From NCBI GenBank assembly GCA_025153445.1, contig JANZNS010000005.1:124001-188000 (forward strand): a DNA stretch of 64,000 bases. Reading direction: 5' to 3'. Origin of the DNA: Marinobacter sp. BGYM27 (GTDB lineage: Bacteria; Pseudomonadota; Gammaproteobacteria; Pseudomonadales; Oleiphilaceae). Positions within the stretch are counted from its first letter, which is position 1. Every line of letters starts with the position of its first letter. Under the pieces are notes generated by a model. The model did no database searches. It saw only the letters and a program-made list of their open reading frames with translations, and was not told where the DNA came from. Both the position numbers and the translations under genes were made by a program. Positions 1 to 64,000 of this stretch are shown here, piece by piece.

Positions 1-1
1 C

Positions 2-1981
2 GCTGACAACACCGACAAAAATGACGGCGCTCTGTTCTGTGCCGATGTTGTGTTTCTTCCTGACGGCAGAATGATGGCGGTCGGCGGCACGGACTATTAT
101 ACCGAGCCCGGCGTTGACGGCCTGCCTGTGGGCGTAGTGGAGTTGGAGGGCCTGAAGTCCTCGCGCATCTTCGATCCGGAGACCAACACCTGGAGCCAGA
201 GCGGCGACATGCAATATGGCCGCTGGTACCCAAGTCTGGTGAGCCTGGCCAACAGCGATGTATTCGTCGCCAGTGGCGTGACCAAACTGCTCAAGCCGGT
301 GTACCCGGAGGATCCGCTCCAGTCCGGCCGTAACGTCGCACAGACCGAAACCTATGACATCGAAAGCGGAACCTGGAGCAACAACGGCTCAGCCGCTCAG
401 CGCTCGCTGCCACTGTTCCCGCGCATGCATCTGCTGCCCAACGGCCATGTGTTCTACAACGCCGGCGGTCAGGCATTCAATCCTTTCGGTCAGGCTTATG
501 ACCAGGCGCTGTGGAATATCGTCGGCACCTATAATCCTGAATCAAAGCAGTGGACAGATCTGGGCTATGCCGGCCTTCCGTTGCGGCTCAACGAACTGGG
601 TTTGGACGCACTGAGCACCACGCTCAATCCAACCAATATCAATCCGGATCAGGTAGAGCGTCTTCTGGGTGATCTGGTCGGCAAGACTCTGGATGATCCA
701 ACTGCAGCAATTGGTCAGTTGCTTGAGACCCCGGTCGACGACCGTGCACTCGAGCGTGCCATCGGTTCAGGCATGCGCGGATCGACGTTCTCGATTCAAC
801 TGCCGCTGCGTCCAGATGGCAACGGTGGGTATCACGAGTCAGAGTTCCTGACGGCCGGCGGCGTGCCGACTTATGTGACGGCCGGCAGCCCGGGCGGCTA
901 TCTGCCCATTTCCTCATCACGTATCGATACCGTTACCACCAACGGCGATGAAATGGCCTACGAGTCGCGCCTGACTGGCTCGCTCAACCAGCCGCGTTGG
1001 TACGGTTCGGGCGTGGCGATGCCTGACAACAGCGTGATGGTGTTCTCTGGTGGCACACGCGATGGCGTGGTGGCTACGGGGCTGGAGGGCGCGATCATCC
1101 AGTCCGAGCGTTTTGATCTTGAAACCGAAACATGGAAACCAATGGCCTCAGCGCACCGTGAACGCACCTACCACAACACCGCTGTGCTAATGACGGATGG
1201 ACGGGTTCTGGTGGGCGGCCACTCCCCCATCAACACCGCGTATCTGTCATTCATCAATCTGGATGAGCTGGGATTTGCGGACTATGCCGGGCGCGACCCG
1301 TCGTTCGAAATCTACACGCCACCCTACGCTTCCCGTGACGATCGTCCGATGATCGAGCAAGCGCCTGTTGCACTGCTCACAAATGGTGGTGAATTCGATA
1401 TCCGCACAGATCGGTCAGATATTGACCAGGTCATGCTTGTCCGTCGCAAGGCGACTACTCACCTGGTTGACGGCGATCAGCGCTCAGTGGTGTTGCCTAT
1501 CATAGACCGTAGAAACGACAAGGTAACAGTCAAAATGACCGCTAACCGCGCGGTTCTTCCGGCCGGCCAATACATGCTGTTTGTCAGCTACAAGGCAGAT
1601 GACGGCATGCGGGTACCTTCGGAATCCACGCCTGTAAGCGTGCTCGCCGACCCCGGCAATCCGCATGGCCCACTCGCCCGGCAGCTTGACCCGGCGCCCC
1701 AGGAAGACGACAGCGATAGCAATGGAGGCCTGCTCGGTGGGCTGCTCAACAGCGGCAACAATGGCGGTTCGCTGCTGGATCCGATTTTCGACCTGAGCTC
1801 GGGCGGCATTAGCGCGGTACCCACCCTTGGCCAGCTTCGGGATGGCACGCCGCAGCTTCTGACCGAAGCCGGCGTTGCAATAGAAGGCGGTGCCTCGGTG
1901 CTTAAGCAAACCGTGGACGGCGCACCCGTTGCACTGCAAGGCCTGGTGATTGACTTTACCAATCTTGTGGGCAATCCATGA
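2..1981 (+). CDS. Copper-radical oxidase, galactose/glyoxal oxidase family (5' end outside window)
   Basis: The reading frame is open to the left edge, so the N-terminus is missing; the GTG at 50 is internal. Kelch-type beta-propeller repeats (motifs such as FLPDGRMMAVGG, MTDGRVLVGGHS) are followed by a C-terminal E-set domain (DUF1929 type). The residues that build the copper site of galactose oxidase can all be matched: the Cys of LFCADV (codon 38-40, cross-link cysteine), Tyr of GRWYPS (227-229), Tyr-His of RTYHNT (1169-1174) and the His of ATTHLVDGDQRS (1460-1462). Enzymes of this family oxidise primary alcohols or aldehydes to make H2O2, outside the cytoplasm. There is a helical-looking insertion near residues 185-250 and a Gly/Asn-rich C-terminal tail. 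The stop overlaps the next start (ATGA), so the two genes are translationally coupled. The substrate cannot be told from sequence. Confidence 0.85.
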   Translation, partial: ADNTDKNDGALFCADVVFLPDGRMMAVGGTDYYTEPGVDGLPVGVVELEGLKSSRIFDPETNTWSQSGDMQYGRWYPSLVSLANSDVFVASGVTKLLKPVYPEDPLQSGRNVAQTETYDIESGTWSNNGSAAQRSLPLFPRMHLLPNGHVFYNAGGQAFNPFGQAYDQALWNIVGTYNPESKQWTDLGYAGLPLRLNELGLDALSTTLNPTNINPDQVERLLGDLVGKTLDDPTAAIGQLLETPVDDRALERAIGSGMRGSTFSIQLPLRPDGNGGYHESEFLTAGGVPTYVTAGSPGGYLPISSSRIDTVTTNGDEMAYESRLTGSLNQPRWYGSGVAMPDNSVMVFSGGTRDGVVATGLEGAIIQSERFDLETETWKPMASAHRERTYHNTAVLMTDGRVLVGGHSPINTAYLSFINLDELGFADYAGRDPSFEIYTPPYASRDDRPMIEQAPVALLTNGGEFDIRTDRSDIDQVMLVRRKATTHLVDGDQRSVVLPIIDRRNDKVTVKMTANRAVLPAGQYMLFVSYKADDGMRVPSESTPVSVLADPGNPHGPLARQLDPAPQEDDSDSNGGLLGGLLNSGNNGGSLLDPIFDLSSGGISAVPTLGQLRDGTPQLLTEAGVAIEGGASVLKQTVDGAPVALQGLVIDFTNLVGNP

Positions 1982-3009
1982 TGAGCCACTCCAATCGCAG
2001 CCTGCCCCTTCGGGGGCGGCTTTTATTTGCGTTCATCGCCGCTAACCTGCTTTTGGCTGCATCCGCCCATGGCCACGGCGGTGGCTCGGATGAAGACAGC
2101 GGCAGCGTACATGCCGTGCTTGATCCTCTACCGCCGGGATTGTCATCACTACGGGTACAGCTGCGCAAGACCCTGGCACCCCAGCTATTGGTGGCCAATC
2201 CAACGGGCAAACCGCTAACCATCGAAGATGAAGCAGGCCGCCCCTTCCTGCGCATCGGACCGGGAAATACCGAAGGAGATCTCGGCACAGCCGCATTTCA
2301 CCGCACCAATACCATCATGGCGCCCGGCGCAATTTCAGCCGACGCTTCCGGTGCGCCACGCTGGTCAGTCGTCGAGGCGACGCCGAATTGGGGCTGGTTC
2401 GATTTGCGACTGCGTACAGACGCGATCGATATACCCCATCAGGTCGTCGACAAAGGTGAACGTGCGTTCGTAGGCCAATGGTCGGTTCCGGTAAGACTGG
2501 GGGATACTGAAAGCGTGATTTCCGGACGCTTCGAGTACCAACCCACCGCAAGCGGAATCGTTCAGGCGAAGGTATCGGATGTCGGGGCATTGAAAGGTCA
2601 GGCGTTGGTACGTGCCATGCCGGGCAGTTCCCGTCCGGGGCTTTTCCTGTCCTACCGGGGCGAATCGCCGTTGACGCTGATGGGAGAGCAAGACGAACCA
2701 TTCCTGCGTTTTTCTCAGAATGGCGTTGAAGCCAATCGTCACAGCTCGACGTGGGCCAGGGTTGCACCTGCCGGCACGCCGCCGTTCGTTGACAGTGGGG
2801 ATAATACCGAAGCGAACTGGGCCCAGGTATCAGGCGGGCCCAGCTACGGCTGGATCGAGCCGCGGGCAGCCTATGCCGGTAAAGTTGAGAATCCAGCCAG
2901 GTCCGGCATCGTCAAGCGCTGGCAGATACCGATACTCATCGGCGACAGCAGCAGTCATATCCAAGGTGTATCCGAATGGTTACCCATCGAGCCGGTTGCC
3001 GGCGAGTGA
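1978..3009 (+). CDS. Exported protein of unknown function with tandem duplicated domain
   Basis: A 343-residue protein with a signal peptide (LLFAFIAANLLLAASAHG, roughly residues 14-32) followed by a His/Gly-rich stretch. The mature part is an internal duplication. LLVANPTGKPLTIEDEAG..PFLRI (about 70-92) matches LFLSYRGESPLTLMGEQD.PFLRF (about 222-246), NWGWFDLR (about 137) matches SYGWIEPR (about 290), and WSVPVRLGDTESVISG (about 168) matches WQIPILIGDSSSHIQG (about 316). I do not recognise the family. The start overlaps the stop of the copper-radical oxidase, so it is probably co-translated with it and may be a periplasmic or surface partner; that role is inference. Confidence 0.75.
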   Translation: MMSHSNRSLPLRGRLLFAFIAANLLLAASAHGHGGGSDEDSGSVHAVLDPLPPGLSSLRVQLRKTLAPQLLVANPTGKPLTIEDEAGRPFLRIGPGNTEGDLGTAAFHRTNTIMAPGAISADASGAPRWSVVEATPNWGWFDLRLRTDAIDIPHQVVDKGERAFVGQWSVPVRLGDTESVISGRFEYQPTASGIVQAKVSDVGALKGQALVRAMPGSSRPGLFLSYRGESPLTLMGEQDEPFLRFSQNGVEANRHSSTWARVAPAGTPPFVDSGDNTEANWAQVSGGPSYGWIEPRAAYAGKVENPARSGIVKRWQIPILIGDSSSHIQGVSEWLPIEPVAGE

Positions 3010-3014
3010 TAACA

Positions 3015-3057
3015 GTGAAGATCCCGGGCAAGTGCCAGCCCCCCCGGGATTTTTCAC
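3015..3057 (+). terminator. Rho-independent terminator after the oxidase pair
   Basis: Inverted repeat atcccggg (3021-3028) / cccgggat (3043-3050), extended outward by gtgaa / ttcac, followed directly by tttt. It lies 6 bases after the stop of the exported protein gene. Confidence 0.8.
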
Positions 3058-3284
3058 TTTCCGGGTCAATCCGGCTTTAATCTGTTCCATTCGAACCAAT
3101 AGAACCCAACCTCCCCTGGTGCATTCGAAAAATCACGCTATAGCTGTGCACGTCTGTTCGAGCCCTGGAATTTTATGAATCAAAAAAGCATAGTGACTCA
3201 AACCGTCTAAGCTTTGGTCGGTCATCACCCTTTATTTATACGGCCCAAATTTTATTGGACGCCGTCCCGTATCTGGAGCACGCC

Positions 3285-3710
3285 ATGGCGCTTTCACCTT
3301 TTCATCTCGCCATTCCTGTCTACGATTTACCAGCAGCCCGATTTTTCTATGGCGATACCTTTGGCCTGGCGGAAGGTCGCTCCAGCGATCATTGGGTTGA
3401 TTTCGATTTCTTCGGCCATCAGCTGGTGATCCACGAGCACCCCATAACACCCTCACAGGAAAACGCCCATACCAACGCCGTAGATGGCCACGATGTGCCA
3501 GTGCCTCACTTCGGCGTCGTTCTCGAATGGAAACAATGGGAGGCGCTGGCAGAGCGACTGCGCAATCGCAACACGTCATTCGTGATCGAGCCGTACATTC
3601 GCTTCAAAGGCGAGCCGGGAGAACAAGCGACAATGTTTTTACTCGATCCTTGCGGTAATGCGTTGGAGTTCAAGGCATTCAAGGACATGGGTCAGTTGTT
3701 TGCCAAATAA
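3285..3710 (+). CDS. VOC-family (glyoxalase/dioxygenase-like) protein
   Basis: A 141-residue single-module VOC fold protein. [20 protein letters not shown] at the N-terminus and [15 protein letters not shown] at the C-terminus are the paired beta-alpha-beta-beta-beta units typical of the superfamily, with candidate metal ligands His (HLAIPV) and Glu (NALEFK). I chose the ATG at 3285 because a ggag sequence sits 6-7 bases before it; the upstream TTG at 3255 would only add ten residues that do not fit the family. VOC proteins include glyoxalases, ring-cleavage dioxygenases and antibiotic-binding proteins, so the substrate is not predictable. It stands alone between two terminator-bounded units. 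Confidence 0.85.
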
Positions 3711-3823
3711 GCCGGTGTGAGATCAAAAAATCAGATAACTGTAGCCAGATCAATAGCCAATATCGCGCCCTCACCTCTACCCTGTGATACCAACCCACTT
3801 CGACACAACGGACCTTTCTTTAT

Positions 3824-4486
3824 ATGGACGATACGAACTTTTCGCCCGGGCGCTTTGCAGCGCTTCTTTTCGATATGGACGGTACGGTCCTGAGTTCTCT
3901 CGCCTCAGCTGAGCGCATCTGGGCCGAATGGGCGCGAGAACATGATATTGACGTAGAGAAATTTCTGCCAACCATCCACGGGGTTCAGGCAGTAGAAACC
4001 ATTCGCCGCCAGGCACTTCCCGGTGTCGACCCCGAAGTCGAGGCAGCACGCATCACACGGGCTGAAATCGACAACGTACAAGGCACCGAAGCGATTGCAG
4101 GGGCGGCGGCATTGCTTGGAGATCTGCCAGTTGATCGCTGGGCTGTCGTCACCTCTGCACCACGGGCATTGGCAGAACGACGCATGGCCGCGGCCGGCCT
4201 GCCATTGCCTTCAGTAATGGTGACCGCCGAAGACGTGGAACGCAGTAAACCGGCGCCCGACGGCTACCTGTTGGCGGCCAAGCTACTGCAAGTCAACATC
4301 GGGGATTGTCTGGTATTCGAGGATGCGCCTGCGGGTATCGAAGCAGGCGTCACGGCGGGTGCAAGCGTCATCGTCGTTGCTGCGCTACATTCTCAGCCAC
4401 CGCAGAACAGGCACACGACTATAGATAATTATCAGGCACTTAGTGTCACCCAGGAAACTGGCGGAGTAAAAGTGCGGTTGTTGTGA
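3824..4486 (+). CDS. HAD-superfamily sugar-phosphatase-like hydrolase
   Basis: A 220-residue HAD-IA phosphatase. Motif I is FDMDGTVLSS with the nucleophile Asp17 and Asp19, motif II is VVTSAP, the Lys of motif III lies in SKPAPDGY, and motif IV is FEDAPAGIEA. The cap is a small helical one between motifs I and II. The sequence resembles the YfbT/GPP/DOG group that removes phosphate from small sugar or polyol phosphates in the cytoplasm. Upstream spacing (113 bases from the VOC gene) suggests its own promoter. Exact substrate unknown. Confidence 0.88.
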   Translation: MDDTNFSPGRFAALLFDMDGTVLSSLASAERIWAEWAREHDIDVEKFLPTIHGVQAVETIRRQALPGVDPEVEAARITRAEIDNVQGTEAIAGAAALLGDLPVDRWAVVTSAPRALAERRMAAAGLPLPSVMVTAEDVERSKPAPDGYLLAAKLLQVNIGDCLVFEDAPAGIEAGVTAGASVIVVAALHSQPPQNRHTTIDNYQALSVTQETGGVKVRLL

Positions 4487-4529
4487 ACGGATTCATGAGC
4501 AGGCTCTTTTGTTCCGCCCGCCCTGACAG

Positions 4530-4557
4530 AAAAACCGATCGCGAAAATAGCGATCGG
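4530..4557 (-). terminator. Terminator of the quinone reductase gene
   Basis: Perfect 8-bp stem ccgatcgc (4535-4542) / gcgatcgg (4550-4557) with a 7-base loop. The T-run (five) is on the minus strand, so it ends transcription of the minus-strand gene ending at 4625. Confidence 0.75.
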
Positions 4558-4624
4558 CTTCCCAGGGCTTTCAGGCAAAGCCATGCACGGTTTCGTTGAT
4601 CATGCTGATATTTATTTCAATCGG

Positions 4625-5659
4625 TTAAAAACCTTCCAGCACAATTTTGCCAACAGTACGACCGGACTCCAGTTCAGCATGCGCCGCTTTCAAGTGCTCC
4701 GCATTGATCTTGCCGAGATGTTTTCCTGCAGTCGTGCGAATGCGTCCTTGATCCACCAGGTCCGTGACCCGCTCAAGCAATTCGTGCTGTTGATGCATAT
4801 CCGCAGCCTGATGCATGGAGCGGGCAAACATGAATTCAATGTGCAGCGACAAGCTCTTGGGTTTGATCTTCATCACATCAAGCGATTTGGGGTCGTCGAT
4901 GAAGGCAATTTTACCGAATGGCACAAGCGCCTCGATGTAGCTTTCAAAATACTGCTCAGTCGCGTTAAGGCTGGCGACGTGAGTAACCGCCCCAACCTGC
5001 CCGCTTGCGACAAGCGCATCGATCTGCGGCTTGAGGGGCTGGCTATGATCAATCACGAAATCCGCGCCCAATTCCTTCACCCATTTTTGCGAAGCCTCAC
5101 GGGAGGCCGTCGCAATCACCGTTGCACCTGTAAGAGTTTTGGCCAACTGGATCAGAATAGAGCCAACACCGCCAGCAGCACCCACTACCAGAATAACCTC
5201 ATCGGATTTCTCAACGGCGTTTGTAGACTGACGCCTAAGCGCGAGATGCTCGAACAGCATTTCCCAGGCGGTAATGGTGGTAAGCGGCAGCGCGGCGGCT
5301 TCAACATCTGACAGACTTTTAGGCTTGTGGCCGACAATGCGCTCATCCACTAACTGGTATTCGGCGTTGCTACCGGAACGGTTAAGGTCACCCGCGTAGT
5401 ACACCCGGTCTCCGGGTTTGAATTCGGTAACGGTCTCGCCCACGGCTACGACCTCGCCCACTGCGTCCCAGCCGATAACCTTGTAGCCGCTATCTGCGGA
5501 TACGTTCTGCCGAATTTTGTAGTCAACCGGGTTTACTGCAATAGCCGCAATTTTTACCAGCAAATCGCGACCTTGGGCGACCGGCTGGGGCAGCTCTATA
5601 TCAGTAAGAGAATCAGGATCTGTAATGGGCAGTGCCTGAGCATAACCAATGGCTTTCAT
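4625..5659 (-). CDS. Zinc-independent MDR-family NADPH:quinone reductase / alcohol dehydrogenase-like
   Basis: A 344-residue medium-chain dehydrogenase/reductase. The N-terminal GroES-like domain has AVNPVDYKIRQN where zinc enzymes have a catalytic Cys, so the catalytic-zinc ligands are absent, as in quinone reductases. The Rossmann domain carries VVGAAGGVGSILIQLAK for NADPH binding. It probably reduces quinones or reactive enones in the cytoplasm. It is transcribed divergently from the LysR regulator at 5779, the usual layout for a LysR-controlled detoxification enzyme, so induction by an electrophile or quinone is a reasonable inference. Confidence 0.87.
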   Translation of the reverse strand: MKAIGYAQALPITDPDSLTDIELPQPVAQGRDLLVKIAAIAVNPVDYKIRQNVSADSGYKVIGWDAVGEVVAVGETVTEFKPGDRVYYAGDLNRSGSNAEYQLVDERIVGHKPKSLSDVEAAALPLTTITAWEMLFEHLALRRQSTNAVEKSDEVILVVGAAGGVGSILIQLAKTLTGATVIATASREASQKWVKELGADFVIDHSQPLKPQIDALVASGQVGAVTHVASLNATEQYFESYIEALVPFGKIAFIDDPKSLDVMKIKPKSLSLHIEFMFARSMHQAADMHQQHELLERVTDLVDQGRIRTTAGKHLGKINAEHLKAAHAELESGRTVGKIVLEGF

Positions 5660-5778
5660 ACGATAACCTCCAGTTTTTATCCGCCTTATTGGCGATTAAG
5701 TGGAGGTTAGTCTGCACCTCAATTACAATTCTAAAAACAGCCTAATCCCTGAAACATTATCAAGTATATTTTGACAAT
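5660..5778. promoter_or_regulatory. Divergent promoter region, quinone reductase / LysR regulator
   Basis: A 119-base AT-rich gap between divergent start codons. A LysR-type regulator normally binds such a region to control both genes. I see AT-rich imperfect dyads around 5725-5770 but cannot point to one operator with confidence. Confidence 0.5.
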
Positions 5779-6720
5779 ATGACGCTAGACGACCTGCAGG
5801 TAGTACTCAAAGTAGCGGAATTTCGCAGCATTACGGCAGCCGCGACCAGTCTCGATATGCGAACAGCGACAGCCAGTGCCGCCGTGAAAAGGGTGGAGAA
5901 TACGCTTGGAGCTGAACTTTTTGTGCGGACAACCCGTCAACTACGGCTATCCAGCGCAGGCGAAAAGTACCTTCCGCAGTGCGAGCAGGCCCTGCAGATG
6001 CTCGAGCAGGCGCGCCATAATATCGTGGACGACAAAGATGCGGTCGAGGGTGAACTAAGACTTGCCGTGTCGTCCGATCTGGGGCGCAACCGCGTGATGC
6101 CCTGGCTGGATGAACTCATGGAGGAGCATCCCGCTCTAAGCCTCAGAGCCAGTATCAGCGACAGCAATATTGACTTCTACCGCGACTCCGTCGACATGGC
6201 ATTGCGCTATGGTTCCCCCAACGACGCCAGCCTTTACGGTTTCAAAATCTGCACGGTACACGGCGTACTGTGTGCAACCCCCGCGTACCTCGACCTGCAT
6301 GGCACGCCCAAACATCCACACGATCTCGCGTCTCACAATGGTTTGTTCTACCAACTCCAGGATATCCCTTACGACATCTGGACATTCACTCAGGGGGATC
6401 AGCAGTTCAAGGTACGGATGCGCGGCAACCGGTCGTCCAACGATGGCGATCTGGTTCGGCGCTGGTGTGTGGCGGGCAAAGGCCTGGCGGTTAAATCCTG
6501 TCTCGATATCTCCGAAGATTTGCTTTCAGGTCGAGTAGTCAACGTCATGCCGGAATTCACAGCGCGCACTACGGATCTTTGGTTGATCTGCCCAAGCCGT
6601 CAATCAATCACCCCGGCGGTACGCCTGGTAAGAGATCGCCTGCAGGATAAGTGCAGTGGCATCCTGAGTGAACTTGATGAGCGCGGCATTTTGCCAAAAG
6701 CCCCCGCAGACCAAGATTGA
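5779..6720 (+). CDS. LysR-family transcriptional regulator
   Basis: A 313-residue LysR protein: winged helix-turn-helix at residues 1-62 (TLDDLQVVLKVAEFRSITAA ... AVKRVENTLGAELFVRTTR), linker helix, then a periplasmic-binding-like effector domain from about residue 90 (LRLAVSSDLGRNRVMPWL). It belongs to the subgroup with CrgA/YhjC-like short effector domains. Position next to, and divergent from, the quinone reductase gene suggests that it controls that gene and itself. The effector is unknown. Confidence 0.92.
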   Translation: MTLDDLQVVLKVAEFRSITAAATSLDMRTATASAAVKRVENTLGAELFVRTTRQLRLSSAGEKYLPQCEQALQMLEQARHNIVDDKDAVEGELRLAVSSDLGRNRVMPWLDELMEEHPALSLRASISDSNIDFYRDSVDMALRYGSPNDASLYGFKICTVHGVLCATPAYLDLHGTPKHPHDLASHNGLFYQLQDIPYDIWTFTQGDQQFKVRMRGNRSSNDGDLVRRWCVAGKGLAVKSCLDISEDLLSGRVVNVMPEFTARTTDLWLICPSRQSITPAVRLVRDRLQDKCSGILSELDERGILPKAPADQD

Positions 6721-7021
6721 AGGGCAAAAGTGGAAGCCAGCGTAATGCTGATAAAAGGGCCTTTTCAGTACCTGTCGATCTGGGAGAATTGGTTTAACGT
6801 TATCCCGCCAAAACCCGATCATCCCAGCGAGGATGGTCGGAGACGCCTGCACCATTGCCAGTGAAGCGAGATCAGTCTGGCACGTCTGCTTCAGCGGTCA
6901 CACGGAAAAGCGGCACAGATCTATTTGTGTCGTCATAAGAGACCATAGATAGATCTGTTCCGGTTATTCTGGGGAGTGATTAAAACTGCTCCCCAAAGAC
7001 AAGAAAAACGGAGGAATGGGC
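6721..7021. other. Gene-free stretch between LysR gene and PEP-CTERM gene
   Basis: About 300 bases with no convincing gene. It contains a near-perfect short palindrome (ctgataaaagg / ccttttcag, 6748-6768) whose loop is too short for a classical terminator, and an AT-rich part near 6920-6970. No other signal seen. Confidence 0.4.
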
Positions 7022-7639
7022 TTACAACTTAGATCGCTTCGCTCGGATTGCAATCATCGCCATAAGCGGCAAAAGAAAGAGTAAAAGAGCGTTTGGCTCT
7101 GGAACTTGTGCGGCCCGAACAAGGAAACCGCCCAAATTGCTGTAATAATCTGCACTTTTAAACGTACCCGTAGCCCATGCTTGTTTTATCTTCGCATTAT
7201 AGTCAACACTGAGCATTACCCCATCGGCAAACGCCGAATTACTATCGCTTTCTATAAAACCCCATGTTGATATCCCTGACCCATAAGAATAATCACTACC
7301 GATCAACTGAATGAGACTCTCCAAAGGGGCGATCTCGTCAGGGCAATCGTGACATGCACCCCATGAGGATCCAGCGTTTGTTACCAGCTGCTTCACCTCA
7401 TCGAGAGTGGCAAATCTAAAGCTTGTATACTCCCCGTCGTGGGATAGCTGGTCTTCTATCTCGTAGTAGCTCTCGCCAACTGTCTCGGAAAGGCTCAACC
7501 ATTCCAGCCCCGAGTCTTCATCATAGACAACTGATTCGTCGCCCGTTGATTTCCAGTCGTACTGAATAAGACCTGCCTGACTTCCGTATGACGCCAGCAA
7601 CGCAAAAAGGAATACAGCGGTTTTCAAACCATACTTCAT
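7022..7639 (-). CDS. PEP-CTERM sorting-domain exported protein
   Basis: A 205-residue protein with a signal peptide (MKYGLKTAVFLFALLASYGS) and a classic C-terminal PEP-CTERM anchor: VPEPNALLLFLLPLMAMIAI followed by the basic RAKRSK tail. Such proteins are cleaved by an exosortase at the PEP motif and usually sent to the surface or matrix. The middle part (GLEWLSLSETVG...FRFATLDEVKQLV) resembles the globular domain of many PEP-CTERM proteins that begin with D.DTGLEWL; function unknown. An aagg sequence lies 7 bases before the ATG. No exosortase gene is present in the window. The gene is visibly more AT-rich than its neighbours, suggesting acquisition. Confidence 0.85.
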   Translation of the reverse strand: MKYGLKTAVFLFALLASYGSQAGLIQYDWKSTGDESVVYDEDSGLEWLSLSETVGESYYEIEDQLSHDGEYTSFRFATLDEVKQLVTNAGSSWGACHDCPDEIAPLESLIQLIGSDYSYGSGISTWGFIESDSNSAFADGVMLSVDYNAKIKQAWATGTFKSADYYSNLGGFLVRAAQVPEPNALLLFLLPLMAMIAIRAKRSKL

Positions 7640-7804
7640 AACTACACCTTATTGGTTTGTGTTCTTTTAAAGCGTCGAGTTAAGCAAAAATAACGCCAAT
7701 AAACACTGAAAAGCATACAGATCAGGCTAGTAAGCTGCCGATCGAAAAAAGAAAACATATTTTTGTAAAATTTATCGACGCTTTTCGAAGCCGCCTGGAA
7801 CCAT

Positions 7805-8330
7805 GGAGTTCCCCAATAAATCGGACACGCCCCTTCAGTTGATTTCCTCGAACTCTAGCGGAGTCCGGTAGCCCAGGCCACTGTGCAACCGTTGGCGATT
7901 ATAAAAGCCTTCAATATAGTCATTTATATGCCGTCGTAATTGCCGCAGCGTCACAAAGCTGGTCGCCTGCAGCAATTCTCCCTTCAACGTCTTTAAGAAG
8001 GATTCGACCTCGGCATTATCGGTGCACTGACCCGGGCGGTTCATGCTGTGACGGACCTGGTGCTGCTTCAGAAGCGCTTGTGTCTTGTGGGCCCGGTATT
8101 CGATGTCCCGATCCGTATGGAACAACAAGCCGGGCGCCGGCTGTCGTGTCTTGAAGGCCTCTCGCAGGGTTGCCCGCGAGAAGTCGGCATTGAGGTTCTC
8201 GCCCAGCCGCCAACTGACGATGCGACGGGAGAACAGATCCAGGACAACGGCCAGGAACACGTATTTCCGGCCCAGCTTGATGTAGGTGACATCGCTGCTC
8301 CAGTGCTGGTTGATCGCCTCGGGCCTGGGC
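7805..8330 (-). pseudogene. IS3-family transposase (OrfB) C-terminal remnant
   Basis: The last roughly 160 codons of an IS3-family OrfB survive, ending at 7835: EAINQHWSSDVTYI (first catalytic Asp in SDVTYI), LLFHTDRDIEY (second Asp) and NAEVESFLKTLKGE (catalytic Glu), then the usual YNRQRLHSGLGYRTP ending. OrfA and the N-terminal half of OrfB, including the helix-turn-helix, are missing, so the element is dead. The frame runs on upstream into a group II intron fragment, which only makes it look like one 404-codon gene. The element's outer end is probably near the tggagttccccaat at 7805. Upstream junction lies around 8315-8330. Confidence 0.85.
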
Positions 8331-8335
8331 GCTTC

Positions 8336-8518
8336 CAGTCGTTGCCCTTTCCGGCTGAGGGTGAAGCCCAGGAAGCGGCGCTTCCAGGGACGGTCTACTG
8401 CACTCTTTCGTGTATTCACTGTGAGCTTCAGCGAGTCTTCGATAAAGCGCGTCAGATTCACCATGATGCGTTCGCCTGCACGGCGACTGCCAACAAAGAT
8501 CTGGCAGTTGCACGGATG
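8336..8518 (-). pseudogene. ltrA: Group II intron reverse transcriptase/maturase fragment
   Basis: About 60 codons of a group IIC intron-encoded protein. GSRRAGERIM is the piece just after the YADD catalytic box in intact proteins, and KSAVDRPWKRRFLGFTLS is the well-conserved start of the thumb/X domain. Everything before it (fingers, palm, the YADD motif itself) is deleted, and everything after it is replaced by the IS3 remnant. It cannot be functional. The fragment joins directly, through an internal deletion, to the intron RNA 5' part at 8519-8920. Confidence 0.8.
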
Positions 8519-8920
8519 ATCGACCCCTGTCTCTGTTCGGGCCTTCAGTTCACGGGTGAACCTACTATGCCCTATGCTGACTTCTGCCACGCGATCAAAG
8601 GCGATCGCTCGCCTTTCAGTGGATCCCTCCACACATGACAGATCTCCCGGGGTAAGGCACAGAGCTTTCACGGCGTAGGCGCCCGATTTATAAAGCACAT
8701 CCCGGTCGCAGATGGAGGGCTTAGCGGTCACGTGCCCGCTGGCCCCGGATGTGCCACACCTCGTATCGGGTTCCTGTTCGTCGCCCCGCCGCTTTGGATT
8801 GGGCTTCCTCCAGACCCCACCTCGCGATGACGCCCTTGCCCTTCTCCTAGCCTTCGGCTCTGCGAACACCTGGCAGGAGGACTTGCACCTCCCTAGTTCT
8901 GTGCCATGCCCGGCACACAC
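8336..8920 (-). mobile_element. Degraded group IIC (attC-type) intron
   Basis: Read on the minus strand, the intron starts with GTGTGCCGGGCATGGC near 8918-8920 and continues with sequence typical of class C introns: gaggtgcaagtcctcc, agccgaaggcta, gacgaacaggaacccgatac, gctctgtgccttac and agtcagcatagggcatagta. The RNA domains I-III are largely present, domain IV has lost most of the reverse transcriptase, and domains V-VI are gone, cut off by the IS3-family remnant. The insertion site is inside an integron attC site, the known target of class C-attC introns. Confidence 0.75.
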
Positions 8921-8997
8921 GCGAAGATAAGCGGCGGCCCGACAGGGACGTCCGGTGGAGGCCAACGGCCGGAACGAACTTAATCGACTTGTTAAGC
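8921..8997 (-). repeat. Integron attC site A, interrupted by group II intron
   Basis: Minus strand begins with the inverse core GCTTAAC (8997-8991) followed by AAGTCGATTAAGTTCGTTCCGG, the R''-L'' half of an attC. The palindromic middle (ggccaacggccgg region, 8961-8973) is present. The expected closing GTTRRRY core is missing because the intron begins at about 8920. It is the recombination site of the cassette carrying 8992-9435. Confidence 0.75.
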
Positions 8998-9435
8998 ATT
9001 TACGACCGCACTGACCACTGGCGCTTCTCGGGTTATTACATGAAACCAATCATCACCGGTCATTACTTCGAAATGCATAAGCTCTCCAGGCATAATGTCC
9101 ATGAGTAAAGTTTCGTTTCTTACATAGTCAAGCAGAGTGGAAGACTTGTATTGGCCGACGACACCTTCGTCACGAAACTGGTGGTCAGTGGTCTTATGAG
9201 CGCACTCATCAAAAGCTTGGAGTAGAACAACATCATCAAAATAAACCCTAAATCTTTCTCCTTTTGGCTCTACTGCGTAGACGCCTTTAATTTCTATCCC
9301 ATCGCCCAAGTCTAGGTCTTGTTTTTCATCTGACGTCACTCCGCAGACTAGTTCGATAGTCAATGTGCTGCCCTTGTAGATACACTTATCCACAAGCCAT
9401 TTTTGATAGTTCTCTTTGTCTAATTCAGATTTCAT
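8992..9435 (-). CDS. Integron cassette protein of unknown function
   Basis: A 147-residue soluble acidic protein starting MKSELDKENYQKWLVDK. I do not recognise a family. The ATG at 9435 is chosen because it lies 6-7 bases after the attC core GTTAAGC (9448-9442), the normal layout of a cassette gene; the longer frame to 9456 would start inside the attC site. The stop codon TAA is part of the inverse core of the following attC site (A). No transmembrane segment or signal peptide is seen. It has few codon features in common with the core genes nearby. Confidence 0.75.
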   Translation of the reverse strand: MKSELDKENYQKWLVDKCIYKGSTLTIELVCGVTSDEKQDLDLGDGIEIKGVYAVEPKGERFRVYFDDVVLLQAFDECAHKTTDHQFRDEGVVGQYKSSTLLDYVRNETLLMDIMPGELMHFEVMTGDDWFHVITREAPVVSAVVNA

Positions 9436-9441
9436 ACTGAT

Positions 9442-9530
9442 GCTTAACGCCAGCAATAAGGGGCGCGCGTTTACGCGCGTCCCGTGGAGGCCCGCAGGGC
9501 CGGAGCAAACTTAATTGCATTGTTATAGCC
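9442..9530 (-). repeat. Integron attC site B
   Basis: Minus strand: CTATAACAATGCAATTAAGTTTG (R''-L'' half), a palindromic centre with ggccctgcgggcc and the hairpin gcgcgcgtttacgcgcg, and the closing ...CTGGCGTTAAGC core. Length about 89 bases. It closes the cassette at 9531-9893 and abuts the start of the 8992-9435 cassette. Confidence 0.85.
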
Positions 9531-9893
9531 GTGTACCCGTTGGTTGATTGCTGGCACCAAAATCAGAATGCCGACTCCACACCCGCTTGCACCAACTTGA
9601 CCAATGGCGCGAGGAACCAGAGCACCGGATGAGCGGTTCTGTAGATTGCCTCGCCGGACTGCCCCACGACCAAGGCACCGAATAGGCGATTTTGCATGGA
9701 GCCGCGACGAATTGCCCCGCGACTGTGGCACCAATTTTTTACCCACACCATTGCCGGATTGAGCTGCCAATTCTGGCGACGGACTTTTCGCTTTGGCGAT
9801 TCTCAGAATGACCGGTTTTGCTACCAGCTTTGAAGCCAAGGCCAACCACCATGGCCCGCAATAAAGCACTGTTTTCTATACGGCGAAGCCAGG
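9531..9893 (-). other. Integron cassette body without a convincing gene
   Basis: About 360 bases between attC sites B and C. Two frames are open on the minus strand: a GTG-started frame from 9869 that runs on into attC B and stops at 9471, and a 62-codon frame 9563-9751 (MVWVKNWCHSRGAIRRGSMQ...). Neither has a clear ribosome binding site close to the cassette start or a recognisable family. It may be a decayed or non-coding (promoter or RNA) cassette. Confidence 0.6.
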
Positions 9894-10000
9894 GCCTATA
9901 ACGCCTGCATAAACGGCGGCTTTTACGCAGCGAAGCGGAGAAAAAGCCGTCCGGTGGAGGCCCATCAGGGCCGGAACGAATTTGATGCACTGGTTATACC
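9894..10000 (-). repeat. Integron attC site C
   Basis: Minus strand: GGTATAACCAGTGCATCAAATTCGTTCCGGCCC as the R''-L'' half, palindromic interior including ccggacggctttt...aaaagccgccg, and the closing GCAGGCGTTATAGGC core (9902-9894). About 107 bases. The ORF of the cassette to its right reads into it and stops at 9965. Confidence 0.85.
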
Positions 10001-10375
10001 TGAGATGAGGGCGTAGGAGACTGCAACACAGACCCCACATGCAAATCCCCAGACCACTGTCAGAATGCCGAACTCAGCCATTGAACCAAATGACAAAGCT
10101 ATGAATACCTGCAAAAGGCTAAAGACAGCAATGCCGGAGACACCGCCAGCTAAAGCGATATGATGCAGCTTTAGCTTGCCATACTTTCGAAGGACGTAGA
10201 GCACGGGCAAACCGACTGAAAACGAACTGAAGTAGGAGACTGCGCTCGCTACGCCAATGAAAATTTTGTAGTCAGTCTCATTGAAAGGCCATGACATAGA
10301 CGCTACCACGGCAAAGAGAATCACAGCCAAAGCCGGAGTGAGCGGTGCTATTAAAATTGCGGCAACCTGCCTCAT
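9965..10375 (-). CDS. Integron cassette four-helix membrane protein, unknown
   Basis: A 136-residue hydrophobic protein with four predicted membrane segments (around VAAILIAPLTPALAVILFAV, FIGVASAVSYFSSFSVGLPV, IALAGGVSGIAVFSLLQVFI and LTVVWGFACGVCVAVSYALI). The ATG at 10375 is chosen because it follows the attC core GTTATACCC (10394-10386) and a strong aagggag Shine-Dalgarno. The last residues are encoded by the attC site. I do not recognise a family; small multi-helix membrane proteins are common in cassettes. Confidence 0.75.
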   Translation of the reverse strand: MRQVAAILIAPLTPALAVILFAVVASMSWPFNETDYKIFIGVASAVSYFSSFSVGLPVLYVLRKYGKLKLHHIALAGGVSGIAVFSLLQVFIALSFGSMAEFGILTVVWGFACGVCVAVSYALISGITSASNSFRP

Positions 10376-10385
10376 ATTCTCCCTT

Positions 10386-10488
10386 GGGTATAACGCTGAG
10401 CACAGCGGCGACCTTGGAATGGCGACGAAGGAGCCATGGAAAGGGCGTCCGGCGGCCATCGGCCGCGTACTGCTGCGACTTGTTAAAA
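10386..10488 (-). repeat. Integron attC site D
   Basis: Minus strand: TTTTTAACAAGTCGCAGC at the R'' end (10488 downward), palindromic ggccgatggccgccgg, and the closing CTCAGCGTTATACCC core at 10394-10386. About 100 bases. It is somewhat more diverged than sites B and C. Confidence 0.75.
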
Positions 10489-10833
10489 ATTGGTCCAACT
10501 CCGAGGGTAACGCAAGCGCCAGATCACCGACGTCACATCAGCTAACCTCAAGCGACCAAGTAAGACCAGAGAGAAAAAGACTCCCTGAACGCAAATGATG
10601 ATCGACACTATCAAAAGCAAAACCATTGTGACCGCAAAGAGCGCCGTCGAATCGCCAGGTTGTGCGAAACCAGCGACATCAATGCCGAGCGAGGCGGCGA
10701 AGAGGGGAACCAACGTGAAGTACCAAAGGCCGATACCGATCACGATTCCCAAACCCGTAGCCATATTTGAACAGACTCTGTAGTAGGGCTTTAGCCTTGC
10801 AGCGTCATGAAAGAATTTCCGTATGCGGCCCAT
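10483..10833 (-). CDS. First integron cassette: two-helix membrane protein, unknown
   Basis: A 116-residue protein starting MGRIRKFFHDAARLKPYYRV with two long membrane segments (about MATGLGIVIGIGLWYFTLVP and FAVTMVLLLIVSIIICVQGV). The ATG at 10833 is chosen over the upstream ATG at 10911 because it sits 11 bases after a GTTAAAA core (10851-10845) and after cagg; the longer frame would translate through the recombination site. The TAA stop lies in the inverse core of attC D. Function unknown. Confidence 0.7.
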   Translation of the reverse strand: MGRIRKFFHDAARLKPYYRVCSNMATGLGIVIGIGLWYFTLVPLFAASLGIDVAGFAQPGDSTALFAVTMVLLLIVSIIICVQGVFFSLVLLGRLRLADVTSVIWRLRYPRSWTNF

Positions 10834-10844
10834 GTTTACCTGAT

Positions 10845-10862
10845 TTTTAACAGTGGTTAGAT
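10845..10862 (-). repeat. Candidate attI-like simple recombination site
   Basis: Minus strand: ATCTAAC, 4-base spacer CACT, then GTTAAAA, an RYYYAAC / GTTRRR inverted pair without the long palindromic arms of an attC. That is the form of the simple site in attI. It lies at the promoter-proximal end of the cassette array, immediately before the first cassette gene. No integrase gene follows. Confidence 0.45.
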
Positions 10863-11231
10863 AGCACGCTTCGTTATTGCACAAACGTGACTGCTTCATG
10901 ATTACGGACAACCATAGAACGCGCTACCTAGCTATAGATTTATAAAACAGTAGCTTAGCTGAGCGCTCTACCCTCCGCCATGTAATCATTTGACTTCTAT
11001 GATTCGCTCACACAATAGTACTGTACAAATATACAAACTTGAAAAGGACCTTTCACGCTTGGCTATTTTTCTCCACCCCTGTGGCGTTGGTTCTGTCCTA
11101 TATATAGTCCAGGGTTGGAAATATGGTGGATGATCCAGGGTGTCTCCCGTTACGGGTTTTGATCGCGGAGGGTTCCGGGGTGAAGCGCAGGGCGTGATAG
11201 TGACTCTCGGCCGTTTCTGGCTGAATTCAGG
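10863..11231. other. Gene-free stretch at the attI end of the cassette array
   Basis: About 370 bases where an integron integrase gene would be expected; none is found in any frame. It holds one LexA-box-like sequence (11019-11038) and nothing else that I can name. The promoter for the cassettes, if any, would have to lie here. Confidence 0.55.
11019..11038. promoter_or_regulatory. LexA-box-like operator
   Basis: tactgtacaaatatacaaac matches the gammaproteobacterial SOS box (TACTGT-N8-ACAG form) except for the last half-site base (CTGT-N8-ACAA). Integron integrase promoters are LexA-controlled in many species, which is why the position is notable, but no gene downstream on either strand is an obvious SOS gene. 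Confidence 0.4.
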
Positions 11232-11286
11232 CAATAAAAAACCCGACGCCAGGGTCGGGTTTTTTATTGGCGGAGAGGGAGGGATT
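11232..11286 (-). repeat. Duplicate of the tRNA-Ser 3' end plus terminator
   Basis: This 55-base block matches 11404-11459 with only about four differences and one indel. It contains a copy of the terminator hairpin (aaacccgac / gtcgggttt) and the last about 19 bases of the tRNA-Ser, including CCA. Beyond that the sequence diverges (attattcgcagc instead of attcgaaccc), so the tRNA copy is truncated. Confidence 0.8.
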
Positions 11287-11403
11287 ATTCGCAGCAAAGC
11301 TGCTTACCCCTTCGGGGCCGTCGTCGCTTTGCTCCGACGTTCCTGCGCAGGCGTTGCCTGCTCCGGTCGAACCGCGAGGGTTCTTCTACTCTGCCCAATC
11401 GGC

Positions 11404-11436
11404 CAATAAAAAACCCGACACTAAGGTCGGGTTCTT
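11404..11436 (-). terminator. Terminator of tRNA-Ser
   Basis: Minus strand: gaacccgac, 6-base loop, gtcgggttttttatt. It starts just after the encoded CCA end of the tRNA. Confidence 0.8.
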
Positions 11437-11440
11437 TTAT

Positions 11441-11531
11441 TGGCGGAGAGGGAGGGATTCGAACCCTCGAAACGCTATTAACGTTTACACACTTTCCAGG
11501 CGTGCGCCTTCAGCCACTCGGCCACCTCTCC
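11441..11531 (-). tRNA. tRNA-Ser(GGA)
   Basis: Minus strand sequence starts GGAGAGGTGGCCGAGTGG and ends with the matching acceptor strand, G discriminator and encoded CCA. Length 91 bases with the long variable arm of class II tRNAs (aacgttaatagcgtt). The anticodon loop ctGGAaa (11497-11495) gives anticodon GGA, reading UCC/UCU serine codons. Acceptor stem GGAGAGG pairs perfectly with CCTCTCC. It lies between the cassette array and cheR; tRNA 3' ends are common integration sites. Confidence 0.95.
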
Positions 11532-11649
11532 AATAAACTGTTTCAAACCGGCGTGCCAATCTGAGGGCGCAAACTCTAATGGTTTTCGGTATTTTTGGCA
11601 ACTCAAAATCCGCAATTTACTGAAGAATCAGTAGCCAGCGTTTCCCTGA

Positions 11650-12480
11650 CTACTTTTTGCGGTAGATGATGCCCGGGTTGCACTGGACCATTTCGTATAG
11701 ATCCGGCAGACCATTGAGTGATTCCGAGGCGCCCAGAATAAGATAACCACCTGGATTCAGGGTGGCGTGGATGCGGGTCAGGATGTCGCGTTTGAGATCA
11801 GCAGAAAAGTAGATCAATACGTTCCGGCAGAACACCAAATCGAACTTGCCGAGCATGTAGCGCTCAAGCAGGTTGAGTTCCTTGAATTCCACCATGTTGC
11901 GTATTGCCGGCTTGATTTGCCAACCGCCGGACGGCAGCGTTGCAAAGAAGCTTTTTTGACGCTCGGGCGAAAGTCCCCTGCCGATCGCCAACATTTCATA
12001 TTCACCTTTGCGAGCAACATCCAGAACGCTGCGCGAGATATCCGTGGCGGTTATTTTGGCGTCGCCCTTTAGCTTGCCGGGCTTGGTGCGGCGGAACTCA
12101 TCGATGGCCATACCAATCGAGTAAGGTTCCTGCCCTGTGGAGCATGCAGCCGACCAGATTCGCAAACCTTGCGACGTTTTGCGCTCGGCGAACTCAGGCA
12201 GCAATTTGTCGCTGAGAATCCGGAAAGGATGGGTGTCCCGGAACCAGAGCGTCTCGTTGGTCGTCATGGCATCGATGACAACTTCCTTGAGCGGACTACG
12301 TCCCGGGCGCTGCAGGTTTTTGACCAGATCGCCCAGGGTGTCGTGACCGTTGTCTTCAAGGATCTTTCTGAGACGACTCTTGACCAGATACTGTTTGTTT
12401 TCACCTAACAGAATGCCGCAAGCATCCTGCAGGAACGTTTTGAAGGCCTCATATTCCTGGGGAGTAATTTCAGCTTTCAT
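11650..12480 (-). CDS. cheR: Chemotaxis protein methyltransferase CheR
   Basis: A 276-residue enzyme that transfers methyl groups from S-adenosylmethionine to glutamates of chemoreceptors. The N-terminal helical domain (residues 1-75) is followed by the Rossmann methyltransferase domain with IWSAACSTGQEPYSIGM as the SAM-binding loop and LVFCRNVLIYF as a conserved core motif. The RDTHPF motif around residue 100 is typical. Length matches the family. It follows cheV on the same strand with a 46-base gap, so the two are probably one operon, as in Pseudomonas and relatives where cheV-cheR sits beside flgA. Confidence 0.96.
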   Translation of the reverse strand: MKAEITPQEYEAFKTFLQDACGILLGENKQYLVKSRLRKILEDNGHDTLGDLVKNLQRPGRSPLKEVVIDAMTTNETLWFRDTHPFRILSDKLLPEFAERKTSQGLRIWSAACSTGQEPYSIGMAIDEFRRTKPGKLKGDAKITATDISRSVLDVARKGEYEMLAIGRGLSPERQKSFFATLPSGGWQIKPAIRNMVEFKELNLLERYMLGKFDLVFCRNVLIYFSADLKRDILTRIHATLNPGGYLILGASESLNGLPDLYEMVQCNPGIIYRKK

Positions 12481-12526
12481 TGGATCTCAGTTGTGATGAA
12501 GACGTTCAAAGTATACGGCACGCGGT

Positions 12527-13462
12527 TCAGGCGGATCGCTGGTCGATGATTTCCATAATCCGTTCAGCCAGTTCATCGGGGCTGAATTTCGCCATGAAGT
12601 CGTCTGCCCCTACTTTCTGGACCATTGCCTTGTTAAACACACCGCTCAGTGACGTGTGAAGCAGGATATACAGCGACTTGAGATTCGCCACTTCCTTGCA
12701 ACGGGTGACCAGCGTGTAGCCGTCCATTTCAGGCATTTCGACATCCGATATCATCATCGCGAGATGATCGGAAATATCCGAGCCATCTGCAACTAGCTCT
12801 TTGACGTAGTCCAGTGCCTGCTTGCCGTCATTACGCAACACAACATCAAAACCGATTGCCCGAAGGCAACGTTCCACCTGGCGTCTTGCGACAGATGAAT
12901 CATCAACCACGAGGATCGGGCGGCTGACACTACGATCGGTCGCGGCGCCTCGAGTGACGAGCTCTTCGCCCACGTCTTCACGCAACGGCGACACTTCGGA
13001 GAGAATCTTCTCTACATCGATGATTTCGATCAGTTGTTCTTCGATGCGTGCAACGGCAGTGAGGTATACGTCTTTACCTGCGCCTTTGGGCGGCGGACTG
13101 ACATCTTCCCAGTTGAGGTTCACAATTCTGTCTACGCCGGCCACAAGAAAACCCTGCGTGCGGCGGTTGTATTCGGTAATGATGATAAAGCTGTCGGCAA
13201 TCTGCTCAGCCGGGATGGCGCGCATGCCGATAGAGAGCCCAAGATCAATAATAGGCAAGGTTTCGCCTCGAATATGGGCCACCCCCCTAACTACCGCGTT
13301 GCTCTTTGGCAGTGATGACAATTTCGGGCACTGGAGGACTTCCTTTACCTTGAAAACGTTGATGCCGTATACCTGTCGCCCCATTAGGCGAAACAGCAAC
13401 AACTCGAGGCGGTTCTGCCCCACCAGTTGCGTGCGTTGGTTAACACTGTCTAGAACACCGGC
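12527..13462 (-). CDS. cheV: Chemotaxis coupling protein CheV
   Basis: A 311-residue protein with an N-terminal CheW-like domain (about residues 10-160, VYGINVFKVKEVLQCPKLSS...) that couples receptors to CheA, and a C-terminal receiver domain (VVDDSSVARRQVERCLRAIG; phospho-acceptor Asp in ISDVEMPEMDG; conserved Thr/Ser and Lys further on). It acts at the inner-face receptor arrays. I prefer the ATG at 13462; the ORF can extend to a TTG at 13495. Divergent from flgA across a shared control region. Confidence 0.95.
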   Translation of the reverse strand, partial: AGVLDSVNQRTQLVGQNRLELLLFRLMGRQVYGINVFKVKEVLQCPKLSSLPKSNAVVRGVAHIRGETLPIIDLGLSIGMRAIPAEQIADSFIIITEYNRRTQGFLVAGVDRIVNLNWEDVSPPPKGAGKDVYLTAVARIEEQLIEIIDVEKILSEVSPLREDVGEELVTRGAATDRSVSRPILVVDDSSVARRQVERCLRAIGFDVVLRNDGKQALDYVKELVADGSDISDHLAMMISDVEMPEMDGYTLVTRCKEVANLKSLYILLHTSLSGVFNKAMVQKVGADDFMAKFSPDELAERIMEIIDQRSA

Positions 13463-13599
13463 CATAACGTGGCTACCTGTTTGTTTCTGTCTCAATGGCG
13501 CTTACAACCCTCGACACGACAATCTGTGAGAAGTCCGATGGGTTGCCAGCACTGTCTGTTTACCTCGGATATCGCCTTTGCCTGGCGCCTTAAAATGTC

Positions 13600-13615
13600 C
13601 GGCACAGATATTGCG
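13600..13615 (+). promoter_or_regulatory. Sigma-54 promoter of flgA
   Basis: cggcacagatattgcg matches the -24/-12 consensus TGGCAC-N5-TTGC with GG (13601-13602) and GC (13613-13614) exactly ten bases apart. It lies about 115 bases before flgA, whose expression is RpoN/FleQ-dependent in related genera. Confidence 0.7.
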
Positions 13616-13728
13616 AGGTGACTACTCATTACTATCGGCAATCACGGGGAGATCTTTAGCGCTCCCATCCCGGTAATCGCCCAAAAAAGCGATGAATCTA
13701 CTCGCAAGCATAGGACATACTTCGCAAA

Positions 13729-14445
13729 ATGCGCATCATCATTTTACGACTGTTTACCTGTATCGCCCTGCTGTGCGCCAGCCTGTCGTCGGCAATGGCT
13801 GTCGAAAAAACGACGCCGGAGGTCATTCAGAAAGCAGCGCGTCAATTCCTTGACCGATTTACTGAAGACGCCCGTGCAAAAGGTCAGACGGTGACCTACA
13901 CCCTGGGCACACTGGATTCACGCATTCGCCTTGCGCCCTGCCCGTCTGGTCCTGACATTTCGTTTTCCAGCGACCCGATGCGCTCAACTCAGCCAACGCT
14001 GGAGGTGCAATGCAATGACAAGCGTCCATGGCGCCTCTTTCTGTCGGCAACTGTCAGCATACAGGGCGACGGCCTGATTGCCGCGCGCACGCTGACCCGC
14101 GGCGCACGCGTGACTGCAGACATGATCGAGGCCAAGCCGATTGTGCTCAACGATGTGCGCCGTGGCCCGATCACTGACCCGCAGACCCTTATTGGCATGG
14201 AAGTTCGGCGTTCCGTCAATGCCGGCACTGTATTTACAGCCGACATTGTGACCGAGCCGGATGCGGTCACCCGTGGCGATCATGTTATCATCGTGGCGCG
14301 CTCAGGCCCGGTTGAAGTGGAATCCAGGGGTAAAGCGCTGGCAAACGCGCATGTGGGCGAACAGGTTATGGTTGAGAATCTGCATTCATCCAGAACGCTC
14401 AGGGCCACTGTCACCGGCCCCGGTCGCGTCGAAGTGCTGATGTAG
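13729..14445 (+). CDS. flgA: Flagellar basal body P-ring assembly chaperone FlgA
   Basis: A 238-residue periplasmic protein with a signal peptide (about residues 1-24, LFTCIALLCASLSSAMA). The SAF domain is clear in the C-terminal half: LTRGARVTADMIEAKPI, then the conserved IGMEVRRSVNAGTVFTADIV and ending with TVTGPGRVEVLM. FlgA assists assembly of the FlgI P-ring around the flagellar rod. It begins a short rightward cluster, flgA-flgM-flgN, with its own sigma-54 promoter upstream. Confidence 0.95.
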   Translation: MRIIILRLFTCIALLCASLSSAMAVEKTTPEVIQKAARQFLDRFTEDARAKGQTVTYTLGTLDSRIRLAPCPSGPDISFSSDPMRSTQPTLEVQCNDKRPWRLFLSATVSIQGDGLIAARTLTRGARVTADMIEAKPIVLNDVRRGPITDPQTLIGMEVRRSVNAGTVFTADIVTEPDAVTRGDHVIIVARSGPVEVESRGKALANAHVGEQVMVENLHSSRTLRATVTGPGRVEVLM

Positions 14446-14514
14446 GCAATTCAGCAACAACTTGCCGATAAACGGCATAACATTGCCGCTTTGGAAATTT
14501 TTGAAAATTTATAT

Positions 14515-14541
14515 TAAAGATTGTTGGGGCTCGGCCGATAC
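14515..14541 (+). promoter_or_regulatory. Sigma-28 (FliA) promoter of flgM
   Basis: taaagatt (14515-14522), an exact 11-base spacer, then gccgatac (14534-14541), against the FliA consensus TAAAGTTT-N11-GCCGATAA. It lies about 54 bases before the flgM start. FliA-driven expression of its own anti-sigma factor is the known feedback in flagellar regulation. Confidence 0.85.
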
Positions 14542-14594
14542 GAAGATTAATCGGTTTACTACCCAGTAACTCATTAATCACTGCAGGTATCATT

Positions 14595-14912
14595 ATGACA
14601 GTTGACTTTAATGGAATTGGCCAAGGCCAGGTCAACTCCAAAACCAGTGCAAACACAGGTAAAGCGGCTACTCCAGCCCCTGAAGCCCCGCAAGAACAAG
14701 CAAAGGCTCAGGCAACACGCTCGGACAGCGTCAGCCTGAGCAGCCAGGCGCGTGACCTCAAAAAACTCGAGGAACGCCTGGACAGCTACCCCGAAGTGGA
14801 TGACGCCCGGGTTGAGCAAATCAAGGCCGCGCTTGCGGACGGTAGCTATAAGATTGATGCGGAACAACTGGCCCAGAAAATGCTAGATATGGATAACAGC
14901 ATTTTCGGGTGA
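14595..14912 (+). CDS. flgM: Anti-sigma-28 factor FlgM
   Basis: A 105-residue protein, the usual size. The N-terminal half is low complexity, rich in Thr/Ala/Gln/Lys (unstructured in FlgM), and the C-terminal half carries the FliA-binding helices: SDSVSLSSQARDLKKLEERL and ARVEQIKAALADGSYKIDAE, ending LAQKMLDMD. FlgM holds FliA inactive in the cytoplasm until the hook is complete and FlgM is exported. A sigma-28 promoter lies just upstream and flgN follows after 7 bases. Confidence 0.95.
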   Translation: MTVDFNGIGQGQVNSKTSANTGKAATPAPEAPQEQAKAQATRSDSVSLSSQARDLKKLEERLDSYPEVDDARVEQIKAALADGSYKIDAEQLAQKMLDMDNSIFG

Positions 14913-14919
14913 GTAAGTT

Positions 14920-15390
14920 ATGGCCGCAATTAATGAATTAAAAGTACTGCTCCAGAAAGACATCCAGCAGCTCCGGCACCTTACCGGGCTGCTGGATAAA
15001 GAAAGACAATCCCTCAAGTCTTCCGATATGCCAGCCCTCCAGGCGCTCACTCAGGAAAAGAACCAGATCCTGAATGACGTTCGCGAACGGGCGAAACGCA
15101 AAATCCACCTGCTTGTCGATATGGGCTATAACCCCAAAATGGGCGAGCCTTCGCGCTTTATCCGCAGCGCCGGCCTTACCGAACTGAATGAACTGTGGGT
15201 GTCCGCAGCGAGCCAACTCAAGTCGTGTCAGGAACAAAATGCGGTAAACGGCAGGATTGTCGGTAACCTTCAGCTACGCCTGGGCAGGCTGACCGAGATA
15301 TTCAGAGGTTGTGCTGATCAGGCCAAACTCTATGGTGCCAGCGGTCAATCGACTGCAATGAGCCACAAGACCGTACTTGCGAGCGCCTGA
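14920..15390 (+). CDS. flgN: Flagellar export chaperone FlgN
   Basis: A 156-residue, mostly helical protein (LLQKDIQQLRHLTGLLDKER..., heptad-like pattern through residue 75) of the FlgN family, which escorts the hook-junction proteins FlgK and FlgL to the flagellar secretion gate. A gtaagttATG junction follows flgM by 7 bases, so the two are one transcript. Identification rests on length, helical character and position; sequence of this family is poorly conserved. Confidence 0.88.
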   Translation: MAAINELKVLLQKDIQQLRHLTGLLDKERQSLKSSDMPALQALTQEKNQILNDVRERAKRKIHLLVDMGYNPKMGEPSRFIRSAGLTELNELWVSAASQLKSCQEQNAVNGRIVGNLQLRLGRLTEIFRGCADQAKLYGASGQSTAMSHKTVLASA

Positions 15391-15486
15391 CGCTTTTCCG
15401 GGGCTGGACAACACCGCTCAGTCCCGGCTTACATCACACTTCCCTTCTTGTTTCAGTTTCAAATTCGTTGCGCAGCGGCCTTTCGC

Positions 15487-16227
15487 TTAAGGTCGGGCGT
15501 AGATGGTCATGCTGGACGACGGATCGAAACGAATATTGTGAAGACTCACATTGCCCATCGACGGCCCTTCACTGCCACTGACGCGGATGTTATCCATCTG
15601 AACAAGTTCAATGCGATCCGGCAGGGCCAACTTTAGCCCACCATCGGCGAGTAGTTCATACCGGGGCGTGTCTGCATTGTAGTGAACACCGGTGATCGTA
15701 AGCTCCGAATCAAGAAAGTTCAGGATCGGCACAAAGGTGTTGGCCACCAGCTTGAGGTTCTCGATTGCATCGACAGCCGCATCGTTGCCGGCTTTGGCTT
15801 CACCAGGCATCTGACGAACACGCTCTATGCGATCAATCAGTGAATCGGACCCCTGACCTGCAACCCCCGCCATATCGTCATCACTTAAAGGCGACATACC
15901 ACCGTTTTCTGCAAACAGCTGCCCTGTCTCAGGCTTTGCCAGTACCGGCGTGGCTACAGTGGCTGCAAGCGACACCACAGGCTGCAGAGGCATAGCGAAC
16001 ATTGCGACCAGCGCTGCCGTGTTGCGATACCGGCTTTGATGCTTGAGGACACGCTGAAGGTCACGCTCTGTAAGCCAACCTGCTGCTATCAGGACCTCAC
16101 CCAGCATGGCGCCAGAGGCACGTTGCTGAGCCAGTGCATCTTGCAGCACCGCTTCAGAGATATAGCCACGATTAACCAGTAAACGCCCCAACCGGGATTT
16201 TTCTTGTTTACCCTGATTTATTTTCAC
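15487..16227 (-). CDS. MshEN-like domain protein with membrane segment, unknown function
   Basis: A 246-residue protein. GTG at 16227 is chosen because ggagg lies 6 bases upstream; the frame extends to 16401 but without such a site. Residues about 10-65 (RLGRLLVNRGYISEAVLQDA...GEVLIAAGWLTERDLQRVL) look like the paired helix repeat of the MshEN/GspE N-terminal domain, which binds c-di-GMP in some relatives. A hydrophobic segment follows (TAALVAMFAMPLQPVVSLAA), then MSPLSDDDMAGVAGQG, a motif found after the signal of DUF6160-like exported proteins, and a beta-rich C-terminus. No ATPase domain is present. Convergent with flgN. Function unknown. Confidence 0.65.
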   Translation of the reverse strand: MKINQGKQEKSRLGRLLVNRGYISEAVLQDALAQQRASGAMLGEVLIAAGWLTERDLQRVLKHQSRYRNTAALVAMFAMPLQPVVSLAATVATPVLAKPETGQLFAENGGMSPLSDDDMAGVAGQGSDSLIDRIERVRQMPGEAKAGNDAAVDAIENLKLVANTFVPILNFLDSELTITGVHYNADTPRYELLADGGLKLALPDRIELVQMDNIRVSGSEGPSMGNVSLHNIRFDPSSSMTIYARP

Positions 16228-16496
16228 TTTGTTCCTCCAAGGTCGCTTGCATAGAGCTTCCCCAAGCATGGGTCCAACTAACCGGTCTGTACAGAAACTG
16301 ATCGAGTCGTTCGGTAACACCCGGTGAGGTAACGCAAGCAGCCTGTAGCGCTGACAACAATTGGCGTGCTTTTGTAAGCCCTCAAGCGAAATCTGTGACA
16401 TCCCTTAATGATTGATATGCTTTGCGCATCGGCTGGCAGAGAGAACTTTGCTAAACTCCCGCCTGACAACAATGATCACATCATGAGGATTCACCA

Positions 16497-17147
16497 TTGG
16501 CTAATCTATTTTTCAAAAACAGTGTTAAACCTTTTCGTCGTGTGACACTGGTCCTCGGAAGCGCCATTGTTGCTTTCGCATTGAACACCGCTTATGCCGC
16601 CACCCCTGCAGAACAGGCCATGCCTCAGGTCGAACTCCAAACGACGGAAGGCAATATTACGATTCAACTGCGCCCGGATATCGCCCCAAAGACTGTGGAC
16701 AATTTCCTTGCTTACGTCCGCGACGGGTTTTATGAAGGTACTATCTTCCACCGTGTCATCCCCGGGTTCATGATTCAGGGGGGCGGATACCAGAAGACTC
16801 TGAACAAGAAGGAAACCAAGGCGCCAATCGCACTTGAAACCAGCAAGTCCGCTCGCAACCTGCGCGGTACGATCGCCATGGCCCGCACTAACGATCCTGA
16901 CTCTGCAACGTCCCAGTTTTTCATAAACCTTGTCGATAGCCGGTCACTCGACGCTGGCGTTCGCGGCGCCGGCTATGCTGTTTTCGGCGACGTTACCGAA
17001 GGCATGGGCGTTGTTGATGCTATTGCCGGCATGCCGACAGCCAGTCGCGGATTCATGAACGACGTTCCGGTCACCCCCGTGATCATCCAATCAGCACGCG
17101 TTGTCGGTGGCGACGACCAGAAAACTGATGCACCTGCCGAAGACTGA
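16497..17147 (+). CDS. ppiA: Periplasmic cyclophilin-type peptidyl-prolyl isomerase
   Basis: A 216-residue cyclophilin with a signal peptide (RRVTLVLGSAIVAFALNTAY, then A cleavage near residue 34). The catalytic region is intact: FYEGTIFHRVIPGFMIQGGG contains the active-site Arg and the Phe/Met/Gln set, and MARTNDPDSATSQFFINL the second conserved block. It speeds proline isomerisation in periplasmic proteins. The start is TTG at 16497, supported by gagg at 16482-16485; no ATG fits ahead of the signal peptide. mnmC follows 8 bases later, perhaps on the same transcript. Cytoplasmic PpiB-type identity is less likely because of the signal. Confidence 0.88.
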   Translation: MANLFFKNSVKPFRRVTLVLGSAIVAFALNTAYAATPAEQAMPQVELQTTEGNITIQLRPDIAPKTVDNFLAYVRDGFYEGTIFHRVIPGFMIQGGGYQKTLNKKETKAPIALETSKSARNLRGTIAMARTNDPDSATSQFFINLVDSRSLDAGVRGAGYAVFGDVTEGMGVVDAIAGMPTASRGFMNDVPVTPVIIQSARVVGGDDQKTDAPAED

Positions 17148-17155
17148 CATTCTTA

Positions 17156-19075
17156 ATGACCGCCGCCACACCATCACCCTCCATTGAAACAGATACGATT
17201 CACTGGAGGGATGGCCACCCCGTTTCATCCCGCTTCGACGCCCCTTACTTCGTTCCGGATAATGGTCTCGAGGCAATTCGTAGCACCTACATCAACCTGA
17301 ACGATCTCCCTGCCCGATTTAGCGCGCTGGCCCGGGGCGAGGCGTTTGTGGTGGCAGAATCGGGGTTCGGCACCGGCCTGAACTTTCTGGCGACCTGGCA
17401 GACCTGGCGAGCCAACGCACACCCCGAAGCCCAGCTCCATTTTGTTTCAGTTGAGCCTTATCCATTAACAAAGCAAGACCTGCAGCGGGCGCTCGAATGC
17501 TGGCCCGAGCTTGCCCAATATGCAGACCAACTGAAGGCACACTATCCGCCTGCGGTCCGCGGCGCGCACCGTTTGCTGTTTGATGGTGGCCGGGTTCGGC
17601 TCACGCTTTACTTTGGCTATCCCGTCGAGGGCTGGAATCAACTCCGCTTTATCGCAGACGCGTGGTTTATGGCCGGCTTTTCAGCCGGGAACGCGCCCGG
17701 TTTATTGACCAATAAGGCTGCCAAAGCGCTATCGGAGCACAGCCATGCCAGCACAACGCTTGCGACCCATGCGCCAAACAATGGGGTAAAACACACGCTG
17801 GAACGTGCCGGCTTCAGAATTTGTGAAACGCCCCGCTGTGAATCGACCCGGGATGCGCTTCTGTTCATCGCTGACCCTGCGCTCATTACCCGCCAGCCAA
17901 CTGAATATCCGGTTGGGTCTGAAGCTGCTGCGGTGACGGTGATTGGTGCCGGAATAGCCGGCGCCTCAACAGCTCGCAATCTGGCAGACCGTGGCTATCG
18001 AGTGACAGTTTTGGCAAAAGGAGCACAACCTGCGGACGGCGCGTCGGGCAATCCTCAAGGTGCCCTCTACGTTAAACTGGGCGTGGATTTCGGCCCTGAA
18101 ACCGAGCTTGCATTACGGGGCTTATTACACAGCCAAAGGGCGTACCGGGCACTATCCATTACCAGCAACCCTTCTGACGAAGAGGCATTCTGGTTTCCTA
18201 CCGGCTTGCTGCAAATGGCAACTACACCAAGAGAAAGGGATCGGCAGGCGCGCTTTCTTGAGCGCAGCCAATACCCGGCCGGCATATTCCGCCCGGTGGG
18301 TTCCGAGGAGGCAACAACGCTGGCGGGAATTCCGGTCAATCACGAAGGCCTCTATTTTCCAGACAGCGGTTGGTTGATTCCCGCCAACCTGTGCCGCGCC
18401 CTGCTCAATCACCCGAATATCACCACGTGTTTCAACACTGAGGTCACGGGTATTGTTCCGGAGACTTCTGGCTGGTGTATCCAAACCCGGGGCAATACCG
18501 ACAGCTATGCGCCAAAACTTGTTGTTGCCGGTGGGCACGAGATCGCATCACTGCTACCCGGTGCAGGCCGCTATCGCTTCAAACCAATACGGGGACAGGT
18601 CACATCGATACCGGCGGATAAGCTACGCGCACCCCAACGAGTGGTCTGTGGCCATGGTTACGTGAATCCTGTTACCGGAGGACAGTCGCTGATCGGCGCC
18701 ACCTTTGATCTCAAAAACCCGTCTCCGGCCCCTTCCACAGAATCCAATGAAGAAAACCTCTCGACGCTAGCGTCCTGGTTACCCGACCTGATCGATGCCA
18801 GTGCCATTGATACCGAAACGTTGCAGGGGCGCGTCAGCTTCCGCTGCACTACCCACGATTACCAGCCCGCTGTAGGCGCAGTCGACACCGAGAGCGCTGG
18901 CACAAATCAATCGAGCGCCTCACTGTTCGTGCTGACCGGGCTTGGCAGCAAAGGGCTATCCTTTGCTCCGCTGCTGGCCGAATGGCTGGGCGACGTTATC
19001 ACCGGACAACCGGAGTGTCTCGAACAACGTTTGTCTTCTCGCCTTACGCTCGCCCGATGCCGGGTTCAGGACTGA
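17156..19075 (+). CDS. mnmC: Bifunctional tRNA wobble-uridine modification enzyme MnmC
   Basis: A 639-residue two-domain enzyme finishing 5-methylaminomethyl-2-thiouridine at tRNA position 34. The N-terminal MnmD-type methyltransferase (residues about 1-240) has FVVAESGFGTGLNFLATW as the SAM site. The C-terminal FAD domain begins VTVIGAGIAGASTARNLADR (dinucleotide fold, about residue 260) and resembles DAO-family oxidases; it removes the carboxymethyl group first. Length is in the MnmC range. Starts ATG at 17156, 8 bases after the cyclophilin stop. Confidence 0.95.
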   Translation: MTAATPSPSIETDTIHWRDGHPVSSRFDAPYFVPDNGLEAIRSTYINLNDLPARFSALARGEAFVVAESGFGTGLNFLATWQTWRANAHPEAQLHFVSVEPYPLTKQDLQRALECWPELAQYADQLKAHYPPAVRGAHRLLFDGGRVRLTLYFGYPVEGWNQLRFIADAWFMAGFSAGNAPGLLTNKAAKALSEHSHASTTLATHAPNNGVKHTLERAGFRICETPRCESTRDALLFIADPALITRQPTEYPVGSEAAAVTVIGAGIAGASTARNLADRGYRVTVLAKGAQPADGASGNPQGALYVKLGVDFGPETELALRGLLHSQRAYRALSITSNPSDEEAFWFPTGLLQMATTPRERDRQARFLERSQYPAGIFRPVGSEEATTLAGIPVNHEGLYFPDSGWLIPANLCRALLNHPNITTCFNTEVTGIVPETSGWCIQTRGNTDSYAPKLVVAGGHEIASLLPGAGRYRFKPIRGQVTSIPADKLRAPQRVVCGHGYVNPVTGGQSLIGATFDLKNPSPAPSTESNEENLSTLASWLPDLIDASAIDTETLQGRVSFRCTTHDYQPAVGAVDTESAGTNQSSASLFVLTGLGSKGLSFAPLLAEWLGDVITGQPECLEQRLSSRLTLARCRVQD

Positions 19076-19228
19076 CAAGCTCAGGTCATATCGCGCCGCG
19101 TCTGCCTGAGGCGGGCCGCTGTTATCGCACTGTAACCATAAAACTGTTCAGTTTCCGCACTACTGGCCGATAATATAGTGGACTGGCCAAGATATTCCCT
19201 GCGCTGTAACCGATAGCGAGATACCACC

Positions 19229-19861
19229 ATGTTCATTTTCGCGAGTGAGCCGGGACGCCCGACAGAGACCCGGGTGCCGGAAACCGTTAAAAACCGACAA
19301 ATCGGTGCCGTAGACCAACTCAATGAGTCGAAAGCGGCCCACGCGAGCACTAACGAAGCGACCATTTCGGCCGAGGATTCGGCGCGTCGTTTTGCCCAGC
19401 AGCGGGCCCTTAGTGAATACGGGGAGCAAGCGCAGACTGATCCCGATCAGCAAAATGCGTATTTGCCTGTATCAAGGATGGAAACAACATCCATCTACTC
19501 GGTAGACAAAACGGCCACGCTGGCGGAAGCATTGCAGGAAATGGATCGGCACGACATTAACCATCTGGTAGTGGTTGCCGACAACGTGGTTGCCGGCCTT
19601 ATTGATCGCCGCTGGGTACTGTCATGGCTTCATCACAACAAAGCGGATGAAAATGCCGTCCGTTTGTCAGTAATCGAGATGCCGTCGTTTCTGACAGCGA
19701 CCCCCGAAACCGATGCCCACCAACTGGCGCGCCTGATGTTGGCCCACCAGCGCGACAGCGCCCTGGTCATTGGCTACGACGGCAAGACTACGGGCATAGT
19801 GACCAGCACAGATTACCTTCGCCACTACGCCGAAAGCAGCGCTCAGCAAGGCGATGTCTGA
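19229..19861 (+). CDS. CBS-pair domain protein
   Basis: A 210-residue protein with a long polar N-terminal region (residues 1-85, rich in Glu/Ala/Gln) and two CBS motifs from about 90 (SIYSVDKTATLAEALQEMDR...HLVVVADNVVAGLID) and 145 (FLTATPETDAHQLARLMLAH...ALVIGYDGKTTGIVTSTDYL). CBS pairs usually bind adenine nucleotides and regulate a partner. No attached enzymatic domain. Its stop lies within a hairpin shared with the convergent lipoprotein gene. Confidence 0.85.
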   Translation: MFIFASEPGRPTETRVPETVKNRQIGAVDQLNESKAAHASTNEATISAEDSARRFAQQRALSEYGEQAQTDPDQQNAYLPVSRMETTSIYSVDKTATLAEALQEMDRHDINHLVVVADNVVAGLIDRRWVLSWLHHNKADENAVRLSVIEMPSFLTATPETDAHQLARLMLAHQRDSALVIGYDGKTTGIVTSTDYLRHYAESSAQQGDV

Positions 19862-19882
19862 ACACTGTCAGTCAGTGTTCAG
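19858..19882. terminator. Hairpin covering two convergent stop codons
   Basis: Perfect 10-bp inverted repeat ctgaacactg (19858-19867) / cagtgttcag (19873-19882) with a 5-base loop. It overlaps the stop codons of both the CBS gene (19859-19861) and the convergent lipoprotein gene (19868-19870). There is no T-run on either side, so termination is only suggested. Confidence 0.45.
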
Positions 19883-22789
19883 CCACTCCACATCGCCGTT
19901 GAGTATATAGACCCCATAGATGGTCTTGCCGCCCATTTGTTCAGACACCAACGCGTAACTTTCTGCGCTTTTGTAGGACGTCATCGCAATCACTTGAGTT
20001 GATTGCGGTGCCTGAGCACTGGAGACTACCTGATACCGGGCCACATCGGTAAGATCGGCGCGGGTGATCGGCGTTGGCTCCTGGCTGGTCGCATCTTCCG
20101 GGATTTCCTCGGCGGGATCGAAAACGACAACCAGCTCACGCTTGATCCGCGTAAAGGCCAGGCCCCCAGTGTTGCCCGAGCTGTCCGGATCAGTGAACCA
20201 GCCATCAGTAACACCACCGATAACATAATCCTGCGCGAACGCCGCACCGGAATCAAAGCGCAGACTGGCGCTATCCTGCCCGCTAAGCGTCAATGCCGAG
20301 TCATAGGAGCCATCCTGCCCATAAGTCAGGATAAAGCCACGATCCTGTGCCGTGTCGGCGCCGGTGTTCAACACGACATCACTATCGGCGTCGAAGCCGC
20401 TCATGTAGCTGTGACGCGCCGCGCCAATCATCCAGAAAGTGGAACCGACAGCATCAGCATCGCTAAATTTTTCGCTTTTAGCTGAACCGACCTGATGGAT
20501 GTCCGGTTCGATATCTTCACTGCCTGTCGAACCAAAAAAGAAAATATCATCAGAGCCCAGCGGAGCGTCAAACCCGACCTTGCCGGCGGTATACCCGATA
20601 CTGAAAGGCGTCGAGCCCTGCAGAGCAAGTGATACCACGGTGTCGTCCTGAGTTGAGCCAACCTGCTTTGTCCAAGCCAGCGCGCCCGTCACAGCACCTT
20701 CCTGGGACGTCTGGGTATCAATTCGTTGAACATAGGCATCCACGCCACCGGCATTGGCTGCATTGTCATTCCACACGCCCTTGGTTTCACCGGAGAGAAA
20801 CACACTTCCCGTCAGGTTAATGTCGATGCCTTTAACGGCATCATCACCTGCGCTGCCCACCTGCGTCGCCCAAATCTGGGTATATTCGGGTTCCCCCGCA
20901 TCACGACGTAACAACACGACGCCGGTATCGCTTCCACCCAGGTTAGCCACACCTCCGGTAGAGCCGGTCGTGTTGAATGCAATCGCGACCTCGTTTCGGA
21001 ATGTTGGTGAATTCGCGATGGATACTTTGCGTTGACGGAATGCAATCTTCGGCATCGCAGGCGTGGTTGAGTTAGTGGCAATATCGACACTTTGTTCAAA
21101 CGCACCAAAACGATCATAAATGTCGATCTGGGCGAAGTGCTTGCCCGCGCTGTCGACAAACTGACTGGCAATGAAGAGCCGGCCGGCATCGCCCACCGCA
21201 ATATCATTGGGTGTCAGCCCCATATCATCACTGCCTGCAACCAGAAACTTCTTCTGCTCGTTGATCCAGAGCTTCAGTGTGCCGCCGCCCCCCGCGTAGA
21301 ATTCGCGACCATCCTGAAAAAAGACATCGGGACTGACTGTGATCATTTCATCATCATTGAAACGGCCATCTCCGGTGGGATTCTCAGACGTCGGAGGGTT
21401 CGCACTGTCATCGATAGCTTCGACGATGAAAGTGAGCTCATCGACACCGTCAGGGAATACAAGTTCGGTAATTTCCTCTTTTTGACCTTCAACAATCTTT
21501 ACAAACCGGAAATCAGCGTCAGACGCAGTAGCTGTTTCCGTATCGTTCCCCAATCGAACTTTATAAGTGCCGCCCAGTGGCGCATTATCATCGTTGTCGT
21601 TGCTGTCTTCGTCTTCGTTTTCGTCCTCATCCTCGTCGTCTTCACTTTTTCCGCCACGATCCAGCTTGGCGATGTAGGTGCCGATACTGCCCTCGTTCAA
21701 TGCTGAGGACGTCAGCTCATTGCTGGTAAAGAACGACACCTGCGGTGCGTTGTCGGCGATCAGCACATCTTCGGTAATCCCTTTCCCGTTGTCGCCCAAC
21801 TCAACCAGACCCTGGCGCACTTCTTTAAGCTCGACAGCAAAGCTTTCTGAAGGCTCTGAAAAGTTATCATCAACGACTTCAAGCCGAATAAAGCACTCGG
21901 TAATACCACGATCCAGCGTAATGACGCCTGACCGGTCATCAATCACCTGGATGTAATCCGGAACAGGCAGCGGCGACGGGCCAGACTCGCCGCTCATATT
22001 GCCCACCAATACGACATCCTGACCGATCTGAGCCAAAGAACGGTTGGCCACGGAGAACTCGCAGGCCTTGTTTGGCGCTACAGCATTGCCGTCGCACCGG
22101 CTGGGGTCATAATCGGATTTGATTTCAAAGGCAATTTTGGTGGTTTGGACAGAAGGCTGATCAAGCAGCACCTTTATCAGCACGGAACGCGTGTCTACCT
22201 CGGCGTCAGCTGTGGCGTTAAAGGAACCGTCTTCGTTATAGGTGTTGTAGGTAAACCTGTGGCGCCCCTTGCCCATTTTAGGCATCGCGCAGATTTCACC
22301 CTCCCCGGCACCCTCAACGGTTTCAGATACTTTGCCTTCCTGCAGTCTTGCAGCCGAAAGCGAGGCCTGATTACCGATAATCTCGATATCAAAGGGCTGC
22401 ACACCGAGACGCTGGCCATCAGTTGTGGTGAGATTCACGCTCTTTGCATTGCCAAGGTCGGCGCTGCCACGACCGCCGCCTGTGACGCCCGGCACACCGC
22501 GCATAATGATGCCCTGGCGCGCTTTGTTGCTGGTGTCTTCAAGACCGAGCCAGGGAGGCGCATTGGTTAGTGAGTAGCCGAGAATGGCGTCACCGCCATA
22601 GGCTCCGAAATTGTAGTAATACTCCACCCCCAGGTAGGCGGTACGGGGTGGCGTGCCAATAACGGTTGGTTGATCGGGTGATTTTTCGCTTTTACATCCT
22701 GCAAGGCTAAGCAGCATCAGGGCATATAGCGCAAGTTTCCTGAAACTGAAGAGTGTGCCTTTAACTCGGACACGCGCCAGGCGGGTCAT
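19868..22789 (-). CDS. Large outer lipoprotein with Calx-beta and beta-propeller (SBBP) repeats
   Basis: Start is uncertain; I use the Met at 22789, giving 973 residues with a lipoprotein signal ending LLSLAGC (lipobox) about residue 32. Further ATGs lie upstream up to 22930. Next come an Ig-like putative domain (YLGVEYYYNFGAYGGDAILG), a Calx-beta-like part (SGVITLDRGITECFIRLEVV), a highly acidic run (DDEDEDENEDEDSNDND), and SBBP-type repeats (IWATQVGSAGDDAVKGIDIN; LAWTKQVGSTQDDTVVSLAL). This suggests a calcium-binding, surface-exposed lipoprotein, perhaps in adhesion. Convergent with the CBS gene and upstream of nothing obvious. Confidence 0.75.
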   Translation of the reverse strand: MTRLARVRVKGTLFSFRKLALYALMLLSLAGCKSEKSPDQPTVIGTPPRTAYLGVEYYYNFGAYGGDAILGYSLTNAPPWLGLEDTSNKARQGIIMRGVPGVTGGGRGSADLGNAKSVNLTTTDGQRLGVQPFDIEIIGNQASLSAARLQEGKVSETVEGAGEGEICAMPKMGKGRHRFTYNTYNEDGSFNATADAEVDTRSVLIKVLLDQPSVQTTKIAFEIKSDYDPSRCDGNAVAPNKACEFSVANRSLAQIGQDVVLVGNMSGESGPSPLPVPDYIQVIDDRSGVITLDRGITECFIRLEVVDDNFSEPSESFAVELKEVRQGLVELGDNGKGITEDVLIADNAPQVSFFTSNELTSSALNEGSIGTYIAKLDRGGKSEDDEDEDENEDEDSNDNDDNAPLGGTYKVRLGNDTETATASDADFRFVKIVEGQKEEITELVFPDGVDELTFIVEAIDDSANPPTSENPTGDGRFNDDEMITVSPDVFFQDGREFYAGGGGTLKLWINEQKKFLVAGSDDMGLTPNDIAVGDAGRLFIASQFVDSAGKHFAQIDIYDRFGAFEQSVDIATNSTTPAMPKIAFRQRKVSIANSPTFRNEVAIAFNTTGSTGGVANLGGSDTGVVLLRRDAGEPEYTQIWATQVGSAGDDAVKGIDINLTGSVFLSGETKGVWNDNAANAGGVDAYVQRIDTQTSQEGAVTGALAWTKQVGSTQDDTVVSLALQGSTPFSIGYTAGKVGFDAPLGSDDIFFFGSTGSEDIEPDIHQVGSAKSEKFSDADAVGSTFWMIGAARHSYMSGFDADSDVVLNTGADTAQDRGFILTYGQDGSYDSALTLSGQDSASLRFDSGAAFAQDYVIGGVTDGWFTDPDSSGNTGGLAFTRIKRELVVVFDPAEEIPEDATSQEPTPITRADLTDVARYQVVSSAQAPQSTQVIAMTSYKSAESYALVSEQMGGKTIYGVYILNGDVEWLNTD

Positions 22790-23047
22790 ACAACCAGACC
22801 GTAAGATCATGTTGGCTCGCATGCAAAAATCCATTTTTCGGGAATTGTTGTTATCTATACCAACCTGCGACCCGGTCTCGGGCGCCCCAAGGACCGCTAA
22901 CCGAAATGAGCAAACAACATCTCGGCGCAAATCGGTTTACAGGTGGTTACATACCGACACCATGGTAATGAATTTCCACGGCGGGCAATCTGCTCGAGTT
23001 CTCAGAATGGAGGGGTGTTCAGGCAAGAAAAGGGGCAAAGCCGCCCC

Positions 23048-25096
<2,049 letters not shown>

Positions 25097-25104
25097 TTAC
25101 CCGC

Positions 25105-25133
25105 CAAAAAAATACCCGGCGAAAGCCGGGTAT
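25105..25133 (-). terminator. Terminator of zipA
   Basis: Perfect 9-bp stem atacccggc (25112-25120) / gccgggtat (25125-25133) with gaaa loop; on the minus strand it is followed by seven T. It lies between zipA and ligA, so ligA probably has its own promoter. Confidence 0.9.
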
Positions 25134-25159
25134 TATGCCATATTATGAAACTGCTTCGG

Positions 25160-26272
25160 TCACCCGGTGCGCTGGGAACGACGCTTGCGCTCGAACTCGC
25201 GAATCCGCTGCCGGCAGTGCTCAATGGTTTGAGGTGTCATAACACTGCGTCGCTCATCTTTCAGCTCTCCCCCCAGATTATGGATAACACACTGGGCTGT
25301 CTCAAGCATGAACTCGAACGCCTTTAGCGAATCGGAAGGTCCTGGCAGGCTCATAAAAAAGCTGATCCCCGGCGACTTCATGTCCTTCAGGTCAGACGCT
25401 CTGAACGTGCCAGGCTCAACGGCATTGGCGACACTGAACTGAACCGGGCTGGTCGTGTTGGTTTCTTCGTGGCGATGGTAGATATCCATATCACCGAATT
25501 CCAGCCCGCACGCATCAAACAGCTTACCCAGCGCCTTGCCTTCATAGGCATTGTCCGGCTTGGCCTGCACGTTAATCACAATAACTTCCTGAGCATCCGG
25601 ACGATTAGCGCCTGCCTTCGGCTTATCGGGGTCGGTCCCGATATGGCGGCTGGCGGTATCTTCCTCTACATCGGGGGGGACATTGTCAGGCTGGGCCTGA
25701 TCGAACACTTCGTCCTGAGCCTCAACGTCGTATTCGTCTTCGCCCTCGGGCTCGTCATAGTTCCCGGCGTCAACGTTTCCTCCGCGGGATTCTCCTGACC
25801 AGCCATCATCAGCCCAATCTTCGTCATAGGCTGCGGCTTTTTTATCGTCTTCAGCGCTGAATGATTCGACAGGCTCGGAGTAGCCGGTATCGACCATTTC
25901 TTCGGCCACGTCTTCATCAATGTCGGACGGTTTCCAGCGCTCATCGGCTTCAACCGGCTGATCACTCTTGTGTTTATCAGCAACAACAGGACGCGTCGGT
26001 TTCTGTGGTGGTGAGGCAAACCGGGATTTTCCGGAATTACGGAAGTAACCGCGCTCGGCAAGCGTACTGGCAGATACGGGGCGGGCACCGCCGTTTGGCA
26101 ATTCGGGGTTGAAACCTTCATCGATGGGCGAACCGTCGATTTCGTCAGCTCCCATACCGGAAGAAATTTCTATAGCTTCTTTTCGCGCCCGTCGCATTCG
26201 ACGGACACCATCGACAACAATGCCGACGATAAACAAAGCTCCAATGGCGATTAACCATTCACGCAGCGACAT
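25160..26272 (-). CDS. zipA: Cell division protein ZipA
   Basis: A 370-residue bitopic inner-membrane protein. N-terminal membrane segment (REWLIAIGALFIVGIVVDGV), a basic stretch, a long acidic/proline-poor linker (residues about 35-230, with DEPEGEDEYDVEAQDEVFDQ-like runs), and a C-terminal FtsZ-binding domain (VIVINVQAKPDNAYEGKALG ... ESCRQR region). It anchors the Z-ring to the membrane. The usual neighbour order smc-zipA-ligA is kept here, which strongly supports the call. A strong terminator follows. Confidence 0.93.
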   Translation of the reverse strand: MSLREWLIAIGALFIVGIVVDGVRRMRRARKEAIEISSGMGADEIDGSPIDEGFNPELPNGGARPVSASTLAERGYFRNSGKSRFASPPQKPTRPVVADKHKSDQPVEADERWKPSDIDEDVAEEMVDTGYSEPVESFSAEDDKKAAAYDEDWADDGWSGESRGGNVDAGNYDEPEGEDEYDVEAQDEVFDQAQPDNVPPDVEEDTASRHIGTDPDKPKAGANRPDAQEVIVINVQAKPDNAYEGKALGKLFDACGLEFGDMDIYHRHEETNTTSPVQFSVANAVEPGTFRASDLKDMKSPGISFFMSLPGPSDSLKAFEFMLETAQCVIHNLGGELKDERRSVMTPQTIEHCRQRIREFERKRRSQRTG

Positions 26273-26484
26273 AGTAATGCTGTCCTGTTAGTTTTTATCC
26301 ATCTTTATTAGCGACCTGGCCGGGAATAACGGCATCGTTTATACCGTCAGAGATGGCCCAACCGTGCCTGCGGGCACCGTGACGGATACTCTAAGCAATG
26401 ACCGTCAGGAATACAACGCGCCGGCACGCCACATGGCATGATTGTCATTAAAAGTGGCGATTAATTGACGGAAATAACACCCAC

Positions 26485-29400
26485 TCAGGCCTCAGCTAAT
26501 GCCGCAGCCGCTTCCACGTCTACCGACACAAGGCGCGAACAGCCCGGTTCATGCATGGTAACGCCCATCAATTGATCGGCAAGCTCCATCGCAATTTTGT
26601 TATGGGTAATGTAGATGAACTGCACCTGGGAGGACATCTCCTTCACCATCCGGGCGTAACGCCCTACGTTGGCATCGTCCAGCGGTGCATCAACCTCATC
26701 CAGCATGCAGAATGGCGCAGGATTGAGTTGAAAAATCGAAAACACCAATGCAATCGCTGTCAGCGCCTTTTCGCCGCCGGAAAGCAGATGGATTGTGCTG
26801 TTCTTTTTGCCTGGCGGGCGGGCCATGATCGTAACGCCGGTTTCCAGCAGATCTTCGCCTGTCAGTTCAAGATAGGCATTGCCACCGCCGAATACTTTCG
26901 GGAACAACGCCTGCAAACCGTTATTGACCTTATCGAACGTTTCTTTGAAGCGCTGACGGGTTTCCCTGTCAATTTTGCGGATCGCGGTTTCGAGGGTTTC
27001 AAGCGCTTCCATCAGATCTGTGTGTTGGCTGTCGAGATAGGTTTTACGCTCGCTCTGAACTTCGTACTCGTCGATCGCGGCCAGGTTAATAGCCCCCAAC
27101 CGCTGAATACGACCGCCAATACGCTCGAGCTCTTCTGACCAGGCACCATCGGTGGCGTCTTCAGGCAAGGTTTCGAGCACTTCACTCAGCTTGACGTCCA
27201 GTTCCTGTAACTGCTCAAGGTGATTACCCGAACGGATTTCAAGCGCCTGGGATTCCATCTTGAGCTTTTCCAGACTGGCCCTGACCTCCTGGATAAGAAG
27301 TTCAACCCGACCACGTCCCTGCTCCAGCTCCCGCACATCCCGGTCAATTTCTTCCAGCGCATCACGCGCACTACTGAGTTTTTCTTCTTCTGCCATCCGA
27401 CGATCGAGCAAGCCTTCAAGCTGAAGGCTCAGATCCTCGATGGGCTCTTCTGCAATTTCCCGGTTTTCGCGCAGCACCATGATGCGCTCTTCCAACCGTT
27501 CCCGTTGCAACTGCATACGATCAAGCGTTTGCTTGAGGCCGCTATGCTGGCTCTGCAGTGACTGAATCTGGAGTTCGATCTGGTGGGCATGGTCCCGATC
27601 ATGACGAGCCTGATGACGCATGGTGTCGAGTTTCTCGCGAACAGCATCCCGACGACCAAGCAATGATTCCTTTTCGTTGGCGTGATCTTCAGTGGCATTG
27701 AGCGCCTCTTGCCATACGGAACGAATCTCGTCGAGGCGATCGCGCTCTTCTTCCAGTTGCCCGCGGACATCTTCACCATCGTCCTGAATCCGCGACAGCC
27801 GGGATTCAATCTGTTCAGCCCGAGCCTCAAGGCCACTCAGGGAAGATCGCACCGTGCCGAGTTCGCGATCGAGTTCACTCAATTTCTGCTGGGCGTCATC
27901 ACGATCCTGTTCAGAATTGATCGTGGTTTCTTTCAGGCTCGCGAGTCGCTCGCTGGCAACTTCCCATTGAGAAGACAATTCGCTGACGTCTTCGCTCAGG
28001 TCATCCACTCGCTTCTGACGCTCGATCAGCCCCACCTGCCCCTCGGCGGACTCAGGCATCTTGAGCCAGCCTTTGCCTACCCAGACGCCATCCGGCGTGA
28101 TCAGACTTTCATTGACCCCCAGACTGTCGCGACGAGACAAGGCCTCATCGAGCGACGACACGGTGTGAATCGATTCCAGCAGTGATGACAAGCCGCCTGC
28201 ATTCTGCACTTCAGCTGATAATCTGCCGGCACTGCTTGCACCGTTGCCGCTCACAGGCAAGACGAGCGACAGTCCACGAGGGGCAGTCGAAAGTGGACCT
28301 TCAAGGCTGGTAACGTCATCAAGGCAGATGCTCTGGGTAAAAGTCCCCAGCACTTGCTCAACGGCGAAGGCCCAGTCAGGTGATGCTTTAATTTGCTGGG
28401 CAAAACGGGGGTGCTCGCCAAGACCCTGCGCACTGAGCCAGTTCTGCAGGGCCTCATCGTTGCTTCCGAGTTGCTCGGCCAACAGGGATTCCTGTGACGC
28501 CAGGTTGGCCCGCGCGGTCTGCAACTGTTCTCGCAGAGCATTGCTTTGGGTTTCAGCATCAACCTGTTGGTCGCGAGCGTGTTGAAGTGACTCACTGGCA
28601 AGCTCGATTCTCTCGGCCGCCTCTTCCTGACTCAACGTCAGAATTTCGCGTTTCTCCCTCAACTCTTCGAGCGCATCCCGATCGATCTGGCGCTCCAGCA
28701 TCTCACGCTCGTCTTTCAGGCGGGCGATGCGGGTTTCAAGGCTTTCAATAGCGTCTTCGGTGGAGCGAATCCGTGACTGAGCCAGTTCCGCTCGTTGACG
28801 TGCTTCTGCCGACCGACTGCTGAACGCTTCCCACTCCTGCTGCCAGTCGCTCATCGCCTGTTCAGCGTCGTGCAGCGCTTCTGCTGAAGTCTCGGATCGG
28901 GCAGCCAGCTCTTCCTGCTCTGGCTCGAGCATGGCAAGCTCTTCAGCCGCTGCAGTCATTTTTTCTTCGTCGAGCCCCAGCTCTTCTGCAAGCTCACGTT
29001 GGTTCGCCAATGCCTGATTTAGCTCGGTCGCCATCTGGCGGGACCTTTCCCGCTGGTGCTCAAGACTTTGTTCAATACGGGCGATATCCGCGCCGGCTTC
29101 GTAGTACCGTGCCTGCGCTTTGTTGAAGTGTTCGGTGCGTTCGTGATGGTCACCGCGAAGGTTCTCCAAACGGGTTTCGAGGTTAACCCGCTCGGTAAGA
29201 TGCTTTTCAAGCTCAAGCTCGGTATCACGCAATTTTTCACGCGCGCGCTGCAGTTCCCGATCGAGAGATTGCCAGCGCAACACCGTCAGCTCTGCTTTCT
29301 TTTGGCGTTCTTCATGCTTGAGGGTTTTATAACGCTCGGCGGCCTGAGCCTGGCGCTGGAGGTGCTGTAACTGGCGGCCCAGTTCTTCTCGCAAATCCGT

Positions 29401-29982
29401 GAGCCGCTCCAGATTTTCCATGGTGCGGCGAATTCGGCTTTCGGTTTCCTTGCGTCGCTCCTTGTACTTGGAAATGCCGGCCGCCTCTTCCACATACACA
29501 CGCAATTCCTCAGGCTTGGATTCAATGAGCCGGGAAATCATGCCCTGTTCGATAATCGCGTAGCTGCGCGGCCCCAGGCCCGTTCCCAGGAACAGATCAG
29601 TGATATCGCGTCGACGGCATTTGGAGCCGTTGAGGAAGTAATCGGATTGGGCTTCACGGGTCACCCGGCGTTTAACCGATATTTCGGAAAATGCAGCATG
29701 CTCTCCGGGAGCAGAGCCGTCTGAATTGTCGAATATCAGCTCGATGGACGCCTGACCAACCGGCTTGCGGGCACTGGAGCCATTAAAGATAACGTCGGTC
29801 ATGGATTCGCCCCGCAGGAACTTCGCGGAGCTTTCGCCCATGACCCAGCGTACGGCGTCGATAATATTGGATTTACCACAACCATTAGGCCCGACCACGG
29901 CCGTCATGTTCGAAGGAAACGGCACCGTCGTGGGGTCAACGAACGATTTGAAACCAGCAAGTTTTATCGACTTTAGACGCAT
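26485..29982 (-). CDS. smc: Chromosome partition protein SMC
   Basis: A 1165-residue condensin ATPase. N-terminal head with Walker A GPNGCGKSN (residue about 32), then two long coiled coils flanking a hinge (around residues 505-640), and a C-terminal head with the signature LSGGEKAL and Walker B FCMLDEVDAPLDDANV. It forms the SMC-ScpA-ScpB complex; scpA and scpB are also in this window at 59.9-61.5 kb. Full family length. It is followed by zipA. Confidence 0.97.
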   Translation of the reverse strand: MRLKSIKLAGFKSFVDPTTVPFPSNMTAVVGPNGCGKSNIIDAVRWVMGESSAKFLRGESMTDVIFNGSSARKPVGQASIELIFDNSDGSAPGEHAAFSEISVKRRVTREAQSDYFLNGSKCRRRDITDLFLGTGLGPRSYAIIEQGMISRLIESKPEELRVYVEEAAGISKYKERRKETESRIRRTMENLERLTDLREELGRQLQHLQRQAQAAERYKTLKHEERQKKAELTVLRWQSLDRELQRAREKLRDTELELEKHLTERVNLETRLENLRGDHHERTEHFNKAQARYYEAGADIARIEQSLEHQRERSRQMATELNQALANQRELAEELGLDEEKMTAAAEELAMLEPEQEELAARSETSAEALHDAEQAMSDWQQEWEAFSSRSAEARQRAELAQSRIRSTEDAIESLETRIARLKDEREMLERQIDRDALEELREKREILTLSQEEAAERIELASESLQHARDQQVDAETQSNALREQLQTARANLASQESLLAEQLGSNDEALQNWLSAQGLGEHPRFAQQIKASPDWAFAVEQVLGTFTQSICLDDVTSLEGPLSTAPRGLSLVLPVSGNGASSAGRLSAEVQNAGGLSSLLESIHTVSSLDEALSRRDSLGVNESLITPDGVWVGKGWLKMPESAEGQVGLIERQKRVDDLSEDVSELSSQWEVASERLASLKETTINSEQDRDDAQQKLSELDRELGTVRSSLSGLEARAEQIESRLSRIQDDGEDVRGQLEEERDRLDEIRSVWQEALNATEDHANEKESLLGRRDAVREKLDTMRHQARHDRDHAHQIELQIQSLQSQHSGLKQTLDRMQLQRERLEERIMVLRENREIAEEPIEDLSLQLEGLLDRRMAEEEKLSSARDALEEIDRDVRELEQGRGRVELLIQEVRASLEKLKMESQALEIRSGNHLEQLQELDVKLSEVLETLPEDATDGAWSEELERIGGRIQRLGAINLAAIDEYEVQSERKTYLDSQHTDLMEALETLETAIRKIDRETRQRFKETFDKVNNGLQALFPKVFGGGNAYLELTGEDLLETGVTIMARPPGKKNSTIHLLSGGEKALTAIALVFSIFQLNPAPFCMLDEVDAPLDDANVGRYARMVKEMSSQVQFIYITHNKIAMELADQLMGVTMHEPGCSRLVSVDVEAAAALAEA

Positions 29983-30014
29983 AGCGGCTCGTTATCCTGA
30001 AGTGCCTGCGGTGA

Positions 30015-30701
30015 TCATCCGTTTTTCCGGCCATCTGCCGACTCGGCTTCAAGTGCTTTCAGAGCCAATCGACGCTGGTGTTCGCCAAACTGTTGAATCA
30101 CGGAATCGAGCGCTTCTCCATCTCGGGTTTCAGCGGCATCCGCCAGTGATTTGAAAAAGCGGCGGGTCTCCGCAATTTCACCCCGAAAATGATCAGTTGC
30201 AATAAAGTAAGTGCGACTTATCGCCGGACGAAAGTTCTCGAGAGTTTCTTCCAGAAACGGGTTTTCAACGATCCGGTGTATAAGCCCCACGATGTCGAAG
30301 CCCGACTCTACAATCTGTTCACGAGTCGCCTCTCCGGCCTCAAACAGGCGTTCAAGTTCCTGAATGCGAGCCACCATGGGCTTCAGGTCCGAGCCACTGG
30401 TCACCACCATCAAGCGACGGGCTAGTACTCTGAGCAACTCGATATAGACATCGTAGAGGCTATTGACCAGTGCGGGGGTCAGTTGGGACACCACAGCACC
30501 ACGACGGGGGAAAATTTCGATCAGATGGCGGCGTTCAAGAATCAGCAGCGCTTCACGCACAGAGCCCCGACTGACATCAAGTTCGCCAGCAATGCGAAGC
30601 TCCTGAATACGATCACCCGGCTGCAGCTGTCCGGTGATGATGCGCTGCCCCAAATGCTGGGATATCTGTTCTGAAAGGCTTTCCGGTGCTTGGAATCGCA
30701 T
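30015..30701 (-). CDS. GntR-family transcriptional regulator (FCD subfamily)
   Basis: A 228-residue regulator: winged helix at residues 10-75 (LGQRIITGQLQPGDRIQELR, then RGSVREALLILERRHLI) and an all-helical FCD ligand-binding domain (residues 85-215). FCD regulators usually respond to organic acids. It lies immediately upstream of smc on the same strand, an arrangement seen in Pseudomonas and Marinobacter relatives; its target is not visible here. Confidence 0.9.
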   Translation of the reverse strand: MRFQAPESLSEQISQHLGQRIITGQLQPGDRIQELRIAGELDVSRGSVREALLILERRHLIEIFPRRGAVVSQLTPALVNSLYDVYIELLRVLARRLMVVTSGSDLKPMVARIQELERLFEAGEATREQIVESGFDIVGLIHRIVENPFLEETLENFRPAISRTYFIATDHFRGEIAETRRFFKSLADAAETRDGEALDSVIQQFGEHQRRLALKALEAESADGRKNG

Positions 30702-30781
30702 GGCTCATTTCGCGACTGTAAAATTAACGCCGGAGTGTAACACAACCGGCGTTTTCGCCTAGAGCCACTTGCGTTTATTCG

Positions 30782-31168
30782 CTAACCTGACGCGGCATCC
30801 GGGTAGCCATGCACTTCAGGATCCAGCTCCCGAACCGGCCGCACCTCAACTGAACCATAACGGGCCGGCGGAATGTGTTCTGCCAGCTGAATCGCCTGAT
30901 TCAGATCCCGCGCTTCCAGCATATAAAATCCCGCCAACTGCTCCTTTGTCTCCGCAAACGGCCCATCAGTAGACGATGCCCGGTTGTTGCGGACCCGGAC
31001 AGTCGTGGCTGTCTCGACCGGCTGCAGAGCTTGCCCGGCGATAAAGTGGCCGTTGACCGTCAACCGCTCGACACATGCCATACATTCCCGGTTAAGCGCG
31101 TCCCATTCGGCTTTGGTCATGGCATTCATGATGCTTTCATCGTAATACACCAGCGCAAGGTATTTCAT
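30782..31168 (-). CDS. DGPF/YCII-domain protein
   Basis: A 128-residue YCII-fold protein with the diagnostic DGPF motif (SSTDGPFAETKEQLAGFYML, about residues 66-85). MKYLALVYYDESIM is the typical first strand. A ggagg box precedes the ATG. DGPF proteins are the standard partners of ECF42 sigma factors; their chemistry is not established. Second gene after the YCII-VOC fusion gene, probably the same operon. Confidence 0.9.
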   Translation of the reverse strand: MKYLALVYYDESIMNAMTKAEWDALNRECMACVERLTVNGHFIAGQALQPVETATTVRVRNNRASSTDGPFAETKEQLAGFYMLEARDLNQAIQLAEHIPPARYGSVEVRPVRELDPEVHGYPDAASG

Positions 31169-31241
31169 AGCCTGTCCTCCGTTTTCGGTTGTTCGGGCTC
31201 TTTTAGATCGAGTGTTCGGCCGTCACTGACCAGTGTTTGGC

Positions 31242-32081
31242 CTATTGTTCAGCCAGACAGTCCTTCAGCGAGCTATTGATCATCCAGGGGATGCCATAAC
31301 GGTCTACTAGCATTCCGAACTGCTCCGCCCAGAATGTGGGTGCCAAAGGCATCCGGATTTCGCCTCCTTCTGCCAATCGTTCAAAAGCAATTTTTGCTCT
31401 GTCCGCCGGCATTTCCATTTGCACAAACATGCCCTGGGGAGACTGATACCAATCCGGTGGTGCGTCGGAGCCCATGATGTGTAGCCGTCCAACCTGCAAC
31501 ACTGCATACATGATTGCGTTTCCAAAGTCCGCCGGAACCTCGTCAGCGACCGGCGATTCGCCATGCATCATCATCACGGCAACGTGTCCGCCCAATACAT
31601 CAGCGTAGAATTCGAAAGCTTCCCGGCAGTGGCCGGCGAAATTGAGATAAATATTGATCGCCTGTGGCTGGGCTTCGATCCGGTCGAAGGTCTTTTCAAT
31701 AGCGGTGACGCCTTCGCCGGGAGCGAAATCCTCAAGCTCAAACAATCGCCGGACTTCCAGTTTGGCGTTACCCCCTCCATCAAGATCAGGCCACCGGCTG
31801 GCCCACTCAAGCGCCTCTTCCCTGGAGTCCACATCAATAATGCTATAACCCGCCACCAGATCAGCCGAGTCGCAGAACGGCCCTTCTGTCGCTGTGGGCT
31901 TCCCGTCATTAAAGTCTACCCGGAACCCCTCGCTGCTCGGTTTAAGCCCTTCTCCACCCTTTAGTACCCCCGCGTCCGCCAGCCTCTGGTTGTAACGCCC
32001 CATCGCCGCCAGCAATTCCGGCTCGGGCATCACGCCGGCTTCAGTCTCCCTGTCTGCCTTCCTGATAATGATGTATCTCAT
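31242..32081 (-). CDS. Fusion of a YCII/DGPF-like domain and a PhnB-type VOC domain
   Basis: A 279-residue two-domain protein. Residues 1-115 are YCII-like, with TEGPFCDSADLVAGYSIIDV in the place of the DGPF motif (Asp to Glu). Residues about 138-275 form a PhnB/3-demethylubiquinone-like VOC domain (INIYLNFAGHCREAFEFYAD...WAEQFGMLVDRYGIPWMINS). PhnB and YCII genes often occur as separate neighbours in ECF42 operons; here they are fused. Function of either part is unproven. Lies downstream of the ECF sigma gene and upstream of the single DGPF gene. Confidence 0.88.
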   Translation of the reverse strand: MRYIIIRKADRETEAGVMPEPELLAAMGRYNQRLADAGVLKGGEGLKPSSEGFRVDFNDGKPTATEGPFCDSADLVAGYSIIDVDSREEALEWASRWPDLDGGGNAKLEVRRLFELEDFAPGEGVTAIEKTFDRIEAQPQAINIYLNFAGHCREAFEFYADVLGGHVAVMMMHGESPVADEVPADFGNAIMYAVLQVGRLHIMGSDAPPDWYQSPQGMFVQMEMPADRAKIAFERLAEGGEIRMPLAPTFWAEQFGMLVDRYGIPWMINSSLKDCLAEQ

Positions 32082-32209
32082 GACTTTAATATCCCCTTAT
32101 AACATACTGTATCTATGACGATTCATAAAAGAAAAAGGTCAGTAGGCGGAGACAATGACAGGTACTGTTGACCATTTATTGCCCGAACATCACTCACCCT
32201 CAATGGATA

Positions 32210-32236
32210 GTCGTTCGGGCCTATCGGTAATCGACA
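32210..32236 (-). promoter_or_regulatory. Candidate ECF42-type promoter for the DGPF operon
   Basis: On the minus strand TGTCGA (32236-32231), a 17-base spacer, then CGAC (32213-32210). ECF42 target promoters carry TGTCGA in the -35 and CGAC/CGTC-like in the -10. It lies in the 195-base gap between the sigma gene and the fusion gene, pointing toward the latter. Confidence 0.55.
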
Positions 32237-32276
32237 ATCACCGAATTATTTATTCAAATCTGGACGAAGTGTTCGC

Positions 32277-33509
32277 TCAATCCGTCGATAGTGCTGCGAT
32301 CTGACGCTCAAGAAATCGCCGTTCTGGTCCCTGCGTAACGTAGTCAATGGCGGTTTGGTAGGCACTGCGAGCATCCGATGTTCTGCCGAGGCGCTGGCAC
32401 AGATCCGCTTTCGCAGCATGAGCAAGATGATACTCTGCCAACTCACCCTGATTAAGGATGGCATTTACAAGCTGGAGGCCCGCTTCCGGCCCATCGCGCA
32501 TCGCCACAGCCACCGCTCGGTTCAGCTCCACTACGGGTGTCGGCATCCTGATCAATAGCGCATCGTACAATCCGACAATCTGGTCCCAGTCAGTATCTTC
32601 GGCTGATGGCGATTCTGAATGAACAGCAGCGATCGCCGCTTGCAGGGTATAAATGCCGAACTCGCGGCTTGCCAGAGCATGGAGAACAAGTGCCACCCCC
32701 TCTTTGATCTGGTGCTGATTCCAAAGGTGCCGATCCTGATCTTCCAGGCGAACCAGTTCCCCTTGCGCATTAATCCGTGCGCTTTTTCTGGCATCGTGCA
32801 ACAGCATCAGCGCCAGCAATCCCTCAACTTCTGCGGTTGGCATCAAACCAAACAGCAGCCGGGTCAGGCGGATAGCTTCAGTTGCCAGCTCATGGCGCAC
32901 CAACTGCTCACCCTGAAATGCGGAATAGCCCTCGTTGAATACCAGGTAAATGACCTGAAGCACGACGTCCAGTCGCTCCGGAAGCTGATCCTTGCCGGGC
33001 ACTTCGTAAGGAATCCGCGCATCCCGGATTTTGGCTTTGGCACGCACGATACGCTGAGCGAGTGTCGAAGGAGGAACAAGGTAGGCTCGGGCGATTTCTT
33101 CTGTCGCAAGCCCGCAGACTTCGCGCAGCGTCAGAGCGACGCGCGCTTCTCTGGAGAGGCTGGGGTGGCAACAAGTGAAAATAAGGCGTAACTGGTCATC
33201 AACGATCAGTGCGTCGTCATCAATCGAGTCGGGAGTGTGGTGGCCTTCAGAAAGGACGGCGATACTTTCCACTGTCGAATCAAAACGCATCCGGCGGCGG
33301 ATCTGATCAATCGCCTTGAATCGGCCCGCCGATACCAGCCAGGCGCGAGGGTTTGCGGGGATCCCATCCTTGGGCCACTGTGCCAGCGCGGCTGCGAAGG
33401 CATCCTGAAGTGCTTCTTCGGCCAGATCGAAGTCACCCAGCAACCGAACCAGCGTCGCAAATACACGGCGGGACTCGGTTTGATAGATATCTGACAATTT
33501 TTCGTGCAT
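32277..33509 (-). CDS. ECF42-family RNA polymerase sigma factor with C-terminal TPR-like extension
   Basis: A 410-residue sigma factor. Region 2 at residues about 15-80 (LLGDFDLAEEALQDAFAAAL, then WLVSAGRFKAIDQIRRRMRF), region 4 at about 115-175 (REVCGLATEEIARAYLVPPS, STLAQRIVRAKAKI). The long C-terminal part (DUF6596 and TPR-like helices to residue 410: GLYDALLIRMPTPVVELNRA) is the hallmark of ECF42, which works without an anti-sigma factor. The next genes downstream encode DGPF proteins, the usual targets. The inducing signal is unknown. Confidence 0.92.
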   Translation of the reverse strand: MHEKLSDIYQTESRRVFATLVRLLGDFDLAEEALQDAFAAALAQWPKDGIPANPRAWLVSAGRFKAIDQIRRRMRFDSTVESIAVLSEGHHTPDSIDDDALIVDDQLRLIFTCCHPSLSREARVALTLREVCGLATEEIARAYLVPPSTLAQRIVRAKAKIRDARIPYEVPGKDQLPERLDVVLQVIYLVFNEGYSAFQGEQLVRHELATEAIRLTRLLFGLMPTAEVEGLLALMLLHDARKSARINAQGELVRLEDQDRHLWNQHQIKEGVALVLHALASREFGIYTLQAAIAAVHSESPSAEDTDWDQIVGLYDALLIRMPTPVVELNRAVAVAMRDGPEAGLQLVNAILNQGELAEYHLAHAAKADLCQRLGRTSDARSAYQTAIDYVTQGPERRFLERQIAALSTD

Positions 33510-33632
33510 GTCCGGGCATCCAGCCTTTGATTGCGACTATTCGTCGAAAACCACTCCCGCGGAGCGAATCAACTTATAGTAGCAATCCCGTGTGACTGTG
33601 CACGGACCCAATATGCAAAGTGCCCGATGGGT

Positions 33633-35015
33633 CTAGATCTTTCTGACTCTGAACGACCGACCTTTGAGTTTGCCGGCAGTCAGCTTGGCGAGCGCCGGTT
33701 TGACCGCGTCCCGCTGCACTGCAACATAGGCGGATTGGTCAAAGATCTGGATCTTGCCGACCAGCTTGCCGGCAATGCCCTCCTCACCGGTCAGTGCGCC
33801 CAGAATATCACCGGGGCGTACCTTCTGCTTTTTGCCTCCGTCGATTTGGAGCGTGACCATCGGTGGCTTGAAGGTGGTCTGATTGCGCTGATTACCCGCC
33901 GGCAGATTGGCTTTCTTTAACGCGTAACCCAACCGCTCTTCCAGCATCTCCAGCTTGTACTGTTCTTTATCGCTATAGAATGTAAACGCAACACCTTTGC
34001 TACCCGCACGGCCCGTGCGCCCTACGCGATGGGTATGGACGTCCAGATCCCGGGCGATGTGGAAGTTGAACACGGCATCAAGGGCTTCAATGTCCAGACC
34101 TCGCGCAGCCACGTCGGTCGCGACCAAAACGGATGCGCTTTTATTCGCAAACTTGACCAGGGTTTCATCCCGCGCGCGCTGTTCCATATCGCCGTTCAGG
34201 GCGATTGCGGTAAAGCCCATCCGACTCAGTTCGTCGGCCACTTCCTGAGTTTCAATCTTGGTATTGCAGAACACGATGGACGAATCGGGACGGTGTTTCA
34301 TCAACAGCAAGCGCACGGCATCGAGACGCTGCGCATCATTTTCGACACGGTAAAACGTCTGGTGGATACTCTGATTATCGTGGGTGGACTCAACCTTGAT
34401 CTGTTCAGGGTTCTGCATGACCCTTTCGGCAATCGCCTTGATCTCGTCCGGATAGGTCGCACTGAACAACAACGTCTGCCGGGCGTCCGGCGTATATTCA
34501 AGGATGGCATCCAATGAATCCTGGAACCCCATGTCCAGCATCCGGTCCGCTTCATCCAACACCAGCATGGTCAGATTATCGAGATTGAGCGTGTTCTTGC
34601 GGAGGTGTTCCTCCACGCGCCCCGGAGTGCCAACAATGATGTGAGCTCCGTGTTCCAGCGACCCAATCTGCGGACCTATCGGCAAACCACCGCAAAGACT
34701 GAGAATTTTGATGTTGTGGATCGCTCTCGCCAGCTTCCGGAGTTCCTTGGCGACCTGATCGGCCAGCTCGCGAGTCGGGCAAAGCACCAACGACTGAACC
34801 CTGAAACGTTTAACATCCAGCTTGTGAAGTATCCCTAGCCCAAATGCCGCTGTTTTACCCGAGCCGGTTTTGGCCTGGGCAATCACGTCTTTGCCATCCA
34901 GCACCAATGGCAGGCTACCCGCCTGAATCGGCGTCATGGCGTCATAACCCATATCGGACAGGTTCTGAAGCAGATCGGGACGGAGTGACAGTGAAGCGAA
35001 ATCAGTGGTGCTCAA
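33633..35015 (-). CDS. dbpA: ATP-dependent RNA helicase DbpA
   Basis: A 460-residue DEAD-box helicase. Motifs in order: Q-motif region, AQAKTGSGKTAAFGLG (Walker A), PTRELADQ, VLDEADRMLDMGF (DEAD), FSATYPDEI (SAT), and HRVGRTGRAG in the second RecA domain. The C-terminal 75 residues form the DbpA RNA-binding domain (KVRPGDILGALTGEEGIAGK ... GRSFRVRK) that recognises hairpin 92 of 23S rRNA, so the protein acts in 50S subunit assembly. Full family length. Confidence 0.95.
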   Translation of the reverse strand: MSTTDFASLSLRPDLLQNLSDMGYDAMTPIQAGSLPLVLDGKDVIAQAKTGSGKTAAFGLGILHKLDVKRFRVQSLVLCPTRELADQVAKELRKLARAIHNIKILSLCGGLPIGPQIGSLEHGAHIIVGTPGRVEEHLRKNTLNLDNLTMLVLDEADRMLDMGFQDSLDAILEYTPDARQTLLFSATYPDEIKAIAERVMQNPEQIKVESTHDNQSIHQTFYRVENDAQRLDAVRLLLMKHRPDSSIVFCNTKIETQEVADELSRMGFTAIALNGDMEQRARDETLVKFANKSASVLVATDVAARGLDIEALDAVFNFHIARDLDVHTHRVGRTGRAGSKGVAFTFYSDKEQYKLEMLEERLGYALKKANLPAGNQRNQTTFKPPMVTLQIDGGKKQKVRPGDILGALTGEEGIAGKLVGKIQIFDQSAYVAVQRDAVKPALAKLTAGKLKGRSFRVRKI

Positions 35016-35175
35016 AATAGGGTTCCTTCAGGGGTAATGCAGTCGTCTTTCCTGCGATGTTGCATAGATTAAAGGTATGGCACCGCCATGCCTATGCCTT
35101 GACGCCAATTAGCGGCCCGCAATTGTGCCTATCCGGCTTCGTGGCCATACACGTTTGCCGCCTCCATAGATTGGT

Positions 35176-35544
35176 TTACCAGTGGATGGGGCCTTTGCGG
35201 AGTTTCTTCACATAGCGTTTGTTCAGCGTCCTCAGGATGGGCGCAAACAGGAAGAACACGCTCCCGACAATGAAGAACCAGGTAGCGACTTCCTGCCATT
35301 CGGACCAGAGAAAAAACACACTCCCCACCAGAAACAGAATCGCTGATACATAGTCGTTGCATATGTGAAGCCATTCAAAACGCTCGTGTACGACGCGCTC
35401 GCGATCAAGCCTCGCTTGTTCGGCAGCCGATCTCTCCGGCCTTGTAGTTTTAATATCTGCAGTAGCGGGTTCATTCGACACGCAATCATTCTCCGACTGT
35501 ATCAGGTGGATGCCGTTGTATTTTTCGGGTATCCAGGCTGACAT
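35176..35544 (-). CDS. YrhK-like small membrane protein
   Basis: A 122-residue protein. A polar N-terminal part (residues 1-50) is followed by two membrane segments (YVSAILFLVGSVFFLWSEW and WFFIVGSVFFLFAPILRTLN), the pattern of the YrhK domain. Function unknown. The start at 35544 is chosen as the only ATG giving the full reading frame; no strong ribosome binding site is visible, so an internal start is possible. Confidence 0.7.
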   Translation of the reverse strand: MSAWIPEKYNGIHLIQSENDCVSNEPATADIKTTRPERSAAEQARLDRERVVHERFEWLHICNDYVSAILFLVGSVFFLWSEWQEVATWFFIVGSVFFLFAPILRTLNKRYVKKLRKGPIHW

Positions 35545-35720
35545 GCAACTTTATACCCGCCACCGCCCCTTGCGCACTCCCGGTGCGTTCACATCATCAC
35601 CCACACCATCCCTGATTAAACTTTCGCCAGAATCATGCACTGCAAGCGCTTATCGGGTGCAACATGACCGGTGTATACGTTAGGGTGAATATCACACGAG
35701 ATGAATTAACAGGAGGCATT

Positions 35721-36146
35721 ATGAAACGTGAAGGAAGTGCACATTGGGAAGGTGATCTCAAGTCAGGCACCGGTACAGTTTCGACTCAAAGCGGTGCCCT
35801 TGATAATCAACCATACGGTTTCAATACCCGATTTGAAGATGGCAAAGGCACTAACCCGGAAGAGCTGATCGGGGCAGCCCACGCCAGTTGTTTTTCAATG
35901 GCCCTCTCCATGATTCTTGGTGAGGCAGGCTTTAAAGCCGATCATATTGACACCAAGGCAACGGTCACCCTCGACAAGCAGAGTGATGGTTTTGCGATCA
36001 CCGCCATCCACCTTGATGTTAAAGCAAGTGTGCCAAAGGCCAGCGAATCAGACTTTGCAGAAGCCGCAAAAACGGCCAAGGAAAACTGCCCGATATCAAA
36101 AGTGTTGAGTGCAGAGATTTCCATGAAGGCAACACTGGAAGGCTAA
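35721..36146 (+). CDS. osmC: OsmC-family peroxiredoxin
   Basis: A 141-residue cytoplasmic thiol peroxidase of the OsmC/Ohr family. The two redox cysteines are in AHASCFSMALS (residue about 58) and KENCPISKVLS (about 124), with the conserved Arg/Glu framework; NPEELIGAAHASCFSM is diagnostic. The start is the ATG at 35721 with aggagg 5-6 bases upstream; the longer frame from 35664 adds residues that do not fit. It reduces organic hydroperoxides. Stands alone. Confidence 0.95.
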   Translation: MKREGSAHWEGDLKSGTGTVSTQSGALDNQPYGFNTRFEDGKGTNPEELIGAAHASCFSMALSMILGEAGFKADHIDTKATVTLDKQSDGFAITAIHLDVKASVPKASESDFAEAAKTAKENCPISKVLSAEISMKATLEG

Positions 36147-36343
36147 CCTCCATAAAACGGTAGGGTCTGAACCGGTTGCTAATCGTACTTTCAGCCCCTG
36201 CCGCAACCTGCCCTGTTTTGGACTGCTGACCGACCATATGGTCACCTCGTCGGCGCTGTGAGAAACTTCTGATTGCATATTTGCGAAAGATAGCGCGATG
36301 AAGAGCGCGAACCAGCCCGCCGCAAACCATGTGAGGAACAATT

Positions 36344-37024
36344 ATGGACACGGACGCCATTCTGGCATTGCTTGATGGACAGTACCTGCTGATCCTTGGT
36401 GCCGTTCTGCTTATTATCGCCTTGGTTGCGATTATTAAACTGCGCGGCTCGGTACACCAGCTCGGACAGGAGCACGATCAGCTTACCCGCCGACTGGATA
36501 CTTTATGGCATGATCTGGATGCCATGCATCAGGATGATACCCCGTCACTTTCGGGAAAATCCAAAGCACCGACAACAAGCGCGACCCCCGATACCTCACC
36601 GGAACTCCTGCTGGCTGAACGCAGGCTATTTGAAGGATTGTGGCCGGTCGCCTGGGCGCTGCACGACAAGGTCGGAGGTTTTTTAAGAGCCGTAGAAAGC
36701 GGTGATCCCCATAGCGAATCCCGCCTTGCAGCCCGAAACGCAGCACTTGAAATGCGCAGCCAGATCAATCGTTCGCGCCCTTTCTTTGATGCCGAAATTG
36801 AGGGCATACTCACCCAACTGGTCGATATCGAAATAAAGGCACACCTCACTGCCTGCCAGTACCTGGATCAACGCCAAAGCAACCTTGGTGTATCGAGCGA
36901 AGGTTCCGATGTACGGGAGTCATATCGTAACAAGTGGCGCCAGCTTTACGATCGCGAGGCAAACGAGTTGATTAACCATCTGGTCAGCGCGATGCGCAAG
37001 CGCCTGGTTCGGCATGTTCCGTGA
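36344..37024 (+). CDS. Single-pass membrane protein of unknown function
   Basis: A 226-residue protein. One N-terminal membrane helix (LLILGAVLLIIALVAIIKLR, about residues 15-35), a short coiled coil (HQLGQEHDQLTRRLDTLWHD), a Thr/Ser-rich linker, then a helical cytoplasmic part (residues 85-226, including AWALHDKVGGFLRAVESGDP). No family recognised. Divergent from nothing and isolated between osmC and tfoX-like genes. Confidence 0.7.
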   Translation: MDTDAILALLDGQYLLILGAVLLIIALVAIIKLRGSVHQLGQEHDQLTRRLDTLWHDLDAMHQDDTPSLSGKSKAPTTSATPDTSPELLLAERRLFEGLWPVAWALHDKVGGFLRAVESGDPHSESRLAARNAALEMRSQINRSRPFFDAEIEGILTQLVDIEIKAHLTACQYLDQRQSNLGVSSEGSDVRESYRNKWRQLYDREANELINHLVSAMRKRLVRHVP

Positions 37025-37063
37025 TAAATGCTACGTTTGCGGCGCATCACGCCGCAGCCTGCA

Positions 37064-37432
37064 CTAGGTCTCTTCGCGCGATCCCTTCTGCTTTTTACTC
37101 GCCGCACGCAAAGCAGCGCCATAGGCAAGGCTCGCCCAATACTGCATCACGTCCGGACTTTCCATCACCTCGTCGGGCGCCTGAAAGTAGGACATGACAA
37201 CAGCCTTACCTTTACGTTCGAATGTGAACGGCAGCAACTCCATGTTCTCAAATATCGGCCGGGATTCACTATCCACTTTCAGATAAAGCGTATTGTCGCT
37301 GACAAGTGCGAACATCAGCCCGTCGAGATACACACCGTGCCCACCAAACATCCGCCTGGAAACCGCCGGGCCTACCGACTGCATCTGGTCAACAATGAAC
37401 GCTGCAAATTCATCTTTCGGATTGGTTTTCAC
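37064..37432 (-). CDS. TfoX/Sxy N-terminal domain protein
   Basis: A 122-residue protein of the TfoX N-terminal family: SVGPAVSRRMFGGHGVYLDG and MFALVSDNTLYLKVDSESRP, PFTFERKGKAVVMSYFQAP are the diagnostic blocks. The start is a GTG at 37432 with ggagg about 11 bases upstream; the frame can run to 37531. Full-length TfoX proteins activate competence genes, but this one has only the N-terminal domain, as many annotated proteins do, and its role is unknown. Confidence 0.8.
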   Translation of the reverse strand: MKTNPKDEFAAFIVDQMQSVGPAVSRRMFGGHGVYLDGLMFALVSDNTLYLKVDSESRPIFENMELLPFTFERKGKAVVMSYFQAPDEVMESPDVMQYWASLAYGAALRAASKKQKGSREET

Positions 37433-38125
37433 GCTGATAGCGACCTCCCTTTTACTCTCGACTTGCGGTGTCAACGAGGCGCCGCGAGAAGTGAGGTTTA
37501 ATGCTTCCCTTATATCGCTTTGCTGCGGCATGAACTATCATTAACCGTCGCTTTATTCGAAGCGTTCGGAAGGATTAACGTCCTGCCCTGTTGATCGCAC
37601 TCGTTGTCAGATTCCTTTGTATTATCGGGATTCGTCGTAATGGGCTCAAACAGGCAGGAAATTCCGCCGAACGTCGGGTCACGGATTGACTGATTTCAAA
37701 AGCGCTTTCTCCCCCGAAGTCAGTCATACCGCGCCTCAGAATGACGGATTGTTCATCACAATATGTACTAGCTGTCATCAATCTGTTTTATTTTTTGCTG
37801 TAGCCTAAGTGTCATTCGGGAATTGGCAGTGTCAGGCAGTAGTTCTTCTGTTTTAGCCACCGGTTTCTTCGGTGCGACTTCATAGTTCGCTGACAAGAAA
37901 TAGTGTCCGCCAGTGCTTCAATTTGAAGCGTCGCGCAACTATCAGCCAGTCCTGTACAACAAATGTAAAGCTACAGCGCATGAGCTGTTTTCAGCTTTTG
38001 AATTAGTAGGTTAGCCGAAGTGCTTCATCATCGACGTATGAGCTGTACGAAGCGCTGGCCTGCAAAAAAACAATGGCCTGAATTATGCAAATGTCACAGT
38101 ACCCGCAACGCTCAAGGAGGGCTTT
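37433..38125. other. Gene-free region before the EPS priming transferase
   Basis: Nearly 700 bases without a convincing gene. It holds small hairpins (for example accggtttcttcggt near 37859 and gagctgttttcagcttttg near 37982) and an AT-rich part around 37780-37810. A long untranslated leader for the transferase gene is possible. I see no JUMPstart element or known riboswitch. Confidence 0.4.
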
Positions 38126-39583
38126 ATGGGCAGCCAGCAAACGGAACGCAGACCAAGGGAAGCTGCTGTGGTAACCAAGCAGACGACATCGATTCGACTA
38201 CATCACTCTAACCTGCTCGCCTTTTTCCGGGCGTTTGACAGCTTCCTCGTGATATTCCTGCTTTCCATCGCGCTTATGGCGTTCGGTGTCGAGTGGAACA
38301 ATATCTACACCGGCCTTGGCGTACTCGCCATTATTACCTTTGGTTTCTTCGCAGAGACCAATGAGGTTTATCACATGTGGCGAGGTCATTCGACGACCTC
38401 CCTCGCCTCACGATTGCTGGGCGCATGGGTTGCCACTGCAATGGTTCTGGGTATGGCGGCACTGTTGATTGATCCATTCAAGGATCTCAACAGCACGGCC
38501 ATCATCTCCTGGATTGCCGGCACGCCGCTCGTGATCGTATCGTTCCACTGGTTCCGCCGAGTCGTTCTGACCAAAGTTCGGGGGCAATCTTCCAAGCCCC
38601 GTCGTGTTGGCATCGTCGGTGCCACGCCTCTGGGCAAGCGGCTGGTGGCATCGATCAACAAAATGCCCTGGACCGGTTACCGAATCCACGGTTACTACGA
38701 TGACCGTGCCTGTGTCGATGATAATCAACGACGCCTGAAAGACGAGGACGTGACGATCTGCGGCGGCTTGGAACAACTCCGGGCTGACGTCAAAGCCGGC
38801 AAGATCGATATTGTGTTTATTACGCTTCCAATGGCTGCTGAAAAGCGTGTGCGCACCCTTATTGATGCTCTGGCAAACAGCACTATTTCAGCCTATCTCA
38901 TTCCGGATGTGTTCAGCTTCGATCTGCTCCATTCACGTTTGACAGGCTTTCAGGGCATTCCAGCGGTCAGCATCTACGACTCACCGCTGGTAGAGCACGG
39001 TTCAACGAAACGGGCCGCAGACATCATCCTGAGCACGATTATCCTCGCCCTGCTCGCCATTCCGATGATCGCGGTGGCAATTGGCGTTAAGCTCAGTTCG
39101 CCCGGGCCCGTATTCTTCAAACAGTTCCGATATGGTGTGCGAGGTGAACCGATAAAGGTCTGGAAGTTCCGGTCGATGTCAGTGTGTGAAGACGGCCCTG
39201 ACGTTCCACAGGCCAAGCGCGATGATCCTCGTGTCACGCCTTTCGGTTCGTTTATTCGCCGGACATCGCTGGATGAGCTGCCACAACTGTTCAACGTGCT
39301 TGGCGGCAGCATGTCGCTCATCGGTCCTCGACCTCACGCGGTCGCCCACAACGAGTTTTATCGTGAGCACATTCAGGGTTATATGCTGCGCCACAAGGTC
39401 AAGCCTGGCATCACCGGTCTCGCTCAGATCAACGGTTTCCGGGGTGAGACTGAAACCCTGGACAAAATGGCGGGGCGCATCGCGTACGATCTGGAGTACA
39501 TCCGTAACTGGTCCCTCTGGTTGGATATCAAGATTCTCTGGTGGACTTTCTTCAGGGGTTTTGTAGGCCAGCAGGCTTACTAA
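38126..39583 (+). CDS. Undecaprenyl-phosphate glucose-1-phosphate transferase (EPS priming enzyme)
   Basis: A 485-residue membrane enzyme that starts polysaccharide assembly by moving a sugar-1-phosphate to undecaprenyl phosphate. The N-terminal half has four to five membrane helices (FLVIFLLSIALMAFGVEW, GLGVLAIITFGFF and others), a CoA-binding-like fold in the middle (RRVGIVGATPLGKRLVASIN), then the C-terminal bacterial sugar transferase domain from about residue 290 (KRAADIILSTIILALLAIPM; DDPRVTPFGSFIRRTSLDEL; MSLIGPRP; KPGITGLAQINGFRG). A strong aggaggg box precedes the ATG. Sugar specificity (glucose versus galactose) is inferred only from resemblance. Confidence 0.93.
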   Translation: MGSQQTERRPREAAVVTKQTTSIRLHHSNLLAFFRAFDSFLVIFLLSIALMAFGVEWNNIYTGLGVLAIITFGFFAETNEVYHMWRGHSTTSLASRLLGAWVATAMVLGMAALLIDPFKDLNSTAIISWIAGTPLVIVSFHWFRRVVLTKVRGQSSKPRRVGIVGATPLGKRLVASINKMPWTGYRIHGYYDDRACVDDNQRRLKDEDVTICGGLEQLRADVKAGKIDIVFITLPMAAEKRVRTLIDALANSTISAYLIPDVFSFDLLHSRLTGFQGIPAVSIYDSPLVEHGSTKRAADIILSTIILALLAIPMIAVAIGVKLSSPGPVFFKQFRYGVRGEPIKVWKFRSMSVCEDGPDVPQAKRDDPRVTPFGSFIRRTSLDELPQLFNVLGGSMSLIGPRPHAVAHNEFYREHIQGYMLRHKVKPGITGLAQINGFRGETETLDKMAGRIAYDLEYIRNWSLWLDIKILWWTFFRGFVGQQAY

Positions 39584-39653
39584 CTATCGCTACGGACTAG
39601 CCAGGCCAGTGATGATCTGGCTAGTTAGCCCTTCCGGGTTTTGCGGTTGCCAT

Positions 39654-39693
39654 AAAAAAGGGGCCGGACATTTGATTGTCCGTCCCCTTTTTT
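39654..39693. terminator. Bidirectional terminator between priming enzyme and GT2 gene
   Basis: ggggccggaca (39660-39670) / tgtccgtcccc (39677-39687), one bulged pair, preceded by six A and followed by six T. It can end transcription from both the rightward transferase gene and the leftward GT2 gene. Confidence 0.92.
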
Positions 39694-39781
39694 GTCACTG
39701 GTTCATCGCCTGCACTTTATACATATCAGTCCTGCACCCATGCTGCAGATCTGGTATCTGGGCGCCCTTTCCTTCCTGACG

Positions 39782-40768
39782 TTATTTCGAAAAAGATGCT
39801 TTCTGGAACACACGCATAATCCGGCGATAGAGTTTACCTGCGCCGGTAAGCAGGAACGGCGCATTGGCCGCTACGATACGCATCATCCTGGCGTACAAAT
39901 AGCCGGACTCCTGCTCTGAACGAAGATAGAACAACTTCGCGTTGTCCAAATCCCCATCTGCTGCAAACCGGCTACCAATAGTGCAAAGGGATTTCGACAA
40001 CTCACGGCTGGGCGGTTTGAAAAGGCCGCCCTGGGTGCCGTATTTATCGAGCGGATCAGGACGCCCTGCGAGGCGTTCACGATGACAAAAAACGGCGAAG
40101 TCAGAAAGGTAGCGCTGTAACAGCAAACGCCGAGGATCCGCCGACACCGAGCCCGGAACCTTGGCAAATTTACGGTACAACACATCATTCAGCACAACGA
40201 ACTGGGTGTGGTGGCTTAGACGGCACCAGAGGTCCCGATCCTGAGCACACACGAAGTACGAGCGATACCTGCCGACTTTGTAGAAGAGATCCCGTCTGAA
40301 CATCACCTCCCCGTGATGAAACGGGTTTGTGGTCAGGATTTCAGTCTCGGCATCACCATCGAAAGTGAATGGCGTAATATGCGGCGCACGAGTGCTCTGT
40401 AGCGTCACAATTTCGGAGCGACATCCAACAACCCCTACCTCTGGACGAGCATCCAGAACCGCGCTCTGGCGTGACAAGCGCTCGCGAAACGCGATATCAC
40501 CACTGCCATGAACAGCAATATACCGGCCTTTGGCCTCATCGATTGCGGCGTTAATCGCGTTCACAAACCCCATGTTTTCGCCACCGATCACCCGCACTCG
40601 AGGGTCATCGGCATAACGGTTCAGCTGTGCGAGGGTGTCGTCTTTGGAACCGTCATCAACAAGTAGCACTTCGTAGTCTGTCATGTCCTGATCGAGCAAG
40701 CTTTTGACAGTATCGTCTACCAACGTCGAGCGGTTATAAAAAACTGAGACGACTGATACGGTGGTCAT
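39782..40768 (-). CDS. Glycosyltransferase family 2
   Basis: A 328-residue GT-A-fold transferase. VSVVSVFYNRSTLVDDTVKS at the N-terminus, the nucleotide-binding VDDGSKDD (Asp pair about residue 36), and the IAVHGSGDIAF stretch in place of the DXD region. Adds a sugar to the growing EPS repeat unit at the cytoplasmic membrane face. It is the last gene of the murA-murB-wzx transcription unit or a separate one; the 144-base gap to wzx leaves this open. Acceptor and sugar unknown. Confidence 0.9.
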   Translation of the reverse strand: MTTVSVVSVFYNRSTLVDDTVKSLLDQDMTDYEVLLVDDGSKDDTLAQLNRYADDPRVRVIGGENMGFVNAINAAIDEAKGRYIAVHGSGDIAFRERLSRQSAVLDARPEVGVVGCRSEIVTLQSTRAPHITPFTFDGDAETEILTTNPFHHGEVMFRRDLFYKVGRYRSYFVCAQDRDLWCRLSHHTQFVVLNDVLYRKFAKVPGSVSADPRRLLLQRYLSDFAVFCHRERLAGRPDPLDKYGTQGGLFKPPSRELSKSLCTIGSRFAADGDLDNAKLFYLRSEQESGYLYARMMRIVAANAPFLLTGAGKLYRRIMRVFQKASFSK

Positions 40769-40912
40769 CTAGGACATACCCCTTTGCGTTAATTAAACCA
40801 TCCAGTGGTCAGGACGTCGTGAATCGTCTGGCGCTGAAACGAACCGGTAGAGAACAGGAAAGGTTGAGACAGCGCAGTCGCCGATCGACATCAGCTAATG
40901 CATAACAGTCGA

Positions 40913-42244
40913 TCAGGCCTTTGCCTGATCGACTTTTTCCATTCCAAGAATCTTGCGCCCCTGAGCCCAGGCATCCGTAAGATCCGTTTTACGCAACAAC
41001 AAAAACTCACCCGGGGGTCGTTTGATCCTGCGCGAATAGATCATAATCATGATCAGCGCTGACAGGGTGTAACTTGCTGTTGACGCCAAAGCGGCCCCGA
41101 CACCCCCCATGTCCGGAATAAGGAGGTAGTTAAGACCGATATTTACCGGTACTGCGATGCTCATGATCGCCAGCGCAATGTAAGGTTTGCCCTTACCACC
41201 CAGATCGGTGTTAGCCAACTTGAACACCACCATCATCACCATACCCGGCAACAACCAGAGCAGCATGGTATCGGCGCCCTTGAAATCGGCACCGAACAAC
41301 AGCGGCACCATAAACGGTGCAACAGCACCAAACGCAACTGCACCCGCAATTGTGACCCAGAGTGATAACCGGATCGCACGGCACGCTGTTGCTTCCCAGT
41401 CCGTTGAGCCAGTTGGTGAATTGGCGCTGCGGGCAAAAATCATCATTCCGACAGCTGCCGGCAATTCCCAAAGCATCTCGCCGATCCTGGCTGCAATAGC
41501 GTATTTACCGGTCTCGGCATCCGTCGACAGCATCCCCATCAGGACAATATCGAGCTTGTAGTTTGCCATGATCAGAAACATCGCCAGCGCATAGACTGCG
41601 CCGATCTTCAGCATTCTGAAGACCATCATAAAACTGAAGTTGGGCCGGGTATTGACGGACTTGAGCAGAAACCAAAGTGCCTGCAAGGCATTGAAACCCG
41701 CCGAAGTCGCAGAAACGATGGCAGCCGTGAATACAGTAAGATGCCCCGTAAGCCAAAGCAGGCAGAGCATGGCAACGTACAGGGCTTTCTCAAACCAGAG
41801 CGCTGCATTGAACCGCTTGATTTGCTGCTTGCCAAGCAGAAAACCCCGCACCGCGCTGACCGTAATACCAGCAGGCAGAATAGCCGCCACGACAAAATAG
41901 ATGGCGCCATTTTCTATTGACGATCCCTGGAAATGGAGAATGGCATAAGCCACGCAAAAACCCACAACACCAGCCATGACGGCATAGAGCAATACCGCTC
42001 CCAACACATCCTCGTCAGATGCCAGCTTCTTGCCCAGGTAATAAGTTGCGGACTGACGCATGCCACCGTCAAAGAAATTCATCATCAACAGGGGAACGAC
42101 CAGTAACGTGGCGAGAATACCCTGACCTTCAGCCCCCAGAGACCGGGAGAGGACAACGATACCCGCGAGCGACAGCACTAATACAACTATTTTTGTGCCG
42201 AACACGGCAACGACATCGTGAAAAAATGAGCGTGCTTTGGCCAT
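40913..42244 (-). CDS. Wzx-type polysaccharide flippase
   Basis: A 443-residue protein with about 12-14 membrane helices, MATE/MOP-like, including the N-terminal RSFFHDVVAVFGTKIVVLVL and paired helices throughout. It moves lipid-linked repeat units across the inner membrane. It starts inside the stop of the murB-like gene (TGATG), so the two are translationally coupled. Placement with EPS transferases supports EPS rather than O-antigen use. Confidence 0.9.
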   Translation of the reverse strand: MAKARSFFHDVVAVFGTKIVVLVLSLAGIVVLSRSLGAEGQGILATLLVVPLLMMNFFDGGMRQSATYYLGKKLASDEDVLGAVLLYAVMAGVVGFCVAYAILHFQGSSIENGAIYFVVAAILPAGITVSAVRGFLLGKQQIKRFNAALWFEKALYVAMLCLLWLTGHLTVFTAAIVSATSAGFNALQALWFLLKSVNTRPNFSFMMVFRMLKIGAVYALAMFLIMANYKLDIVLMGMLSTDAETGKYAIAARIGEMLWELPAAVGMMIFARSANSPTGSTDWEATACRAIRLSLWVTIAGAVAFGAVAPFMVPLLFGADFKGADTMLLWLLPGMVMMVVFKLANTDLGGKGKPYIALAIMSIAVPVNIGLNYLLIPDMGGVGAALASTASYTLSALIMIMIYSRRIKRPPGEFLLLRKTDLTDAWAQGRKILGMEKVDQAKA

Positions 42245-43320
42245 CAGTCGTTCTCACCCACCAAGCGGGGTTTCACGCTGTCATTCACCGGGCTCGCATC
42301 CTTGAAATAATCCCCAAATAACGCATGAGCCTGAATATGGGCGGGAACAATCGCGCCTGCCGGTGTCACAAAGCGAGCTTCGGCTGGCATGTCATAGCCT
42401 GTGGTATTGAGTACTGTTCGGCGCACCTTTTCAATGAGGTACAAAACATCATTGGCTGTGGCAGTGCCACGGTTATTGATGAAATTGGCATGCTGTGGCG
42501 AAATCTCAGCCCCACCTCGCTTCAGGCCTTTGAGCCCGCAGCGCTCGATAACCGCACCGGGGGGGCCGTAATCGGCATACATGGCGGGATTGCTGACAAA
42601 CACCGAACCGCAATTTGGTAGCTTGCGGGGAAATTTATTACGTCGTTCACGCAGAATCGCCAGCATGCGCCTGCGAATGCCACGGGGAGCGTCAGAACGC
42701 TGGAAGGTGAACCGTGCACTAACGATGATTTCCCGTCGCTCCTGAAATACAGACGTCCGATAGGCAAAGCCGCAGGCTTCCTTATCGTATACCCGTAACT
42801 CGCCCTCTTCGGTGACTGTCGTAACCTCAGTGACATTGTCACCAATGCCTCGACGCTGACTGCCACCGTTCATGCACAACAACCCCCCCAATGTACCGGG
42901 AATGCCGCAGGTGTGCTCGGCGCCTTCAAGGCCGGCATTTGCCAGCGAACGGGCAAAACCCGGGACCCAGGCGCCGCTCTCACTCCAGACCGAGTCACCA
43001 TCAATGGTCATTGCGCCCAGCGATGGGCCCAGATGCAGCCCCAATACCTTAAGGCCCTCATCGGCAAACAGCAGATTTGAGCTTGAGCCGAGCACTACAT
43101 AGGGAATCTGGTGAGTATGGATATAGGCCATCACTGCACGCACTTCGTCGACCGAACCTGGAGACACCACCAGATCGGCAGTGCCTCCTATTCGCCATCG
43201 ACTCAGTTCCGAGAGGTTCACATTCACGTGAACGCCCTCGGGTGACAGCTCGCGAAGCGCCGGCACAATACCCTCCGGCAGGACGCGGTCTCGCCGTGAA
43301 GTAGCAGATGTCATGGGCAT
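42244..43320 (-). CDS. MurB-like UDP-N-acetylenolpyruvylglucosamine reductase (type II)
   Basis: A 358-residue FAD-dependent reductase. FAD site VVLGSSSNLLFADEG and HTCGIPGTLGGLLCMNGG; YRTSVFQ carries the substrate-binding Arg; the catalytic Ser is in NCGSVFVSNP; the late catalytic Glu is in PAEARFV. The stretch GGAEISPQHANFINN is the type II form, whereas the housekeeping gammaproteobacterial MurB is type I. It reduces enolpyruvyl-UDP-GlcNAc to UDP-MurNAc. It starts immediately after the murA-like stop (TAAATG) and overlaps wzx. I read it as a polysaccharide-specific paralogue, not the cell-wall enzyme. Confidence 0.88.
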   Translation of the reverse strand: MPMTSATSRRDRVLPEGIVPALRELSPEGVHVNVNLSELSRWRIGGTADLVVSPGSVDEVRAVMAYIHTHQIPYVVLGSSSNLLFADEGLKVLGLHLGPSLGAMTIDGDSVWSESGAWVPGFARSLANAGLEGAEHTCGIPGTLGGLLCMNGGSQRRGIGDNVTEVTTVTEEGELRVYDKEACGFAYRTSVFQERREIIVSARFTFQRSDAPRGIRRRMLAILRERRNKFPRKLPNCGSVFVSNPAMYADYGPPGAVIERCGLKGLKRGGAEISPQHANFINNRGTATANDVLYLIEKVRRTVLNTTGYDMPAEARFVTPAGAIVPAHIQAHALFGDYFKDASPVNDSVKPRLVGEND

Positions 43321-44601
43321 TTACTCCGCAGCAAATACGGAAGCGTGAACGCCCAACGCCTGCAGTTTTCCGGGCAAATTATTGTAGCCGCGCATCGCCA
43401 TCTGGACGTCCTTGATCCGGCTTTGGCCTTCAGCACAAAATGCCGCCAGCACCAATGCCATGCTGCCGCGCAGGTCTGTCGAGGTGACATCTGCGCCGCG
43501 CAGCTTGGCAACACCACGCGTGGTAATCTTGCCGGGCTCAAACTCTATTGCCCCGTCACAGAACTTGTTCAGCTCGCGAGCGTAGGCAATGCGCTCCGGA
43601 TAACGATAATCAAAGGTGCGGGAAATTCCGTTTGCCTTCATGCCAAGCAGAACGTAGAACGACTGCATGTCAGAAATCACGCCCGGGTGCGTGCCGCAAG
43701 CCAGCTCAAACGGCTGGATACCCTGGTCGCGCATACAATCGCCAGAAACAAACACCGAGTTGGAATTGCGGTAAAGATCGATACCGGCATCTTCCAGATG
43801 CAGTAACGGCACTTCCATGTGCTTGAACGGTACACCGTCAACAAACACACTGCCGCCAGTCATTGCCGCGAAGATAATCCAGGTCAGCGCTTCAATCCGA
43901 TCAGGCATCACCTCAAACGACGCACCTCGCATTACACCACCGATCCCTCTCACTCGAATCAGGCTGTTGCCGAAGTTCTCGATCTGGGCGCCCATCTGCC
44001 CCAGCATATCGATGAGGTCTTCAACCTCAGGCGTGATATAGGCGTTGCGGATTTCAGTCACGCCTTCAGCGACGGATGCGCACATCAATGCGTTCTCGGT
44101 GCCGCCAACGGTGGAAATCGGAAAATCAATCGGGCCACCCTTGAATTGCCCTGTAATCTCGATGTAGTCGTCTTTTTCTTCAACGACGCACCCAAGATCG
44201 CGCCATACCATCAAGTGGAGGTCGTAACCCCTGGCGCCGATTTTACAACCGCCGGGATATGGAATCCGGGCCTTGCCATTGCGCACAATCTGGCCAGCTG
44301 TCAGCAGGTAGGTCGTGCGGATCGGAAGGTCATAACTCTCAATGTTGTCGTACGACAAAGTCTTTGTGCGCACTTCCACAAAGTCATTGGCATCATCAAC
44401 ATCGATCTCGGCGCCCAGATTCCGCATGAAGCGGATCTTCTCCACCACATCAACCAGCTGAGTCGGGAAATTTCTTATCCGGACGGGTTCATCCGCCAGC
44501 ATCGCCGCTGCAAGCAATCGCGTAGCTGCGTTTTTAGCGCCACTGACCTTAACCCGACCAGACGGCACCTGACAGCCTTCGACAATCATGTCGTATCTCA
44601 T
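43321..44601 (-). CDS. MurA-like UDP-GlcNAc enolpyruvyl transferase
   Basis: A 426-residue EPSP-synthase-fold enzyme adding enolpyruvate from PEP to UDP-GlcNAc. All key residues are present: Lys in VSGAKNAA, the catalytic Cys in PYPGGCKIGARG (the fosfomycin-sensitive Cys115 equivalent), Asp in ISDMQSFYV and Arg in TSTDLRGSM. The surrounding sequence is far from the standard gammaproteobacterial MurA. I chose the ATG at 44601; an ATG at 44607 and a TTG at 44625 are alternatives, with gagg upstream. It heads the murA-murB-wzx unit. Likely a specialised copy making an activated acidic sugar for the EPS. Confidence 0.88.
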   Translation of the reverse strand: MRYDMIVEGCQVPSGRVKVSGAKNAATRLLAAAMLADEPVRIRNFPTQLVDVVEKIRFMRNLGAEIDVDDANDFVEVRTKTLSYDNIESYDLPIRTTYLLTAGQIVRNGKARIPYPGGCKIGARGYDLHLMVWRDLGCVVEEKDDYIEITGQFKGGPIDFPISTVGGTENALMCASVAEGVTEIRNAYITPEVEDLIDMLGQMGAQIENFGNSLIRVRGIGGVMRGASFEVMPDRIEALTWIIFAAMTGGSVFVDGVPFKHMEVPLLHLEDAGIDLYRNSNSVFVSGDCMRDQGIQPFELACGTHPGVISDMQSFYVLLGMKANGISRTFDYRYPERIAYARELNKFCDGAIEFEPGKITTRGVAKLRGADVTSTDLRGSMALVLAAFCAEGQSRIKDVQMAMRGYNNLPGKLQALGVHASVFAAE

Positions 44602-45593
44602 ATGCATCCATTCCTCATGTCGCAACTACAGTTAATAACTGGTTTAAAACTTTTGAATCAAAACGCCCATCCGAACATGAATGCTCGAACGCGCGATCAC
44701 TTTAAATCTAGCCGGCACCGTCCAGGGTGGAATACCATAATGCGGTGGTCAGAGCTGGCTTCAGTGATTGCCACAACATATGAGAGCCACTAACGAACTT
44801 GATGGCCTCAGCTGTGATCGCTATATAAAAGGTGTGTGCATAATGTGTTCCACCAACAGGCATTACGACTGAAATTTTCGTAATCATCTGCGCTATGACA
44901 ACACCTTAATAAACCCCCAAAACGCCCGATAAATAGCCAAACGCCACAGCATAAAAGAAACTGGCAACCCCCTATCTCCTCAAAGAAGCCGGGGGAAACA
45001 GGCTGCACCTCTCTCAAACGCACTTTTTTGGATCATAACGGACCGAAATCGAGCCATCTAAACGATGCCAACCGGCTTCAAATCCAAGACGGCCCTCCTG
45101 AACCCGAAATCCAGGCGCCGTCATCTTTGTATCACTATGTAACCACATTCCGGGCGACACCCCTAGTCCGGCGCATTACGAAACAGACGTAATTGCGGCC
45201 AGATCCGTGGCATAGTTACTGCTTTGTCAGTTGAACCTCGGTGTATTTATGTAGAAGCTAGTCACACCAAAATCAGGATCGATTCAAAGGTCAAAGGAAT
45301 GAAGCCAATTCTCGACGGTTCCAACTGGCAATCAGCCTGTTTTCTGAATTCAGCCAGACTACCTGATATCGCAACAGCGAAAGCTCGTAGCACCACATCA
45401 CGACAGGTAAAAACCGACAGTCTTTTCCATTTGGATATCCATCCACTTTATCGTGGCGGCGGACATCGCGCGCGCTCCTCAGTGTACCGCTCGAATATGA
45501 CGCTTTTTTTCTCGCGTCATATTCGCTGTGACGTATCCGCCCGTCGCGATAAACTTTCGATTACCCATCATGCGTCTAAAGGGATTGCCGCTC
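44602..45593. other. Long divergent gap with a 12-bp palindrome
   Basis: About 990 bases between the murA-like gene and epsL, with no convincing gene on either strand (a 125-codon frame at 45224 has no family, no binding site and overlaps the epsL start). Promoters for both units must lie here. The only strong signal is the inverted repeat at 45492-45525. Confidence 0.5.
45492..45525. promoter_or_regulatory. Perfect 12-bp inverted repeat upstream of epsL
   Basis: cgaatatgacgc (45492-45503) and gcgtcatattcg (45514-45525) are exact inverse copies, separated by tttttttctc. It ends 68 bases before the epsL start. It could be an operator for a dimeric regulator or a leader hairpin; the T-rich loop argues slightly against a simple terminator, since no T-run follows. 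Confidence 0.7.
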
Positions 45594-46754
45594 ATGTCTA
45601 ACCTTCTCCTGCGTCACGCTGTGATTACACTGCCATTACTGGGAACAGCCATGACGGTGTGGGGCGCTGAAGATGCCAAACCCGATGCTCTCTCGGCAGA
45701 TGTTGGAGTACGCCACACCTGGGACAGCAACTACGACAGAGAAGCCGACGGTAACGATGAACGCATCACCGTGGCTTACGCTGGCGCAGAGGTAAACACT
45801 GACATCAGCCGACAGCATTTCAGTGGTCGCATTGGCGTTGCCCGCTACATTCATGACCGCCGTGACTATCTGGATGCCACCGGTTATAACGGCGGGCTGG
45901 CTTGGCGCGGGGAGCTGGGCGACACTTTTCGCACGCTTGTCTCCTGGTCACGCAAAGATCGCCCGGCCGATCGAATCGACTTTATCGGTAATGACATCAT
46001 CACCTATGACGACAAGCAGGCAACACTGGTTTACGTCATGAACACATCATGGGAGATCCCGCTGACTGTCAGGGAGGCCGAACAGACCCACGATAATGAC
46101 AGCCGCCGTACACTCGACTACACCGACAAAGAACTGTTTACCGGTGTTCGCTACCGATCCGGGCGCAACTCAACGGTGATGCTACGACTCGTCAACGGTG
46201 AACGGGAATACCCTAACCAGGCCACCCCTATCCCTGCGGGTCAGGATCTTAATTTCGATTACCAGCGCGCCGAAGTCGAAACCAACTGGGCGTTCTCCAA
46301 AAAGACTCGACTCACCGGCGTGGTTGGCTACTTCCAGCGCGACGGCGAGGTGAACGATGGCAATGGTCTCCAGGCCCTGCTTGAAGGCAACTGGCAAGCA
46401 TCATCTAAAACACTGTTGACCCTTGGCTATAATTACGACCAGCCACCACTGGGTGAAGACTCGGAAAACGCATCAGACACTCAGCGCGTCTACATTGGCG
46501 CGGAGTGGGACGCTACGCCAAAGCTATCTGTCAAAACCGGCGCGAAACAAGTCTGGCAGTCTTTCGATAACACCCTGCAAACATCTGCAAGAGACGAGAC
46601 GGTAAACGTCGTCACGCCATTGATCGTTGCCTACCAGTTCACTGATGTCGTGGGCGTGGATCTGGTGAGCGCCTGGCAAAAACGCCACTCACCTATCGCT
46701 TCACGCGATTACTCTGCAACCGAATTAACCTTGGGACTCAAAGCGGAATTCTGA
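45594..46754 (+). CDS. epsL: EpsL-type outer-membrane beta-barrel protein of EPS export
   Basis: A 386-residue exported protein with a signal peptide (MSNLLLRHAVITLPLLGTAM, cleavage after WGA) and a chain of amphipathic beta strands with aromatic ends, closing with LTLGLKAEF and terminal Phe, as in outer-membrane barrels. Sequence and context match the EpsL family of EPS operons. I chose the ATG at 45594 because aggga lies about 9 bases before it. Its 3' end overlaps the convergent GT25 gene by 46 bases. Role: late step of EPS secretion or anchoring. Confidence 0.8.
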   Translation: MSNLLLRHAVITLPLLGTAMTVWGAEDAKPDALSADVGVRHTWDSNYDREADGNDERITVAYAGAEVNTDISRQHFSGRIGVARYIHDRRDYLDATGYNGGLAWRGELGDTFRTLVSWSRKDRPADRIDFIGNDIITYDDKQATLVYVMNTSWEIPLTVREAEQTHDNDSRRTLDYTDKELFTGVRYRSGRNSTVMLRLVNGEREYPNQATPIPAGQDLNFDYQRAEVETNWAFSKKTRLTGVVGYFQRDGEVNDGNGLQALLEGNWQASSKTLLTLGYNYDQPPLGEDSENASDTQRVYIGAEWDATPKLSVKTGAKQVWQSFDNTLQTSARDETVNVVTPLIVAYQFTDVVGVDLVSAWQKRHSPIASRDYSATELTLGLKAEF

Positions 46755-47560
46755 GCCTCACGCCGGTTACTATGATAATCGGCGTCTTTCGCCAGAAATC
46801 CTATCCTGCGATAGCCGCGCACTGTCCGCCAAAAAATTTGTGCAAGCTCATGGTAAGAGCCCGATCTCAGCGTGCGGATATAAGACGTACCCCCACGTTG
46901 TCGCACTTCAATGTTGCTCCCCAGCCCCAGATACCCTTCCCGACGGAACTTGTCTTGTATGCAAGGGGCGGGAGAGCACTGCAGAATCCGGAGCTTCCTG
47001 GCAATCACCGATTCCTGAAACGAAAACAGCATTGCATCTGCAGGCTGGTGGACTGACACCGGCAATTCGATGAGCTGCCTGGCGGCACGCTGACTTAATA
47101 TGTAGGCACCTGCGCACCAGGCGGTTGACTTGACGGGATAAAAGACGCGCCCGCCAAGCTGAAGAACCGGTTGTCGCGCCAACAACATCCGATTGGTTGA
47201 CGGTTCAAGTCGAATGATATCAGTGCCTTCAGGTATCCAATCATTGTGTGTAACGTAACGTCCGACGTCGCCTGAAAGATAAATATCATCTTCGAAAACA
47301 ACGCCGAAAGGCTGGGTACCCGCCGCAATTTTCTCCCAAGCTCTGTAGTGGCTCAGGAAACAGCCCATCTGTCCTCTCAACCAACGCTTGTTTTGCCTGG
47401 GCCGCGACTGCTGAAAGTGTTGAAAATCGCTCTCTGAAATCTCTCTGCCATCAACCGCCGCAATTCTCTCGAATGGCAAACCGAGACCATCCAGTTGCAG
47501 GGAGACTTGCTCCAATCGCCGTACGTCGCGATCCAGATTAATGACATACAGCGTCATCAT
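46709..47560 (-). CDS. Glycosyltransferase family 25
   Basis: A 283-residue transferase. TLYVINLDRDVRRLEQVSLQ at the N-terminus, AVDGREISESD, GQMGCFLSHYRAWEKI and FGVVFEDDIYLSGDV (EDD metal-binding motif) are the GT25 signatures. The ATG at 47560 is chosen because aggtgg lies 7 bases upstream and the gene before it ends at 47563. Last gene of the nine-gene EPS operon. Adds a sugar to the repeat unit; sugar unknown. Its end overlaps epsL on the opposite strand. Confidence 0.9.
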   Translation of the reverse strand: MMTLYVINLDRDVRRLEQVSLQLDGLGLPFERIAAVDGREISESDFQHFQQSRPRQNKRWLRGQMGCFLSHYRAWEKIAAGTQPFGVVFEDDIYLSGDVGRYVTHNDWIPEGTDIIRLEPSTNRMLLARQPVLQLGGRVFYPVKSTAWCAGAYILSQRAARQLIELPVSVHQPADAMLFSFQESVIARKLRILQCSPAPCIQDKFRREGYLGLGSNIEVRQRGGTSYIRTLRSGSYHELAQIFWRTVRGYRRIGFLAKDADYHSNRREAQNSALSPKVNSVAE

Positions 47561-47562
47561 GA

Positions 47563-48363
47563 CTAGTCCACCTGACCCGGCTGCTGATAACGATAGGCGG
47601 CGCACTCTTTTCCCGCTTTCATACAACGCACAAGAAAACGGACGATGTCGACGGTATAGCGCTTCATTAAACGCCTTGGTTCCAGGCTCAATCGATATAG
47701 CCACTCAAGCTTGAGTCGTTGAACAATCGCGGGGGCTCTCGGCTTATCACCGGCCATAAAATCAAACAATGCCCCCACTCCGATCAACGTTGAGCAATTC
47801 AGGCGGGCCCGGTTCTGCAGGATCCAGTTTTCCTGCCGGGGGTTGCCCATCGCAACCAGCACCACGTCAGCTGCTGACTGGTTAACGTCAGCGATGACAG
47901 CATCAGTGTCTGCCATTTCACTGAACCCGTCACGATGCCCCGCAACGACAATGCCTTCTGCCTCAAGCGCACCAGCGGCCCGCTTGGCAATGCCTGGCCC
48001 TGCACCAAGCAGGAAGACTCTGAGTGACGGGGCACCACGTCTTAGCGGCTCTTTAAGCAGATAGGGTACGAAGTCGGTACCGTTCAGGTTTTCCGGAAAG
48101 CGGCGACGATGAATCAGCATGCCACCGATATCCATACCAATTCCGTCGTTAACCAAGATGACATCAGGATGACGAAGCGCGGGTTTCAGGCTCTCACACT
48201 GGACCACAAAGTTGGTATTCACAAAAAACAGCACCCGCTGCTGCCCTGCCTTGTGGTCCGCCAGCAAGCGATCGGCGAGTGACCCGGTGCGCATACACTG
48301 TACCGGGTAACCTGCCAGGGGTAGCACATCAGATGATGGCGAGAAATGTTGTTCGCTGCTCAT
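47563..48363 (-). CDS. WecG/TagA/CpsF-family glycosyltransferase
   Basis: A 266-residue GT26 enzyme. The family core is clear: VNDGIGMDIGGMLIHRRRFP, NLNGTDFVPYLLKEPLRRGA, VFLLGAGPGIAKRAAGAL and VALGNPRQE-like VAMGNPRQENWILQNR. It transfers a ManNAcA- or Glc-type residue to a lipid-linked acceptor early in repeat-unit assembly. It overlaps the previous gene by ATGA. Donor sugar cannot be read from sequence. Confidence 0.92.
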   Translation of the reverse strand: MSSEQHFSPSSDVLPLAGYPVQCMRTGSLADRLLADHKAGQQRVLFFVNTNFVVQCESLKPALRHPDVILVNDGIGMDIGGMLIHRRRFPENLNGTDFVPYLLKEPLRRGAPSLRVFLLGAGPGIAKRAAGALEAEGIVVAGHRDGFSEMADTDAVIADVNQSAADVVLVAMGNPRQENWILQNRARLNCSTLIGVGALFDFMAGDKPRAPAIVQRLKLEWLYRLSLEPRRLMKRYTVDIVRFLVRCMKAGKECAAYRYQQPGQVD

Positions 48364-49544
48364 ATGCCCATCCGTGTGTCATCAAATTCACTGGGCGCCA
48401 ATACCCGATCGGTGACCTCACTCCAGTTGAGATGGCGACGGGATGATTCATGAGGTGCCTCAAGCGCCTTGTTGATCGCCGCTTCAATCGACTCCGGATT
48501 GCCAGGTTCGTAGGCGAACCTGGAACTGTAGTCGCCAGTAACAGCCGCCGGACAAACAGCTGGCAGCCCCAGGAAATCGTATTGAATCAGCTTCATTGAA
48601 GTATCCGCGAGGTATGGCGGCACACTCTCAGAACGGTAAGGGGCTATTCCGAAACGGGCGTGCTTGATATAGCGCACGGTTTCGTCATGGGGCATTTCAC
48701 CGTATACGGTGACGTTGTCACCGTACTCCGGATGAGGCGGCTGACCACATCCAATGATATGGAAATGGACCTCGGGAAAGCGACGAGAAGCTTCGATGAA
48801 GAAATCGGCGTCAAACAGCATGGAGCCCACCGACACCGCATGGACACCCTCACCGTAAGGTGACGGATCACCGGTTCCGGCGAGCCCGTGATTGATACCG
48901 TGCGGAATAAAGTAGGCATTGCGGGTAGAAGGCAGCTCGTTGGCCAACGCTTTGGATGGCAACCGAATGGACGTCATTGAAGGCGCTATCCGTTGAAATG
49001 TCTGCTTGACGAACTCAGCCACGTTAATCGTCTCGAGGTCGTCCGACGCGATATAAATGGTTTTGGCATCAGGATTCAGCTTTTTCAGGAGATCGAAAAA
49101 AATAGGTGCCACACCACTCTCAAACAATACAACGTCAGCGCTGGCTAACCAGTCTTTCAGCACTCGACTGGCTGACGCGACGTAGAGCTTGAACAGCACG
49201 TCTTCGCAAAGACGAAGGAACGGCTTGCGTGTATTAAATGGATGTATAGCCGTTTTCCACAAATAACATTGCACGCCATTGTGAGTTTCGATCTTGTTTG
49301 CCCGGGCATCCAGCGACAATCTTGGATCATTGGTATAACGGGACAGAAAACTGTACCGAAGCGAGAAAAAACGCGCCTCTCCCCGCTGGGCAAGCTGTTC
49401 AGTAATAAAGTGAATATTGGCCTTTCGAGGCGAGCGATAATCATGTGCGGAAAGCACCACATACTTCAGGCCTTTTCCGATAACGGGTGTTACCGGGGCA
49501 GCCTTCGGCTGTTCAGTTTCCTGGCTTGTCGCGGTTGCCTGCAT
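48360..49544 (-). CDS. Glycosyltransferase (GT-B fold, GT4-like)
   Basis: A 394-residue protein. After a short polar N-terminus comes KYVVLSAHDYRSPRKANIHF, and the C-terminal donor domain has AVSVGSMLFDADFFIEASRR, HIIGCGQPP and FGIAPYRSESVPPYLADTSM (the E-x7-like donor-binding region). Resembles glucuronosyltransferase GumK-like enzymes. I chose the ATG at 49544 (agggag upstream); an ATG at 49586 overlapping the GH5 stop (TGATG) is an alternative suggesting coupling. Acceptor and donor are not determinable. Confidence 0.82.
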   Translation of the reverse strand: MQATATSQETEQPKAAPVTPVIGKGLKYVVLSAHDYRSPRKANIHFITEQLAQRGEARFFSLRYSFLSRYTNDPRLSLDARANKIETHNGVQCYLWKTAIHPFNTRKPFLRLCEDVLFKLYVASASRVLKDWLASADVVLFESGVAPIFFDLLKKLNPDAKTIYIASDDLETINVAEFVKQTFQRIAPSMTSIRLPSKALANELPSTRNAYFIPHGINHGLAGTGDPSPYGEGVHAVSVGSMLFDADFFIEASRRFPEVHFHIIGCGQPPHPEYGDNVTVYGEMPHDETVRYIKHARFGIAPYRSESVPPYLADTSMKLIQYDFLGLPAVCPAAVTGDYSSRFAYEPGNPESIEAAINKALEAPHESSRRHLNWSEVTDRVLAPSEFDDTRMGI

Positions 49545-49585
49545 GGTGACGTTTACTCCCTGTTGCGTTCCTTGTATGCCCGGCA

Positions 49586-50671
49586 TCAATCGTCTACCCG
49601 CACATTCCGTGGCGCGCCCGGGCAGTTGCCGCCCTTGCACGAGATACCTTGCAGATAAGGTTCCAAAACCGACATCTGGGGCTTGTCCTGCCCATCCTGA
49701 GGATGCACCGACATGGTGTAGCCTCCCCACCATCCGCCAGCAGCCCAATATGACCAACCACGCCAGGACTCGCTGTCCGTCATGAGCGAGAGCATTCTAT
49801 TCAAGGTTTGGAGGCATTCGCCCGTCGGCGGCACACCGAACTCACCGGCGAACAAGTGTTGTCCGTTCTGTTTGGCCCAGTCGCTTATGCGATCGAACAT
49901 ACCGTTAAAATCATCCGGTGCCTTGCATTCTTCGTGGGTACCGGAATAATCGCTATCGGCATACTGATGTACTTCGATGACAGTTCGGTCCAGTGGATCC
50001 CGCAAGTCATCAAATACTTCTGCATTACTCGCGCCGTCGTAGCTTTTAAACCATTCATGCAAGCCGCTCCAGCGACCGCCGGCGACAAATATCAGATTTT
50101 TGACGTTGGCTTCGCGCAAATCGCTCAGGGTCTTTTTCGCAATGTTGCCCCAAACCGGAATATCGAGTTTAAAAGGCTCATTCATCAGACCAAATGCAAG
50201 GTTGTCCGAATCACCCAATGCTTTGGCCAATGATTTCCAGAACGATATAAAGGCCGACATACCGACTTCGGGCGAATCTATAGTGTCGCCGTTATAAGCG
50301 CCGTAGTTATGCAGGTCCACTATCAGGCAAAGATCGCGCTCCTCTGCGTGGGCGAGTACCTTTTTGATAGCGCCCACTTCTTCGCTTTCCAGTTCGCCAC
50401 CAAGCTCATGCTGAAGGCGCTCCCAGCGCACTGGGAGGCGAATGACCGTCGCCCCCTTGTCAGCAAAATAATCGAGCTCTTCATCTTTGGGATAAGTGTA
50501 ATTTTTGTACATCACCCCCGGCAGCGTCTTGCTGTTGAACTCGGCACCGGCCATATTGACCCCTCTCAAGGGTGCCTCTGAAAAACAGTCAGCCCAGGCC
50601 CAGGAGGACGTCATCCCAAGTACCGCCGAGAGAAATAGGCGCGAAAACAGGTGTGATCCAAACTTTTTCAT
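49586..50671 (-). CDS. Secreted GH5-family glycoside hydrolase
   Basis: A 361-residue exported enzyme with a signal peptide (MKKFGSHLFSRLFLSAVLGM, cleavage after WAWA). TIM-barrel landmarks: VIRLPVRWERLQ, LIVDLHNYGAY, the acid/base Glu in FGLMNEPFK and the nucleophile Glu in FAGEFGVPPTG. These are the GH5 (endoglucanase-like) catalytic pair. Inside the EPS operon, it probably trims or releases the polymer in the periplasm rather than degrading plant cellulose. It overlaps the upstream glycosyltransferase by ATGA. Confidence 0.92.
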   Translation of the reverse strand: MKKFGSHLFSRLFLSAVLGMTSSWAWADCFSEAPLRGVNMAGAEFNSKTLPGVMYKNYTYPKDEELDYFADKGATVIRLPVRWERLQHELGGELESEEVGAIKKVLAHAEERDLCLIVDLHNYGAYNGDTIDSPEVGMSAFISFWKSLAKALGDSDNLAFGLMNEPFKLDIPVWGNIAKKTLSDLREANVKNLIFVAGGRWSGLHEWFKSYDGASNAEVFDDLRDPLDRTVIEVHQYADSDYSGTHEECKAPDDFNGMFDRISDWAKQNGQHLFAGEFGVPPTGECLQTLNRMLSLMTDSESWRGWSYWAAGGWWGGYTMSVHPQDGQDKPQMSVLEPYLQGISCKGGNCPGAPRNVRVDD

Positions 50672-51795
50672 GAGCTGCCTCCTAGCTGCTCGTATACATT
50701 TGAATAGCGTTCGGCAATACGGGTCCAGCTATACCTTTCAGCAAATGCCATCGCCTTGTCGCGGCGCTCAACGTGAGCGTCATTGCCCTGCGCATGCAAC
50801 GCCTGAATCTGACGCGCGAACGCCTTCGGCTCATTCGCCGACGCGATCACACCCAGTCCGGATTCATCTATCAGTTTGCGAAACGGCGGAATATCACTAA
50901 GCACAGGCGTAAGCCCTGCGCTCATCGCTTCGATGGCGGCCAAGCCAAACCCTTCATGACGGGACAGGCACAGAAAATAACTTGCTTCGCTTATCAGTAA
51001 TCTCAAACGCTCATCCGATGGCCCCGGCTCGAGCCTGACCTGATTATTCAGTTTGCGGGCAGACCGTTCTGCATCCAAGTCCGCTGCCGTGAAGTCATAT
51101 TCCCTTCCGGTAATGATCAGCCGCCATTCAGGATCTTCCGCAACCAACTGCGCCATAACATCAAGCGCTTCGATAAGCCCCTTGTTGCTCGACCAGCGTC
51201 CAAAATAAATCAGCGTGCGGTTCAATTGCGCGGATCCGCAGTTTGAGTACTTGGTCGTGTTAACGCCGTTCTCAATCACCTCAAGCCTTGCAGGACGGAT
51301 GATCTCCCCAAACTTCGCCCCGTCATTCTCGCTTGTCGCGATAATTTTTTCGTAAGCGGATGAAGACGCCCGGGTAATCGTCTTGAACCAGGTTTCCTTA
51401 AGCCGACTCGCAAATTCGGTGTGGAAAAAGCCACCATGTGTGGACAGCATCAGGGGCCGACGGTGGATAGGCTTGGTCAAAGCGAGAAAGTCGTAGAAAA
51501 AATCCACGCCATGAACATGAACCAGATCAGCCTGTTTGATCTCACCCAGCACCTGCGGACAAAGCGGATAACGGCTGGATCCCGAATATGGCAGCCGGAC
51601 TACCGGCACACCTTCAACCATTTCCTCCTGGGGTAACAGATCGCTGTCGTTTCGAAACAGACGGTTAAGCGTAATGACCCGCGCCTCCTGGCCCGTTTTT
51701 TGAAGCTGGCTGGCAGCAATATTGCGGACCACCTCTTCCATACCACCGATCGACGGATGGTACTGGCGGACCACGTGGGCAACGCGAATGGTCAT
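50668..51795 (-). CDS. Glycosyltransferase family 4
   Basis: A 375-residue GT-B enzyme. VAHVVRQYHPSIGGMEEVVR (acceptor-domain glycine-rich start), IYFGRWSSNKGLIEALDVMA, and the donor-domain EASYFLCLSRHEGFGLAAIE with the E-x7-E motif. Adds a sugar to the EPS repeat unit at the cytoplasmic face. It overlaps both neighbours by four bases (ATGA), the tightest kind of operon packing. Sugar unknown. Confidence 0.92.
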   Translation of the reverse strand: MTIRVAHVVRQYHPSIGGMEEVVRNIAASQLQKTGQEARVITLNRLFRNDSDLLPQEEMVEGVPVVRLPYSGSSRYPLCPQVLGEIKQADLVHVHGVDFFYDFLALTKPIHRRPLMLSTHGGFFHTEFASRLKETWFKTITRASSSAYEKIIATSENDGAKFGEIIRPARLEVIENGVNTTKYSNCGSAQLNRTLIYFGRWSSNKGLIEALDVMAQLVAEDPEWRLIITGREYDFTAADLDAERSARKLNNQVRLEPGPSDERLRLLISEASYFLCLSRHEGFGLAAIEAMSAGLTPVLSDIPPFRKLIDESGLGVIASANEPKAFARQIQALHAQGNDAHVERRDKAMAFAERYSWTRIAERYSNVYEQLGGSS

Positions 51796-53177
51796 ATACT
51801 CACCTCCTTCCCTGGCATTGGACCGCGTTCAGGCCGACCGCCTGCGGGCGCAATACTTGTTACATTTATACCTGCCGGTCTTACAGGCGACTTCCGCTTA
51901 TGCCTGGCTGAAATGGTCATCGGGTCTCGAAGCGCACTACCAAGCAGGAACCAGAGCACCCCGGCGCTTTTCAGCGCAAATAAAGACGTGCCACTGATGC
52001 AAAGAATCAATGCGATATAAATACCCACAAAACACCTGAACCGGTTCGCTTCGTCGTTCGGCATCTTTATCAGCCAGTATGCAAACCACAGGGCGACAGC
52101 GAGAACCAGACCAAACGTCGACAACACATAGGCATAGCCCTGGTCAGGAAACCAGGCATCCCGGTCATAACCCAGTAAGATCGCGGAATCGAATTCGAGT
52201 AGCGATGAGGCGCTACTCATCAGTCGGCCTACATAACTGTCTGAATAGCGGATATCGAGGAAGAGCCCCATGGCGACGAGGCCTCCCAGGATGACAAATG
52301 GCATCAGCGCAGGCAGGAACAACGCCCTGCCCCTGAAGGTGATTCGTGCAAAAACCAGTACGCCGACAGACACCAGTGCAAAGCGCGAGTCAGCCAACAC
52401 AATCAGAAAAGCCGCAGCACCAACAAAGAAGAACATCGCCTTGCGATTAGCCCAATCCTTGGACAATCCCCAGGCTGCCACGATGGTGGCGAAGTTGCCC
52501 AGGGAGACGGGCTCAAGAAATACGGACGATACACGGTGGTTGTCCAGCAACCAGGGCAATAGGGTTCGCCCCATATCTTCAGGCCGGATACCGTTCATCT
52601 GAAGTTTGCTTTCGCGAACATAATCCGTAATCGGCTGCAGGTTTCCGATACCCACGTAGTACGAAAAAATATTGAATACATCGGTATAGGTATCAAGCGC
52701 AAACAACTCAAACAAGCCGAATGACGCCACCACCAGAATCGCGACTCTAAGCGTTTTATCGGCCAGATCCGGATTACCGAGATTGCGCCCAAGCCAATAA
52801 AACCAGATCGGAATCAGCAGATCCCGGAACCCTTTGATATCCAGTTGCCCGCGGACCAGCGCAAGCAAGCAAAGCATCGCACCCGCGAGTGCAGCTACCA
52901 TAACGACCTTGGGGAGAAGACGGGGTAAAAGCAGTGGCAAACAGCCAAGCATGATGGCGAACTCTGTCACGCCAACCAGTGCTCTGGACACGCCAAAAAC
53001 GTGGGTATGAATCAGGCAAAGAAGAGCCTGATAGCAAACCGTCGCCACAACCAGCAGCATCGCGAGACGCTGCTGGTTCCATGTAATCTGAACAGATTGA
53101 AGCTGCATGGCATCCCTGGCCCGAAACGACGAAGCCTCAGCCATGGCTGAGTGCCCATCGACGATAGTTGTATCCAT
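51792..53177 (-). CDS. O-antigen ligase/Wzy-like polysaccharide polymerase
   Basis: A 461-residue protein with about 11 hydrophobic helices (LLVVATVCYQALLCLIHTHV onward) and a large periplasmic loop (about residues 155-210), the plan of Wzy polymerases and WaaL-type ligases. In this operon it is probably the repeat-unit polymerase. The start at 53177 (MDTTIVDGHSAMAE) is chosen; a GTG at 53186 abuts the epsG stop. Polymerase and ligase cannot be told apart from sequence. Confidence 0.82.
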   Translation of the reverse strand: MDTTIVDGHSAMAEASSFRARDAMQLQSVQITWNQQRLAMLLVVATVCYQALLCLIHTHVFGVSRALVGVTEFAIMLGCLPLLLPRLLPKVVMVAALAGAMLCLLALVRGQLDIKGFRDLLIPIWFYWLGRNLGNPDLADKTLRVAILVVASFGLFELFALDTYTDVFNIFSYYVGIGNLQPITDYVRESKLQMNGIRPEDMGRTLLPWLLDNHRVSSVFLEPVSLGNFATIVAAWGLSKDWANRKAMFFFVGAAAFLIVLADSRFALVSVGVLVFARITFRGRALFLPALMPFVILGGLVAMGLFLDIRYSDSYVGRLMSSASSLLEFDSAILLGYDRDAWFPDQGYAYVLSTFGLVLAVALWFAYWLIKMPNDEANRFRCFVGIYIALILCISGTSLFALKSAGVLWFLLGSALRDPMTISARHKRKSPVRPAGINVTSIAPAGGRPERGPMPGKEVSI

Positions 53178-53186
53178 CGCTACCAC

Positions 53187-54062
53187 TTACTGGGATAGCG
53201 CAACACCCATCAAGCTGACACCGACCTCCTGAAGATGTCGGCTAGCCGCTTCGAGCGCCTTCAGTGGTGTCACATTTTCTTTCGCCACCATGAGTGCCGC
53301 TCCCGCCCTTGCTGCAATAAGCTGGGCATCGCGATTCTCTTTCAGTGGTGGCGTGTGAACGAGCACCACATCAAAGTTATTGGCAAGCGTTGTCATCAGC
53401 GTGCGATAACGACGGTGTGAGAGCAGTTCCTGCGGATTTGGTGCGACCGTGCCTCCATTGAGCAGCCACAGTGACTGCAAAGGCGCGCATAACTTGGGAG
53501 CCGGTGCCGCGCGGCCCGCCAGCACATCCGACAGCCCCTGCCCATCCGGCAGTGCGAACAGGCGATGCAGCGATGGTTGGCGCAAGTTGCCGTCAATCAG
53601 CAGCGTATTGGCACCCAACTGCGAAAAGACGATGGCCAGATTCGCTACGAGTTCGCCTGACGCCGCTTCACGGTCAACGCCAACAATCGGCAAAACCCGC
53701 TGGGCCGGATCATCGAAGTAACGCAGCATCAACTCGCTACGCAACCCGCGCAGCGCTTCCATGCGGCGGCTTTGAGGATAAAAAGCAGCAGTCAACGAAG
53801 GTGACAGCTGGCTGTTCGACAAGGGTGCAACCGAATAGGAAAACTGCTGGGCCAAGGCCGCCTTTACATCTTCCTGTGTGACCAGGCCGAGGCTGATAGC
53901 CGCTTCCCCGAAGCGCAAACCACGCGACTTCTGGAAACGGATGACACGCTCGAGATCGTGTGGCTTGATCTTGCCACTTTCGACCAATACGCGCCCCATC
54001 TGACCTACTTTGGTCAGAATTTCAGAAACCTCAATATCCAACTTCGGCGCCAGTTCTGTCAT
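53187..54062 (-). CDS. epsG: EpsG-type chain-length protein with inactive tyrosine-kinase domain
   Basis: A 291-residue protein. Residues 15-75 are a MshEN-like helical pair (MGRVLVESGKIKPHDLERVI; FGEAAISLGLVTQEDVKAAL), typical of EpsG. The rest is a BY-kinase fold, but Walker A reads VGVDREAASGELVAN (128-142) with no GK(S/T), and Walker B reads FDVVLVHTPP (230-239) with His in place of Asp. Only Walker A' is kept (TLLIDGNLRQ, 153-162). There is no C-terminal tyrosine cluster. It follows epsF with ATGA overlap. It likely works with EpsF structurally rather than as a kinase. Confidence 0.85.
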   Translation of the reverse strand: MTELAPKLDIEVSEILTKVGQMGRVLVESGKIKPHDLERVIRFQKSRGLRFGEAAISLGLVTQEDVKAALAQQFSYSVAPLSNSQLSPSLTAAFYPQSRRMEALRGLRSELMLRYFDDPAQRVLPIVGVDREAASGELVANLAIVFSQLGANTLLIDGNLRQPSLHRLFALPDGQGLSDVLAGRAAPAPKLCAPLQSLWLLNGGTVAPNPQELLSHRRYRTLMTTLANNFDVVLVHTPPLKENRDAQLIAARAGAALMVAKENVTPLKALEAASRHLQEVGVSLMGVALSQ

Positions 54063-55426
54063 ACAGGACTCCTTTCCTTTCCGAACCAACGTCTCCGGTC
54101 ACTGGGCAAATAAGCCAGTACCGGAACTCCAAGATACTCTTCGACTTCCGCTCGGCTCCTGACCCTGCGATGAGTCAGCTCGAGCAATAGCGACAACCCG
54201 ATGCCCAGCATAATGCCCAATGCCGCTGCGATAACGAGATTAAGCCGCACGTCTGGCGCAGACGGCAAGGTCGGTGCCACTGCATCGTTGAGAACGGCCA
54301 CGTCTGTTTGTGAAAGCCGGCTTTCAAGCCTGCTGGCAGAGGCCCGTCCAGAGGCAGTGTTGTACGCCTCTTGCGCCGCATCCACCTCTTGTTTCAAGAG
54401 ATCAAGCTCATCGCGCTGAGCATTAAGTTTGAGCACTTTTTCCTTTTGCTCGGCAACCGCATCCCTGAGTTCAGACTCGCGCTTGGCAGATTGAGCGGCC
54501 GTTGACTGGAGACTGCTACCCACAACCCGGGTTTCCTGAGAAAGTTGAGACTTGAGCGATTGCACTTCCGCCTCGGCTTTCTTGTATTCAGGGTGATTCC
54601 GCCCATAACGGGTTGACGCATCGCTCAGCGTGGCTTCGGCCTGCGCAAGATCTGATCGCAGCTTCTGCACGACCGGATTACCCAGAACCTGAGCACTCGC
54701 CTGCTTGTCCTGTACCTGACGTACATCATCCTGCAACCGGTCACCCTGAGCCGCTACCAACATTGAGGACAACTCGCGAAGCTTTGACGTTTCAACATCA
54801 AGTTTCTGGTCAGCCGCGACAATCCCGTGACTCTGCTGATAATCAGTCAACCGTGTACGCGCTTCTCGCAGGTTATCCCGCAACACGGTCATCTGTTCGT
54901 CATACCATTGGGAGAACCGGCGTGCGGGATCTGTGCGCAGCTCAAGATTCGTGCGCACGTAGGCTTCGGAAACTGCGTTCGCCAGGCCCGCTGCCAGTTC
55001 GGAGTTTTCCTCGCTGACGCTGACGCTCAGCACGTTGCTGTTGCGTCCGGGCGTGGCGACCATATTGCGCCGAAGGGTCTGGACGACCCACTTTTCCGGA
55101 TCGACCTCACCATCACTGGCGTCGTCCGCTGCGCGCTGATCTGCCAGCTTGCGCATGTCCGGCGGCAGAAGCTCATACACTTTCGAAGCAACCTTACGGC
55201 TCTGGATCACGTCAACCTGGGTCGCGATGTAGCCTGCGCGCGCAGGCAGCACCTGCCCACTGAGCAGATCCTGAGGCTTGCCATCCACTATAAGCTCGGT
55301 TGTTGCGGTGTAGGTCTTCGGTAAGCTCATTGAAACCACCAGGGTTGCAACAAGACAAAATACCGTAAGACCCGCAATCAACAGCCATCGCGCTCTAAGT
55401 ATCTTAAAGAAACTTTCCAGGCTCAC
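54059..55426 (-). CDS. epsF: EpsF-type polysaccharide chain-length determinant (Wzz/GNVR)
   Basis: A 455-residue inner-membrane protein with a helix near each end (WLLIAGLTVFCLVATLVVSM at 14-33; LNLVIAAALGIMLGIGLSLL near 410) and a long periplasmic coiled coil between (residues about 175-380). The end, VRSRAEVEEYLGVPVLAYLP, is the usual cytoplasmic proline-rich tail. It sets chain length and links to the EpsG partner. It starts 15 bases after the epsE stop. Length fits the EpsF family. Confidence 0.92.
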   Translation of the reverse strand: MSLESFFKILRARWLLIAGLTVFCLVATLVVSMSLPKTYTATTELIVDGKPQDLLSGQVLPARAGYIATQVDVIQSRKVASKVYELLPPDMRKLADQRAADDASDGEVDPEKWVVQTLRRNMVATPGRNSNVLSVSVSEENSELAAGLANAVSEAYVRTNLELRTDPARRFSQWYDEQMTVLRDNLREARTRLTDYQQSHGIVAADQKLDVETSKLRELSSMLVAAQGDRLQDDVRQVQDKQASAQVLGNPVVQKLRSDLAQAEATLSDASTRYGRNHPEYKKAEAEVQSLKSQLSQETRVVGSSLQSTAAQSAKRESELRDAVAEQKEKVLKLNAQRDELDLLKQEVDAAQEAYNTASGRASASRLESRLSQTDVAVLNDAVAPTLPSAPDVRLNLVIAAALGIMLGIGLSLLLELTHRRVRSRAEVEEYLGVPVLAYLPSDRRRWFGKERSPV

Positions 55427-55441
55427 TGACGGGTCCCTCCG

Positions 55442-56254
55442 TTAAAACAGGCTTTCTTTGACGAACAACACATCGCCATCTTCGATACGATCTTCGAAGC
55501 GCGCTTCCAGCTCTTCGACTTCGCCATCAGGCTGCTGGCGATAGATAATCAAACCACTTGAACTGGCGCTGGGGTTAAAGCCACCGCTTACCGACAATGC
55601 CTGCATCACGTTAAGGGGACGATCCAGCGCATAGGTTCCCGGCTTTTGAACCTGTCCATACACATAGAACTGGTCCGCACGGGGTATGTACACTGTATCA
55701 CCTTTTCCTAGCGTAACCGGCGAACGGCCCTCAGCACTGCTGTCCAGCAGCTCACGGAGATTAAACTCCTTACGCGACTGGCGACCTTCATCGTCGATAT
55801 TAACGAGAATAATGCGTTCGCTACCGGTGTCGTTGATGCCTCCAGCCAGTGCCAGAGCCTCGGTCAGAGAGGTTGGCCCTTCCAGCGCGATACGCCCGGG
55901 ATGGTTGACCTGACCCAGAATCGATACGGTGTTGCTGCGGTATTGCTCAATAAGCAGATTGACGTGGGCCCGTTTCAGGTAGCCCCGTTGCTCCAGTTGC
56001 CGACCAATCAGATCGCCCGCGTCCTGAGGGGACATGCCCCGAATTTCGACACGACCAACCAGCGGCATGGTAATCGTACCATCGCCGGCGACTTCAGCTT
56101 CTGTGGTGAGATCTTCCTGGCCATACACCATGACCTTGACCCTGTCTCCGGTTCCCAGCTTGTAAGCTTCGGAAGCCGCAGCAAAAACCATGTTGGAAAA
56201 AAACACCAAGAATAGTGTCAGGCTTGATGCCAATAGACGCCCATTCATCTTCAT
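55442..56254 (-). CDS. epsE: EpsE-type polysaccharide export outer-membrane protein (Wza-like)
   Basis: A 270-residue exported protein. Signal peptide (MKMNGRLLASSLTLFLVFFS), a poly_export domain (YKLGTGDRVKVMVYGQEDLT), and SLBB domains (VSILGQVNHPGRIALEGPTS; FYVYGQVQKPGTYALDRPLN). The start at 56254 is chosen because aggga lies 9 bases upstream. It lacks a lipobox cysteine. It forms the periplasmic/outer-membrane exit for the polysaccharide and is the first gene of the nine-gene minus-strand operon. Confidence 0.93.
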   Translation of the reverse strand: MKMNGRLLASSLTLFLVFFSNMVFAAASEAYKLGTGDRVKVMVYGQEDLTTEAEVAGDGTITMPLVGRVEIRGMSPQDAGDLIGRQLEQRGYLKRAHVNLLIEQYRSNTVSILGQVNHPGRIALEGPTSLTEALALAGGINDTGSERIILVNIDDEGRQSRKEFNLRELLDSSAEGRSPVTLGKGDTVYIPRADQFYVYGQVQKPGTYALDRPLNVMQALSVSGGFNPSASSSGLIIYRQQPDGEVEELEARFEDRIEDGDVLFVKESLF

Positions 56255-56799
56255 ACCAGTCCATCCCTTGTCGAAGCATGAAAGTTCCCGGCAGATCAGC
56301 CGCCCCGTCACAGATGGAACCTGGATGATTCCTGACCCGCGCGGCGCTGTGACTGTTGCAGTAGAGAACTATGAACTCACTATGCAAAACTGGGGCCGAA
56401 TGTTATAGAACGGGTCCCGTTTCAGCCAGCACAGAAAGTACGAGGATAATATCGGATATCACGCCGCCGTGAGGTTACGGTTAAGTTGGCGTTCCGCATT
56501 ATAAACGATCGGGCTTTCGCGCCGATGCGCTATTTTCGAGCGCCTTTCCATGCGCCACGTTTCACACCCCTTTCTCGCCTTGAGCGCCGCCATCAGCGAG
56601 AAGATAAAAGCACAACGGTGATAAATTTCCTGACATCGACCTGCACACAACGATGCGTACAGTCTGAGGTCAGACGATGACAGGCGCATTACCAGTTGTT
56701 GAGATTGCAGGAGGATACCCGTTTGTCACAAACATGACGACAAAACTAACAGACTAACCGACAGGTTCATTCCCGGTTATTTCATAACCATCTCTGCGA
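56255..56799. other. Upstream region of the EPS operon
   Basis: About 545 bases without a gene, between epsE and the solute-binding protein gene on the same strand. It must hold the EPS operon promoter. A short AT-rich dyad (gataatatcggatatc, 56445-56460) is the only structure seen; the 12-bp epsL repeat is not repeated here. Confidence 0.45.
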
Positions 56800-57552
56800 T
56801 CACGGGCCAGGCGATGGCAGGTAGGTACTGTAACGACCGGATTGCCGAAACGCTTGTAGCCGTCTATTAAACTTTTCACGAAGCATCTTGCTGTCTTTGT
56901 TGACCTTCGGGAACATCACAAAACTCTTGTTTTCCAAAAACGGTTTCGGGTGATGGGTGATCTGCGATACTTCTTCAGGGGCAAGCTCCCGAGCCATTAC
57001 TTCATAGCCAACGCTAATCTCTTCAGGAAACAAATCAATTCGTCCTATCAGCAAACGCTTGAAATTTTGCCGGTTGCGCGACATTCGTTCCATTTTGAAG
57101 ACACCACGCGCCAGCGCATCATCAAAAGCAGGGCCATAGCTGTACCCCATACCGCCGCCGAGCGTGAGCCCTCGAAGATCTTCAAGCGTGCTCCAGTTGA
57201 ACCCCTTGTTTTTCCGGTAAAAGAATACAAACGTCTCATTCAGCACCGGATCACTGAACAAAAACTCCCTCTCTCTTTCCGACTTATACATCCATACAGC
57301 GGTTGCATCCTGCTTTCCCAAAGCAGCCTCACGGTAAGCTCTGTTCCACGGCAGAAAATGAAAACGGACGCGATAGCCTTCTTCAGCAAAAACATCGCTT
57401 ATCAGGTGGGCAATCGGCCCGTTATGCGGCCGTGTCTGGTCGAAAAATGGAGGCCAGTCGCCCACAGAGATATCCAATGGCTTGAGTTCGTCCGAGAAAG
57501 CCAAAGAGACCCAAAGCGTCGCGATAATTGCACACACAATACGACTGATCAT
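56800..57552 (-). CDS. Periplasmic solute-binding protein, family 3
   Basis: A 250-residue exported protein: signal peptide (MISRIVCAIIATLWVSLAFS), then LDISVGDWPPFFDQTRPHNG, GPIAHLISDVFAEEGYRVRF and the hinge (GLTLGGGMGYSYGPAFDDAL), the pattern of amino-acid-type binding proteins. No permease or ATPase gene is adjacent, so it is an orphan, as often seen with sensory binding proteins. The start at 57552 is chosen (aggag upstream, about 11 bases); the frame can extend to 57600. Ligand unknown. Confidence 0.88.
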   Translation of the reverse strand: MISRIVCAIIATLWVSLAFSDELKPLDISVGDWPPFFDQTRPHNGPIAHLISDVFAEEGYRVRFHFLPWNRAYREAALGKQDATAVWMYKSEREREFLFSDPVLNETFVFFYRKNKGFNWSTLEDLRGLTLGGGMGYSYGPAFDDALARGVFKMERMSRNRQNFKRLLIGRIDLFPEEISVGYEVMARELAPEEVSQITHHPKPFLENKSFVMFPKVNKDSKMLREKFNRRLQAFRQSGRYSTYLPSPGP

Positions 57553-57875
57553 TCGTTGCGTTTCGCTCCTGAAGAGACAAACCAGAACATGTCGGCTCAC
57601 TAAAGGCCGTCCGCATATTTAACAATAGTCACTAAATCGATATCGGGTCTCGGGATCTGTGGCATTTTGCGCCACTTCAACAACGGAACCTATTGTGTCC
57701 TTATTGCATCACGGTGGCGACAGCTTGCCGCAAGCAGGCGTCATTAAATTGTCGAGCCTCTTATTATTCGCCTTAAAACGAGCCAGAATATAAAATAAGC
57801 ATTTGTTTAAAATACACTTTTAGACATGGGCACGAAGCTTGCTTTTTCCTCAATATATCCATGGGAGCACGCTGT
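57553..57875. other. Divergent promoter region, solute-binding protein / diguanylate cyclase
   Basis: About 320 bases between divergent genes, AT-rich from 57740 to 57835 (ttattattcgccttaaaacg...ataaaataagcattt). No defined motif recognised. Confidence 0.4.
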
Positions 57876-58844
57876 ATGCCGTCCAATCCAACACAACTCA
57901 CCAGTCAGCTAAAACGCGAGCAGGCCCTCGCCGATCTTGAGCGCATCAGTGCCCAGTGGCAGGCCGACTCTGACGTTTTCACGCAAGTCAGCCGAAAAAT
58001 GGCGACAACACTGGACCTGAGAACATTGCTGGCAATTTTCGCTGAAGAGATGCTGCCTCACGTTGCGTTTGATCGTGTCGTTTATAACCATACAGTTGAA
58101 GGCATGCCCATTCATATCAGTATTGGCAAGGGTGGCAACCATCGTTGCGAATACCGCCTCAACCTTGAGGGTGCGTGTTACGGCGACCTTCGCATCTTTC
58201 GCCGCCACCGGTTTGCTGAGCAGGAACTGCGATTCATCGAACAGCTGCTGAGCATCGCTATTCATCCGATCCGCAATGCCATCCGGTTTGAGACTGTACA
58301 GCGGGCCGCATTAACGGACGTGGTGACGGGTATCCCGAACAAACGAGCATTCGAGGACGCACTGGAGCGGGAGGCCTCTCTTGGCAACCGTCACGGTGAT
58401 AGCTGTGCCTTGATCCTGTGTGACCTTGATCATTTCAAATCGATTAACGACACCTTCGGCCACAAAGCGGGGGACGACATTCTGCGAGCAGTAGCACTTA
58501 GCCTCCAGGATGCGACCCGTACCAGCGATCTGGTTTACCGGATTGGCGGTGAAGAGTTCGCCATCATACTGCCACGGGTAAATTCAAAAGAAGCGATCGT
58601 CGTTGCCGACCGAATCCGCAAGACAATTGAAACAATCAGCATTGAAACAGCGAGCGGAAAAGCGAAAGTAACCTCGAGTGCCGGTGTTGCAATACGAGCA
58701 ACAGGCGAACCCGCAGACCCCTGGTTCTGCAGGGCAGACAAAGCGCTCTACAACGCCAAGAATGAAGGCAGGAACTGCACCCGGCAAGCGCTTCCCGGGC
58801 TGGATTCGGACGTCACCCCTATCAGAGGTGGGCGCCGTTCCTGA
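57876..58844 (+). CDS. GAF-like plus GGDEF diguanylate cyclase
   Basis: A 322-residue protein: an N-terminal coiled and GAF-like region (residues 15-145), then a GGDEF domain. Catalytic motif GGEEF is intact (RIGGEEFAIIL), the substrate-binding CDLDHFKSINDTFGHKAGDD is present, and an RTSD inhibitory site lies five residues before GGEEF. It makes c-di-GMP in the cytoplasm and is probably product-inhibited. ATG at 57876 is chosen with gggag upstream. EPS genes lie just to the left, and c-di-GMP often promotes such loci, but a link is inference. Confidence 0.93.
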   Translation: MPSNPTQLTSQLKREQALADLERISAQWQADSDVFTQVSRKMATTLDLRTLLAIFAEEMLPHVAFDRVVYNHTVEGMPIHISIGKGGNHRCEYRLNLEGACYGDLRIFRRHRFAEQELRFIEQLLSIAIHPIRNAIRFETVQRAALTDVVTGIPNKRAFEDALEREASLGNRHGDSCALILCDLDHFKSINDTFGHKAGDDILRAVALSLQDATRTSDLVYRIGGEEFAIILPRVNSKEAIVVADRIRKTIETISIETASGKAKVTSSAGVAIRATGEPADPWFCRADKALYNAKNEGRNCTRQALPGLDSDVTPIRGGRRS

Positions 58845-58850
58845 GCACAA

Positions 58851-58885
58851 AAACAAAGCCCGAAATACGCTGAGGTATTTCGGGC
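58851..58885 (-). terminator. Terminator of the rluB operon
   Basis: gcccgaaatac (58858-58868) / gtatttcgggc (58875-58885), 11 bp perfect, 6-base loop. On the minus strand it is followed by tttgttttt, so it serves the leftward rluB unit. Confidence 0.88.
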
Positions 58886-58934
58886 CAGATTCATACCGCC
58901 TTTAAGCGATCACGCGCCCTAAAGGGCTCACGAA

Positions 58935-59945
58935 CTAGCGCCTGTTTTTTGGCGCCTTGTCAGAGCGCTCGGACCCCCCCCCATCTTTACGCGACGACTT
59001 CCCAAGAGGCCGGGTGGACACACTGCCTTTGCGAAATCCACCAGCACCTGAACCCTTGTTAGGCCGTTTACCCTGCTGTCTGCGCTGCGCGGCCTGCTCA
59101 TCGGGTGTTTTAGCCGGGATCGCCAGAGGCTCGAGCCCAACCATTTTGCTGAGAGCGTCGATTTCTTTCTGCTCCATCTCGTCCCAACGCCCGACACTCA
59201 GGCGACTTGGCAGGAAAGCTGGACCAAATCGAACGCGCTTCAGGCGACTGACTTTCACGTCCTGCGATTCCCACAACCGCCTCACCTCACGGTTGCGACC
59301 TTCAAACAATGTCACGTGATACCACTTGTTAATACCCGCACCGCCGGCAGCCGATATATCAGAAAACTTCGCCATGCCGTCATCAAGAAGAACACCTGTA
59401 AGCAAACGCTGCAGCATTGCGTCATCAACCTGACCAAACACCCTGACCGCATACTCCCGATCCACCTGATAAGAAGGATGCATCAATCGATTAGCCAACT
59501 CGCCATCGGTCGTAAACAACATCAAACCTGTGGTGTTGATGTCGAGCCGTCCGATCGCTATCCAGCGCTGATCACGCAATTTAGGCAGCCGATCAAAGAC
59601 CGTCGGACGGCCTTCCGGGTCCTTGCGGGTCGTCACCTCGCCTTCCGGCTTGTTGTACATCAGTACACGCCTTACCGGGGACTGGGCCGACTCTATACTG
59701 ATGCGCTTGCCATCCAGCGCGATAGCATCCTCGACCGTGACTTTTTGTCCCGGAATAGCCACTTCCCGGTTGACGGTAATTCGCCCTTCTTCGATCCAGG
59801 CTTCCACCTCACGACGGGAGCCGACGCCGGTCCGCGACAACACTTTCTGCAAGCGCTCGGGTGGCAGGTCATGCGTGACAGGTTTCTGATCATCATTTCG
59901 TGATTGATCAGTTTTGGCCGAACGCGGTACGCGCTTCTGCGCCAT
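58935..59945 (-). CDS. rluB: 23S rRNA pseudouridine synthase RluB
   Basis: A 336-residue enzyme that makes pseudouridine 2605 in 23S rRNA. N-terminal S4 RNA-binding domain (ERLQKVLSRTGVGSRREVEA), then the RsuA-type catalytic domain with the nucleophilic Asp in AIGRLDINTTGLMLFTTDGE. The C-terminal 60 residues are a basic Gly/Lys/Arg tail (RRRQQGKRPNKGSGAGGF). It is the last gene of trpS-scpA-scpB-rluB, an arrangement conserved in related genera. Confidence 0.94.
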   Translation of the reverse strand: MAQKRVPRSAKTDQSRNDDQKPVTHDLPPERLQKVLSRTGVGSRREVEAWIEEGRITVNREVAIPGQKVTVEDAIALDGKRISIESAQSPVRRVLMYNKPEGEVTTRKDPEGRPTVFDRLPKLRDQRWIAIGRLDINTTGLMLFTTDGELANRLMHPSYQVDREYAVRVFGQVDDAMLQRLLTGVLLDDGMAKFSDISAAGGAGINKWYHVTLFEGRNREVRRLWESQDVKVSRLKRVRFGPAFLPSRLSVGRWDEMEQKEIDALSKMVGLEPLAIPAKTPDEQAAQRRQQGKRPNKGSGAGGFRKGSVSTRPLGKSSRKDGGGSERSDKAPKNRR

Positions 59946-59977
59946 GGGTATATCCTTTCAGGTGACGCGGTTCCCTG

Positions 59978-60640
59978 TTAATGAAGGGTTCCGGATATGG
60001 ATTCATCGACATCATTCTCTGGCGCGTCGGTATCGGATGCATCAGAGGACGGTTCAAACTGGATTTCAGCCTGGATTTTCTGCTCAATCTCCCGACCGAT
60101 TTCTTCGAGATCTCTTATTTCAGAAAGCGGCGGCAGCTGCTCAAGCGTCTTCAGGCCAAAGTAATCGAGAAACTGGCGGGTTGTGGCATACATGGCCGGC
60201 CTGCCCGGTACATCTTTATGTCCGACGATACGCAGCCATTCTCGTTCAGTCAGCGTGCGGATGATATTGCTGCTTACCGCAACGCCGCGAATATCTTCAA
60301 TTTCGCCCCGGGTGATGGGCTGGCGATAGGCAATCAGGGCCAGGGTTTCAAGCAGTGCCCGGGAATAACGCTGAGGCTTCTCCTCAAACAAGCGCCCTAC
60401 CCAGGCTGCGTATTCCGAGCGAATCTGGAGACGATAGCCACTGGCCACTTTAATCACTTCATAACTCCGATCCGCGCACGCCAACTCCAGCTGGCTGATG
60501 GCGTGCTCGATCACCTGACGCGCAGGACGATCATCTTCGGTAAACAGTTCTCGAAGTTGATCAAGATTCAGCGGCTTCCCGGATGCCAGTAAGGCACCTT
60601 CGATAATATTCTGGACCCGGCGGATCTGCTCTTCATTCAT
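59978..60640 (-). CDS. scpB: Segregation and condensation protein ScpB
   Basis: A 220-residue winged-helix protein of the SMC complex. VQNIIEGALLASGKPLNLDQ (first helix-turn-helix) and RALLETLALIAYRQPITRGE IEDIRG, then VGHKDVPGRPAMYATTRQFL, are diagnostic. The tail is acidic. It binds the ScpA kleisin as a dimer. Directly downstream of scpA. Confidence 0.95.
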   Translation of the reverse strand: MNEEQIRRVQNIIEGALLASGKPLNLDQLRELFTEDDRPARQVIEHAISQLELACADRSYEVIKVASGYRLQIRSEYAAWVGRLFEEKPQRYSRALLETLALIAYRQPITRGEIEDIRGVAVSSNIIRTLTEREWLRIVGHKDVPGRPAMYATTRQFLDYFGLKTLEQLPPLSEIRDLEEIGREIEQKIQAEIQFEPSSDASDTDAPENDVDESISGTLH

Positions 60641-60673
60641 GACAATCGTTCTGATTTATCTCACTAAAGGATT

Positions 60674-61546
60674 CTAGACCACGGCGCGAGCGCGCACATG
60701 AATCGGCCCCAAGACTTCAACCTGAGCAACCTCTATCAGCTGTTCTTTAACAAGCTCAAGCGTTGCCAGAAAGGTAACCACCACGCCAAGCCGCCCTTCT
60801 TCGACGGTGAACAGGCTTTCAAAAGATACAAACCGATCATCTGACAGTGATGCCAATATATGGGACATCCGCTCTCGCGTTGACAAGCGCTCGCGCTCAA
60901 CCTGGTGATTGGAAAACAGATCAGCCCGCTGAAGCACGCCTCTCAGGGCCAACAACATTTCCTTGAGATCGACATCCGGATGTATCTGACCACTTTGCAT
61001 TTTGGGTGGTACGGACGAACAACCAAAGGTGTCCCGCTCCATGCGCGGGAGGGCGTCAATGTCCTCGGCCGCCTTCTTGAAGCGCTCATACTGCTGAAGC
61101 CGCCGAATCAGCTCGGCCCGGGGATCAACCTCTTCATCCTCGTCGTTGGTCATGCGCGGCAACAACATTCGCGACTTTATCTCAGCCAGTGTAGCCGCCA
61201 TGACCAAATACTCGGCCGCCAATTCAAATCGCATCGACTCGACCGCCCCAATGTAATCCATGTATTGGCGGGTAATCTCACTGACATCAATCTCGAGGAT
61301 GTCCATGTTCTGACGGCGAATCAGGTACAGCAGCAGGTCCAGAGGCCCCTCGAACGCCTCCAGAAACACAGCAAGCGCATCAGGTGGGATGTACAGGTCC
61401 TGAGGAATATCCGTCAGCGGCTTGCCGGAGACCAACGCCAGTGATCCTTTCTCCACTGCAGTCGCAGTGGCCGTCTCAGCCGGACCCGTATCGTCGTGAC
61501 CGGTTTCGGCTGAAGGTTCGTTTTCAACGGGCTGTTCATCTACCAT
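60674..61546 (-). CDS. scpA: Segregation and condensation protein ScpA
   Basis: A 290-residue kleisin. VFLEAFEGPLDLLLYLIRRQ and ISEITRQYMDYI are the N-terminal SMC-binding region; the C-terminal winged helix (FESLFTVEEGRLGVVVTFLA TLELVKEQLI) closes the ring. The first 55 residues are an acidic extension. Links SMC heads with ScpB; its partners smc and scpB are both in this window. Confidence 0.95.
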   Translation of the reverse strand: MVDEQPVENEPSAETGHDDTGPAETATATAVEKGSLALVSGKPLTDIPQDLYIPPDALAVFLEAFEGPLDLLLYLIRRQNMDILEIDVSEITRQYMDYIGAVESMRFELAAEYLVMAATLAEIKSRMLLPRMTNDEDEEVDPRAELIRRLQQYERFKKAAEDIDALPRMERDTFGCSSVPPKMQSGQIHPDVDLKEMLLALRGVLQRADLFSNHQVERERLSTRERMSHILASLSDDRFVSFESLFTVEEGRLGVVVTFLATLELVKEQLIEVAQVEVLGPIHVRARAVV

Positions 61547-61572
61547 TTGCGTCTGCCATGCATGCTGCCGAC

Positions 61573-62787
61573 TCAGCGGTAATTAAGACCCATAGCCTGC
61601 CGAACCTCTTCGAGAGTTTCTCGTGCAGCGTCTCGTGCCTGCTCGCAACCTTCTTCGATTATCGAGCGTACCAGTTCGGGGTTCTCTTCGTATTCGCGGG
61701 CACGCTCGTGCAGCGGGCGCTGCTCCTCAACAATAGAGTCGATCAACGGCTTCTTGCAATCAAGGCATCCGATGCCAGCGCTGCGACAGCCGACCTGAAC
61801 CCATTCCTGGGTGGCAGCATCCGAGTACACCTTGTGAAGCCCCCATACCGGGCATTTCTCAGGTTCACCCGGGTCTGTCCGGCGCACCCGCTGGGGATCG
61901 GTCTGCATCACACGAATTTTCTGTGCGACGCTATCCGGCTCTTCCCGCAGGCCAATCGTATTGTGATAGGACTTGGACATTTTCTGGCCGTCCAGCCCCG
62001 GCATTTTCGAGTCTGGCGTTAATAGCGCCTGGGGCTCCGGCAGAATGACCTTACCGCCACCCTCGATGTAACCATAAAGGCGCTCGCTGTCGCCCATGGA
62101 GATATTCTGCTGCTCTTTCAGAAGCGCGCGGGCGCGGTCGAGGGACTCAATATCGCCCTCCTCCTGATAACGCCTCTTCAAAGCACGGTAGAGCTTGGCG
62201 TTCTTCTTGCCCATTTTGGTAATGGCCGCTTCGGCCTGCTCTTCAAACCCCGGCTCACGGCCGTAAATATGATTGAACCGACGCGCCATCTCGCGGGTGA
62301 ACTCAATATGGGAAACCTGATCAGCACCCACCGGAACACGACCGGCCCGATACAAAAGAATATCAGCGCTCTGAAGAAGCGGATAGCCTAAAAAACCGTA
62401 AGTTGCGAGATCTTTCTCACGTAGTTTCTCTTGCTGATCCTTATAAGTCGGCACACGCTCGAGCCAGCCCAGTGGCGTGATCATCGACAACAACAGATTC
62501 AGTTCGGCGTGCTCTGGCACTTTCGATTGAACGAAAATGGTAGCAGAGCCCGGATTAACACCAGCTGCCAGCCAATCGATGACCATGTCCCAGACACTCC
62601 CCTCAATACCACTGGGGTCATCATACTGAGTTGTCAGCGCATGCCAGTCTGCGATGAAGAAAAAGCACTCGAATTCATGCTGAAGTTTGATCCAGTTTTT
62701 CAACACGCCGTGGTAGTGACCCAGGTGCAGTTTACCGGTAGGACGCATGCCAGACAGCACGCGCTGCTGGGGATCTACAGAACTCAA
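61573..62787 (-). CDS. trpS: Tryptophanyl-tRNA synthetase
   Basis: A 404-residue class I synthetase. The HIGH-type motif is TGKLHLGHYHG (about residue 17) and KMSKS-type is GQKMSKSYHNTIGL (about 240). A C-terminal insertion (GVQVGCRSAGIGCLDCKKPL, about 330) makes it longer than E. coli TrpS, as in several gammaproteobacteria with the longer form. First gene of the trpS-scpA-scpB-rluB unit. Confidence 0.95.
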   Translation of the reverse strand: MSSVDPQQRVLSGMRPTGKLHLGHYHGVLKNWIKLQHEFECFFFIADWHALTTQYDDPSGIEGSVWDMVIDWLAAGVNPGSATIFVQSKVPEHAELNLLLSMITPLGWLERVPTYKDQQEKLREKDLATYGFLGYPLLQSADILLYRAGRVPVGADQVSHIEFTREMARRFNHIYGREPGFEEQAEAAITKMGKKNAKLYRALKRRYQEEGDIESLDRARALLKEQQNISMGDSERLYGYIEGGGKVILPEPQALLTPDSKMPGLDGQKMSKSYHNTIGLREEPDSVAQKIRVMQTDPQRVRRTDPGEPEKCPVWGLHKVYSDAATQEWVQVGCRSAGIGCLDCKKPLIDSIVEEQRPLHERAREYEENPELVRSIIEEGCEQARDAARETLEEVRQAMGLNYR

Positions 62788-62951
62788 AGCATGAACTCCT
62801 TAATGAAATTTTTTGAACGCACATCAGCCTGCCGTCGGAGAGGCATCCGGTTCCAAGCATGACTGTCGCCCGGAATTATAAACTAATGAGCCGAGCCGGA
62901 CAGGTTAACGCGAAAACGGCCAATGTCCTAGAAAACCGTCTTACTTGAACG

Positions 62952-62989
62952 AAAAAACCCCTGTTCTCTAGCGAAAGAGAACAGGGGTT
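62952..62989 (-). terminator. Terminator of sucCD
   Basis: aacccctgttctct (62956-62969) / agagaacaggggtt (62976-62989), perfect 14-bp stem, loop agcgaa. The T-run is on the minus strand, 22 bases after the sucD stop. Confidence 0.95.
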
Positions 62990-63010
62990 CAGGATGTGCA
63001 TCCGGCTAGT

Positions 63011-63883
63011 TTACCAGCCAGTCACTTCCTTCAATGCAGCACCGATATCAGCCAGGCTGCGTACGGTTTTAACACCCGCGCTTTCCAGAGCTGCAAACTT
63101 GTCGTCTGCTGTGCCCTTGCCGCCCGCGATGATAGCGCCAGCGTGACCCATGCGCTTACCTGCTGGTGCGGTAACACCGGCGATGTAGGAAACGACAGGC
63201 TTGGTGACGTTTTCCTTGATGAAGGCAGCCGCCTCTTCTTCGGCGTTACCACCGATTTCACCAATCATCACGATCGCTTCAGTAGCCGGATCTTCCTGCA
63301 GCAGCTTCAGAATATCGATGAAGCTGGACCCGGGAATCGGATCACCACCGATGCCGACACAGGTTGACTGGCCAAAGCCAAAGTCAGTGGTCTGCTTGAC
63401 CGCTTCGTAAGTCAGCGTACCTGAACGGGACACAATGCCAACTTTACCGGCCTTGTGGATATGCCCCGGCATGATGCCGATCTTGCACTGGTCAGGTGTG
63501 ATAACACCCGGGCAGTTAGGACCAATCATCCGCACGCCTTTACGATCGACGTACTCTTTCGCGTACAGCATGTCGATGGTCGGGATACCTTCGGTGATGC
63601 AGACGATCAGTTCGAGGCCAGCATCAGCCGCTTCGATGATGGCATCCTTACAGAAAGGTGCGGGCACATAGATAACCGTCGCCGTTGCACCGGTAGTTTC
63701 AACGGCGTCACGCACGGTGTTGAATACAGGCAGGCCAAGGTGCTTGGTGCCGCCCTTACCGGGGCTTACGCCGCCGACCATCTGTGTACCGTATTCAATT
63801 GCCTGCTCAGAGTGGAAAGTGCCTTGTGCACCGGTAAAGCCCTGGCAGATAACCTTGGTGTTCTTGTCGATCAGGATGCTCAT
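63011..63883 (-). CDS. sucD: Succinyl-CoA synthetase alpha subunit
   Basis: A 290-residue TCA-cycle enzyme subunit. CoA-binding Rossmann part ([20 protein letters not shown]), ligase motif [16 protein letters not shown] and the active-site phospho-His in [15 protein letters not shown]. Makes succinate and ATP/GTP from succinyl-CoA with SucB-independent SucC. Starts inside the sucC stop (TAATG). Confidence 0.97.
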
Positions 63884-64000
63884 TATTTACCCCCCGCGGC
63901 TTTTACGACTTGCTGTGCAGCATCCGTAAGACTGGTTGCGGCAATGATGTTCAGGCCGCTGTCTGCAAGTACCTTGGAACCCAGTTCAGCGTTGTTACCT
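63883..64000 (-). CDS. sucC: Succinyl-CoA synthetase beta subunit, C-terminal end (partial)
   Basis: The last about 39 codons run off the right edge. The translated end, [20 protein letters not shown] followed by [18 protein letters not shown], matches the SucC C-terminus. The TAA stop overlaps the sucD ATG by one base, the standard sucC-sucD junction. The ATP-grasp part lies outside the window. Confidence 0.9.

What the first reader, a model, noticed from the sequence alone, without database searches (positions are those of the whole stretch)
42244..44601. MurA and MurB paralogues embedded in an EPS operon
Catalytic residues of both are kept (MurA Cys in PGGCKIGARG; MurB Ser and Glu), but MurB is the type II form while gammaproteobacterial housekeeping MurB is type I, and the MurA is strongly diverged. 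They are coupled to wzx. This suggests the EPS contains muramic acid or an enolpyruvyl/lactyl-GlcNAc derivative, giving an acidic polymer. Coupling of wall-precursor chemistry to exopolysaccharide could also mean a fosfomycin-responsive EPS.
Basis: partly seen in the sequence, partly recalled or inferred. Interest (0 to 1): 0.78.

Follow-up and report, generated by a model that had tools for sequence, protein, structure and literature searches.

The report
Repurposed MurA–MurB pair making slime sugar
A bacterial gene cluster for an outer polysaccharide carries altered copies of the wall enzymes MurA and MurB, a pair that recurs in unrelated bacteria, mostly among polysaccharide genes and often beside the same type of sugar-attaching enzyme, and that would likely make a lactic-acid-bearing acidic sugar for the polysaccharide rather than the cell wall's muramic acid.

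Summary
Window 42244-44601 holds a MurB-like and a MurA-like gene, contiguous, murB overlapping wzx by one base, inside a xanthan-like EPS locus. The genome has its own housekeeping murA (32% identical) and type I murB. The MurA paralogue belongs to a distinct clade (51 rows against 53 housekeeping rows, SH-aLRT 100) found in many phyla. A MurB lies in 50 of 53 loci, and a family-2 glycosyltransferase like window 39782-40768 lies within 4 kb in 26 of 50 genomes; 0 of 55 relatives without the paralogue have one that similar. The catalytic residues are kept, but the acceptor pocket is rebuilt: the Val327 position is Arg in 226 of 226 listed homologues, and Glu188 is Thr/Ser. The partner MurBs examined all lost Asn233. 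So a lactyl sugar in the EPS is well supported, but muramic acid is the less likely product. I predict a 3-O-lactyl uronic acid, most likely 3-O-lactyl-glucuronic acid ('nosturonic acid'), known chemically from Alteromonas, Vibrio alginolyticus and Nostoc EPS; I saw no gene for it in ten paper searches. The acceptor is inferred, not shown. Fosfomycin sensitivity is plausible but untested.

The parts
43321..44601 (-). MurA-like enolpyruvyltransferase paralogue (MurA2), 426 aa
   Evidence: PF00275 193.7 bits; 32% to own housekeeping MurA; member of a separate clade
42244..43320 (-). MurB-like reductase paralogue (MurB2), type II, 358 aa
   Evidence: PF02873 and PF01565; Arg188, Ser239, Glu314 kept; the E. 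coli Asn233 position is Ser243
40913..42244 (-). Wzx-type flippase, overlapping murB2 by one base
   Evidence: PF01943; sequence
39782..40768 (-). Family-2 glycosyltransferase, proposed partner that transfers the lactyl sugar
   Evidence: PF00535; 26 of 50 MurA2 genomes have a match of 100 bits or more within 4 kb of murA2; best in 55 relatives without MurA2 is 91.3 bits
44245..44247 (-). codon of Cys119 (E. coli Cys115, fosfomycin target)
44032..44034 (-). codon of Thr190 (E. coli Glu188; Glu in 53 of 53 housekeeping rows)
43603..43605 (-). codon of Arg333 (E. coli Val327; Val/Ile/Met in 53 of 53 housekeeping rows)
38126..39583 (+). WcaJ/GumD-type undecaprenyl-phosphate glucose phosphotransferase
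   Evidence: TIGR03023 514.8 bits, cut-off 410.75
45528..46754 (+). EpsL-like outer-membrane protein
   Evidence: TIGR03014 154.3 bits, below its cut-off 275
46709..47704 (-). family-25 glycosyltransferase
   Evidence: PF01755
47563..48363 (-). WecG/TagA/GumM-type glycosyltransferase
   Evidence: PF03808 172.2 bits
48360..49757 (-). GumK-type glucuronosyltransferase (true start uncertain)
   Evidence: PF22059 GumK_N 224.4 bits
49586..50671 (-). GH5 cellulase-like protein
   Evidence: PF00150
50668..51795 (-). GT4 glycosyltransferase
   Evidence: matches to GT4 models below their cut-offs
51792..53186 (-). probable Wzy polymerase, assigned by place and membrane-like sequence only
   Evidence: no NCBIfam match; inference
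53187..56311 (-). probable tyrosine kinase (53187-54089), Wzc-like (54059-55426) and Wza-like (55442-56311) genes, not scanned against a library
   Evidence: read from the translations; order conserved in two congeners

Best explanation
The two genes are a MurA paralogue and a MurB paralogue that sit in an EPS locus and would likely make a lactyl-bearing sugar donor for that EPS, predicted to be UDP-3-O-lactyl-glucuronic acid rather than UDP-MurNAc. Steps: (1) MurA2 would transfer enolpyruvate from PEP to the 3-OH of a nucleotide sugar (chemistry inferred from kept catalytic residues). (2) MurB2 would reduce the enol ether to the (R)-lactyl ether with FAD and NADPH (inferred likewise). (3) The acceptor is likely an anionic, uronic-acid nucleotide sugar, because Glu188 of the pocket is lost and an Arg is gained at Val327 in all family members examined (substitutions shown; their meaning inferred). 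(4) The GT2 at 39782-40768 is predicted to add this residue to a xanthan-like lipid-linked repeat, which Wzx and Wzy would flip and polymerise. The genes behave as a portable cassette (shown by loci in many phyla and two plasmid trios).
For: Separate clade: 51 MurA2 rows on one side of a branch from 53 housekeeping rows, SH-aLRT 100. 53 loci in named genomes of Pseudomonadota, Bacteroidota, Cyanobacteriota, Actinomycetota, Verrucomicrobiota and others. 50 of 50 such genomes searched have at least three PF00275 matches. MurB in 50 of 53 loci, 43 of 53 within 125 bp of murA2. At least two further polysaccharide genes, by similarity to a limited query set, in 39 of 53 loci. Catalytic residues (E. 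coli K22, N23, R91, C115, R120, D305, R331, D369, R371, R397) kept in 51 of 51. Pocket: Val327 position Arg in 51 of 51 rows and 226 of 226 listed homologues (the window's own included); Glu188 Thr/Ser in the same, Arg in three more distant relatives that also carry Arg at 327; housekeeping 53 of 53 Glu and 53 of 53 Val/Ile/Met. MurB2 Asn233: Ser 35 of 35, Arg 17 of 17, Ser 2 of 2 in three groups; Asn in 25 of 25 housekeeping MurB. GT2: 29 of 50 MurA2 genomes have a match of 100 bits or more, 26 of the 29 within 4 kb of murA2, against 0 of 55 MurA2-less relatives. A murA-murB-GT2 trio stands among metabolic genes on a Qingshengfaniella plasmid and recurs on a Rhizobium plasmid. The own genome has a UDP-glucose dehydrogenase-like gene and the locus a GumK-type glucuronosyltransferase. 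3-O-lactyl-GlcA is a known EPS sugar.
Against: No enzyme or sugar was assayed. The acceptor rests on residue changes, and that Glu188 and Val327 face the sugar is known to me only from docking papers and recall. A dehydrogenase-like gene is seen in only 15 of 53 loci, and at 30% identity or more to the query in only 7 of these, so in-locus supply of UDP-GlcA is no rule. MurA2 is rare in groups where nosturonic acid was described: 1 of 386 cyanobacterial genomes, 2 of 196 Vibrio, 4 of 59 Alteromonas; no producer strain was tested. 21 of 50 MurA2 genomes lack a GT2 match of 100 bits, and 3 of the 29 that have one have it outside the murA2 locus. MurB2 is not one clade. 8 of 53 loci, five of them short contigs under 7 kb or ending nearby, showed no polysaccharide marker. 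One scan pattern contains Thr/Ser at position 190, so that column is biased in the 53 loci. The own genome also has a TviB-type UDP-GlcNAc dehydrogenase, so other uronic acceptors exist.
Confidence: 0.5

Rival explanations
1. The pair makes ordinary UDP-MurNAc as a private supply, and the EPS contains muramic acid.
For: Family assignment, intact catalysis, same gene pair. Duplicated sugar-supply genes in polysaccharide loci are common (recalled).
Against: Uniform change of pocket residues in both enzymes; the cell already has the enzymes for UDP-MurNAc.
Confidence: 0.2
2. The same lactylation, but on another acidic acceptor such as UDP-GlcNAcA, UDP-GalNAcA or UDP-GalA.
For: Pocket gains positive charge; the own genome has a TviB-type UDP-GlcNAc 6-dehydrogenase over its cut-off (634.4 of 592); an epimerase lies next to the dehydrogenase in several loci.
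Against: The lactylated uronic acid in the papers read is GlcA, at O-3; the window locus carries a GumK-type GlcA transferase.
Confidence: 0.2
3. A spare or stress copy of wall synthesis, for instance to buffer fosfomycin.
For: MurA and MurB homology.
Against: The fosfomycin Cys is kept in 225 of 226 listed homologues, so resistance is not expected; remodelled pockets; frequent polysaccharide and GT2 context.
Confidence: 0.05
4. The product stops at, or is used as, an enolpyruvyl ether, with MurB2 doing something else.
For: No MurB was found in L052 and L080.
Against: MurB2 keeps the Arg159, Ser229 and Glu325 equivalents in 54, 54 and 53 of 54 (one gap).
Confidence: 0.04

Closest known systems
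MurA (UDP-GlcNAc 1-carboxyvinyltransferase) and MurB of peptidoglycan synthesis
   Same: Protein families, catalytic residues, paired chemistry (enolpyruvyl transfer, then reduction)
   Different: Separate clade, changed acceptor pocket, polysaccharide context, below the MurA equivalog cut-off
NikO (nikkomycin enolpyruvyltransferase)
   Same: A MurA relative recruited to another acceptor (3'-OH of UMP), fosfomycin-sensitive; passages of PMC6801904 seen
   Different: NikO is more distant from MurA2 (phmmer 101 bits against 233.5 for the best solved MurA) and acts in antibiotic synthesis
Nosturonic acid, 3-O-lactyl-GlcA, in EPS of Nostoc commune, Alteromonas HYD657 and 1644, Vibrio alginolyticus CNCM I-5034
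   Same: A 3-O-lactyl sugar in an acidic EPS, the predicted product
   Different: No gene assigned in the parts of the papers I saw; producer genomes not tested
Xanthan gum cluster with GumL ketal-pyruvylation
   Same: GumD-, GumK- and GumM-type enzymes in the locus
   Different: Here PEP would be used for a lactyl ether through MurA2/MurB2; none of the ten locus proteins scanned with Pfam matched a pyruvyltransferase family

Membership tests
MurA equivalog (EC 2.5.1.7) | EPSP_synthase family | tested here: met
   PF00275 193.7 bits, cut-off 22.8
MurA equivalog (EC 2.5.1.7) | Passes the curated MurA equivalog cut-off | tested here: not met
   TIGR01072 336.5 of 392.7; the housekeeping copy scores 603. 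The broader subfamily model PRK09369 is passed (350.5 of 297)
MurA equivalog (EC 2.5.1.7) | Catalytic residues including Cys115 | tested here: met
   51 of 51
MurA equivalog (EC 2.5.1.7) | Conserved Glu188 and aliphatic/Met residue at 327 in the UDP-GlcNAc pocket | tested here: not met
   Thr190 and Arg333; 53 of 53 housekeeping rows conserve both
MurA equivalog (EC 2.5.1.7) | Uses UDP-GlcNAc | not testable with these tools
   Needs an assay
MurB, type II | Arg159, Ser229, Glu325 kept; E. coli Tyr190 segment absent | tested here: met
   TIGR00179 184.4, cut-off 144.5
MurB, type II | Asn233 of the substrate channel | tested here: not met
   Ser243 in the window; Asn in 25 of 25 housekeeping MurB, 13 of them type II
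Xanthan-type EPS cluster | GumD-, GumK- and GumM-type enzymes with Wzx/Wza/Wzc-type genes | tested here: met
   for WcaJ, GumK_N, WecG and Wzx; Wza, Wzc, kinase and Wzy only by reading and synteny
Xanthan-type EPS cluster | Structure of the polymer | not testable with these tools
   Needs sugar analysis

The most novel reading that the evidence does not exclude
A previously unrecognised family of MurA/MurB paralogues forms, with a dedicated GT2, a mobile cassette that puts 3-O-lactyl-uronic acid (nosturonic acid) into polysaccharides across many bacterial phyla: the wall's enolpyruvyl-reduction chemistry re-aimed at UDP-glucuronic acid, and the missing biosynthetic genes of lactylated EPS.
Probability: 0.42. 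Interest if true: 0.82.

Novelty: new variant of a known kind. Interest (0 to 1): 0.7.

Why it matters
Lactyl ethers are found chemically in bacterial polysaccharides, and the papers I could see name no genes for them. If right, this gives a gene marker for lactylated EPS, a second use of the MurA/MurB reaction, a handle for engineering strongly acidic, metal-binding polysaccharides, and a possible off-wall target of fosfomycin: in six genomes (five Bacteroidota and one Sumerlaeota) the housekeeping MurA row carries Asp instead of Cys while the 51 MurA2 rows all keep Cys.

Tried and rejected
A scan of genome contigs with the single MurA2 found none; the alignment scan worked. My guess that the frequent ~598-aa neighbour is an asparagine synthase was wrong: it is an ABC transporter. 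The guess that cyanobacteria at large carry MurA2, which would have tied it to Nostoc, failed (1 of 386 at E 1e-110). Vibrio (2 of 196) and Alteromonas (4 of 59) show an accessory gene, not a genus trait. In the MurB tree three rows labelled housekeeping (from L132, L134, L148) were MurB2 copies; they were dropped. MurB2 is not one clade: three groups lie among type II MurB, so the partner may have been recruited more than once. The tree is a quick one with long branches; one housekeeping row (L168) is so divergent that its identity as MurA is uncertain, and the three distant relatives with Arg at 188 are not in it. A Sphingomonas plasmid copy (37% to a cyanobacterial MurA2) has housekeeping residues (Glu188, Ile327) and no MurB or EPS neighbours, so not every second murA is of this kind. 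My gene caller missed some murA2 genes under antisense frames; counts use tblastn. The GT2 control genomes are of one order, not matched to all phyla. No structure was predicted, since by its description the tool returns no coordinates to measure, and sequence matches to solved MurA and MurB were strong.
Full report
Observation. The window carries a murA-like gene (43321-44601, minus) and a murB-like gene (42244-43320, minus). They abut without a gap, and murB overlaps wzx by one base. Pfam and NCBIfam confirm both families. The same 4.03 Mb genome has a separate murA (near hisG and an mlaC-like gene) and a separate type I murB. The paralogues are 32% and 25% identical to them.

Surroundings. 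The locus holds a WcaJ/GumD-type starter enzyme, GumK- and WecG/GumM-type transferases, GT4, GT25, GT2, Wzx and a GH5; Wza-, Wzc-, kinase- and Wzy-like genes were read from the translations. Two congeners keep most of it (wzc, kinase, wzy, GT4, GH5, gumK, gumM, wcaJ) together with murA2, murB2 and GT2 (83%, 61-66%, 69%); the window's wzx found no match there. 3 of 6 genomes of the genus, the own one included, have murA2.

Family. The protein search listed the best 120 of 5,527 scored homologues, at 60-100% identity. An alignment scan gave 53 loci in named genomes. Of the 51 full-length rows used in trees, 21 were labelled Pseudomonadota, 18 Bacteroidota, 2 Actinomycetota, 2 Verrucomicrobiota, and 1 each Cyanobacteriota, Acidobacteriota, Sumerlaeota and Omnitrophota; the others had no phylum label. 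The 51 rows form one side of a branch against 53 housekeeping rows (SH-aLRT 100, quick tree with some long branches). All 50 genomes given to the family search hold at least three EPSP_synthase-family matches, as expected for aroA, murA and murA2, and 46 of 50 hold at least two MurB_C matches. The gene is accessory: 4 of 59 Alteromonas, 2 of 196 Vibrio, 1 of 386 cyanobacterial genomes.

Cassette. A MurB lies in 50 of 53 loci; in 43 of 53 it is within 125 bp of murA2, in six about 1.3 kb away, in one (L088) it is near a broken murA2, and three (L052, L074 at a contig end, L080) show none. By similarity to a limited set of polysaccharide queries, 39 of 53 loci hold at least two further polysaccharide genes, 45 at least one, 8 none. 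A GT2 like the window's scores 100 bits or more in 29 of 50 MurA2 genomes; in 26 of these it lies within 4 kb of murA2, in the other three (133, 157.7 and 105.6 bits) far away or on another contig. In 55 relatives without murA2 the best is 91.3 bits. That control is of one order only. On a Qingshengfaniella plasmid murA, murB and GT2 stand between metabolic and hypothetical genes; a Rhizobium plasmid has the trio next to a flippase and an export gene.

Residues. Ten catalytic residues are kept in 51 of 51. Two pocket positions change without exception in the MurA2 rows examined: Val327 to Arg and Glu188 to Thr/Ser (51 of 51; 226 of 226 listed homologues, which include the window's own). Three more distant relatives (Qingshengfaniella, Rhizobium, Agrobacterium; 37-42% to a cyanobacterial MurA2) have Arg at both. 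A Sphingomonas plasmid copy keeps the housekeeping residues. One scan pattern contains Thr/Ser at that place, so the 53-locus set is biased there; Arg333 is not in a pattern, and the 226 were picked by similarity, not pattern. Val327 is placed in the UDP-GlcNAc pocket in PMC9031695 (passages); Glu188 is among ligand contacts in docking tables of PMC11628175 and PMC8587927 (passages). In MurB2 the Arg159, Ser229 and Glu325 equivalents stay (54, 54 and 53 of 54), but Asn233 is Ser (35 of 35 and 2 of 2) or Arg (17 of 17) against Asn in 25 of 25 housekeeping MurB. The P. aeruginosa residue that I equate with it by numbering offset, Asn-243, lines the substrate channel (PMC3689657, passages).

Mechanism. 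Shown: gene order, co-occurrence, kept catalytic residues, changed pocket residues. Inferred: enolpyruvyl transfer, reduction to a lactyl ether, an anionic acceptor, transfer by the GT2. The best candidate is UDP-GlcA: GumK in the locus needs it (recalled); the genome has a UDP-glucose dehydrogenase-like protein (passes the nucleotide-sugar dehydrogenase model; best model TuaD, 508.7 bits, below that model's cut-off 700); and 3-O-lactyl-GlcA is a known EPS sugar: V. alginolyticus CNCM I-5034 (PMC5983295, two of four parts and the references read), Alteromonas HYD657 and 1644 (PMC2901825, passages), Nostoc commune (PMC6017307, passage). A dehydrogenase-like gene lies in 15 of 53 loci, but only 7 of the 15 reach 30% identity to the query. 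Against GlcA: rarity of MurA2 in the producing groups, no producer strain tested, and a TviB-type enzyme that offers another uronic donor.

Literature. The searches showed me, in titles, abstracts and the passages opened, no paper that assigns MurA/MurB paralogues to an exopolysaccharide sugar. Most subscription papers are not held and most listed papers were not opened, so this is no proof of absence. Other papers seen in passages only: PMC6801904, PMC5852497, PMC10816260.

Verdict. A real, recurrent polysaccharide cassette with repurposed wall enzymes, not reported within the searches named. Lactyl sugar in the EPS: about 0.85. Acceptor other than UDP-GlcNAc: about 0.7. UDP-GlcA in particular: about 0.5.

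Noticed in passing
window 47563-51795: GumK-, GumM- and GT4-type genes with a GH5 cellulase: a xanthan-like EPS locus, conserved in two congeners (L198, L199).
   Followed up: partly
window 39665-39682 and 40907-40934: Terminator-like hairpins between the convergent wcaJ and GT2 genes and at the end of wzx.
   Followed up: no
L179, L181, L182: More distant MurA2 relatives on alphaproteobacterial plasmids with Arg at both the E. coli 188 and 327 positions.
   Followed up: partly
L183 9037-14997: Haematobacter plasmid with murA2-murB near an IS21 element and a dehydrogenase-epimerase pair, a possible route of spread.
   Followed up: no
L088 9995-12196: Halomonas sulfidaeris record with murA2 in pieces next to murB; described only.
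   Followed up: no
L159-L163, L170: Housekeeping MurA of five Bacteroidota and one Sumerlaeota genome has Asp in place of the fosfomycin Cys, while all 51 MurA2 rows keep Cys.
   Followed up: partly
window 30782-33509: A sigma-factor-like gene next to two small YCII-like genes (named from recall of such translations).
   Followed up: no
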